Of a stretch of 64,000 nt of DNA, positions 1 to 64,000 are shown piece after piece (within the stretch, counting starts at the first letter, position 1; each line of letters starts with the position of its first letter). Source of the DNA: Agelas oroides (taxonomy: Eukaryota; Porifera; Demospongiae; Agelasida; Agelasidae); contig OX422184.1 of the NCBI GenBank assembly GCA_949130485.1, positions 15,350,405 to 15,414,404 on the forward strand, given 5' to 3'. The position numbers and the translations under genes are program-made. Under the pieces are notes generated by a model. It did no database searches. It was not told where the DNA came from and was given only the letters and a program-made list of their open reading frames with translations.

Positions 1-309
1 GGATCAGTAGAATGGCGAGACCAGCCTGTTCTTCAAGGGAAATGGGAGATCCCCTCCGATGGGCAAGTGGACAGCTTTCTGCTCATTGCTGATGACGTCG
101 GGCTGGAGGCTGCCGCCATCAGCCTTTGCTGTTATAGTGCAGACGAGGTCTTGCACATGAATAAACAGCAGAAACGGGAAGAAATTGTTGATGCCCTCTC
201 TGAGATAGCGCTAGATATGAGCAGAGATGAGCTTGCTAGCCTAAGTGATCAGGAGCTTACCAATATTGCACAAGCTCTCACTCTTGATGAGGACCGCTAC
301 ACTTTTTAG
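1..309 (+). CDS. 3' end of an unrecognised protein-coding exon
   Basis: Reading frame 1 is open from the first base of the window to a TAG at 307-309, giving 102 residues with no start needed inside the window, so this is probably the 3' end of a gene or terminal exon that enters from the left. The tail is acidic and predicted helical, with a segment reading EEIVDALSEIALDMSRDEL near its centre and TLDEDRYTF at the C-terminus. I do not recognise the family. There is no transmembrane segment or zinc-binding pattern. It could belong to a host gene or to a mobile element, since the sequence directly after it is repetitive. Confidence 0.45.
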   Translation, partial: GSVEWRDQPVLQGKWEIPSDGQVDSFLLIADDVGLEAAAISLCCYSADEVLHMNKQQKREEIVDALSEIALDMSRDELASLSDQELTNIAQALTLDEDRYTF

Positions 310-1372
310 ACCGTAAATTAATATTCAGTAAGCAAACTCGTTCCCTGGGAGCGAGGCCAAGCTCAAGCAGCCTCTTCTTGCACCAGTCTCATATGCAGTT
401 ACATGCGTACATTTCCGCTTAAAGTACACTATAGCAATCTAAATCTTGGCGGTGAGGTGGCTTGGTACGAGGCTAATGCACATTTTCACAGAGACTACTA
501 CAAGCGACGAAAGCTGGGCCTCCTGGGAACGACGACAAAGTCAGTACGTATAATCTTACTGTTTTCCAAATATTGTTGGAAAGAGTCACAGAGACTACTA
601 CAAGCGACGAAAGCTGGGCCTCCTGGGAACGACGACAAAGTCAGTACGTATAATCTTACTGTTTTTCCAATATTGTTGGAAAGATCTGAAAGCTTATACA
701 CTTATAAAAAAGGGCTTTATTTTGCAGTCTAAAGGTGCACACTTAAAAGATTCGCCGCCGCGCATAGCGCGGCAAAATTATTTTACATTTTTTTCCGGTA
801 CAGCATGGCCTCTACACTTCAATTTTGCTTCCTACGCCTATGAAAATGGTATTGGTAAAAGGCACTGGCGGTGGCGTTCAGAACATTGCATGATCTATGA
901 GGGAGTCACTACAACTGCACTTCAAAGAGATCGTGTAACTTGCCCGCTCTTGATAAGGAAGCTAGCCTGACCACCTTACAGTCTACAAGCAGTAAGTAAG
1001 CATTGTAGACAGTGAGGGACACCCATTCCTTTCTGGTCGTCTTGTGCAATTAGCTACTATGACCAAATTAAATAACCACTGTTTGTGTCTGAGATCTTTT
1101 TCTATATGTCTTGTGTACACACCAGCCTCTACTACTAAAATAATCACTATCTCATCAACTTTCTTTCTAGCTATAACCATGTGAGCTATTATCAAAATAA
1201 ACACTATCCATGGTTCTGTTTAAAATCGTTGTAGATAAATGCACTGGAAAGCATTCACTCAGTCACAGTCCAAAACTGTGTAGAGTTGAAGACTTCATCA
1301 AAATCATGGACAGCTCAAAGAAAAGTACAAATCCCATGAGAAAAGCCCAGGAACTGCATGAGGTTGTAATTA
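310..1372. other. non-coding stretch with a 100-bp duplication
   Basis: No convincing exon is visible. Apart from the tandem duplication at 488-684, the sequence is unique AT-rich DNA. Short open frames (403-732, 722-970) have no recognisable domain, and the first of them simply reads across the duplication. Confidence 0.4.
488..684. repeat. 100-bp tandem duplication (two copies)
   Basis: The block starting CACAGAGACTACTACAAGCG near 488 is repeated exactly 100 bases later near 588, with only a few differences in the second half (for example TTTTCCAAATATT against TTTTTCCAATATT). The period is not a multiple of three, so the duplication shifts any reading frame across it. Confidence 0.85.
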
Positions 1373-1373
1373 T

Positions 1374-2294
1374 ACCGTAGTCTCACAAAACAGCGCCCAC
1401 CCTCAAAAGAGTGCCCACCCCTATACTGTTGGCCCAATGGACTGGGTAAAAGTTAACTTGAATGAGTGCCCATTCTGGATCGAGCTTCGTGTGGCCAATT
1501 GGACTGCAGTCGTGGAGTGTTGAGAAGTACAGTGTCAAGCAAAATGCATAATATTTATGGAAGTAATGAAACTTTGCGTTAGTAACAGTTGACCGAAGCC
1601 CGAATGGTCGCTTTGTGTCGTGGCTCAGCTTGCAAAAAGTTAATATGCCACATCTTTTTGAATCAGCAACAATTTATAGCTAGTTCCTGTAACTATGTTT
1701 GGCAGTTTAAGTTATTAAATTATGCTTTAGGACCAATTGGGGTGGAAATTCACCCTAAACCTTATACTTTTTCCCCCTAAATTAACCCCCAAATGGACAT
1801 AAAATATCCAGTATTGTCTCATGCAAGAGCCCATCCCCGAGCAAGGGTACATCCCCCAATTTTGACAGTTCTGTGGCTTGTGAGGTCCTCCGTGTAACCG
1901 CCCACCATGCAAAATTCTTGCGTGGTGACTCGAAAGTTCACAATTTGAGCTCACGTAGACTGTTTTGATGAGTTTCAGGCGCCACTACATCACACGGGTC
2001 GTAGCCTCGTCCACAGCGTTCTTCGCTTGCAGTACGAAATTCGCGTACTGCAAGCGACGAACGCTGCAAAGCCATGGCAACGAGACTTTGGGCTGGTACG
2101 TTTTCTAGCAGATACTACCGCCGCGCTGGGGACGCGAGTCAATTTAGTAGCCCTTGTCAGTTAACTTCGGGTCCGGGGTGGGCGCTTGCACGGACATAGT
2201 TGGACTATTCAAGCACCTCCTCCGGGTAAGGGCCCACCCCGATTTCTCGGGCTTGAGCTGCTAGCGCCCATGGGCGCTTGTACGGGACAATACG
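1374..2294. mobile_element. possible TA-flanked inverted-repeat element (degenerate)
   Basis: The segment begins TACCGTAGTCTC and ends ACAATACGGTA, so its outer 7 bases form an inverted repeat. Inside are several copies of a GTGGGCGCTTGCACGG-like motif (about 2176-2290) that recurs inverted near 42495-42625 and once near 44868. A second small hairpin lies at 2014-2066. The TACCGTA ends resemble those of the better preserved element at 13810-14361. The assignment is tentative because the repeat is short. Confidence 0.35.
2014..2066. repeat. near-perfect 23-bp hairpin
   Basis: Arms at 2014-2036 and 2044-2066 pair with one mismatch around a 7-base loop. The same CGCTTGCAGTAC core appears at 37560-37571 inside a MULE-like miniature element and near 42770. 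Bases just before the hairpin (TAGCCTCG at 2002) match that family's terminus, so this is probably a decayed relative. Confidence 0.7.
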
Positions 2295-2299
2295 GTAGC

Positions 2300-3270
2300 A
2301 ATGAATGAATGAAAGACACAAAAGTGCATGTGCAATATTTTAGCCTTTCCAAGCCTGAGAGGACTTACTGAAGTTTGACACCACAGCTAGATACTTAGGA
2401 TGTACAAGCATTCCGCAAAGTACTTTTTGTTACAAATTCTCTTGTTAAAGATCAGTGCAGTGATTGCAGTCTGGTGCTACATTGTCATCTGTGCATAATC
2501 TCATTGGTTAAAGTGCTGAAGAGGAGAGATACACAATATACAGCCAAACATTTGCCATCACAAAATGGGATGGCTATGCTTATGCTGGATTGTGCACCTA
2601 ACTCTGACTCTGTTTCACTTTTGCCCTAATCAAGCCAGGCTTCCACACTATGTGTAGCTAGACAATTGCTTGACCTCTTCAAGCATGCACATGCTGGGTA
2701 AAAATTCCACGGGACATGCCTCCATGTGTATGACTGCCACTAAGTGGCTTGCTTCATGCATGCTGTTCATAACTTCCCTCCCTATACATCAATCTCCCCC
2801 ACCTCCAAAATAAGTAAAAGTCTGTCACAATTGTGCTTATTCATAGAGTATAATACATCGCTTATAATTGGAAATCAATGAACATTGAAAGAAGAGTATT
2901 CTACGCCTGTTTGTGCAAGAAAGCAGACAAAAGGCCCACCTGGCATTGACCAAGGCTTTTCTACAGGCAGCTGCAAACGCCGCCATGCACTGTCAGCCAG
3001 ATTGTTCATCTATATGTATTGCGGGAACTGCATGCAGTTTATTATGGATCTAGTCAGATTGGTCCAAGTCTCATTTAGCCTGACAATATGGAATAGACAA
3101 AAAGTATCAAAGAAGAGGTTTGTTATTTTCTGAAGTCTCAGAGTAACCTGAGCTCTCATCCCTGTCACCTTCTAACAATGCAGATATGTACCCTGTCCAG
3201 TTCTTCATGTAATGTGTGCCTATAGTTTTAAGTTCATCCAGTCAATATACTTGCACTTGACATAATTACT
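2300..3270. other. intergenic sequence, nothing recognised
   Basis: AT-rich unique sequence. The only longer frame (2885-3133, plus) has no domain, no codon-like pattern and no splice context that I can support. Confidence 0.4.
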
Positions 3271-3680
3271 AGAACTACGCATGCGCATGATGCCTCGCGC
3301 CGCTCCAAGCGCCATGCGCGGATGGGGCGCGCGGCGCAGGTGTCAGGCGTTGCTCGTTTAGTATAGTGGGAGTCCAAAGAACAGTACAAAACAACGGTAA
3401 CGTGAAGAGTGAGCCAAAATACCTGACTTGTGAAGAATCTCCAATACGTGCTTTCTACTTTTGAACTCTTTCTTGTTCTTTTGTCGCTCTCTTGGCTTTC
3501 TACGGTGGGCTGACTTCTTTGCTTTTTTGTTTTTTGGAGTCAGCAGCCGTCGGCTGCGTTCAGCACTCGTTTATGCACTTCGTTCCGCAAATACGTACGT
3601 TGCGAAGGGCCAGTCGCGCTGTTCTCCCCGTCCTCCGTCAGCAAGAAATGTCGTCCTGGCTTCATCATGTAATGTTACGT

Positions 3681-4579
3681 CCGGTGTCACAGCGGATCCA
3701 ATCCCCCCGAAAATCCGATCCGGGCCGGATCAGATATGCTAGCGGTTTCGATCCTACCTCAGCGGATTCAATCCGGGGTATCAACGGGTGCCATAGGGTT
3801 CCTACTGTTGACTTCTCATAGTAAACTATAGTGTATTCTGGCATGCGGACCTGACATAGATACTATATAGGTTACGAGTCTACTTTGTCAGAGTATTCCT
3901 TGACTCAGAGTCTGACTTGACTAACCCTTGACTATAGGGTATAACGAATATCCATGTCAAATGGTCTGAAACAAATACAACAGTTATTATGTCTGTATAG
4001 AGCAATTGTTACAATCCCATTGCTCTTGTTTGATGGTGGTCTTTCAAGTCCTACACACTCCATGTGGTACAAGTCCCAACACTTGTCGATCATCCCTATA
4101 AGAGGGAAGTAACTCTCGTGATGCGGGGCTGTCCGGGTCAGTGGGAATGGCTGCCTTTCCTTCTTCTGAAAGCAACTCTGTATAGTGTAAAATGCCATCC
4201 TTGATGACAAACTTTTTCGCCTTGTTCTGCGTTGCTCGCTTCTGGTTTACACATCCGTTCCTGCTGGACACTTCCCGCAGTGGAGATAGTCATAGATCGT
4301 CTGGTAGTCGATTTCCATGAGTCCCAAAGCTCTGAATAATGTAAAATGTTCTAGAAGTGTTGAGAAATCGTACATCATCCTGACAGCTAGTGATTTTCTT
4401 GACAGAACACTTGCACCAAAGACGGATCGTTTTCGCGGCGAAGGATCGAATCCGCTAGTAAAATTGATCCGGGGGCGGATCGGATCCGCTAGCGAATCCG
4501 ATCCGACGGATTGATTCCGCTAGCGGATCCGATCCGCCCGGATCGGTATAGGCCCGGATCGGATTTCCTGTGACACCGG
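3681..4579. mobile_element. nested inverted-repeat element with CCGGTGTCACAG ends
   Basis: The segment starts CCGGTGTCACAG and ends with its exact complement CTGTGACACCGG. The related copy at 41172-41728 lacks it, which supplies an empty site. Both subterminal regions are filled with short GGATC/GATCC permutations such as CGGATCNGATCCGCTAGCGG, at about 3690-3780 and 4420-4565. The centre is unique sequence with no transposase. Confidence 0.75.
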
Positions 4580-4588
4580 CCAGGGCGT

Positions 4589-4695
4589 GAGCGCAAATTG
4601 ACATTCCGAGCGTGACCTCAAATTGACATTCCTAAGCGATACCGCAAATTGGCATTCCTAAGCAGTACCGCAAATTGACATTCCTAAGCGTGACC
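4589..4695. repeat. 29-bp tandem repeat, four copies
   Basis: The unit CGCAAATTGACATTCCTAAG plus a variable linker (GCGTGACC, GCGATACC or CAGTACC) is repeated four times with a period near 29 bp. The second copy of the host element has three units of the same repeat, inverted, at about 41222-41309, so copy number differs between element copies. Confidence 0.8.
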
Positions 4696-4963
4696 GACAC
4701 GTACGTACGCACGTACATTGCGAGAATAGATCCCTCATTCAGAGCCTCGCGCTAATGCACTCGGCAATAAAAACCTACATGGAAAACTGGAATCAGCTTA
4801 TCATAGTCAAGTGTACAAAATTGAATGATCACTAGAGGCTAAGTAAAGACTGCATGCACACCACACCTTTGTCTCTGGTAAAGAAATAGCTACCCAAATA
4901 TAAACTCAAGGACTCCTTTAAAGAAATGTGTGAAGCGCTTACAAAGTTCCTCTCTTTCCAACT

Positions 4964-5889
4964 CTATTTCTTCATTAGTTTTTTCATCAGTACACTTCTG
5001 GCAGCAGCATGAGTCACACAAGTGGCAGCAGACTGAGACAAGGAGGTCACCATATTCATTTACACCACTTGGTTCTTCTCAGATTGCCTCCCATTTCTTA
5101 AATAACAAAAAGACATTGCAATAGGTAACTACAGCTGCGATCTCTCTACATACACCTGTGTAAACATACTTTGAATTTGTCCGAGTACAACTGCAAATCA
5201 AGGCAATCTTTCCCTCTTTCTCGTTCTCCCATGCAGAAGTATCCCTCCTTAGTAATCTTCCAAGATGTGAAGTACAAATGTAAGTACCGTGGATTGGGAA
5301 ATTTTCACTTTATAAATAATTCACGTAGAAAAAAAAAAAACGTGTATGGTGTTAAATTTTGATTTACTCGCACGAGATCAACTTTTATGAGATCAACTCC
5401 CACGTGATCTACTCTCACAAGATCAACTTTTTATGAAATAAACTGCTATGAGATCATCTGCTTATTCATTGATCATCGCTGAGTAATTTTTTGTTGTTGT
5501 TGCGTGTTAAATTTTCAAGGTTGGTCTCGACCATGAAATCATTTTAACATTCCAAATCAAACGGTATAGTTCATTACTATTGTACTACCTATGTATCAGA
5601 TATTGGTTTGTAACTTACCTCAAAGTGAACCCCTCTTGACATTAACTGATTCTCAAGCTGCATGAACATCAAATTACAGAAATGCTTGATTGATTCAGTA
5701 TTTTGTTAATACCACCTTTGTGACTTACTTTCCGACTCTTAAAGTCAATTCTTCTCCACATCCTAATACAGTAAGGTATGTATTTCCACCATTCTGCTGG
5801 AGGTTGTTCATCCTGCTTTTTCACTTCTTCACACGATAAAACAATATTCATGGAGTCATAGTAGGCGTTAACAATAGATGGTTTAGGTT
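4964..5889 (-). CDS. TPCN1: TPC exons: C-terminal cytosolic tail
   Basis: Four small exons continue in phase from the microexon at 9903: 5889-5729 (PKPSIVNAYYDSMN, then WWKYIPYCIRMWRRIDFKSR), 5657-5619 (LENQLMSRGVHFE), 5256-5170 (ITKEGYFCMGERERGKDCLD ending LQLYSDKFK) and 5032-4964. KDCLDLQLYSDKF resembles the SDLSLKMYQEEI segment near the TPC1 C-terminus. In phase 0 the last exon adds 22 residues ending KKLMKK and a TAG at 4966-4964. Another frame stays open to 4890 and encodes a cysteine cluster (CHLCDSCCCQKC), but it does not fit the upstream phase. That these exons belong to this gene rests on phase agreement and the weak tail match. Confidence 0.62.
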
Positions 5890-8800
5890 CTGTGGATAAA
5901 TTTGGAAAGACTGTGATGTATGCAAATTAAGGTGCTGTTGAAAATCCACCGTAGCTATACTATCTGTACTCATCATTGTGAGGCGAGCCTGACTAAGCAG
6001 CACACTGCTGACTTAATATTTTGTCATGGCACACAAACCATGCATAACAGTAGGATTTGTTACTGTCTGCTGTTACATGAGCATTCTAAGCCATGCATAC
6101 TTGATAAGGGCAGCTACTGTGGCTACCCAAGCATGGACTAAGCTTCACGCAAACAAAAATACATGGAGGTGAATCTCTGGTGTTAATTGGCCCTTAACTG
6201 AAGCGACCTCAACCACTGTGCATAATTTGTGCCATCTGTGAGCAGCCTAGCTACCATTATCTGTCAGTGTCATGGTCTGTAGAAGTAAGTTGCCATGCGT
6301 GGTTCAACTTGAGTTGTCTTCAATCTGGGTTGTTGAACTGCACTCTGGCAGTAGCGCTTCATTGCCTTCACCAACTGAACTCAAGTGTTTAAATGCGCTC
6401 ATTTAAAATTTACGGGGAATATGGCCACAAACAAGCAAGCAAGTATATAAGTGAAAATATGTACTATGTTAGGAGTTTGCTTTAACCAGTATATATGGCT
6501 AATGTAAATTTGGTAACTTGACCCCTTAGCTACCTATTGACTGTGGTTTGTGAAATGATAGAAGTGTAAATGCAATAGGGTGTAATTAATTCTTTAACTG
6601 CACACTTGGACTTGATACTAATTTAATAAAGTATTTAGTGCAATGAATAAGAAGGGCTACTTTATGCCATGGTTTGACTAGAAACTTTGTGATACAATAC
6701 AAAAAGATAGGCCTAGTCTTTAATTAATTAAATTGATAGGCAGGATTCAGTATCCAGCCAGTGCGGCTTCATGTTTTGCTACATATTTGCCCATTAGGGT
6801 CATTCCATGTCAAATCAACACAAAAAAATCCTTACCCTCACCGATTTGAACGAAACTTGGTTTTTACACAGTGTCTGTTGAGATATTAACCCACAGTGAA
6901 TTTCAGCATTCTGCAATGTATGGCTTCAGAGTTAGAACCAGACGAAAAATTGATTTTTCGGAAATTTTTAGCTTACCTATTGTTACTAAATCAACCATAA
7001 CTTTGAGTGAGATTAACTTTATGATCTACAATTTACACCACTTGTAGCTCATAAAATTTCCTTTCGTTTGATATAATTAACAACTATACCCCATAAAGTT
7101 CAGGTCAAAGGTCATTATTAGTGCACTTTGACCTTTGCTATCTCAAAAACGAATATTTTAATTCTGATTAATTTTTTTCCAAATGTTGTTTGGGTCCTTC
7201 TCTCCAAGTGGTATTAAAATGGTTTTGGGACTGACATGGGATTGGGAGATATGTGACAGAATGTAATGGCAGTTAGGGGAGATGTATTGTAAAGCATTCC
7301 TATACTTACCTGATGGTGGTTCATTTTGATTGGTATGGTGGTGGATACCTTTGCAAACATGACACGACAAAATATCCATGATTCCATGGTTGGTATGTAA
7401 TGTCCAAGTAGTGGTTGCCATGGTTACTAGGTCAGTTGTCTCTAGTGAGCAGTTCAGTGCTGTTCAACATGTGGAAATGATGAGCATTCTTTTTTTTTGT
7501 TACAACATGCTCAGGCTCTCCCCACAATGTTTGCAAGTAATGCAATAGGGCTGGAAATTTTGAGAGGATAAAATTTAGCTGATTGATAGCTACGGTGATT
7601 TTAAATAAGATTCAGCTTGGTGGATTTGGAGGTAGCTTACTGAGTGATAATGTCATGAACCTTAGGAAAATTGCAATACTGATAGAAAGCTATATCAGAA
7701 GGCAAGCTATATCAGAAGCTATATCAGAAGCTATATCAGAAGGCAAGCACGAACACCGAGTCTGAGTTGAAACTTGCACCGAGTGTGAGTTAAAGCTTGG
7801 CAAAGTATGTAGCACCTGCATGGAAATGGTGCCTGCACTAGCTTCGATGTGAAGTTAATTCTTCTCACATTACTAGAAAGGCTGGCTGTTTGCTTGCTGT
7901 TTATGCTTGAATTCTTTGAGAAGTGGACTTTGTTGTCAACAGCAACCACTCTTGTGAAGTAAGTGCACATGTTCCCACAAGTCTTTCATCATAACTATGT
8001 AGTATACAAAAATGTGATACAGAGGGGGAAGGTCTGGAAGATCTGACCACATGCATGGCAGCAGGTAGACAGAGGGTAGACACACAGTTGGGGAGGAGGG
8101 GGCAGGGAGAGCGGGGGTGAGGATCTCAAGGCCCTTTCCTCTAATGTTCATTGGAAGCTGGAGCATTTGCAAAGCAGGATGAATACTGCTTACCGCTAGG
8201 CATGAAATATTATGGTCAGGCACTACCCTGTGCGTGTTTACCCTCTATCCACCTGATTTCAAAGCACATGACTAACCCTTCGTAATTGTGTATTGCAAGC
8301 AAATAGAAACTTAAGGCAACACAGGCCTGGTATCAAGACTACACCACCACATACACCCATGAAATTGTGACCAATTGAATCACGATGAAATATAAAATTG
8401 ATTTTGTTGGTTTGGTCACACACCTGACATGGTGTTTGAGACATGTCTGGTGTTAGATTATTCCCTGTTCACCTTTCTCCACACAACACTAAACTGCTCA
8501 CTAGAGGAGATAACTGACCTAGTAACCATGGCAACCACCAATTGGACATCACATATCAACCATGGAGTCATGGATATTTTGTCGTGTCATGTTTGCAAAG
8601 GTATCCACCACCATACCAATCAAAATGAACCACCATCAGGTAAGTATAGGAATGCTTTACAATACATCTCCCCTAACTGCCATTACATTCTGTCACATAT
8701 CTCCCAATCCCATGTCAGTCCCAAAACCATTTTAATACCACTTGGAGAGAAGGACCCAAACAACATTTGGAAAAAAATTAATCAGAATTAAAATTTTCGT

Positions 8801-11800
8801 TTTTGAGATAGCAAAGGTCAAAGTGCACTAATGACGACCTTTGACCCAAACTTTATGGGATATAGTTGTTAATTATATCAAACGAAAGGAATTTTATGAG
8901 CTACAAGTGGTTTAAATTGTAGATCATAAAGTTAATCTCACTCAAAGTTATGGTTGATTTAGTAACAATAGGTAAGCTGAAAATTTCCGAAAAATCAATT
9001 TTTCGTCTGGTTCTAACTCTGAAGCCATACATTGCAGAACGCTGAAATTCACTGTGGGTTAATATCTCAACAGACACTGTGTAAGAACCAAGTTTCGTTC
9101 AAATCGGTGAGGGTAAGGATTTTTTTTGTGTTGATTTGACATGGAATGACCCCATATCATGATAGTGAACTGACATGCAAATGAAAATCCCAAGGGCTAT
9201 CCAAAAATGCTAGTAAATGGGTGTCTCTAATCACTGGACTGGATAATAGAAAGGAACAGGAAATATGGAATGGAGCAGCGAATGTACACAGTTACAGCTA
9301 ACTCGTGTAACTGGCACTGCTACATCTAGGTTGAATTACGTACTGTGTCTGAAGGGCTCTTATCTCACTTCAGAAGCTTTATGAGCTTGTCATCAGGTGC
9401 TTAGTTATAGTAGTTGCAAAATTCTCACCGAAAAGCAAGAGTCTGACTTTGAAGGACTATTGTCATTGTGGACAAAAACGCAATGGAAGAAATTAGTGCT
9501 CAGTCCTCGGTCTCTTCGCTTCAATCCTCGTTTGTACACCTCATGCAATCTCTTTGGTCACTCCCAGATCCAACAATCTTAGTAACAGCCTTTCTTGAGA
9601 GTAGTATGTGGGCCCCCCATACATTGTACTGTAGGGAGGCCCAATCCGCATCTAGGATGGAGCCAGGGGAACTTCAATTCAGGGAGACCCCATTTTCTTA
9701 CTGTGGCATCATGACACCAGACAAGGAAGTAAGCTTATGCCGGTAACACTCATTAATAAACCTTTGTGGTGAGATAAGAGCCTTAGAGACACAGTAGGTA
9801 GTTCAGTTACACGTCCAGTCGAGCAACTAGAGACACCCCTAGTAAACCCTTTGCTATGGATACAATACTGATCTTGCTTGCTTCCTAAGCTGTTACTCTT
9901 ACCTTTGTTTGCAGGTCCACCTAATAGGATACAAATTTACAGTATGAGAAAATTGTAATGATAATTCAATAACATGATGTTTCTTACCCAATTCACTGTT
10001 CATATGATTGCAACAACAGCTGTTCTTGTTAGTCCTGGACTTCCTTGACAGCAGTTTATTAATCTTTCTTGCATTTGCAAATGCATCTAAAATGAATGCC
10101 ACACTCACTTGCAGGACCACCTAACAGATTAAAGATACCGCTGAGAGTGTAATACAATGGTGGACATTGGAAACAAACATCTCATTCATTAGTGAGTTTT
10201 AGTCTACTAGTTTACATACCAGTGTGATGATGTAGAATGACATAAAGTAGAGCCGAGTTAGCCAGGCATGATGAACTGAAGTTTGTTGCTGAACTTCAGC
10301 TGCAAAGCCCTCCTAGAGAAATAATTTTCAAATGCGGTGAGTATAGCAACTGACACTCTAGGGTATAGCTAACACCTACCATTACTATATACCAGTTGTT
10401 AACCACCATCAGCACAAATAATGTAACTGTGTATAGTAGTGCACGATATGGTGATACTTACCGATATCGACGGTATGCGCGTGTGGCGATACCATTATTC
10501 GACCGGGTCGATTTTATCGAGCCGTATTACTAATGCACGTGGCCGCCCTTGAGCATGGCAATGAGCGACAAGCCTGTGTCTATCGAGCCAGCTAATGCCG
10601 GTGAAGACGAAACCGAACCCGAAATCGAACTAGTTGGTAAGCGAAAAACCATCGCTCCTGTTTGGAAGCATTTTGGATTCGAAGCGGACGAGAAAGGCAA
10701 GCCACGATCGCCTGACCGTCCAAAGTGCCGCGTGTGTCAACAAGAAGTGGCAGCCAAGGATGGAAACACTTCCAATCTCTACAGCTATCGGCATCCTGAT
10801 CTGTACTTGCAGGCAGTGGCGTAGCCAGGTCATTGGTATTGGCCGGGCACCTGCTGTACGCTTAGCTGTAGCCTGGAGTCTAACAACACTAGCGCTCGCG
10901 CGCTTCGCGTGAGATCGCGTGACATGAGCGGGACGAACATGGTGCTTTGGCCGGGCACGTGCCCGGCCAGGGGTTCACTAAGTTCACCCAACTCCATGTG
11001 GTGACGTCATAAACTGTAATGTGCGCATTGCGCGCGCAGAGCGCCATGGAACTGGATCCAGACATGTAGCACATTAGTCTCGCAAGCCACACCTCTCTGC
11101 AGATCCTCGAGTCGAGTTTGAGTTGCTGGAGGGCATGCAGCAACAAAACACCAGTTGAACAAGACATCAGGTAGTCTGTATTGTATTCAAAGAGATTGTG
11201 CAACTTAATTTTATAGCAAGAAAATTATGTAGCTAATACTGGACTCGTGTAAAAAAACCCAACAGGTTCAGTCAGTATTTTAATATTGAGTACTGTGATC
11301 ATGTTCGTCCCTAGCTTGTGATCTAACCTGTTACCTACTAAAACTAAGACTTTCCTACTAAGACCATGGGGTAGTCACATGCCGTGTGTTCAAGCGTTTG
11401 CGACTGGGATCAAGGTTTTTGATTGGCAAAAAGTGTGCTTAATTGCTTGATCGTTCCCTTCTGTGTTCTTGATCCATTGATTTGAGCAGTTCAGAGGTCA
11501 CCTTGATCAGCCCCCAAAAAGGGCTTTGATCACTTGATTCAATTTTGATCCCGGTCGCAAATGCTTCTACATGGGACATATAAGTGACTACCCCTTGTAA
11601 GACTAAGGTCCCAGTTAGACAGGATTCCTCATGTTTTTGCAGGTTGCTATGACAAAGTGTAGCCTCCTTCCCAGACTCTCAGTGTATCCTCACTTGATTT
11701 ATTGCAAGCTTATTAGTGGAGCCCGGAAATGAGTTAGGCCATGTAGTCATGTACCCATCGTTGGTTGCTTGCTGTTTCCAGAGCAGAAACTGCAAGCAGC

Positions 11801-14800
11801 ATATTAAAGTTGGATAGAAACCAGGATAAGTGTCTTAGCATCAGGCTTATGTAGCCTCGTTCCCAGGCCTTCCCCATTTTTACCTTCCGTTTGCGTTCAC
11901 AATAATACACGGGAGCAGAAGACCAGTGTTTTTACCTTCCGTTTGTGTTCACAATAATACAAGGGAGCGGAAGACCAGCTGGTCTTCCGCTCCCGTGTAT
12001 TATTGTGAACGCTGGTCTTCCGCTACCATGTATTATTGTGAATGCAAACGGAAGGTAAAAACGGGGGAGGCTGGGAATGAGGCTAAGGCTTATGCTAGTT
12101 TAAACGTCTGTGGAGCAATTTGACACACACTGTACCCCAAATGAGAACATTGTCATGGAAACTGGGGGCAGAGAGGCTTTTGTGATAGGGAGGAGCAAGG
12201 TAAAATTAAAGAAGATGTAAATGTTCTTCAGCACTAAACTGTTGGCATTATGAGATCAAGATTTTAAATGCAATTATGACATTCTTTGTGTAGTAAGCAA
12301 CCATTACATATGACAAGACATGTCCCTCAAAACATGAGACATTTGTGAGAGTATGGCAATGAGACTACTTTGGGAGTACACTTCAACAGATTGCACTGTG
12401 CATGATTCAGTTTGCAAGAGCAGTTTTCTCTGAAAATAGTGTATGTACACTAGAGTTCAGTATTCTTGTTAAAAAGTTGCACATCTTTGGACACAATACA
12501 GACTCTGTGATTTTTCTGGTGTTTTGTTTTGCTGCATGCCTTCCAGCAACTGTTTTGCATGACTTGCTGAGGGACAAGTTTTTAGTATCTTAAATAATGC
12601 AGTCAAGTGAAACCGTACCCCAAGATGCTCACACAAAATTTGTTCTTGTACTCAGATTGTAGTAAACATTTAGGTCATCACATGCAAACTAGAACTTACT
12701 ATAAAAAATCTGCACATGGCTCATGATCATTAGTATAGACTGGTGAAGCTAGACCTGAGCGTGAAAGACTAGGCTAGTAAGTCACACAGCATGTTACTGA
12801 GCTAGCTGTTGCACTCACAAAGGCATGAGAAAAGTACTGAAGCTCTTCAGGTCCGGAAATTATGCTGAATTTAGTTCACAGAGTTACTGTAAGTATAAAA
12901 CTACGACCCGTAAAACTATAGCAAGCTGTAAGTGAAAGTTTACCTCACAAGGGACTTTATACTGAGCTTCTTCCAATTAACATGTCTGGATCCAGTTCCA
13001 TCTTCGATCCGCGCGCGCAATGCGCAAGGAATAAACATTACAAATTGTGATGTCACCACATGGAGTTGGGTGAACTTAGTGAACCCCGCCCGGCCAGGCC
13101 CCTCCCTTCGCTACGCCATTGCTTGCAGGTAGAAAGAGGCCAAGCACGGGCAAGCGTGATTGTCCAGCAGGTCAGCCATCACTATCAGAGGTGTGGCAAA
13201 GGATGCAGAGACTTCCGCCCAGTTCTCGATATTTAGTAATATCGTGATATCATGTGTGATGATATATCATGGGGTGAAAAAAGTGATATCGTGAAGGCCT
13301 AACTGTGTATGGAATGAGGTATAAGCATCAGCTTGCACTTGTCTGTATACACAAAAAGGTACTCACTAAAACTGCTCAAAATGTTGGTGTGAAAGTTCAG
13401 CGACCAGTAGACATTTGTGGTGGTGGTGTTCATGGTGCCACTGTAGTATTCACCAACACCATACCAGGTGTGGTTGTAGTCACTGCATGCAAAGTACATT
13501 TAAAATCCATTCTTATATTTGTAGAGTTCATTTGATTAGCGTTCCCATTCCTAAAACTCTACTGCTATGTCTCCTATTAAGGTGGCACGGTCGTCCCTCG
13601 GTGGAGGTTAACGAAAACATAAACTTGGGTTACAGTCAGGACCAGGGTTACTCCTAGTTTCAGGGTTAGGGTTAGGGTTAGGGCAATCTTGCTTTGCCTA
13701 ATTTTAAAAAGGGTTTTAGTAGCTCATTAATATATTCCTGAACCCAAAATTGCTACTCGATGGACGCATCTACACGCTCACTGTAGGTAGCGTCCCAACC
13801 ACCAATGTACCGTAGTGTCCCGCTAATACGCCCCCTTCCAAAATACGCCCCCCCCCCTCTTTTCCGCCAAAGTTCCTGCACAGGGTAGTTTGACTCGTTA
13901 TAACGCCCCCCCCCGGTGAGCGTCTTCTGGAACATCAAAACTACACGTGCTTACTATACGTTGCAAGTGCGTTCAGTAAGACTATAGTCGTCTCGCTGCC
14001 ACTCTTGTGCAAGAAATACCAGCAGACTCTGGAAATTTCCCGTGGTACATGACCGACAGTGTTGCCGTTCTTGAGGACAGCTACAGCGAAGTCGTCGTGA
14101 ATGTTATTGACCTCGCGTTGAACTGGCAGCTCTTCTCCGATGTAGGGAGACCACGCAGCTTTGTAAACGTGATGTCCGCGAACAGTACTCTCGATCCTGA
14201 AAGTCGTCGCCATAGTTAGTTGATAGGAAAGGCATTGATTTCATAGGGGGGGGGGGGGGCTTATAGTCGAGACTAATTGCATCCTCGAATATAAGCCCCC
14301 CCCCCACCTTAGGCGGGATGTAGTGTACAAAATGGGGGGGCGTATTAACGGGACACTACGGTATCTCAAATCAATCTATGCCAACTTTTGTTCAAAGCTA
14401 CTCTCAAAGTCAGGCTAGACTCATGTTTGTCACTACTCTTGGAATGGACAACTTTGACTGCACCAAAATGAATGCACATTTCGAAAAATTCACAGCTTGT
14501 CTACGGGAGGGGCTCATTCACGAGTGGAAGCAAGCATTACTAGCCCCACCTCTCCCCCTTATGTCGCTAAACAACTCACGGCTCTGTTCCACACACAGCC
14601 ACCGTTCAGCTCCCTTGTCTGTCAGACTGTAGCACAAACGATAAATTGCGTATTCTAGTTAAAGCCCAGCCCAGCACTCGAAGCACCTGGCCACGGTCAC
14701 CAACTAGACTAGGCATACGGCCGCGAGACCTGGGCCTACTCAACAAATACAGTCTTGGCCACTGTGGCCTTTCTGCTGCTTCTAGACACAAGCTTGCTTT

Positions 14801-14860
14801 CACAAGCAGGCATCACGCACTACTCACAGCTACTGACACTACAGCACTCTACTAAACTCC

Positions 14861-14901
<41 letters not shown>

Positions 14902-17900
14902 TCGATCTAAGCTTATTTTCAAAGTTCCGAGCACCACATGAAGGGTGCCGCCAGGCCACATCTTAACTAACTTAATTATAAACTGATTATTGGATGGCAA
15001 TGCCGACAGGAAATGGGGGAAATCCCCAAGTTTACGGACCGTGAACGGTTTGAGACTCCCAAAACGGACTGTGCGCTAAAATTATAACAAGACAAAGAAG
15101 ACTATCAACTTGGATTCCAGGTTTGTTGACCTTGAAAATACAGGGTACCGTGCCACCTTAAGGTGGCACGGTCGTCCCTCGGCGGAGGTTAACGAAAACA
15201 TAAACTTGGGTTACAGTCAGGACCAGGGTTACTCCTAGTTTCAGGGTTAGGGTTTGGTTTAGGGCAATCTTGCTTTGCCTAATTTTAAAAAGGGTTTTAG
15301 TAGCTCATTAATATATTCATTCATTTTGGTGCAGTCAAAGTTGTCCATTCCAAGAGTAGCGACAAACATGAGTCTAGCCTGACTTTGAGAGTAGCTTTGA
15401 ACAAAAGCTGGCATAGATTGATTTGAGATACATTGGTGGTTGGGACGCTACCTACAGTGAGCGTGTAGATGCGTCCATCGAGTGGCAATTTTGGGTTCAT
15501 GCACATTTCGAAAAATTCACAGCTTGTCTACGGGAGGGGCTCATTCACGAGTGGAAGCAAGCATTACTAGCCCCACCTCTCCCCCTTATGTCGCTAAACA
15601 ACTCACGGCTCTGTTCCACACACAGCCACCGTTCAGCTCCCTTGTCTGTCAGACTGTAGCACAAACGATAAATTGCGTATTCTAGTTAAAGCCCAGCCCA
15701 GCACTCGAAGCACCTGGCCACGGTCACCAACTAGACTAGGCATACGGCCGCGAGACCTGGGCCTACTCAACAAATACAGTCTTGGCCACTGTGGCCTTTC
15801 TGCTGCTTCTAGACACAAGCTTGCTTTCACAAGCAGGCATCACGCACTACTCACAGCTACTGACACTACAGCACTCTACTAAACCCTTCTCTTTTGTTTT
15901 GTTTTTTTTTTTTTGTTTTTTTTAAGTCGATCTAAGCTTATCTTCAAAGTTCCGAGCACCACATGAAGGGTGCCGCCAGGCCACATCTTAACTAACTTAA
16001 TTATAAACTGATTATTGGATGGCAATGCCGACAGGAAATGGGGGAAATCCCCAAGTTTACGGACCGTGAACGGTTTGAGACTCCCAAAACGGACTGTGCG
16101 CTAAAATTATAACAAGACAAAGAAGACTATCAACTTGGATTCCAGGTTTGTTGACCTTGAAAATACAGGGTACCGTGCCACCTTAAGGTGGCACGGTCGT
16201 CCCTCGGCGGAGGTTAACGAAAACATAAACTTGGGTTACAGTCAGGACCAGGGTTACTCCTAGTTTCAGGGTTAGGGTTTGGTTTAGGGCAATCTTGCTT
16301 TGCCTAATTTTAAAAAGGGTTTTAGTAGCTCATTAATATATTCATGAACCCAAAATTGCCACTCGATGGACGCATCTACACGCTCACTGTAGGTAGCGTC
16401 CCAACCACCAATGTATCTCAAATCAATCTATGCCAGCTTTTGTTCAAAGCTACTCTCAAAGTCAGGCTAGACTCATGTTTGTCACTACTCTTGGAATAGA
16501 CAACTTTGACTGCACCAAAATGAATGCACATTTCGAAAAATTCACAGCTTGTCTACGGGAGGGGCTCATTCACGAGTGGAAGCAAGCATTACTAGCCCCA
16601 CCTCTCCCCCTTATGTCGCTAAACAACTCACGGCTCTGTTCCACACACAGCCACCGTTCAGCTCCCTTGTCTGTCAGACTGTAGCACAAACGATAAATTG
16701 CGTATTCTAGTTAAAGCCCAGCCCAGCACTCGAAGCACCTGGCCACGGTCACCAACTAGACTAGGCATACGGCCGCGAGACCTGGGCCTACTCAACAAAT
16801 ACAGTCTTGGCCACTGTGGCCTTTCTGCTGCTTCTAGACACAAGCTTGCTTTCACAAGCAGGCATCACGCACTACTCACAGCTACTGACACTACAGCACT
16901 CTACTAAACTCCTTCTCTTTTGTTTTTTTTTTTGTTTTTTTTTTTTTTAAGTCGATCTAAGCTTATCTTCAAAGTTCCGAGCACCACATGAAGGGTGCCG
17001 CCAGGCCACATCTTAACTAACTTAATTATAAACTGATTATTGGATGGCAATGCCGACAGGAAATGGGGGAAATCCCCAAGTTTACGGACCGTGAACGGTT
17101 TGAGACTCCCAAAACGGACTGTGCGCTAAAATTATAACAAGACAAAGAAGACTATCAACTTGGATTCCAGGTTTGTTGACCTTGAAAATACAGGGTACCG
17201 TGCCACCTTAAGGTGGCACGGTCGTCCCTCGGCGGAGGTTAACGAAAACATAAACTTGGGTTACAGTCAGGACCAGGGTTACTCCTAGTTTCAGGGTTAG
17301 GGTTTGGTTTAGGGCAATCTTGCTTTGCCTAATTTTAAAAAGGGTTTTAGTAGCTCATTAATATATTCATGAACCCAAAATTGCCACTCGATGGACGCAT
17401 CTACACGCTCACTGTAGGTAGCGTCCCAACCACCAATGTATCTCAAATCAATCTATGCCAGCTTTTGTTCAAAGCTACTCTCAAAGTCAGGCTAGACTCA
17501 TGTTTGTCACTACTCTTGGAATGGACAACTTTGACTGCACCAAAATGAATGCACATTTCGAAAAATTCACAGCTTGTCTACGGGAGGGGCTCATTCACGA
17601 GTGGAAGCAAGCATTACTAGCCCCACCTCTCCCCCTTATGTCGCTAAACAACTCACGGCTCTGTTCCACACACAGCCACCGTTCAGCTCCCTTGTCTGTC
17701 AGACTGTAGCACAAACGATAAATTGCGTATTCTAGTTAAAGCCCAGCCCAGCACTCGAAGCACCTGGCCACGGTCACCAACTAGACTAGGCATACGGCCG
17801 CGAGACCTGGGCCTACTCAACAAATACAGTCTTGGCCACTGTGGCCTTTCTGCTGCTTCTAGACACAAGCTTGCTTTCACAAGCAGGCATCACGCACTAC

Positions 17901-20900
17901 TCACAGCTACTGACACTACAGCACTCTACTAAACTCCTTCTCTTTTGTTTTTTTTTGTGTTTTTTTGTTTTTTAAGTCGATCTAAGCTTATCTTCAAAGT
18001 TCCGAGCACCACATGAAGGGTGCCGCCAGGCCACATCTTAACTAACTTAATTATAAACTGATTATTGGATGGCAATGCCGACAGGAAATGGGGGAAATCC
18101 CCAAGTTTACGGACCGTGAACGGTTTGAGACTCCCAAAACGGACTGTGCGCTAAAATTATAACAAGACAAAGAAGACTATCAACTTGGATTCCAGGTTTG
18201 TTGACCTTGAAAATACAGGGTACCGTGCCACCTTAAGGTGGCACGGTCGTCCCTCGGCGGAGGTTAACGAAAACATAAACTTGGGTTACAGTCAGGACCA
18301 GGGTTACTCCTAGTTTCAGGGTTAGGGTTTGGTTTAGGGCAATCTTGCTTTGCCTAATTTTAAAAAGGGTTTTAGTAGCTCATTAATATATTCATTCATT
18401 TTGGTGCAGTCAAAGTTGTCCATTCCAAGAGTAGTGACAAACATGAGTCTAGCCTGACTTTGAGAGTAGCTTTGAACAAAAGCTGGCATAGATTGATTTG
18501 AGATACATTGGTGGTTGGGACGCTACCTACAGTGAGCGTGTAGATGCGTCCATCGAGTGGCAATTTTGGGTTCATGCACATTTCGAAAAATTCACAGCTT
18601 GTCTACGGGAGGGGCTCATTCACGAGTGGAAGCAAGCATTACTAGCCCCACCTCTCCCCCTTATGTCGCTAAACAACTCACGGCTCTGTTCCACACACAG
18701 CCACCGTTCAGCTCCCTTGTCTGTCAGACTGTAGCACAAACGATAAATTGCGTATGGGTCATTCCATGTCAAATCAACACAAAAAAATCCTTACCCTCAC
18801 CGATTTGAACGAAACTTAGTTTTTACACAGTGTCTATTGAGATATTAACCCACAGTTAATTTCAGCGTTCTGCAATGTATGGCTTCAGAGTTAGAACCAG
18901 ACGAAAAATTGATTTTTCGGAAATTTTCAGCTTACCTATTGTTACTAAATCAACCATAACTTTGAGTGAGATTAACTTTATGATCTACAATTTACACCAC
19001 TTGTAGCTCATAAAATTTCCTTTCGTTTGATATAATTAACAAGTATATCCCATAACATTCAGGTCAAAGGTCATTATTAGTGCACTTTGACCTTTGCTAT
19101 CTCAAAAACAAATATTTTAATTCTGATTAATTTTTTTCCAAATGTTGTTTGGGTCCTTCTCTCCAAGTGGTATTAAAATGGTTTTGGGACTGACATGGGA
19201 TTGGGAGATATGTGACAGAATGTAATGGCAGTTAGGGGAGATGTATTGTAAAGCATTCCTATACTTACCTGATGGTGGTTCATTTTGATTGGTATGGTGG
19301 TGGATACCTTTGCAAACATGACACGACAAAATATCCATGATTCCATGGTTGATATGTGATGTCCAAGTGGTGGTTGCCATGGTTACTAGGTCAGTTGTCT
19401 CCTCTAGTGAGCAGTTTAGTGTTGTGTGGAGAAGGGTGAACAGCTAGGGAATAATCTAACACCAGACATGTCTCAAACACCGTGTCACCACACCAACAAA
19501 ATCAATTTTATATATATAATATTTCATCATGATTCAATTCGTCACAATTTCATGGGTGTAAGTGGTGGTGTAGTCTTGATACCAGGCCTGTGTTGCCTTA
19601 AGTTTCTATTTGCTTGCAATACACAATTACAAAGGGTAGTCATGTGCTTTGAAATCAGGTTGATAGAGGGTAAACACACACAGGGTAGTGCCCGACCATA
19701 ATATTTCATGCCTAGCGGTGAGCAGTATTCATCCTGCTTTGCAAATGCTCCAGCTTCCAATGAACATTAGAGGAAAGGGCCTCGAGATCTTCACCCCCGC
19801 TCTCCCTGCCCCCTCCCCCCCCCCCAACTTTGTGTCTACCCTCTGTCTACCTGCTGCCATGCATGTGGTCAGATCTTACAGACCTTCCCCCTCTGTATCA
19901 CATTTTTGTATACTACATATAGTTATGATGAAAGACGTGTGGGAACATGTGCACTTACTTCACAAGAGTGGTTGCTGTTGACAACAAAAGTCCACTTCTC
20001 AAAGAATTCAAGCATAAACAGCAAGCAAACAGCCAGCCTTTCTAGTAATGTGAGAACAACTTCACATCACAGCTAGTGCAGGCACCTTTCCATGCAGGTG
20101 CTACGTACTTTGCCAAGCTTTAACTCACACTCGGTGCAAGTTTCAACTCAGACTCGGTATCCGTGTAATTCAGCAAGGATCTTGCCTTCTGATATAGCTT
20201 TCTATCATCAGTATTGCAATTTTCCTAAGGTTCATGACATCACTCAGTAAGCTACCTCCAAATCCACCAAGCTGAATCTTATTTAAAATCACTGTAGCTA
20301 TCAATCAGCTAAATTTTATCCTCTCAAAATTTCCAGCACTATTGCATTACTGAAATGCAAACATTGTGGGGAGAGCCTGAGCATGTTGTAACAAAAAAAA
20401 GAATGCTCATCATTTCCACATGTTGAACAGCACTGAACTGCTCACTAGAGGAGATAACTGACCTAGTAACCATGGCAACCACCACTTGGACATCACATAT
20501 CAACCATGGAATCATGGATATTTTGTCGTGTCATGTTTGCAAAGGTATCCACCACCATACCAATCAAAATGAACCACCATCAGGTAAGTATAGGAATGCT
20601 TTACAATACATCTCCCCTAACTTCCATTACATTCTGTCACATATCTCCCAATCCCATGTCAGTCCCAAAACCATTTTAATACCACTTGGAGAGAAGGACC
20701 CAAACAACATTTGGAAAAAAATTAATCAGAATTAAAATATTCGTTTTTGAGATAGCAAAGGTCAAAGTGCACTAATAATGACCTTTGACCCAAACTTTAT
20801 GGGATATACTTGTTAATTATATCAAACGAAAGGAAATTTTGTGAGTTACAAGTGGTGTAAATTGTAGATTATAAAGTTAATCTCACTCAAAGTTATGGTT

Positions 20901-23900
20901 GATTTAGTAACAATAGGTAAGCTGAAAATTTCCGAAAAATCAATTTTTCGTCTGGTTCTAACTCTGAAGCCATACATTGCAGAATGCTGAAATTCACTGT
21001 GGGTTAATATCTCAATAGACACTGTGTAAGAACCAAGTTTCGTTCAAATCGGTGAGGGTAAGGATTTTTTTGTGTTGATTTGACATGGAATGACCCGTAT
21101 TCTAGTTAAAGCCCAGCCCAGCACTCGAAGCACCTGGCCACGGTCACCAACTAGACTAGGCATACGGCCACGAGACCTGGGCCTACTCAACAAATACAGT
21201 CTTGGCCACTGTGGCCTTTCTGCTGCTTCTAGACACAAGCTTGCTTTCACAAGCAGGCATCACGCACTACTCACAGCTACTGACACTACAGCACTCTACT
21301 AAACCCTTCTCTTTTGTTTTGTTTTTTTTTTGGTGTTTTTTTTAAGTCGATCTAAGCTTATCTTCAAAGTTCCGAGCACCACATGAAGGGTGCCGCCAGG
21401 CCACATCTTAACTAACTTAATTATAAACTGATTATTGGATGGCAATGCCGACAGGAAATGGGGGAAATCCCCAAGTTTACGGACCGTGAACGGTTTGAGA
21501 CTCCCAAAACGGACTGTGCGCTAAAATTATAACAAGACAAAGAAGACTATCAACTTGGATTCCAGGTTTGTTGACCTTGAAAATACAGGGTACCGTGCCA
21601 CCTTAAGGTGGCACAGTCGTCCCTCGGCGGAGGTTAACGAAAACATAAACTTGGGTTACAGTCAGGACCAGGGTTACTCCTAGTTTCAGGGTTAGGGTTT
21701 GGTTTAGGGCAATCTTGCTTTGCCTAATTTTAAAAAGGGTTTTAGTAGCTCATTAATATATTCATGAACCCAAAATTGCCACTCGATGGACGCATCTACA
21801 CGCTCACTGTAGGTAGCGTCCCACCCACCAATGTATCTCAAATCAATCTATGCCAGCTTTTGTTCAAAGCTACTCTCAAAGTCAGGCTAGACTCATGTTT
21901 GTCACTACTCTTGGAATGGACAACTTTGACTGCACCAAAATGAATGCACATTTCGAAAAATTCACAGCTTGTCTACGGGAGGGGCTCATTCACGAGTGGA
22001 AGCAAGCATTACTAGCCCCACCTCTCCCCCTTATGTCGCTAAACAACTCACGGCTCTGTTCCACACACAGCCACCGTTCAGCTCCCTTGTCTGTCAGACT
22101 GTAGCACAAACGATAAATTGCGTATTCTAGTTAAAGCCCAGCCCAGCACTCGAAGCACCTGGCCACGGTCACCAACTAGACTAGGCATACGGCCACGAGA
22201 CCTGGGCCTACTCAACAAATACAGTCTTGGCCACTGTGGCCTTTCTGCTGCTTCTAGACACAAGCTTGCTTTCACAAGCAGGCATCACGCACTACTCACA
22301 GCTACTGACACTACAGCACTCTACTAAACTCCTTCTCTTTTGTTTTTTTTTTTGTTTTTGTTTTTTTTAAGTCGATCTAAGCTTATCTTCAAAGTTCCGA
22401 GCACCACATGAAGGGTGCCGCCAGGCCACATCTTAACTAACTTAATTATAAACTGATTATTGGATGGCAATGCCGACAGGAAATGGGGAAAATCCCCAAT
22501 TTTACGGACCGTGAACGGTTTGAGACTCCCAAAACGGACTGTGCGCTAAAATTTTAACAAGAAAAAGAAGACTATCAACTTGGATTCCAGGTTTGTTGAC
22601 CTTGAAAATACAGGGTACCGTGCCACCTTAAGGTGGCACGGTCGTCCCTCGGCGGAGGTTAACGAAAACATAAGCTTGGGTTACAGTCAGGACCAGGGTT
22701 ACTCCTAGTTTCAGGGTTAGGGTTTGGTTTAGGGCAATCTTGCTTTGCCTAATTTTAAAAAGGGTTTTAGTAGCTCATTAATATATTCATGAACCCAAAA
22801 TTGCCACTCGATGGACGCATCTACACGCTCACTGTAGGTAGCGTCCCAACCACCAATGTATCTCAAATCAATCTATGCCAGCTTTTGTTCAAAGCTACTC
22901 TCAAAGTCAGGCTAGACTCATGTTTGTCACTACTCTTGGAATGGACAACTTTGACTGCACCAAAATGAATGCACATTTCGAAAAATTCACAGCTTGTCTA
23001 CGGGAGGGGCTCATTCACGAGTGGAAGCAAGCATTACTAGCCCCACCTCTCCCCCTTATGTCGCTAAACAACTCACGGCTCTGTTCCACACACAGCCACC
23101 GTTCAGCTCCCTTGTCTGTCAGACTGTAGCACAAACGATAAATTGCGTATTCTAGTTAAAGCCCAGCCCAGCACTCGAAGCACCTGGCCACGGTCACCAA
23201 CTAGACTAGGCATACGGCCGCGAGACCTGGGCCTACTCAACAAATACAGTCTTGGCCACTGTGGCCTTTCTGCTTCTTCTAGACGCAAGCTTGCTTTCAC
23301 AAGCAGACATTACGCACTACTCACAGCTACTGACACTACAGCACTCTACTAAACTCCTTCTTTTTTTATTTTTTAATTTTTTTTAAGTCGATCTAAGCTT
23401 ATTTTCAAAGTTCTGACCACCGCATGAAGGGTGCCGCCAGGCCACATCTTAACTAACTTAATTATAAACTGATTATTGGATGGCAATTCCGACAGGAAAC
23501 GGGGAAAACCCCCAAGTTTACGGACCGTGAACGGTTTGAGACTCTCAAAACGGACTGTGCGCTAAAATTTTAACAAGACAAAGAAGTCTATCAGCTTGGA
23601 TTCCAGGTTTGTTGACCTTAAAAATCCAGGGTACTGTGCCACCTTAAAATGCTGCTATTGATAAGTATAGTGACCACAATCTTTGAACTTGAATTACTAG
23701 CAAGGTCATATTAATTATCACTAAGGAGGTGCATAATTTTCATGGAGCTAGCCAGTCAGCAAGTAGAAGAGACCTTTTCTAACTAAAAGCTCAGTAAGCA
23801 AAAGCCAATGGTTAATGTAGAGGTAATCTATAAATGCAGGCAATGCTGACATTTGTCTGGCTAGGGCAGTTACTATGGCAAAATGCTGTACACATGGTCC

Positions 23901-26900
23901 AAGCTTCCCACTCAAATCACAGTGGAATTGTTATCTATGGAAATGGTTAATTTATAAAAATCGGAGATAAAGTCACTGTGTATAGCATTGCCATTGAGGT
24001 CACCAATAATCGTTTGCTGTACTTTGTCAGTTGGAACGTGCAAAAGTGTTTAAAATTGCTCATTATGACATACTTGTATCATTCATACACTCATGTGCAC
24101 AATGCAACCTCGCTATTATGAGACTTGTTGGAGTCTGATTCAATTCAATTGTGCAGAATTAGAGGGATAATTATAGTGCTCCAGTTACCAACACTTGCTC
24201 CGCAATACTGTAGGAAATGCCTCCATTCCAATTATTGCAAAGACATAGTAGACCACCAAAAGCAGCATGATTGCACTGTAAGTGTAGAATGCAATATGTG
24301 AGTTACAACTTTATAAGTCTTTTCTAACGAGCATTGCCCAGATTTGATCTTGTGCTGTCTTGGAGAACACACTATATGTAAGTTCTATTTATGACCTGCA
24401 TGTTCAAAGTGCATGCAATGGTAGCTACCATATAAGTTGTCAGGGGTTTAGTTTTGCTAAATTGCCATTTGGCAAATTTTTTTATTGCTCCCAAGCTCTT
24501 ACGAGACGTGATCGTCACGTGTTACTATACTTAGCTAGAGTGGTTGAAAGCAAGTACAAAGGCCATGGAAACGTGCAAAGTTGAAAGTTGCAGTTAAGGC
24601 CATCATTTATGGCTAAACTGCAGCACTAAAAACATGCTAAAATAGTTCTGTGGATCAGTATGCATTGGCGATAACACTACTTATATTTGTGTCTTCTAGA
24701 CTCTAGAGTACACTGCTCTCTGTATAGAAACCCCATGGTACAAGTTCATCTTTCCTGACAACAGTTGCACAGCTAGGTGCGGGCCTAGTCGGGCAAGACC
24801 TTACTACATAACATTAAATTGACCTAGTGCATGCTTCAAGTGTAAATGTATGGTGGATTTAGGTCGCATTGTTATGGCAATGCCATGAAGAGTGCAAGAC
24901 AGATGGTAATGATTCAGGTCTAACAATTAGTCTGGACTTGGCTACGATCATAGTGTAGCTTGTTCAAAACTCTACAGTCACTATCTGTAACATTCTGGAT
25001 AGTGCCCGTTTCATATGTACCCAATCATTATCCGTTAGTGTGAAAAATCTATAGCATAGCTACACACACACACACACACACAGAACATTGAATGATGGTA
25101 CCTCCATTGCTGACCTAATAATTTTTCCCATCAAGAATGCTATTGCTTTCATAATTTTCTGGTATCTTCCTTTTAACCAAAAAAGCCTGAAGATGAATAA
25201 AGATGTCTGTTGGTACAGAAACATAATCTTCAAACGTGCTTGCTTACCTGATGAGTATGACAGGCCGGAAAAAAATTAATTTGCAGTAGTTGATCTCCAG
25301 AAAAAGCATCACTAGACTACTGAAAATAATTGCCAAGTCAATCCTGTAAAGAGAAATAGTATGGGTATGCTATTCTGTCAGACTTTTACATAATTATTGT
25401 GTGTGTTTGTGCATATGCATGTTGTATCTTATACTTGTAGTGTATTAATGACACAGACCTGGAAAATTTTATTGTAAAATTCTTTCATGGTTACAGTATG
25501 TAAAATTAACGGTCACCACATCATGAACTGCAAATAAAAACCATTACTAAATTTGCACTTTCTGGCGCCATTCTTGGGGATCAACAGCATTGTCGGCCAC
25601 CTGGGGGGCGGCAAATGCACATTGATTGCAACACATGGAGATAACTCAGCAGAGAGAACAATGAGTTTGGAACAGTTTGGATCTGTGAAGGGCTCTGACG
25701 TGACTTCCTCTGAATTGTCCATAAGACAGTGATGGCCAGGATCAGTTGGAATATAAGACACTGGAAACGGCACCGGAAATTCTGTTCACCTACCCAGCCC
25801 TAACCCTTACCCTACCTGTGCGCTAACTACCCGTAATCCGAATTTCCGGTGCCATGTATTCCAACTGGATGGCCGTTGTTACAGTGATATGTGTCACCGT
25901 GTTGAATCCAGGTAGGCTGATAGACTCTGGGTGCGTTTGTTATACCCCTGTGTAGCTGATTTGTGTTTGTTTCCGTGTAGCTAGCTGTAACAGCTTCTGA
26001 AACTTGAATTTTGCTGTGTGGCGTAGCGGTGATTTTCTTTATTGTACAGTGTTTCTTGCTTGTTCTCCCTCTCGATTTTGCTCGTAGTTGCTTCTTGCTG
26101 TGTTAGCTTTATCTTGTCTCAGAACAGAATAACCTAAGCATAGTATAAGTTAGATATATCCCTCTGAATTGGGATATAAGACCCATTAATCCCTTGGGAA
26201 AGGTCACTGCTTACCTCGAAAGTACCTCGGGCTTCGCCCTCAGTACTTCCTCAACTTCATACAAGCACTGACCTTAGTTTCCCATGGGATATAACGGGTC
26301 TTGTATCCCACTTGTCAAGGGATATATCCTACACATGTGCAATAAGATGGGATCTCTACCACTCTGTCAGGATGGGCAAATACATGAATAATTACAGTAA
26401 TGGCACTCATACAATGTGACATGTATAGCTAGTATAACAAACACTCACCAATTCCAGATTTTAGTGAAGTATTTGTATCCACAGGCAATAATCTTCATGG
26501 TTACCTCAATGCAGTAAACTATGAACAGTAGGGCATGCATTTGATGTAGTTTGGCATATGGTGCAAAACCACACTTTAGAGGACATGGTCTGCTAACCCA
26601 CCTGCTACGAACAGGAAAGATACCCACAAGACTTCATCATGGCACTGGTTTCCACTTGGCACTTTAGGAGATATACACGTCATAGCACACTGCTCTATAG
26701 ATTTACATGTTTTTCTATTGGCACAATATAGCCATAAACAAAGTTTATACATACGTACCTTGAACAATGTAAATGATTAGAAATAGTGCATTGGCTATGG
26801 CCACCAATGCTGCAGCAATGAAAGAGCAAAAGTGATATCACACACACATTGGGTATGCACATGCACCAACATTATTGGCTCACTGAGAAAAATCTTGAAG

Positions 26901-29900
26901 TGACAAGACTTCACGACAGTTGCTACATTTTTGAACGGTAGAATGATAACACTCACAATCATTCATAACAAGAAGAAAGGGATACCACTTACAAAAGCGG
27001 TCCTGGAGGCCTTCACATGGATGTTTACTCCTTGGTTTCTATTGAATAAGTAAAGTACTAAAATTATAAACACTAAAGGGTATAATGTGCAATTTTAGCA
27101 TACTGGTGGAATCCATTTGAAATCCAGTGCTTCATAGAGATGGTAGAATTCCTTAAGCGTAAGTCCCTTGATTTCAACCTCACCAGGTGTACGATTTGTG
27201 CCATTCTGAGCTTCTTCTCTTCTGACTTCAATTTTTTGTAGAGCTTTCAAGGTACACAGAACCTGCCACATAGCTAAATATGAAATTCAAAATACCCCTG
27301 ATAGAACTGTGGGAATCACATTTTGCCATAAATACTTGCATGTAAACAAAAACACTCTTTCTAGTTGTATAAGTGATTCTAACTCTTGAAATGTGGTAAT
27401 ACTTTACAACTGTACTAGCAAGGCAGCTCCTCTGCTGCTGTCTGCTACAGATTTTAAAGCTGCCTGTTAATTCTTTCTTATTGCCGAACGCCTTAGCGTG
27501 AGGCACATAATCATGCGGGCGCTTATGGGGCCTTTGTCTGAGGTTGTGCTTGTATGTATGTATGTATGTATGTATGTATGTCCGTAACAGGTTTACGACT
27601 GAAGTATACGAGTTTACGTATGTTTACGAACCCTCCGGCATGTGCCCCTCTTGGTGGGCTTGAGCTCGCAGCGCTGAGCTGATGGCCCATGAACGGGATA
27701 GGCAGAGAACAGCATGGCATCGTAGTAGGGAGACTACACAACAAAGGTGAGCTTGCATAAACAGGTTGGAATGATGCCAAGGGCAATATAACAGTGACAG
27801 GTCTGGAGACAACTTGCGCGACAGTACCTGAACAATTCACTTCGTTCCCTGACCCGTGAACGGGATAGGTGGAGGATAGCAGTAGGGAGACTACAGAGCA
27901 GTGATAGTCTACTGAAGCTGAATCATCTCGACCGCACTTCGCCATTTCGACAACTTTCCATGTCCTCGGCGTGAGACACATGATGCCCATGCGTATAGCT
28001 ACCTAGTACTTTAAGCAGTATTTGCCATCAGTAATTATTAATGATATAAATCGTAAGCCTTTTTGAATGTAAGGTACTATTACCACTAGTCCCTGGCTAT
28101 TCCTTCAAAGTTTCTTTTGTATGCATGTTATATATACAGAGTAAAATAAAGAGAAAAAAAAGCCACTGACAAAAAGAGTGTGCCAATGTACATATATGTA
28201 GTTACTAGCTACCAGCTTGTCTAGCTACTACCTCAAGTATATTATAAGAAAGTCTACATGTAAGTTCTATTACTTTGATAACATGTACAGAACTTTCATA
28301 CAACATTTAAATGCAAACTACTGCCTATGGTCTTTTGAACAATTTGTGATTATTTGTATGAAATATATGCTTTCTAAGTGTATATGATATGCTAATTATA
28401 CGTCTATAACTATTTTAATATAACTCACGCATTAGTGGTTTATACTCCAACATCAATTTGATAAAAGTGTCAACATCTAATGCTTGATCATTTCCTGTCA
28501 GACTGTGATATGCTTTCTTCAATGCTGTCCTGAATAAAGCAGAATATGCAATGCATGTACTTTAAAGGCATACATGTACAGCTCAGAGATCTCACTTCCA
28601 GTGCTTGAACTTCTTCTCGAACTTTTTCTTGCTGGCATGTGTGAAGCTGCCATATACGACACCAAGCAACTACAAGATGTTTAATGCAATCTTGTATACA
28701 TGTCAAAGCTTAGTCCTGATTTTGCATAATTGTATTAGTGGTACATGCAGCCACTATTACAGTGGCTAAAGTTGCATTTTCTCAGATTTGAGCTATAGCT
28801 ACTGGTACATACCACATTTGTAAGAAGGTAAAATGTGATCACAAGAAATATGATAAAAAATACTGCACTCCACCCATTCAGTTTGTATGATTCCAGCATC
28901 ACATCAGGATGGCTGCACGTTAAGAACAGAAAATGTAACCACTGTAGCATCTCCAATGAGTAATAAATATTAACTTACTTTGCAGTTGTCAGAGTGATGA
29001 AGAGGCTGACAAATGATTGTCCCACTGTGCTTAAATACTATACATACATATTCATAGTTTACATATGAAACTCCAATCAATATACACTATTATAAGTCTT
29101 ACATCAGGATTGTATTGTGCAAAGAGGTAGTAGCCTATGGTATATATATGTATTGTGTGTGTATGTGTGTGTGTGTGTGTGTGTGTATGCGTATGCATGT
29201 GCATGTGTGCATCATTGTGCATGGTAAACAGTATGTATCAATAATATAATAAAATATTGTCAGAGTAAGTTCTTGGAACCTTACCCATGAGAGCAAAGAT
29301 GGCTATCATAAACAACAACACTAGCAGTACATCAACAATCTCCTTTAGACAGTTGCCAATATTTCGCAGAGTTCTGAAAGACACAAAAAGAATTAAAAAT
29401 GGTGACTAATTTTGTTATCCATTGCTAGGATTCTGCAAGAATTGTTATCATCGGTACCTGCGTGTTTCACTCATCAAGTATGTGTCAATGAAGAAGAACG
29501 GCCGAAGAGAACGAGTCACCCGAATATGACTTTGACGATTTATGATCACAACAACTGCTTCAACAAACATGACAGCCAGAAACAATGCCTAGAATATATT
29601 AATAGTAGAAAGATATATAAGTGGCTTCTAGGGTTGTACCTGACTAATAAAGTGGTGAATAAGATTGCATTGAGATTGTGACCACCCCTCTCAGTGATTT
29701 TGTTTGTTGCCATGTAAAACATAAAATGCTATTATGATCACTGTCCTAAAATCATTACAAGTCAGAAATGAGCTGTTTTGCAATTTTCTTTACAAACATT
29801 TACATACACAGTGCATATTTCCATTTCACAACTCAGTCAACTATTAATGCGGAACACGCCAAAAGGGTAAAATTGCCATTTGATATTAAAAGGGTCTTTG

Positions 29901-32900
29901 GGGCGATTTCTGGAAATGTGCACATTTATGCACCAAATTATACTTGTTCTCCTAGCTCAATCATTTGCAATTGACATCTCATCCTCAGGAAATTGACTGT
30001 AACAACTGTTTGGGCAAACACATTCAGTCAGAATCACTTTCTAGCTCTTTTTGCACCAGTTTCCTTGCATTGTCAAAATTAGGCATAACAACAGAACCTC
30101 TGCCATGACGGTAATTGTTCCTGGGACCTCCCATAGAATATTCCTCATCCTATTCAGTGAATGCAGCTAAGTGTGCTTCATCTTCACATGCTAGAATGCT
30201 TATGTCATCACTAGTAGTAGCTATAGCTCATAGCAGCTGTTTAAAAGATGCAAAGTGGTGATACTACTGAATGTTCTACAGTTATAGCTAGGCAACTTAC
30301 CCAGAAATACAGCTGCATTCCACATCCCATGTGGATAATCCCCACTTAATGAGCACTTTCTGACATGGGAGTATGCATATGTTTAACCTCAGGATTGTGG
30401 CAACTCAATAATCCCAGTTTTGTCAAAATTTCACATAATTAGAGTACTGAATATTCATAAATTTCACCCTAAGGGCCATTTTCCTATAAAATGGCCCAAA
30501 TATTGGAAGGTGTACTTTTTTAATCCCTTTTCAGGGATACTTTAGGTATAATGAAATGATACTTGCTCATTCACTGTTTCAGCCTTGAAAGTATAGGTGT
30601 GTATGTAGCAGTTAAGTCACTCACTATCAAAACTGTCCGATGTGTGACAAACTTTTTTCTGAGCCAGAAGGCCCGCAGTATGATGTCAAGAGCAAGAAGC
30701 AACAACAAGATCATCTCTATTGGAGCGTGTATCTATAGGTACCAGAGACATAACATTATTATGATGGACACAAATTTAAAAACGTACCATTCACATACTG
30801 ACTATTTAGCTGAAAACATTGGAATCATTCCATGTCAAATCAACACAAAAAAATCTTTACCCTCACCAATTTGAACGAAACTTGTTTTTGATACAGTGTC
30901 TGTTGATATATTAACCCACAGTGAGTTTCAGCATTCTGTAATGTATGGCTTCAGAGTTAGAAAATGCTTACCTGCAGTTACTAAAACTTTACGTCATCAT
31001 TAGTGCACTTTGACCTTTGCTATCTCAAAATGGGTATTTTAATTCTGATTAATTTTTTTCCAAATATTGTTTGGGTCCTCTCCAAGTGGTGTAAAAATTG
31101 TTTTAGGACTGCCATGGGATTGGGAGATACGTGACAGAATATGATGGCAGTTAGGGGATATGTACTGTAAAGCAATCCTATACTTACCGGATGGTGGTTC
31201 ATTTTGATTAGTATGGTAGGAGATACCTTTGTAAACATGAAGCGACAAAATATCCATGATTCCATGGTTGGTATGTGGTAGTTACCATGGTTACTAGGTC
31301 AGTTATCTCCTCTAGTAAGCAGTTCAGTGCTGTTCAACATGTAGAAATGATGACAATTCTTTTTTGTTACAACTTGCTCAGGCTCTCCCTATCATAATTG
31401 CATTTCTCTAATACAATAGGGCTGGAAATTTTGAGAGGATAAAATTTAGCTGATTGATAGCTACAGCTAATGATTTAAAATATGGTTCAGCTTGGTGGAT
31501 TTGTAGGTAGCTTACTGAGTGATAATGTCATAAACCTTAGGAAAATTGCAATCATTGCTGCAGGGGTTCTTACTGGTGATAGAAAGCTATATCAAAAGGC
31601 AAGGATGCTTGCTGAATTGCGTGGACACTGAGTTGAAAGTTGCAACGAGTGTGAGTTAAAGCTTGGCAAAGTATGTAGCAACTGCAAAGAAAAGGAACCA
31701 GCAGTAGCTGTGATATGAAGTTGTTCCCTCATTTCTAGAAAGGCTGGCTCCTTGCTTACTGTTTATGCTTGAATTCTTTGAGAAGTGGACTTTGTTGTCA
31801 GCAGCAACCACTCTTGTGAAGTGCACATGTTCCCAGGCCTTTGTGAACACAAGTCTTTGATCATTTAGTATACAAAAAGAGGGGGAAGGTCTGGAAGATC
31901 TGACCACACACATGGTAGCAGGTAGACAGAGGGTAGACACACAGTCAGGGGGGTAGGGAGAGCAGGGGTGAGGATCTTGAGGCCCTTTCCTCTAATGTTC
32001 GTTGGAAGCTGGAGCATTTGCAAAGCAGGATGAATACTGCTTACTGTTAGGCATGAAATATTATGGTAGGGCACTACCCTGTGCGTGTTTACCCTCTATC
32101 CACCTGATTTCAAAGCACACGACTACCCTTCATATTTGCAAGTAACTAGAAAGTTAAGGCAACACAGGCCTGGTGTCAAGACTACACTGCCACCTTACAC
32201 CCATGAAAATGTGATGAATAGAATCATGATGAAATATGATTTTGGTGTTTGAGACATGTCTGGTGTTGGATTCACCAGAGGAGATAACTGCATGACCTAG
32301 TAATCATGGCAACTACCACTTGGACATCACATACCAACCATGGAATCGTGGATATTTTGTCGCGTCATGTTTACAAAGGTATCCACTACCATACTAATCA
32401 AAATTAACCGCCATCAGGATTGCTATATTCTCCACTTCACCCTTGTTTCTATGGTAACAGGTGGGTATTATTTTCCATATACTGACAGGAAGTTGTAGAT
32501 TCTGTAGATTCTGTTCCATATACCACAGGAAGTTGTAAAATGATGTTACCTATAAGCAACCTTGTTTACAGTGTAAACTACTTTACATTTACTAATAACA
32601 TACCTTGTTTACAGTGAAAACTATTACTAATAACAACAAGGACCAATCAGAGTGGAGAATATAACAGATAAACCACAGTAGACAGAGATTTATGGCCATA
32701 AACAACCCTCGCCCTCCGGCTCGGGTGGTTTATGAACCATAAATCCCTGTCTACTGTGGTTTATCTATTACTTACAGTACATATCCCCTAACTGCCATTA
32801 CATTCTGTCACGTATCTCCCAATCCCATGGCAGTCTCACAACCATTGTACACCACTTGGAGAGAAGAACCCAAACAACATTTTGAAAAAAATTAATCAGA

Positions 32901-33684
32901 ATTAAAATATTCATTTTGAGATAGCAAAGGTCAAAGTACACTAATGATGACGATCTTTGTGGGATATACTTGTTAATTTTATCAAACGAAAAGAGATTTT
33001 ATGAGCTACAAGTGGTGTAAATTGTAGGTCATTAAGCTAATCTGTCTCAATGCTATGGTTGATTTAGTAACAGCAGGTAAGCTAAAATTTTCCGATAAAT
33101 CAATTTTTCGTCCCGTCTGACTCTGAAGGCATACATCGCAGAATGCTGAAACTCACTGTGGGTTAGTATCTCAACAGACACAGTATCAAAACCAAGTTTC
33201 GTTCAAATCAGTGAGGGTAAAGATAGTTGATTTGACATGGAATGAACTAATGATCACCGTGCCATGTGGTGTAATAATAAAAGCTTTTTAACTTCAAGTT
33301 ATATACATGATCCAAGCAGCGGGACACCACTGTACTAGTGAGAGTAGTACAATGCACTGTGAGACCCAGGTAAGAGCCCATAAATAGATTGGATGCTTTG
33401 GCTCAGGTTAACTATGTATATGAATACTGCATGCCATTTATGATTGTGTACTTCATTGATAATTCTAAAGTGCATACCTGAATTTCCCCCTCTGCGACTG
33501 GAAATACAGCAGGCTTTTCAAACAGAGCCAGAAGCATCAGTAATAAGGTGATAATGAGATGCAAAGAGCAATAGACTGGGTTGTGGATGATGTAGTATGA
33601 CAGTACACCAACTTCATCATGTGGGTGTTGAAGGAACACGTCATTCTTCTCCCCTTCTGTAATATAGAGTACTGCATCCCGGAT
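4964..33684 (-). CDS. TPCN1: two-pore channel, TPCN1-like (25 exons traced)
   Basis: Two-pore channels are dimeric endolysosomal cation channels with two six-helix domains per subunit, opened by PI(3,5)P2 and NAADP-dependent signals. I traced these exons in gene order: 33684-33478, 30732-30625, 29588-29458, 29373-29285, 29134-29103, 29037-28979, 28912-28813, 28669-28596, 28529-28429, 27262-27104, 27038-26993, 26809-26755, 26601-26449, 25343-25248, 25186-25115, 24275-24189, 13482-13367, 10426-10380, 10312-10220, 10120-9988, 9920-9903, 5889-5729, 5657-5619, 5256-5170, 5032-4964. All have GT-AG borders, and phases agree except at one gap between 28429 and 27262, where a very small exon must be missing. 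The traced coding length is about 777 residues, close to the family size. Diagnostic segments are GEKNDVFLQHP before S1, the TANHPDVM filter of domain I, MVVNNW of domain II and VAFILDAFA in the last helix. N-terminal exon(s) beyond 33684 were not found. Confidence 0.9.
5890..6796 (-). other. TPC intron sequence left of the foldback element
   Basis: AT-rich intron sequence between the tail exon and the 2.36-kb foldback element. I see no exon in either strand. Confidence 0.5.
6797..9152. mobile_element. foldback element copy 1 (long inverted repeats)
   Basis: The element begins GGGTCATTCCATGTCAAATC and ends with its complement. Arms of about 675 bp face each other across a roughly 1-kb centre. 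Each arm carries the same 87-codon open frame on its inward strand (7421-7158 minus; 8531-8791 plus, where an in-frame extension makes it longer), which is a by-product of the inverted repeat rather than evidence of a gene. No transposase is seen. It sits in a TPC intron, in the opposite orientation to copy 2. The centre has a 15-bp simple repeat of AGCTATATCAGAAG at 7688-7748. Confidence 0.88.
9153..9902 (-). other. TPC intron sequence right of the foldback element
   Basis: Intron sequence without a recognisable exon or repeat. Overlapping plus-strand frames at 9397-9746 have no domain or splice support. Confidence 0.45.
9903..10426 (-). CDS. TPCN1: TPC exons: domain II filter, S6 and start of tail
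   Basis: Four exons: 10426-10380 (47 nt, TLFVLMVVNNWYIVM, including the VNN filter), 10312-10220 (31 residues, pore exit and S6 start, LTRLYFMSFYIITL), 10120-9988 (rest of S6, VVLQVSVAFILDAFANARKI, then a basic stretch and CCCNHMNSEL) and an 18-nt microexon 9920-9903 (GPANK). The 8 bases forming the acceptor of the filter exon, 10427-10434, are one copy of a hAT target duplication. Intron starts next to both 10120 and 9920 look alike (CTGTTAG and CTATTAG, each followed by GTGG). Confidence 0.87.
10549..10818 (+). pseudogene. BED zinc finger fragment of a hAT transposase
   Basis: From ATG at 10555 the frame reads MAMSDKPVSIEPANAGEDET and continues to VWKHFGFEADEKGK and KCRVCQQEVAAKDGNTSNLY, which is the C-x2-C and aromatic layout of a BED finger. 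The expected histidine half follows as YRHPDLY. A few residues of the usual LxxRHP spacing are missing. The frame is cut at 10814 by the nested element and picks up again after 13129 (VERGQARASVIVQQ) before a stop at 13234. No catalytic RNase H or dimerisation domain is present. Confidence 0.7.
10814..13121. mobile_element. nested hAT-like element, CAGTGGCGTAGCCAGG ends
   Basis: The element starts CAGTGGCGTAGCCAGG and ends CTACGCCATTG. It is flanked by an 8-bp duplication CTTGCAGG (10806-10813 and 13122-13129), which is the hAT signature. Subterminal regions at about 10960-11068 and 12980-13098 are inverted copies of each other, including GATCCAGTTCCAT and GTGATGTCACCACATGG versions. No transposase is seen. 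It disrupts the BED zinc finger frame of the outer element, and itself contains a MULE-like miniature element at 11852-12085. Confidence 0.85.
11852..12085. mobile_element. MULE-like miniature element with 9-bp TSD
   Basis: The 234-bp element starts TAGCCTCGTTCCCAGGC and ends with a near-complement finishing GAGGCTA. The 9-bp sequence AGGCTTATG flanks it at 11843-11851 and 12086-12094. The interior is largely an inverted repeat built on TTTTTACCTTCCGTTTGCGT and ACAATAATAC. A 9-bp duplication with a TAGCCTCG terminus recurs at three other places in the window, which defines one family. Confidence 0.88.
13367..13482 (-). CDS. TPCN1: TPC exon: luminal loop before the domain II pore
   Basis: This 116-nt exon encodes DYNHTWYGVGEYYSGTMN with several Asn-X-Ser/Thr sites, then VYWSLNFHTNILSSF, which aligns with the YYYLNNFDNILNSF segment of TPC1 before the pore helix. 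It is separated from the S5 exon by the array and from the filter exon by a hAT-like insertion. The donor GTGAGT lies directly below 13367. Confidence 0.88.
13663..13684 (+). repeat. short telomere-like GGGTTA tract in unit 1
   Basis: Unit 1 has three perfect TTAGGG steps, where units 2-7 have one intact step followed by the diverged TTTGGTTTAGGG. This is an internal sequence of the repeated element, not a chromosome end. Confidence 0.8.
13810..14361. mobile_element. TA-flanked miniature element carrying a HIRAN fragment
   Basis: The element starts CCGTAGTGTCCCG and ends with the exact complement CGGGACACTACGG. TA lies on both sides, and comparison with units 3, 4, 6 and 7 shows an intact GTATCTCAAATC at the empty site. 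This suits a Tc1/mariner-type non-autonomous element. Long C and G runs mark both subterminal regions. Most of the interior is a reverse-strand HIRAN-like coding fragment. Confidence 0.88.
13941..14213 (-). pseudogene. captured HIRAN-domain gene fragment
   Basis: The frame encodes 90 residues with STVRGHHVYKAAWSPYIGEE, then EVNNIHDDFAVAVLKNGNTV and GHVPREISR. This is the arrangement of a HIRAN domain, in which a basic first strand is followed by a conserved D-xx-AVAV and a VG-x-VPR motif. HIRAN domains bind single-stranded DNA 3' ends in HLTF/Rad5 helicases and also occur as stand-alone proteins in early animals. The frame has an ATG and a stop and no internal break, but lies wholly within a miniature inverted-repeat element, so I read it as a captured gene fragment. 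Expression is unknown. Confidence 0.72.
15321..15498. repeat. inverted 178-bp core in array unit 2
   Basis: In unit 3 the matching segment is 16346-16523 in the other orientation. Sequence on both sides is unchanged, with CAT just before and ATG just after the segment in either state, so the inversion is exact to within 3 bp. The same inversion occurs in unit 5 at about 18396-18573. Confidence 0.93.
18396..18573. repeat. inverted 178-bp core in array unit 5
   Basis: This is the same inverted state as in unit 2, with the same junctions and one base difference (GTAGTGACAA against GTAGCGACAA). Units 2 and 5 also share AAACCCTTCTC where the other units have AAACTCCTTCTC. Units 2-4 and 5-7 therefore look like two copies of a three-unit block. 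Confidence 0.92.
18756..21096. mobile_element. foldback element copy 2, inserted in array unit 5
   Basis: The element has GGGTCATTCCATGTCAAATC ends and is flanked by GTAT at 18752-18755 and 21097-21100. Intact units show a single GTAT there. Arms are about 18756-19431 and 20422-21096. The centre is a reverse-complement match to copy 1. An 87-codon frame appears in each arm, as in copy 1. No transposase is visible. Confidence 0.92.
23648..24188 (-). other. TPC intron between array and S5 exon
   Basis: Unique AT-rich intron sequence, no repeat or exon recognised. The S5 exon donor GTAACT is at its upper end. Confidence 0.6.
24189..25343 (-). CDS. TPCN1: TPC exons: S3 to S5 of domain II
   Basis: Three exons: 25343-25248 (S3 and start of S4, ending FFRPVILIR), 25186-25115 (S4-S5, LFWLKGRYQKIMKAIAFLMG) and 24275-24189 (S5, AIMLLLVVYYVFAIIGMEAF). 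Two arginines of the second S4 helix are kept. All exon phases match. After the S5 exon comes a 10.7-kb intron holding the tandem element array. Confidence 0.88.
24276..25114 (-). other. TPC intron between S4-S5 and S5 exons
   Basis: Unique intron sequence with a short (CA)n tract at 25063-25082. I found no further exon in it. Confidence 0.6.
25344..26448 (-). repeat. TPC intron with inverted-repeat segments
   Basis: The intron holds two repeat-like segments. Bases 25740-25870 form an inverted pair (CCAGTTGGAATA-type sequence and CACCGGAAATTC on both sides). Bases 26157-26331 start and end with GGATATA/TATATCC, with inner ACCCATTAATCCC against GGATATAACGGGT. These look like decayed miniature elements. 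No exon is visible. Confidence 0.5.
26449..27262 (-). CDS. TPCN1: TPC exons: inter-domain linker, S1 and S2 of domain II
   Basis: Four exons: 27262-27104 (linker, with LKALQKIEV and LTLKEFYHLYEALDFKW, matching the second EF-hand-like part of TPC1), 27038-26993 (short linker), 26809-26755 (S1, LVAIANALFLIIYIVQG) and 26601-26449 (S2, ALLFIVYCIEVTMKIIACGY). For the S1 exon I chose the donor GTATGT at 26754 rather than GTACGT at 26758, because only the former keeps the frame into the next exon. Confidence 0.85.
27482..27990. mobile_element. short repeat element in a TPC intron
   Basis: The segment starts TTGCCGAACGCCTTAGCGTG, which closely resembles the ends of the copies at 41172 and 4768 (TTGTTGCCGAGCGCATTAGC). 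Its other end repeats GGCGTGAGACACATGATGCC, similar in the same direction to the first end. Inside is a (TATG)n tract at 27551-27582 and two direct copies of TGAACGGGATAGG (27692 and 27856). A 155-codon minus frame runs through it without a recognisable domain. Confidence 0.5.
28429..30732 (-). CDS. TPCN1: TPC exons: S2 to S6 of domain I and EF-like linker
   Basis: Eight exons fall here: 30732-30625 (S2), 29588-29458 (S3-S4), 29373-29285 (S4-S5 linker and S5), 29134-29103, 29037-28979 (pore helix), 28912-28813 (filter and S6 start), 28669-28596 (end of S6) and 28529-28429 (linker). S2 reads IEMILLLLLALDIILRAFW. The filter reads TANHPDVM across an exon junction. After S4 the basic cluster TRRTLR matches the arginine cluster that binds PI(3,5)P2 in vertebrate TPC1. 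S6 runs into SFTHASKKKFEKKF, again basic as in TPC1. Several introns here are 65-84 nt. Confidence 0.9.
30822..33245. mobile_element. foldback element copy 3, diverged
   Basis: The ends ATCATTCCATGTCAAATCAA and GATTTGACATGGAATGA match copies 1 and 2, and the centre is in the same orientation as copy 1. The arms have more substitutions and small deletions than in the other two. The right arm is split by about 360 bp of unrelated sequence at about 32415-32775. The element lies in the first traced TPC intron. Confidence 0.85.
32415..32775. repeat. insertion with terminal hairpin inside foldback copy 3
   Basis: Compared with copies 1 and 2, this segment interrupts the right arm. It ends in a large hairpin with arms GATAAACCACAGTAGACAG (32670) and its complement near 32747-32766. 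A duplicated CAGGAAGTTGTA motif occurs at 32485 and 32527. Confidence 0.6.
33478..33684 (-). CDS. TPCN1: TPC exon: N-terminal segment and S1 of domain I
   Basis: This 207-nt exon, phase 0 at both ends, encodes 69 residues. It starts IRDAVLYITEGEKNDVFLQH, which aligns with the conserved TPC1 segment just before the first helix, and continues into a hydrophobic S1 (LHLIITLLLMLLALF). The acceptor is CCATAG at 33685 and the donor GTATGC below 33478. It is the most 5' exon I can identify, and no start codon is in it, so at least one upstream exon is missing from my trace. Confidence 0.88.
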
Positions 33685-34785
33685 CTATGGTCATATTGGA
33701 TATTTATAACCTTCATTATATATTATTTCTCCACTACATATATTTCTCTACCACAACACAAATTCATAATTATCATAAAGGCAGGTGTGAACCTGCAAAG
33801 TTTTTGAGAGGGAGAATCTGCATGCTTGAGAAAGTGCTTATATGTATATAATATAGTCAATCCTTCAAGGTCTCTAATCCCATCTGCAAAGGATCTTTCC
33901 ACAAATAGTGTAATCAACCGTCGAAGGGAGAAAGACTAACTGCTGGATTAGGCTGAGGCCTCTAGAATAATTGCTTCTGCTCTTCTGCTGTAGAACAAGC
34001 AGCTTAGTGTAAGGGTGGTAAGAACCTTTGATTAGCATCTGAAAAATCCCAGATTTGATTTCCAGCTGAATTCCTGGTTTTGATAGATCCCTTTCCTTCT
34101 CTCAAAAAGTTTCATTCCTAGAAATAATAAATTATACTTGAGTTTTCATGTTGATATTTATTCTCAGTACAGTGCCAACAGTAATTCATGTCTAGCTCTT
34201 TTACATCATCTGATTGGAAACATAAGTGTAATAGCACAGTCATGGAAAAGTATGTAAGTAGTTCACAACCAAACACAGTCATGTATTGTCAATATTATAA
34301 AATTCTCATTTGGCCATAGCATTGAAGGTCGATCTAGTTGCAATTTGGCAAAAAAAATTACTCTTGACATTATACTTTTGATACATGACACAACCTTAAG
34401 CAATTTCAATGACATTTTGACAGAGGACACAATAATATTGCTTTGTTTTGCCACTGGTTGTGGAGTATCTATTAAATAGCTTCTAGTGCAAGCGGGAATT
34501 GATGCTTGAGCTCCATTTTTCAGTTGTCAGATTCAGTGTATACAACCTTCGTTTCCGTGGTATAACTGATTATCTGCGTGGCTTATTTCTCCATGCATGA
34601 GGGTCCGATTATCGGTGGTGTCCAAGTACCGATCGCTTACTCTAGTGCTTGTTTAGAAAAGTGCAGCTGCAGTTAAATGTTGCCATGACAACAGTGTTTT
34701 CACTTTCCAGATTGGATGCATTTTTTAGCGAGCCCCATGTTCATACCGCCACAGGAGTATGACAAAGAGTTGAATTATGTGTAAA
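33685..34785. other. region upstream of the first traced TPC exon
   Basis: The missing TPC start exon could be here or beyond. Minus-strand open stretches (33723-33917, 34263-34454) lack the expected sequence before IRDAVLY, so I do not call them. No repeat is recognised. Confidence 0.35.
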
Positions 34786-35742
34786 TATATATCATGTGCA
34801 TAGGCTCGCTTTTAGCACATATGGAGCACAAGGTAGACCTCACCTGGGAGCTGCACATGGCTCTCAATATGTCACTGACAAGGTCCAACCAATGGAACGA
34901 AGAACTGCTACTCTTGGTGGTTGTGGCCAAAACCCAACTACACGCTGCATACGCAGCCTTCATCCATGGCTATGTACACAAGTTCTCCTATCTTTGCAGA
35001 ACAATTCCCAGTATAGATCCACTTCTACAAACCCTCAAAGACTGCATTCACTCTCAACTCATCCTAGACCTAACTGGCAGAGCTCTTCCAAGTGACACTG
35101 ATCGTGAGCTTTTTGCCCTGCCCGTAAGACTAGGTGGCCTTGGCATAGTCAACCCCACCAATCTCTCAACCTCGGAACACCTGGCCTCCATCAACATAGG
35201 CACCTCAAACATAACAGAGGATGGTGCCAGGCTAGATGTTGCCGCAAGTGGTTTTTGGGAGGTCGCTTTGAGCGTGCCTTCTTCAACGTGAGAGTTTTCA
35301 ACCCCCATGCTCCATCAAACAGACAACCTCTCTCCACCTGCTACAGAAAACATGAGAACATCAAGAAATGAGCCTATGAACAAAGAGTTTGAGAAGTTGA
35401 CCATGGCTCCTTCACCCCCTCATCATGCCCCTCACAGGAGGTCTGGGAAATGCCGCCACAGTTTGCTACAAGAGGCTCGCCTCTCTGCTCTCCTCAAGGA
35501 GGTCTGGGAAATGCCGCCACAGTTTGCTACAAGAGGCTCGCCTCTCTGCTCTCCTCAAAATGGGACCAGCCCTACAAGCAGTACTATCGCCTGGATCAGA
35601 TGTTGTCGGTCTTTTCCCTCCTATGCTCTTCAATCCAGTGCATAAGAGGTGCTCACTCCACCAGCGGCCGTGCTTTCAACCAACCCATTCCACCCATCGA
35701 CTTGATATCCACTGAAGCCAAAATCTCAAGCTCCCTGTAAAC
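34786..35742 (+). pseudogene. LINE reverse transcriptase 3' region, frameshifted
   Basis: Frames at 34794-35291 and 35307-35740 encode segments typical of the region after the reverse transcriptase core in a marine-invertebrate LINE family: RPHLGAAHGSQYVTDKV, then TQLHAAYAAFIHGY, LTGRALPSDTDRELFALPVR and LGGLGIVNPTNLS, later GGLGNAATVCYKRLASLLSS and CIRGAHSTSGRA. At least two frame changes and a 61-bp tandem duplication (35441-35501 and 35502-35562) show it is dead. The catalytic core and 5' part are absent. Confidence 0.8.
35441..35562. repeat. 61-bp tandem duplication inside LINE remnant
   Basis: GTCTGGGAAATGCCGCCACA starts at 441 and again at 502 of this kilobase, with the two copies identical. 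Since 61 is not divisible by three, it breaks the element's frame. Confidence 0.92.
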
Positions 35743-36171
35743 AAACTTTTTCTTATGTATTCACGGACCTTTTCCCTGTCACTTCCTATTTTGTATGAAA
35801 ATGTGCACATTGAACTTTTTGTATATATACCTTCATTCTAGAGGTTGGCCACATCCAAGTGTACACACTTACAGACTGTAGTAATGAATGACTATACCTT
35901 TAGATTCTTCCCTTTCTGGCTTTCTTGCATTTGTCCATCCTGGCTTGCTTGTCTCCTGGATGCTGAGTAATATATATGAATTGTTATGATTTAGATGAAC
36001 CCGTAAGGGCCATCACAATTCACGTACATGGCAGGTTTTTAAATGGCATACGATACAACTTGGTAAATAAATACTGCTAACATGACATGTAGTTTTATAT
36101 ATTATAGGGTAAGTTCACTGAAAGAGGAGAGAAGGGGGCACCGGTACCCAGGTAATCAGATTAAGAGCTAG

Positions 36172-37135
36172 TTAACCCAACCTAACAACACCTTACGCCT
36201 CTGCCACCATGTCACTATCTCTTTCATTATGCACCTGTCTATGTCATTCATCACCTCCCCATTCACATCTACTCTTCTCCCTAGCAGTAAATTTACTCGA
36301 CTGTCATCATCACCATCATATTTCTTCACCCACTCCTCTGCTCCCACAATTCCCTTGATCCTTTCCAGAAGCTGACATCTATATATCCTGGTCAAACTCC
36401 TCACGCTCCAATACAATTATAACATCTTCCACCTTCCCTCCCTGCAGAACCTGACCTCAACTGAAACCTCAAACATACTGCCACATGTCCCTCCCATGAA
36501 CCTACGCATTTCTCCGGCCCATTCTCTTCTCTAACCTTCTTATCCATTTCAATCTACTTTTCCTGTCCACCTCTTCTTGCAGTTTTCCCAGTTCTATTTT
36601 CCTCTTCCAGGCTGCTGCTGACCCTGACTCTTCCCTTCGGCTTCCTCCAAGCCATACTTTCTTAGCAACATCTTGTATTCCTCCCTCCAGCCTACTCCAC
36701 CTGACTCTTTCATTTTTTCTACTATCAGCTTCACCAACCTCTCTTCGCCTAGCTCCCAGAATCTCTGCCCTTACAACATCTTCTCCTCTCTTCTTTCTTC
36801 TCACTTTCTCCATCCCATCTCCCCACGGATTGCCTCCCTGCCACTGTTCTACTAGCTCCCAGCAGTTTTCTTCCCAACCTATTCTCCAACCTCTTTCCTA
36901 CTGTCTTCCCCCCTGGCCACCACACCTCTGCTGCATGTTCCAAGCCAGGGCTTGCTACTAGGTCCCATGTCAATCGACCTCGCTCTGCCTCTAGTTCCCC
37001 ATCCACCCTTGCCATCCATTCAACTTTGCCTGCCCATTCCTCAGCCTGTTCCACCATCTTCTCCAGCTGCACATTTCCCCATCTTCTCCAGCTGCACATT
37101 TCCCCTCATCTGTGGTCAAACCATACAGCCAGGTA
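36172..37135 (-). pseudogene. LINE reverse transcriptase C-terminal remnant
   Basis: Overlapping minus frames encode RVDGELEAERGRLTWDLV, ASPGLEHAAEVWWPGGK and NRLGRKLLGASRTVAGR, then a charged stretch (EEVDRKSRLKWIRRLEKRMG). This is the region after the palm domain in a LINE family in which GRKLLGASR is a recurring motif. The frame shifts several times, and a short direct duplication lies at 37047-37098. It is a decayed fragment unrelated to the plus-strand LINE piece beside it. Confidence 0.72.
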
Positions 37136-37170
37136 CTTGAAGGACTGTTATTACTGCCTATATATATATA

Positions 37171-37454
37171 TAAAGAAATAAAAAAAACATCAGGAATGTA
37201 AAAGGATGTAGGGATGGCACACCAAAAAGTATGCAAACAAGGTAGGTATGATATAAAAGTGAAGGTATTATATACAAAGCCATCTGCCTGCAACTTTTTC
37301 ACATGAGAGTCACAACTGTAGTACAAAAAGATGTAGGCTTTGTGTATGATACCTTCACTTTTATATCAGACCTACCTTGTTTGCATACTTTTTGGTGTGC
37401 CATCGCTACATCTTTTACATTTCTAGCTAATGTTTTTTTTTCTTGTTTCTTTAC
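37171..37454. mobile_element. foldback miniature element, about 115-bp arms
   Basis: Left arm 37171 to about 37286 and right arm about 37336-37454 are inverted copies. Shared blocks include GGTGTGCCATC, TTTGCATACTTTTTGGTG and ATACCTTCACTTTTATATC. No coding capacity. Confidence 0.88.
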
Positions 37455-37524
37455 TTTTTGATGTTAATCTCAGTTACAGTTAGACCTAAGCCTAAGAATA
37501 TTTCTTTCAAGTGTAACCACAACC

Positions 37525-38125
37525 TAGCCTCGTTCCCAGGCCCCGCCCAGCTTTCCGTCGCTTGCAGTACGGAAAAGCGGTAGAGTGCCTGGAATAATTT
37601 ATCACGTGAGTGACGTAGGGGTAGAGAGAAGGATAAGAGGACTTAATTGAGCGTAGGCGGATCGTCGATGTGCCCACGCACGTATATAGTTGATCGATAA
37701 TAGTACACGTAGCTGTTTTTTAGTAGGAGCCCGTTCTGGCAGTTTTTTAGAACAATAAGCGCAGAGAAAACTTGAGCAAAGCCTAGGAAAGGGCCGCCTT
37801 GGCGTTTAATAGCGCCTTGAAAGCCATTCTCCGGGGTGTACAGTGGTCAGTTTGCCAGGTAAGCGAGTAGGTTAGCGTGATTTTCGAATGTACGGGTCTG
37901 TGTACGCTCACCATAGCTTTCCGTACTGCCAGGTAATGTACCATTCTGTCGGCCATAAAGCTATATCGCAACTGAACGAATGTATTCTGTCCATACAGCG
38001 TGGGCGAGTTCATTCGTTCGCCCACATGTAATTAAGTTCTCTCTACCTATGACGTTTCTCACGTGATAAATTTTACCAGGCTCGATTTTTCGTTCGCGCG
38101 CGGGGAGAGCCTGGGAACGAGGCTA
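37525..38125. mobile_element. MULE-like miniature element with 9-bp TSD
   Basis: The 601-bp element starts TAGCCTCGTTCCCAGGC and ends GCCTGGGAACGAGGCTA. ACCACAACC flanks it on both sides (37516-37524 and 38126-38134). The interior has no transposase. The ends are the best preserved of the family. Confidence 0.92.
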
Positions 38126-38478
38126 ACCACAACCCTAGAGTTTGAAACAGCATTGACAGCTTAGCAGTGGTTCCAAACATGTAATACGCCTGCTGGAATC
38201 CGATGGAGTGGTAACCATTCTCCGTACCAGATTTCAAGCCCTTTGTGAAGCCGATTTCCTGATTTACGATCACATGACAACTGACCAGCACAGAAAACTT
38301 GACCGACAGAGCATAAAAACTCACAATCCCGGCTTACATAAAGCTGTATTTTTTGTGCAGCTATACGTAAGCCACTGAATGCAGCTCCTTGCCTACATGG
38401 TGTCCATGAGCCTTTCCCACAACCACGGGAATAAACCGTGCCAGCACATGGTCAACGCGCGCAATTTCGTGTGAGCAC
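38126..38478. other. intergenic spacer
   Basis: Unique sequence between two related elements, nothing recognised. Confidence 0.4.
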
Positions 38479-39596
38479 TAGTCTCGTTCCCAGAGCAATG
38501 ACCATGGTCTTCGGTCTGGGAACGACACTGTATGTGCGCATGCGTACAAGGTTAGAAAATAGCGTCCTACGCAACGGACAGCAGTCGTTTTTTGGACCAG
38601 GGTAAATTGAATCCATGAAGACGCTGAGTGGTTGGGAAGCTGTGCGATGTGACGAGCATCAATTTCGTGCTAAAATCAAGGTGAATACTTGAGCCGTTTT
38701 CGAGTTATCGTTCTTTGACAAGTGGTCCGAACAAAGAAAGAATACGAAAAATGGCACTTTTGCTACCGCACACTTTTGTGTTTAACTGTCTTCCGCGTGG
38801 CTTCTGGACGACTGTATGGGTCTTGATCATTAAGAAGACTAGGCGCTTAAATAAGCTTTACCGTATCTGTGGTGAAGTTATATGCTCGAGGTTTGCCCAA
38901 ATGCGTGAGACACTGGCAAACAACCATGCTAAGACTGTTCACTAAGTGAGCCCCACACTCGTCGTGGAAATGGAAAATTTGTATGGATTCGTACATGTAT
39001 TTTGTACAAGTATACATTCTGCCTTATTTGTGCGTGATGCAGATATACTAGTTATACACTAGAATATGAGAGAAAAGCAGAACGTCTGACTCAGAAACTA
39101 CAGTAAAAAGATTTATACGCTGCTGAAAAAACTTAGCAATAGAAGGAACGGTTATACAATAGCTGCATTTGAAGGACATCGTGAACCAGAGGAACGTGAT
39201 TAGACGGTCTGAGAATGCAAGCAGAGACTAGCAAATGAAACTCACTCAGCAAAGAAAATGATCATGAGGCATTGAATGGAACTGTGAGAGAGCGAGGCCT
39301 GACTTCAGAAAAAGAATGCGAAAATAGGCAAAAGCGAGATATGGAGAAATCAGAATTGACACGCACATGAAAGCAGATCTTGCACTTCCCTATTTTTGCA
39401 GAAACAAGTTGCGCATAATAATGAGAATGATTTCTATTGTAATATAAATGTATTCAAGTGTTTGCAACTGACTTGAAGGACAAATTTCTGTATTTCCCAC
39501 ATCGACCTCTCACTGTAGGTACAGCACAGGTATAGGTTCGTGCCACCACTACTTTTCGCCGGCGGGCGCGAAATATATGGTCTGGAAACGAGGCTA
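38479..39596. mobile_element. probable larger relative of the MULE-like family
   Basis: The segment starts TAGTCTCGTTCCCAGAGC and ends GGTCTGGAAACGAGGCTA, a close variant of the family termini. I see no matching 9-bp duplication and no transposase. Open frames inside (38715-38945 plus) have no domain. Confidence 0.5.
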
Positions 39597-41171
39597 AATG
39601 TAACACTTATATCTCACAGACTTTCTTTATTCAAGTAGTAATACTCGGTCGGCGCTCACAGTCACTGCAAAATCCGTCCGCCATGCATATTCGTTGTCTC
39701 GAGACTACAAACACGCCTTAGCCTGGGTGACTGAGGGATGACACTATGCTTAACAAGGGCGGGTCCGCTTTGTAGGCCTGGAAACAAACTGGCGAGAGAC
39801 ACTAAGCTGCAGACGAACCCAATTGGTCTGTCAATTTAAGTTGCGCGAGATTTACATGTTCATTCGTGTGAGGTGCCTCACCCATGATGCGTGAAAACTG
39901 AGAGGTTTGCCATATGGCTTACGGCGCGGCAACGGCCGGGCTGTCGGACTTCATGCATATGTGCCGTGATAGACTTGATTTTTACATATTAAGTATGAAA
40001 ACGTACTTTTTAACAGGTCTCTATAAAAGTAGCAGACAAATCATTCACGGCTGCCTAAATACTCACCGTGTGAGGTTTGATTTAGTTGTCCCTGTTCTTC
40101 GGCCATGATTGTAACTGCCTGTCTTCAAAGAAAAGACGGAATCCAATGGCGGATCTAGGATTTAGAAAAGAGGGTTCCAGTGTGCACTTGATCGCTATAC
40201 TTGGCGCAGCATCTTAAAGGGATGCCACTATGTACCGAGAAGCAGGCGCGCGCCTCCAAATATATTAACCCTTTGGTGCCGTATGCGGCCATGCACATAG
40301 TGAGGAGCCTCTGCCTTGTCGCACTTCCAGAGGATGAAACAGGTATGTGTGCATTGATAAGAGCAAGTATTCCTTGCTGTATGTTGATTAGCTGCCTATA
40401 AGCCAGGCAAGAGCGATGACTTTGTCCGGTGTATGGGTTTGTTCCGTTTTGTTGCTGGAGATTGCCTGTATACGTTGATGGAAAGACTACCTGGTGTGTC
40501 AAAGTCTCCTGCTAAGAACCTACTATCACTGAGATAGCTGTACTTGGGCTAGTCTCACAGGCATACAAGCTGTGTCCCACTGACTCAGTTAAAGCACTTC
40601 CTTTTTTAACTTCAAGTTTATAAAAACGTTTGTTCCCATGCAACAAGGCTAATTTGTGCCCTGGCAGAAGCTTAACCTAGTTAAATGTGTGAGTTACTGA
40701 TGTGCAGTAGTTCAATAGAAGCACTTGCCACAATAGTACATGCTGGAGAGTACCGTGTAGGTAGGAATTTAGTCTGATTTACCTCTGAATCGATTTTTTG
40801 AGAATCAGAACTGTCACTGCTGGCTTCACTGTCAGTGCCATTCACGGGTGAATTATAGGGTAAGCATGTTCGGACCTCAATGTGATATGTTTCAATGGCC
40901 AGATAGTTATCTAACCTCGTACCCAGGCTCCCACTCAGCATTTTGTCGCTTCAATTACAGAAAAGGGGAGAGAGCCTGGTACATTATTTCACGTATGTGA
41001 TGTCAGGATCGAAGGATGGTAAGAATTTAACTGTGCATGATCATACCTGTGTTCAGAGCAGCAAGACGACCCAGGCAACTAAGTCCACTGCATTTATCTA
41101 GCTAGTTGAGGCAGTAACTATACCTGAACATGGATGTATTATACAGCATGCATATATTATGCTTTGATATT
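39597..41171. other. intergenic, decayed repeats
   Basis: I see no gene. A terminus of the MULE-like family (TAACCTCGTACCCAGGCTCC) lies at 40913 with a matching partner only 60 bp on (GAGAGCCTGGTAC), probably a collapsed copy. Bases 40146-40260 resemble, in inverted orientation, 41985-42355 (shared GGCGGATCTAG and GTACCGAGAAGCAGGC), a second decayed repeat pair. Confidence 0.4.
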
Positions 41172-41728
41172 TGTTGCCGAGCGCATTAGCACGAGGCTCT
41201 GAATGAGGGATCTATTCTCGCTACGCTTAGGAATGTCAATTTGCGGTATCGCTTAGGAATGTCAATTTGAGGTCAACGCTTGGAATGTCAATTTGCGCTC
41301 ACGCCCAGGCAGGATATCGGATACGTGCATTACACGACGAAGTTGGGACGACGTTTCTTGCCGACGGACGACGGGGAGGACAGCGCGACTGGCCCTTCGC
41401 AACGTACGTATTTGCGGAGCGAAGTGCACAAACGAGTGCTGAACGCAGCCGACAGCTGCCGACTCTGAGAAAAAAAAAAAGCAAAGAAGTCAGCCCACCG
41501 TAGAAAGCCAAGAGAGCGACAGAAGAACAAGAAAGAGTTCAAAAGTAGAAAGCACGTATTGGAGATTGTTCACAAGCCAGGTATTTAGGCTCACTCTTCA
41601 CGTTACCGTTGTTTTGTACTGTTCTTTGAACTCCCACTAGAAGAGCAACGCCTGATACCTGCGCCGCGCGCCCCATCCGCGCATGGCGCTTGGAGCGGCG
41701 CGAGGCATCATGCGCATGCGTAGTCCTA
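41172..41728. mobile_element. repeat element copy B (uninterrupted, inverted)
   Basis: This is the inverted, shorter copy of the element at 3271-4768. It begins TTGTTGCCGAGCGCATTAGC and ends GCATGATGCC-type sequence reversed as GGCATCATGCGCATGCGTAG. It lacks the 899-bp nested element of copy A and has three rather than four units of the 29-bp repeat (41222-41309). Confidence 0.8.
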
Positions 41729-43498
41729 GTATATGATATTTAGTCACACATTTCCTGCTCAAAGGTTTGCTAACATGTTTAACAATTCAACACAGCGTTT
41801 GGCATCTGTGGCTACTTCAATCTCTGTCATTGTCAGAGCCCAGCGACAATCATTCTCCGGCAGCATACACTTGCGTGTTATTGGGCTCGTCCAACTTAGG
41901 ACAGACACTGGGCGAGTCCACGCTCGACGAGACTCTGAATGCGGGCATTCCGGGTTAAAATATACGCGGCGGCGCGCGCCGGCCTGCTTCTCGGTACTTA
42001 GTGGCATTCATAATAAAGCGTGCGAAGCGCGCCAGCTATAGGGGGGTCTGCGGGCACCCCCCCTCCCCCCCCAAGGAAAAGTTTTGATTTCAGACCTTCT
42101 GAGATCGTTTCTGATCCCGTTTTGGTGTGAAATAGCAAGAGTTGGACGACCTACTGATCATTCTTAAACGCTCGCTCGCGTTGGATCCTAGATACAGGAA
42201 ATTATTGCTACTGTGAAGCTTCAGTATGGCTTCTGTGTATCTCCGGTGTGGGCCGTAGTGTACGTAGTTACGTTTGCACATACTAAGTATACGCGAAGGC
42301 AGCCCTTCAAAAAGGGGGTTCCATGGAACCACTGGAACCCCTCTAGATCCGCCACAGCAATCACAAACGTGCAGATAGAGAATATATGGAAACAATCGTG
42401 TGATAATATCTAGAGTATGGCTCCCAGACCACTCCCAGATTTTCCCCGGCAGAAAAATAAAAATTGCATTGGAGAGCCACCAGAGAACGGGGCTAGCACC
42501 GTATTGTCCCGGGCAAGCGCCCATGGGCGTCGCAGCTCAAGCACCAAAAATTGAGGGTGGGCGGTTGCACGGAGGAGGTGCTTGAATGGTTCAACTATCC
42601 CCGCGCAAGCGCCCACCCTGGATGCGAAGTTAGCTGCCGGGCGGTACCGAATCGACCAACTTCGCCCGTGCTTCGTCTAGCCATCCCGATGTGGAGCCTC
42701 AAAGCTGTATCGTGCTAGAAAGCGGACCGACTCATAGCCTCGTTGCCAAGCTTCCGCAGCGTTCGTCGCTTGCAGTGTGAGATCATCTTAGTTCACATAG
42801 CTCCGTGAGGTACGTCATAAAATACACATGGAATTCCCCGTGCACGCGCGCGCGCTTGTGTAATCTCACAGTGTTTATATCTTAACCCTCTCTACGTAAT
42901 TTAACTTCGATGAAATTCTGTACTGGCATGTAGGCAGGTAAAGGAGAACAAGTAAGCACTTTGGTAAAGATGTGGCAGCTGTGGAGGGGGAAATGTAGTC
43001 TCGCGGTCCAGACTCCGCGTGCTGAGTGTCTGGTCTCTGTCTAGCTCTGAGCTGCGCAGTTACTATACAGCTTAGAGCTTAGTCTCGCATAGCCAGACTC
43101 TCAAGAGTCTGGCTACGCGAGACTAAGCTCTGAGCTAGATCCCTATAATTTTTATAGAAAGAGTTACAGTGTGATCTTATAACAAAAGATGACCATCTGA
43201 AAGGCTTGAAGCCTGAATTTGTATTTGCTTGGACAGCAAAAGCCCGGCATGTACAGGATGATTTATTGTCCCACATCGACCAAGGTTACAAGTGTTTGTT
43301 AGTACCATGGCAAACCCATGCACCGATGGCAGTGGGTACAGTTACTGCATGCATTGTGAAATAGCTATGTATGCACTTAAATCATGGAGTAGGGCACTTT
43401 CCGCACTGCCTATGAGAGAGTCGGATTGTACAGTGTCAACCTATCCCCTAGAACTTCTCTCCACTTTCTCTTCCATTTCTTACTTTTAGATGATGTAC
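41729..43498. other. intergenic, mixed repeat fragments
   Basis: No gene is recognised. A GC-rich stretch with C runs lies at 42040-42070. A GTGGGCGGTTGCACGG repeat, inverted relative to 2164-2292, lies at 42495-42625. TAGCCTCGTTGCCAAGC at 42737 is a lone family end. A (CG)n-like stretch is at 42845-42853. Confidence 0.4.
43074..43131. repeat. 58-bp near-perfect palindrome
   Basis: The arms read AGAGCTTAGTCTCGCATAGC and onwards, pairing with the complementary half ending GCGAGACTAAGCTCT with one mismatch. AGTCTGCGCAGCCAGACTAC at 61961 is a related sequence, which suggests a small foldback family. Confidence 0.85.
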
Positions 43499-43602
43499 TA
43501 GCCTAAGCTTGTTCCCAGGCCCTCGTCCAAGTTCCCGTCACAGTACCACTTATCCATACTGTAAGTGATGGGAAGCTGGGTGAGGGCCTTGGAATGAGGC
43601 TA
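43499..43602. mobile_element. 104-bp MULE-like miniature element
   Basis: Starts TAGCCTAAGCTTGTTCCCAG and ends TTGGAATGAGGCTA, nearly all inverted repeat. Flanks ATGATGTAC and ATTTTGTAC agree at 7 of 9 positions, consistent with an old 9-bp duplication. Confidence 0.78.
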
Positions 43603-44054
43603 ATTTTGTACTTTTTGTCTCATGAAGCAAGACATGCTGTGTATGATTGTTGCATGTGAATGCAGCATATCAAGTGTAATAACAGCAGTATAAGTAGTCA
43701 GTGGAGAATTAAGGTACATACCCGTGAATGCACAGTTAGCTTTCAGTGTGGATGCAGATAGCTCATAATGCACACAGCTCACTGCCTTGTTTGCTATTGA
43801 ACAATGCACAAAAATGATCTTCAAAAGTACCATTCATATAGCAAATTTAGGCCTCAAGAACAGATAGTACTTTCAGATGGTCACATTTTTATGATTCAAC
43901 ATGCCTCTCATGGAGGGCTATCCCTGAGATGTAGTGTGTTCCCCCTCGCCAACCCCACCACCCCCTTCCACCCTGAACTTTATCACACTGCTTACATGTT
44001 CTGTTTCACCTTGATATGCTGCCTACTTTCTGAATGCATGCCAGTACATGCCAG

Positions 44055-44524
44055 CAGTGGCGTAGCCAGGACACAGTCGATGCCAGGGCACAATGTGGGC
44101 ACACCACGTTTGTGAGAAGTTCTATGCAAAACGCAGAAGAAAGTAAGGGGTATGGGTGCATGCTCCCCAAGGATATTTTGAGCTTCCCATGTCAGTTCTG
44201 CGGCTATTTTAGGCCATACCGTTGGCTTGAATCGGGTGCACTTCCCACCATGCCTTCGGTCTGGATGTGTGTGCGGTGTAAAGTCACTTATTACTTGTGG
44301 CAAATTCACGTGCAGTGACAGCAGGGTAACAAACAAGACCTGGTTATTCTGAGTACACTGCGCTGCTCGATTTCAAGACTTTTATGCATTTTTAGCGCCT
44401 GATTCGCGGTCCACGACGGTACTTTCGGCGCCGATAATTTTCAGGCGCGCCTCCAAATGGTGGGGCACGGCCTCTGATTGCTAGGGCACGTGCCCCAGTG
44501 TGCCCCAGCTTGGCTATGCCACTG
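44055..44524. mobile_element. hAT-like miniature element with 8-bp TSD
   Basis: The 470-bp element starts CAGTGGCGTAGCCAGG and ends TTGGCTATGCCACTG. CATGCCAG flanks it at 44047-44054 and 44525-44532. The same termini bound the nested element at 10814-13121. It has a GGCACGTGCCC palindrome near 484 and no transposase. Confidence 0.92.
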
Positions 44525-46282
44525 CATGCCAGTACCAGAAATTTTAGTAAGAGTTAAGATCAAAACATAACGGGTTTACATAGTGTGCGGGTGGGCATAT
44601 ATGGGGAGTTCCCACATGTAGTTTTATAACGTAACCTGATGGAGCTAACACGCAGTACGTGAATTTCGCAAGGAACACTACAAACGAGGCCGCTGACGGG
44701 TGTGTGCAAAACTTTGATGCAGGATGTCACGGCGCCTGGAGTGCATCAACAATTGCAGCTATGTACGTGAGTACTTTCGATTCACTACACAAGAATTTAG
44801 CATAATGGGCGGTTACTCACATGACCTCAAAAAAAAACACAAAACTGTCAAAATTGGAGGGGTGGGCGCTTGCCTGGGACAATATGGTAATTGCCGTATT
44901 CAAAATTCAAGTTCATTTATTGCCCTCTTCGGGATTGCAAGATGTACAGAAACTAACGTGGACAGCCTTCATCCAAAAAATTTAAATTTGAAGGAAATAA
45001 ATTTGACAAATGAATAGGGCTGCACCAAATTATGACAAAGGAGGGAGCAATGTAGGGATGAAATGGCATTACCCAGTCTGAAAATTCAGACTGGCTGAGC
45101 CATTTCATTGTCTAAGGTACACTACCTACCTCAGACTAGTTGCTTAAACCAAGGCTACCATTAAGACCACCTTTGCAGAGCTGATGCACTAGGACTTCGA
45201 CCAATTTTCATTGAAGACGTAATTGCCAAGGCAACAATAAAAACACAAGTTTTTAAACTGAGAACAAGCCCTTGCCAAAGCAGCACTGCCAACAAGTAGT
45301 ATTTCTTCTTCATTTTAGTTCTCTTGATAAGTTTTATTCATAAAAAAGTCATTTCATACAATCAATTTAAAGAGTCTGCAGTGCGACCACTAATACTAAA
45401 TATGTAAAGCCTGCAGGGTCTTTTTGTTTGTACTGTTCAATGCAGCCACTTACAAAGGAAAAACCTGTTACCCACAGCTCAACAATCACTTCAAGTAGAA
45501 TCTCTTGTGCTTCTCAAAATTCTGCAGCATTCTGCAGCTGCTATGCACCTGTTGAAGCGGACATCTTCATCCCTGACATTGTCTTGCTGTGATGGGAAGA
45601 TGCTTGCCACATAAAAGTGAAAGACTCTGCATGTTGCTCTTCCTCAAATGTTTTATCACTACTTCTTCCATTGACTGAAAGTGTCACTGACAAGCACAGC
45701 CCTCCTCTAACAATTGAGGTCTCAGCACTTCTTTCATCATCACCATTATTGCAGGTTTTCAGCAGACATCCCCAGCACTGTCTTTAAAGGCACTCTTCTT
45801 TTCACCCAAATAAGGAGTAAGCTTTTTACTAGCAGTGATTCCCATCTCAAGACAGAACTGCTGATCATTGCATGCAAACAGTTATAATGAAAGCAAAGAA
45901 GTCTATCAGCTTGGATTCCGGGTGGCCATCCTTCATCAATAGACAGTGGGTAAGCCAGCAACCCCGGATCCTGACCCAATACCTGACTATGTTGAAGTTC
46001 AGGGACATGATTCTTTCAGTTTTGGAAGTGTTCAATATTGTGGTGTCCATATAATTGGAGAGTTTACCAGCTTACTCTCAGCATTGGCATCCAACAATGC
46101 TGTTAAGTTATGGCCTGGAAAACTTTCGACATGGTGGTCAGAATTTTGAAGATTACCTTTAATTGACATATTTTTATTTTATTCATTCATTTTATGAGTT
46201 TAGTTTTGTAGCTAGCTGTGAATAGTGAGTGGTACCTGTATGGTAAAATACATTTGTCTATGAGCAGCAGAAAGGAGCATAG
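44525..46282. other. intergenic, no gene recognised
   Basis: Mostly unique AT-rich sequence. A hairpin-like pair surrounds 45063-45105 (AATGGCATTACCCAGTCTG-type, paired with CAGACTGG...CCATTTCATT). Open frames at 45746-46149 have no domain. A 26-bp exact match to array unit 7 lies at 45894-45919. Confidence 0.4.
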
Positions 46283-46747
46283 CTGTAAAAACAGATTGGT
46301 TGTTATAACCACAGAGTGGTTACCCTGATTTCATGGCTTATTTTGCTATCAGAGGCTAATACATTATTGTAAAGAACAGTTTCCCTGTTGTTTCCTCCTC
46401 TTTTGCTTATTCCAGAACGAGGAAAACAAGAAGAAACCTGTAGAGAGGTAGTTTCCTTGTTGTTTCCTCCTCTTTTGCTTATTCCAGAACGAGGAAAATA
46501 GCAAGAAACCTGTAGAGAGGTAGTTTCCTTCTTGTTTCCTCCTCTTTTGCTTATTCCAGAACGAGGAAAATAGCAAGAAACCTGTAGAGAGGTAGTTTCC
46601 TTCTTGTTTCCTCCTCTTTTGCTTATTCCAGAACGAGGAAAATAGCAAGGAAACTGGTTGTCTTATACAATTAGTCTCTAGCACCAGAGTAAACCATGCA
46701 ACCAGGGTAACCACTCCCTGGTTAAAACAACTAATCTGTTTTTACAG
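46283..46747. mobile_element. TIR element containing a 72-bp minisatellite
   Basis: The ends are about 45-bp inverted copies, from CTGTAAAAACAGATTGGTTG to the complementary end at 46747, with GTGGTTACCCTG at the inner side. Between them lies the minisatellite at about 46378-46655. It is a composite of inverted repeat plus tandem repeat with no transposase. Confidence 0.82.
46378..46655 (-). repeat. 72-bp minisatellite, about four copies
   Basis: The unit is TTTCCTCCTCTTTTGCTTAT followed by TCCAGAACGAGGAAAA and a GTAGAGAGGTAG segment, with period 72 bp. On the minus strand the period keeps an open frame, giving four copies of a 24-residue repeat (FSSFWNKQKRRKQ core). I regard that frame as a consequence of the period, not as a protein. 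Confidence 0.92.
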
Positions 46748-47293
46748 TACCTGCTTTTTTGAGGAGGCTGCAATGCTCTGGTTTCAAACTGAAGAGATAT
46801 TCCCTTTCATTCGGGAATGCCAACTCTACAGATGGTTGCTAGTTACACTGAGTGTTATAGCGCTAATTTGAATGCGGTAACGCAGTCGAAATATGCAGCG
46901 GAATAATGTTCTATTTCTACCCGGGACTGCAACAAATAGATAAACCAGTGATAAGGCAGTTAGTTTGGACAATGCAAATTCTTCCTTGGCCATGGGTCCC
47001 ATGTGTTTGAATCAGTACACTCGCTATTAATTGTGTGTGTGTGTACATGTGTGTGTGTGTGTACATGTGTGTGTGTGTCAGCTTTAATTTCAGTTCTTGG
47101 AGCAAGATACTTGACTAGCTACTCTTTACATCTGTGGTATCAAACTTAAACCAGTCCTCGTAGGCTAAGAGAGGGAGGTCAAAATAGCTGGCAAAACACA
47201 AGCAGTTTTATGGCTTTTACTCTTCTATATGATACGTTACTAAAAAGTTCTTTCTGTCCATATTCTTTCTCTGAAGCCAAATCTTGTATGAGT

Positions 47294-47328
<35 letters not shown>

Positions 47329-47946
47329 CACACATGTACACACACACACACATGTACACACACACACACACACACATGTACACACACACACACTAGCTGA
47401 TCAATTGGAGTTGATTCCCTGTTCCACAATAGCCCTATTGTAGCTACATAGGTTTCCACACTATTTGTAGTAGGTTAGGTTAATGATTTGTTTATGGACA
47501 CTTCACTCTACACATAACGACTATTCTTATTGTTAAGAGCTTGATTTGTGCACCCAATTCCAATTCCTTGTGCAGGTGTGTGTGTGTGTACTTGTACTTG
47601 TCTTACAGGTACACTATAGTGAACCTCTCAAAGCTTGCTTAGTTGCAACATCTGTGCTTAGCTAATGAGCTGGATTTGATCTTCTGTCAGTCCACAATTG
47701 CCCAATTGTAGCTAAGTATCTGCAGTAGGTTAGCTTAATGATTTGTTTATGGACAGGACAAACTGGTTTGTCAGCCTGCATTCAAGTCACCATTTTCTTT
47801 CCACTTGGGGTGTGGTTAGCCTTTACGGTAAATATATACATTTTGTGTCGTATAGCTAGAATGTAGAGCAACACTGGCACAGGGGTTTGGGAGGATCCAG
47901 AACTATGGAATGAGAGTGATCACATTAGGTGTAATAGTAGGTAAAA
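46748..47946. repeat. intergenic with (CA)n/(GT)n microsatellites
   Basis: No gene seen. GT-rich tracts lie at 47032-47078 and CA-rich tracts at 47296-47392, both broken by CATGTACA steps. Bases 47405-47500 and 47680-47750 share a decayed repeat (CCCAATTGTAGCTA..., GATTTGTTTATGGACA). Confidence 0.5.
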
Positions 47947-50200
47947 TTAGCCTAGTAAATAGGGTAGCTTGATTTTCTGCTGATTACATGCATGCCATAG
48001 TTCTAGCCATACGACACAGCAGTAATCCATATGCAGGAGCACTAAGGCATTTAGAGGGTTTTCCTCGTATTTGTTGGAAGGAACTGGCTGATTCTCTGCA
48101 GCTGTGACAACCCAATCAAGCATTCCTTTTGTACTTCCTGTTCTCCACTTCAAGTCCTCGTCCACAACTACTATTACTTCACTTTGCGTTTCGACCTTAT
48201 GCATTCTCCACGATGAACGATTGAAGAATGTACTCCTCAACCTTTTGCCTACATCTGTGATTCGGAACCATGCATCAGTTGTGTTTTGGCTGCAACCATC
48301 TTTAGTTTGTTCTGTTCAATCCACACTGCAATTGCTTCCAACTCCCTTTCCAATACTTGCTTTACTTGCATGTGGAGGATTCCTATGCGAGAAGTATATC
48401 ATCAAGACATCTGCATTCAGGTTCACTGTACACCTGTTCAGTACACCTGGCAGGTCATTCGCAAATATCATAAAGAGTAGTGGGCCTAGTAGAGACCCCT
48501 GTGGAACCCCCAGTTCAATGTCCATCCATGAGGATTTCACGCCATTTATTATTATGACTTGCTGTCTTCGTCCAGACAAGTATATTCTCTAAACCACTCC
48601 ATTTCTCCTCCTTTTACACCATAAGCTTCCAGCTTTTCTAAAAGACGCTGATGGTCAACAGAGTCATAGGCCTTACTGAGGTCTATCATGATGGTACCAG
48701 TGATTTCATCTTTGTCCAGTGCTCTCCTCCAGTCATCACCTGATCTGATGGTACTGTGCTTGGGCTGGAAACCTGACTGTGCTGCATGTAGCTAATCATG
48801 CATGGGTTTGTCTCTATGTTATCATGCAGCTGTGTGTGTACCACTGCCTCAAATACCTTCATTTTGCAACGACTGGTAGCACTGAGACAGGTCTGTAACT
48901 TTCCAATAACTCCTTCTCCCCGTTCTTTGGGACTGGTGTCACACATGCAGCATTCCATTCACTGGGTATCCTTCCCTTCTCAAGGCTGTAATTGAACAGA
49001 TTTGTCAAACTCTCACCTATTACAGGGGTAGTCATTTTTAGAAGTTTAGCAGATAGCTATGTTGTGTGTACCTGTGGCTTTCTTGATGTTCAGTTTGCCA
49101 AGGTAATTCAACACCGTGCCCTTGTCAATTCTTGGGAAGTGAAACAAAGTCTGTACATTGGGTAGACAGGAAATTGAATGTTGCTATTATTTAAAACAGT
49201 TTCAAAAGTAGGTATTAAATTCCTCTGCTGTCACTGCTTGTTATTTTACAGCATTATTTTCTAATTACTTACGACCCAAGGCACTGTTAATTGCATTCCA
49301 CATTTTACTGGCCTGCTGCTTTCCTGCAAACATTTTCAGAATATTCAGCTTTTGAAAGTTCGAGTTGTTTCCTCACTGTCTTCATGCTGTCTTCAAGTTT
49401 TGTTATGCAAGTAATTCCGACATTTCATCAGTCTTCTGACCTCTTCATGGATGTGAGTCCTGTCTCACTCGGACCTTCATTAGTGGTGCATGTTTGTTGT
49501 TGACCACTGACGTAAACATTGCCTTCCAATACTCATTTATCACCTACCGTGTCACCAGACAAGGTCAAGAAGGTGGGATGTGTACCACTTATACAGACAG
49601 TGACCATATGATGATCTATGGGGTAGTATAGTGATGAGCTGAAAGCAGTTCAACAGGTCAATATCAGAAACGGTAAGAGGTGTAACAAGGAAAGCTTGCT
49701 TTCCGATTTATATGATGCACCGTGGCAGGTAATGGATACTTCTTGCGGGTGTGACACCAGCAGCATATCAATCGTGAGTGGTTGGTACAAGCATTAGGTT
49801 GTTTACAAGCTGTTTGAGGTTACACTCTTCTATAAATGCCAACAACTCCATTGTACATCTGTTTGAACAGAACCACATGTTGCAGTTGAGGTCTCCCACC
49901 TCTTTACCTTCCTAGACCACATCTTCCATCATTCCACACACTCCTTCCATAACCAAGCATCCTGATACATCGTGCACAAGAGAACATTTGACTTCTTGAC
50001 TTTAATCTCAACCCAAAGTGCTTCAACATCTTCCGATTCAAGATCCCTCCGTCTCCATCATCTCAGCACATCCAGCACATACACCATTACACCCCCACCT
50101 CTACCTTTCTTGTCTCTCCTGAAGATTGTGTGGTTGCTCATTTGCACTTCATCGTCACTCACAGTGTAGTGGAGAAGACCAGTAAACACTGGTCTGCATG
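47947..50200 (-). pseudogene. CR1/jockey-type LINE, endonuclease and RT, degraded
   Basis: Read on the minus strand from right to left, the endonuclease part appears at about 50170-49920 (SNHTIFRRDKKGRGGGVMVY then LESEDVEALWVEIK). The reverse transcriptase part includes KVFEAVVHTQLHDNIETN (about 48870), [19 protein letters not shown] and [20 protein letters not shown] (48579-48430), and a C-terminal piece LLHMDYCCVVWLE (about 48030). The YADD catalytic position reads NADV, so the active site is lost, and there are several frameshifts. Confidence 0.85.
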
Positions 50201-50329
50201 CTTTACGTGGACATTAGAATAGCTTTCTCCCACCAGGATCTGTTGTTGGTGCTACAATGGTATACTTCCAGCAATAGCAAAGATCATACAGTCATTGCAT
50301 GATGTAATAAAGGTGTGCAGAGGTTGATG

Positions 50330-50585
50330 TTAACAGAAATGTAATCCTCGAAAGAGAAGTCCAGAATGGCTTATGTCAGGGACAGCTAATGCTCCCACTC
50401 TCTTCAATCTGTACTTCAGCTTGGCCAATGAGAGCTGACAACAGTACTACCAACCCTTTGAGGTGCACATGTTGTACAAATATACATAGTGGCAGTAGTG
50501 ACGAACAAGAAGACCATCGACAATGACAGTGATTGGACTTGTCTTGGCTGATGACTACAGCTGCAGTGTGTACTACCATGCACAG
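50330..50585 (+). pseudogene. second LINE RT fragment, opposite strand
   Basis: Plus-strand segments in shifting frames resemble the LINE motif around N-G-x-x-QG-x-x-x-x-P-x-LFNLY, the -LYKYT- segment and the F/LADD catalytic motif (MTVIGLVLADDYSCSVYYH near 50520-50575). It differs from the minus-strand LINE next to it. The fragment is too short to be active. Confidence 0.55.
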
Positions 50586-51590
50586 AAAGCATATAGAGTG
50601 AGCAGCTTGATAAAGTAATCATCAACTTGAAAATGCTTTGTACAATAAATTATTACTAGTGTGCCCATGTACTCTGTAAGAACCATCATGTTCAGTTTCC
50701 TCCACCTTTTAACTATAAGTCAGTAGCAGTAGCTTATTATGTTTCTTGCCTCATGTTATGATGTGAAATAGAATAAGGAAGTGAAAAGGCTGGCAGTTGC
50801 TGGAAATCGAACCTGCCTTGTGCAGCCAGTACTCTGCCACCAAGATGCAACAACCTGACAACCACCAACCCTCACAATCCTCTGTGTGTACTGCACAGGT
50901 GGTACTGAAACCAACCCTCACAATCCTCTGTGTGTACTGCACAGGTGGTACTGATTGAAAACCAACCCTCACAATCCACTGTGTGTACTTCACAGGTGGT
51001 ACTGATTGAAATGCCTCAGTCACTCACCCGCTCGTGAGAACTTTCCAGTCTACCCCTAACAGAATTCCGACCGCAAATGCTGAGTAGCTGCTGGGTGTAA
51101 TTTCAGTACCACCATAGAGGCTCGTTATTAAAGCATGTATACTGGTAGTACCATATTCTCCCGAAAGTACACCCATGCATGGGCAATGAACTTACCCAAA
51201 GAGGGGAGTGGGTGTATTTTCGAGTTAGATATTACTCTCAAAAATACACCCATCTCACACATAGTTAGTCTAGCCCTATAGATGTATGTATACTGTGATT
51301 TTGCAATGCTTCTCTTGCTTGTCATGTCCTTGCTTATGCAATAACAGTATATGGTGCCTGCCTTCATTTGTTAGTCCCTCCTCTTGCACAGTGCTGCTTC
51401 TTTGGTGCTTCTTCAGTTCTTCTTGCCTAACATAACTGCATGTTCTACAGCACAAGTAGGTGGGCATACTTTTGAGAGAAAAGCATACTTGCAATAAGCA
51501 ACTTCATACAAAAAAGGGGGTGGGCTTATTTTCAAGTGCCATAGATACAGTCAGGCTGCAGTGTTACACACAATATTGTAGTATAACATA
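50586..51590. repeat. intergenic, tandem repeat and decayed inverted repeats
   Basis: A 47-51 bp unit starting CCAACCCTCACAATCC is repeated three times at about 50864-51010. Bases about 51149-51545 carry several forms of a TTTTCGAG/TACACCCA-type motif in both orientations (CGAAAGTACACCCA at 51162, AAAATACACCCAT at 51239, GGGTGGGCTTATTTTC at 51518), probably a decayed inverted-repeat element. Confidence 0.55.
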
Positions 51591-52625
51591 ATAATGTTCG
51601 GAATAGGATGAACAAGCATACTATTATTGTAGTGTGGATCATGGCCGAAGTGAATGATACATTCAGTGTCAGTTATGTTACAGAAATTTATGTAGTTCAT
51701 ACATGTTCCAAACATACATGTTCCTAACAAAATGAAGCACTCAGTAATATCAAGTGCACAAACATGGGCATGCAAGGTCATGTGAAGCACTCAGTAAGCA
51801 GGGTCATTGTAAAAGCTGGACTCTGCATGGACTCTGGACTGGACTCGTGGACTGGATTATGGACTGAGGCGCTTGATGTTACCTGATGCCGACTAAGTGG
51901 CTAAAATTGTTATTTAAAGTGCCCTGGGCCTTGGCAAAGACATCTTAGACCATGTGACAATATATATGCATGCAGCAAGAGTAGCTGTAAATGTGGATCA
52001 ACATTGCAAGGTTCAGTCCAAATATTGGTCCATAGTCCAGTCCAGAGTCCAGCTTTTACAATGACCCGTCAGTAGCCACAATACAGAATATTATAGTATA
52101 ATTATGCATGCGCACGTTCCAATAGGTTATATGGATCATGTGCAAGTTCATGTTCCAAGCACTGATCAGTAATATATGCTAATTGACAAGTGAACTATGT
52201 ACTAAACCACACAAGTGTACGCATAGCTACACATACTTCCTATATCAAGTGCACAAGCATGTATACATAATATATGATCATGATATTAACAGTGATATTT
52301 GCACATGCACCATGCATGTTTTCTATGGGTATGGGCATGCAAGCTCATGTGCACCTGGATTAGGTATTGTGCATAACACTGTTTTAGCATCACATGTTCC
52401 AATAGGATGAAAAAGTATTATATGGGTCATGTGCACGGTTGTATGGCCCGAGTGAATGACATCAAATTCAGTTTACAGAAAATTTAACTAGTACGACAAA
52501 TTCAGGCAAGTTTCAAACAAGATGAAGCGTTCAGTAATACAAATTGACGAGTGAGCTATGTACTAAACTACACAAGTGTACACATAGCTCTAGTAGCTAC
52601 AACTACTTCCTATCAAGTGTACAAC
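51591..52625. repeat. three degenerate copies of a roughly 300-bp repeat
   Basis: A recurring order of motifs (ATGTTC-CAATAGGATGAA, GTGTGGATCATGG or GGGTCATGTGC, AAATTTATGTAG or AAATTTAACTAG, ATGAAGC-x-TCAGTAATA, then GTACTAAACYACACAAGTGT and ACTTCCTAT-CAAGTG) can be followed starting near 51594, 52118 and 52393. Divergence is high, so this is an old tandem duplication. A miniature element at 51801-52067 separates the first two. Confidence 0.55.
51801..52067. mobile_element. 267-bp TIR miniature element
   Basis: Begins GGGTCATTGTAAAAGCTGGA and ends with the exact complement, the terminal match running about 25 bp to GGACTC. Inside the left end GGACT is repeated several times. The first eight bases GGGTCATT are the same as in the 2.3-kb foldback family. 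Confidence 0.88.
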
Positions 52626-52971
52626 AAACTTAAAGAGATACTTGGTTACAACTCACAAAGTGTAGGAAGAGTGATTATGCACAGTGTGAATTACTTGTAA
52701 GTGAACACCATTAACAACTGAAGTGAATAAAATTCATCGTAGGTAGTGATTAAAAACTGCAGCAAATAAAAATCTGGGATGTGATTCGTCATCAGAAAGA
52801 CTAATAAACTACAAATACTACAAAATGCCATACAAAAAAGGGTCTCATTAAAATTTAGTTAGTGGTTGTGCTTGTCAAGATTCGCTGTTATGTCGGATGA
52901 TGTACTCTTTGAAAACCATGATTTTGTGTTGGAATTGATTAACTACTCATCTTCTATGTGTGCACTAATGG

Positions 52972-63170
<10,199 letters not shown>

Positions 63171-63202
<32 letters not shown>
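63171..63202. repeat. (GT)16 microsatellite abutting an RFX acceptor
   Basis: On the gene strand this is (CA)n and its end provides the CAG acceptor of the exon beginning at 63168. Confidence 0.95.
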
Positions 63203-63204
<2 letters not shown>

Positions 63205-64000
63205 GTGATGATACACTATGTATGCATGATTATATTGATGTGTATTACACGGTAATCACCACGCAGATGAACGAACAGAGACTGCAACAATAAATGCAGC
63301 AGTTTTGGCTAAAAATCACGTTATCACATTTGATTGTACCACCATATTCAAAGCACCGTATTGCCAAACTGTTTAAGTTAAGACCAGCTCATAACACCAA
63401 CTTTGAAAATGCCATGTGTTTCATGCTAAGATCAGAGTAGATTCTCTCTCCCGGCAAAAGACACCCACACATTGCTGTCCAGTCATCCCTACCATCATTC
63501 TATATTCATACGTGGACTTAAAAGGTTCACAGTTGTTACAAGCAATAGACAATTAACTACCACAAGTGCTCAACACCACTTGTATTTGTAGCATCAGGAA
63601 AATGTTGGCCCAGGGCTTCACTCCAGTGTGACCAAGCTTTATACACAGGGTCATGCACTGCTGGGAAGGTCAAGTTCCAGTAATGTCGGCTATAATATTC
63701 TCAGATGTAATCAACCAGTATTGCTCCTAACTCAATACCCGACAGTGATACTTGTCCCTCATTTTCATATTTTGGGTGACTTTTTGCTATTGGCATGCAG
63801 TGATCTTAGCACTATTGTGTATCTTTGCAGAAACAAACACGAGATGGAGTGAGTTTGTGCGTCGGGAGGCGTATCGCTGGAAGGAGATGGTCAAGTTCCA
63901 GTAATGTCGGATATAATAATCGCAGATGTAATCAACCAGTATTGCCTGTGCCTGCATGACAGAAATCAATCGGTTGCATATTTTGCTTGCCACACATTGT
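63203..64000. other. sequence upstream of the traced RFX exons
   Basis: Likely an RFX intron. A direct repeat of about 57 bp (GGTCAAGTTCCAGTAATGTC, then CAGATGTAATCAACCAGTAT) occurs at 63668-63724 and 63888-63946. Open frames overlapping it on both strands do not match the RFX linker, so I do not call an exon. Confidence 0.4.

Follow-up and report, generated by a model that had tools for sequence, protein, structure and literature searches.

Stratified in-phase array of a TTAA-flanked transposon within a TPC intron of the sponge Agelas oroides

How does a whole transposon come to be repeated in phase with its own ends? The question is raised by the window, a 64,000-nucleotide stretch of Agelas oroides contig OX422184.1, in which seven head-to-tail units of an element that we call X occupy positions 13577-23647. 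The units start at 13577, 15158, 16183, 17208, 18233, 21603 and 22628, and the final TTAA ends at 23647. A single TTAA stands at each of the six internal junctions and TTAA is present at both outer borders, exactly as an earlier note on this DNA had described. That note gave every unit 11-bp terminal inverted repeats (TIRs) of its own, which we read as GGTGGCACGGT / ACCGTGCCACC, albeit with one mismatch in the left end of unit 6 and another in the right end of unit 7. Its length of 1021 bp per unit holds for units 2, 3, 4 and 6 (1025 bp counting one TTAA), but not for unit 1 (1581 bp), unit 5 (3370 bp) or unit 7 (1020 bp, both its TTAAs counted).

All seven units lie on the plus strand. Unit 1 (13577..15157) has six private variants within its first 254 bp and houses a nested 552-bp TIR element (13810..14361, plus strand) between TA duplications at 13808-13809 and 14362-14363; 19 further near-complete copies of the nested element, at 89-99% identity, were found among the 40 candidates scored. 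Unit 2 (15158..16182) contains a 178-bp inverted segment (15321..15498, minus strand; unit positions 164-341) with a 3-bp inverted match at its breakpoints, and unit 5 (18233..21602) carries a 178-bp inverted segment with identical breakpoints (18396..18573, minus strand). Unit 5 also holds a nested element of 2341 bp (18756..21096, unstranded) with ends GGGTCATTCC...GGAATGACCC, 682-nt inverted arms (97%) and a GTAT duplication. Units 3 (16183..17207; 1021 bp plus TTAA) and 4 (17208..18232) are canonical. The nested elements and inverted segments had been absent from the earlier description of the array.

The array sits in an intron of a TPC gene on the minus strand, as had been proposed, and is placed between TPC exons because exon matches occur on both sides. 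A TPC1-like exon at 33684-33412 (minus strand) matches chain 6c96_A with an E value of 1.4e-9. With fragments of human TPC1 as bait, minus-strand matches were obtained to the first domain (28765..29579), weakly on one side of the array (24191..24262, E 0.020), and to the second-domain pore region on the other side (10076..10427, E 1e-6). Since bait residues 127-166 had no placement, a small TPC exon may lie inside the interval. A search with the window open reading frame 5672-5926 returned no useful match.

X is a young, non-coding TTAA transposon with 433 left ends genome-wide (2062 first-look candidates, of which the best 40 were scored). Each of the 12 single copies that we inspected is bounded by TTAA at both ends and stands in different flanking DNA. 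In an ordinary satellite the phase would be unrelated to transposon ends and dispersed single copies would not be bounded by TTAA; the array shows neither property: its phase is that of the transposon borders, and TTAA-bounded single copies exist. The array is possibly a satellite in the making.

The earlier note had named piggyBac and Kolobok as candidate superfamilies, and the termini favor the latter. X begins with GG and ends with CC, in keeping with the 5'-RR ... YY-3' termini given for Kolobok in the cited part of PMC9587614, and the TTAA target duplication is seen in 12/12 single copies and at both outer array borders. The piggyBac-type motif CC[C/T]T, as presented in the cited part of PMC2872659, is missing from the ends, which read GGTGGCACGGT. 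On these sequence features X is best accommodated as a non-autonomous Kolobok-type element rather than a piggyBac. We also looked for elements that combine this 11-bp TIR with a different interior; the TIR pattern gave four matches, and all three that were read are X copies.

Variants distinguish the units and reveal the array to be stratified, holding material from at least three X lineages. The markers 886G, 897G and 951A are common to units 1-5 and present in 0/49 other X copies, a set of full-length copies from fetched loci outside the window that is therefore biased toward similarity to unit 3. Inverted copies cannot occur in that set, and the check for them rests on all listed matches. 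Unit 6 (21603..22627) lacks the three markers at its right end, which has 960A and comes from another lineage. Unit 7 (22628..23647) is recombinant, with old alleles at 0/17 sites left of 618 and at 12/12 right of 648, that is, young sequence followed by an old subfamily. Besides the inversion, units 2 and 5 share a one-base deletion and a TTTTGTTTTG tract. An origin from a dimer A-B as the only source is superseded by the three-lineage reading, and a single old X split by the array is rejected by the 0/17 old alleles in the left part of unit 1.

Elsewhere, isolated X-X junctions (n=16) are head-to-tail in 12 cases, tail-to-tail in three and head-to-head in one. Neighboring copies differ at 7 places on contig C14 and at 8 at C1:6253626, compared with 0-2 within C109; in the 8-difference pair every change is in one copy and is C-to-T or G-to-A, which could reflect decay of an older sister copy. 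The idea that copies inserted again and again into the TTAA of an earlier one, one of two explanations in the earlier note, thus gains support from the lineages in the array and from junctions in both inverted orientations and between differing copies. Independent insertions side by side do happen, as the head-to-head and tail-to-tail junctions show, and this speaks for a separate arrival of each of the seven units with no exchange. Such a history is nevertheless extremely improbable: the private markers refute it for units 1-5 unless these all came from a single donor locus, the inversion is common to units 2 and 5, and units 6 and 7 are recombinant. By chance alone, X would be expected beside another X 0.19 times with 433 targets and 1.79 times with 2062, and four such events have P 0.11 at 2062 targets; because the expectation varies with target number, a preference of X for its own ends is not proven.

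Further arrays, for which the earlier note had proposed a search, were also recovered. A second X-only run, on C10, belongs to the old subfamily, three of its four complete units having common locus-specific variants, and a similar run is found on C109. The latter is a 16.6-kb contig that begins inside a unit, and might by itself suggest an artefact of assembly. For the present array we consider this very unlikely, given that two nested elements, two inverted segments and the lineage markers tell the units apart, and that X(YX)n or X-X runs occur also on the large contigs C1, C10 and C22.

Elsewhere in the genome X is found on either side of a 681-bp segment, Y (415 candidates, best 40 scored), and the forms X-Y-X, X(YX)n, X-Y-Y-X and solo Y occur; this role of X as a terminal repeat is visible only with the whole genome. 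Where both outer ends of a composite could be read, they are TTAA-bounded in 5/5 cases. Y is too short for a transposase and a His-Me finger nuclease. Its ends are not inverted repeats, so that Y as a TIR transposon was rejected, and capture of single-copy host DNA is not the whole account, as older Y copies (about 89-91%) exist apart from young X: one flanked by TTAAs (L054), one left-truncated (L053), one in an old X-Y-Y-Y run (L050) and one lodged at an internal TTAA of an X, with an altered TTAA on its left (L051). As to composites with a coding interior, the first 100 of the 433 left ends, which cover C1 and some of C2, include no same-direction neighbors within 4 kb that stand more than 3370 apart, and that widest spacing is unit 5; none was found in C1:7907801-7915800, and the insert at L049 is another element.

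These composites bear on a reading akin to the second earlier explanation: X was amplified as a circle or concatemer that then integrated a single time, either at a TTAA or, through homologous recombination, in an old resident X. In 13 X-Y-X neighbor pairs at 10 loci (leaving out the old C1:5895668, T-tract columns 716-764 and gaps), 15 variants are shared and 8 differ, and 0/20000 permutations reach either value. Circles carrying one repeat would give such sharing, and Kojima and Bao suggest circles of this kind for KolobokP (cited part of PMC9587614); recombination into a resident X could also yield the hybrid unit 7. Nevertheless, two of these pairs have no variant in common and 3 differences, the right end of unit 6 and the right half of unit 7 come from two further lineages, and the left part of unit 1 indicates that no old X was split. 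Amplification as such is well attested by the markers of units 1-5 and the inversion of units 2 and 5, but one integration leaves the lineage order unexplained, and we regard this origin as unlikely.

It is probable, instead, that successive insertions at terminal TTAAs, together with unequal crossing-over or conversion, explain the array, with X a Kolobok-type element whose composites resemble those of KolobokP. X inserts at TTAA and would also use the terminal TTAAs of resident copies. An old X would have come first into the intron, and younger copies, all facing the same way, would have entered at terminal TTAAs and stacked head to tail, leaving a single TTAA at each junction. Exchange between units, whether by unequal crossing-over or by gene conversion, would then have produced the hybrids in units 6 and 7 and expanded the young lineage in units 1-5; a copying event may have moved the inversion of unit 2 into unit 5, and two unrelated elements would have inserted into units 1 and 5. 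Genome-wide, X also serves as the terminal direct repeat of X-Y-X, and X(YX)n multimers would arise or homogenize in place, as in KolobokP. We count against this account that unit 7 has one young-array marker, 897G, and that the six private variants of unit 1 have no match in any X copy examined, old or young.

The earlier note had proposed a search for an autonomous relative with a transposase. An intact Kolobok of 5102 bp on contig C3, with TTAA-GGTGGC ends, encodes in one 887-aa frame a Mutator-like transposase (PF20700, E 2.2e-79) and a YqaJ nuclease (PF09588, E 5e-15). It has only TTAAGGTGGC in common with X, a further point against the favored account, and its transposase is a candidate mobilizer that may act on X. 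Relative to the KolobokE lineage, as portrayed in the cited part of PMC9587614, it is alike in TTAA, GGTGGCGGGTA ends and a PF20700 transposase followed in frame by a YqaJ-type nuclease, and differs in that no long direct repeats were seen.

The closest parallel to the composites is KolobokP which, in the cited part of Kojima and Bao 2022 (PMC9587614), has long terminal direct repeats of about 450 or 660 bp with their own short TIRs, encodes a transposase plus His-Me finger nuclease, and duplicates 3-5 bp without strongly favoring any target. The X-Y-X family likewise has direct repeats with their own 5'-RR, YY-3' TIRs, and shares with KolobokP solo repeats, repeat-internal-repeat monomers, repeat-sharing multimers, solo internals, and internal-internal junctions that keep one copy of the flanking 4 bp. 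In contrast, X targets strictly TTAA in inspected copies, its repeat of 1021 bp falls outside the KolobokP size classes, it also forms arrays of the repeat alone, and Y carries no transposase, no coding composite having been found in the stretches examined. Coral CMITEs resemble X as full-size non-coding TTAA elements in tandem arrays, but are about 100 bp long with piggyBac-like CC[C/T]T ends, and replication slippage is favored for their arrays in the cited part of Wang et al. 2010 (PMC2872659). Xenopus T2-MITEs, from the part of PMC6004289 cited here, are a further case of non-autonomous TTAA elements, placed in Kolobok on account of their target and RR ends; their tandem repeat (Xstir) is an internal segment, whereas in the X array it is the whole element.

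The X-X junction GTGCCACC-TTAA-GGTGGCAC is a perfect 20-bp palindrome. Its core, CTTAAGGTGGC, is one base off part of the 15-bp I-PpoI site (CTTAAGGTAGC), and from this resemblance in sequence a link to a nuclease is possible. It is tempting to speculate that the palindrome attracts insertions and is at the same time a hot spot of recombination, that X targets its own TTAA ends to generate composites and in-phase arrays, and that this self-targeting drove the rise of a composite Kolobok architecture outside KolobokP; we offer this tentatively, as a doubtful extension.

X belongs to a known superfamily, and composite structures of this sort are rarely described. The array provides a legible layered record of how an entire transposon may become a tandem repeat by insertion at its own termini, followed by exchange between units. 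Mobile direct repeats are now seen to bound a composite architecture in a Kolobok-type family that is strict for TTAA, and this speaks to the question of whether the KolobokP design depends on a homing endonuclease or is a consequence of mobile terminal repeats.

The seven head-to-tail units of the TTAA-flanked element X that the earlier note described at window positions 13577-23647 (the window is C2:15350405-15414404, in a genome of 259 Mb) were recovered in the same position, phase and orientation, with six shared-TTAA junctions and TTAA at both borders. The unit length of 1021 bp given there, plus TTAA, applies to four of the seven units and fails for units 1 and 5, which are enlarged by nested elements. 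Unit 1 contains a 552-bp terminal-inverted-repeat element (window 13810-14361) with CCGTAGTGTCCCG ends and a TA duplication, belonging to a repeated family: scoring of 40 candidates revealed 19 further copies that are near-complete. Within unit 5 lies a foldback-like element of 2341 bp (window 18756-21096), whose arms measure 682 nt and which is flanked by a GTAT duplication; ORF stretches resembling it come again near 7158-8791 and 31020-31298, so relatives may be present elsewhere in the window. Minus-strand two-pore channel exon matches flank the array on both sides and, as proposed earlier, place it within a TPC intron. Telomere-like TTAGGG runs occur in X (unit positions about 85-105) and at the right end of Y, the 681-bp segment that X brackets at other loci. 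Unit 1 carries a perfect GGGTTAGGGTTAGGGTTAGGG, in place of the GGGTTTGGTTTAGGG of the other units. Elsewhere in the window, 60383-60995 holds an 88-bp tandem repeat of seven copies (98% matches).

Genome-wide, allowing no more than one mismatch, we found 433 X left ends; a reversed-pattern control gave 0 matches. Single copies with TTAA on each side in differing flanking DNA, which the earlier note had proposed seeking, accounted for 12 of the 12 inspected. The first 100 listed left ends fall into 60 loci, of which 44 contain a single listed X and 16 contain more than one. We retrieved 49 full-length copies outside the window through similarity to unit 3; 48 differ from their own majority sequence at 0-8 of ~1024 positions, the remaining one at 45. 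Judged from copies found by similarity, X appears to be a young family.

The units of the window array are of mixed descent. Old alleles were defined at sites where C1:5895668 (in L023) and L056, both old copies, have the same base in disagreement with the young majority. Unit 7 carries 0/17 old alleles up to position 618 and 12/12 from 648 on; the corresponding values for units 1-6 are 0/17 and 0-1/12. This switch between 618 and 648 makes unit 7 a recombinant that joins a young X to an old resident copy. Three markers, 886G, 897G and 951A, are common to units 1-5 and occur in none of the 49 other copies; 897G is also present in unit 7. None of the three is found in unit 6, which carries 960A (present in 4/49 other copies), together with the T-tract type of units 2-5. 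Units 2 and 5 are identically inverted at positions 164-341, lack the same single base and have a T-tract variant in common; among the matches listed (loci L009-L049), the inversion occurs only at the two window loci. Six private variants in the first 254 bp of unit 1 are present in none of the copies examined. In the simplest order, an old X would have come first, younger copies would have inserted at terminal TTAAs, units would then have exchanged sequence, one of units 2 and 5 would have been copied into the other, and the nested insertions would have come last.

Additionally, X participates in composites. Y (681 bp plus TTAA; 205 left ends when up to one mismatch is allowed) is positioned between X copies in the same orientation as X, yielding X-Y-X, X(YX)n and X-Y-Y-X forms, an architecture that is that of KolobokP. 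All five composites for which both outer ends were available have TTAA on each side. At C1:1704542-1722817, an X(YX)n run has twelve X left ends and eleven Y; the first spacing is 1705 and the ten that follow are 1657; thus, a shortened unit was amplified there. Across a Y, neighbouring X copies (13 pairs, 10 loci) have 15 locus-specific variants shared and 8 differing in total, neither value being reached in permutation (0/20000), so in most of these multimers the repeats arose by copying or conversion at the locus itself. Two of the 13 pairs have no shared variants and 3 differences. In the young Y-Y junction that was read (L022), the two copies are separated by exactly one TTAA, as expected if X had been precisely excised. 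At nine exact Y right ends, the next base is one expected from neither X nor Y. Of the six read (L050-L055), three are Y copies of an older kind (L050, L053 and L054), L051 is an older Y within an X, and L052 and L055 are young X-Y without a right-hand X.

Searching the genome with the Mutator-like transposase family PF20700 yielded 44 matches, among them an intact frame on C3. The intact Kolobok around this frame (C3:17119657-17124758, L057-L059) spans 5102 bp between TTAA-GGTGGCGGGTA and TACCCGCCACC-TTAA and encodes transposase and YqaJ nuclease within a single 887-aa frame, the layout of KolobokE. It has TTAAGGTGGC in common with X, and comparison of the interiors revealed no significant similarity. 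It is a candidate for moving X. A C8 relative matches it at 98.5% over 398 bp near the right end, with the terminal 8 bp unmatched. Published accounts describe full-size TTAA elements in tandem in corals (PMC2872659), composites and multimers of KolobokP (PMC9587614), non-autonomous TTAA Kolobok elements in Xenopus (PMC6004289) and two oyster satellites labelled Kolobok (PMC8268682). Searches of open-licence papers turned up neither a TTAA-strict Kolobok composite whose direct repeats are 1 kb long nor arrays made of such a composite's repeat alone.

The exact 20-bp X-X junction palindrome occurs at 31 places, 30 of them typable. Clustered junctions are all head-to-tail (six in the window, five on C109, three on C10); the 16 isolated ones comprise 12 head-to-tail, three tail-to-tail and one head-to-head, and tandem duplication cannot be the source of the last four. 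Furthermore, a one-direction X/Y run at C1:5888496-5896690 is flanked by oppositely oriented X copies with TTAA each side. With ~1.0 million TTAA sites in the genome, extrapolated from the window, the chance expectation of adjacency is 0.19 for the 433 insertions among themselves and 1.79 with 2062 candidates as targets, at which four events fall short of significance (P 0.11). Self-targeting by X is suggested, not proven. Outside the window, both copies were read for six neighbouring X-X pairs. One pair differs at 8 places and another at 7; the remaining four, all on C109, differ at 0-2. Other arrays, which the earlier note had proposed looking for, do exist. An X-only run on C10 belongs to the old subfamily; four complete units were read, of which three have locus-specific variants in common, and the run also has an outer partial unit from another lineage. 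X-only runs therefore arose on more than one occasion.
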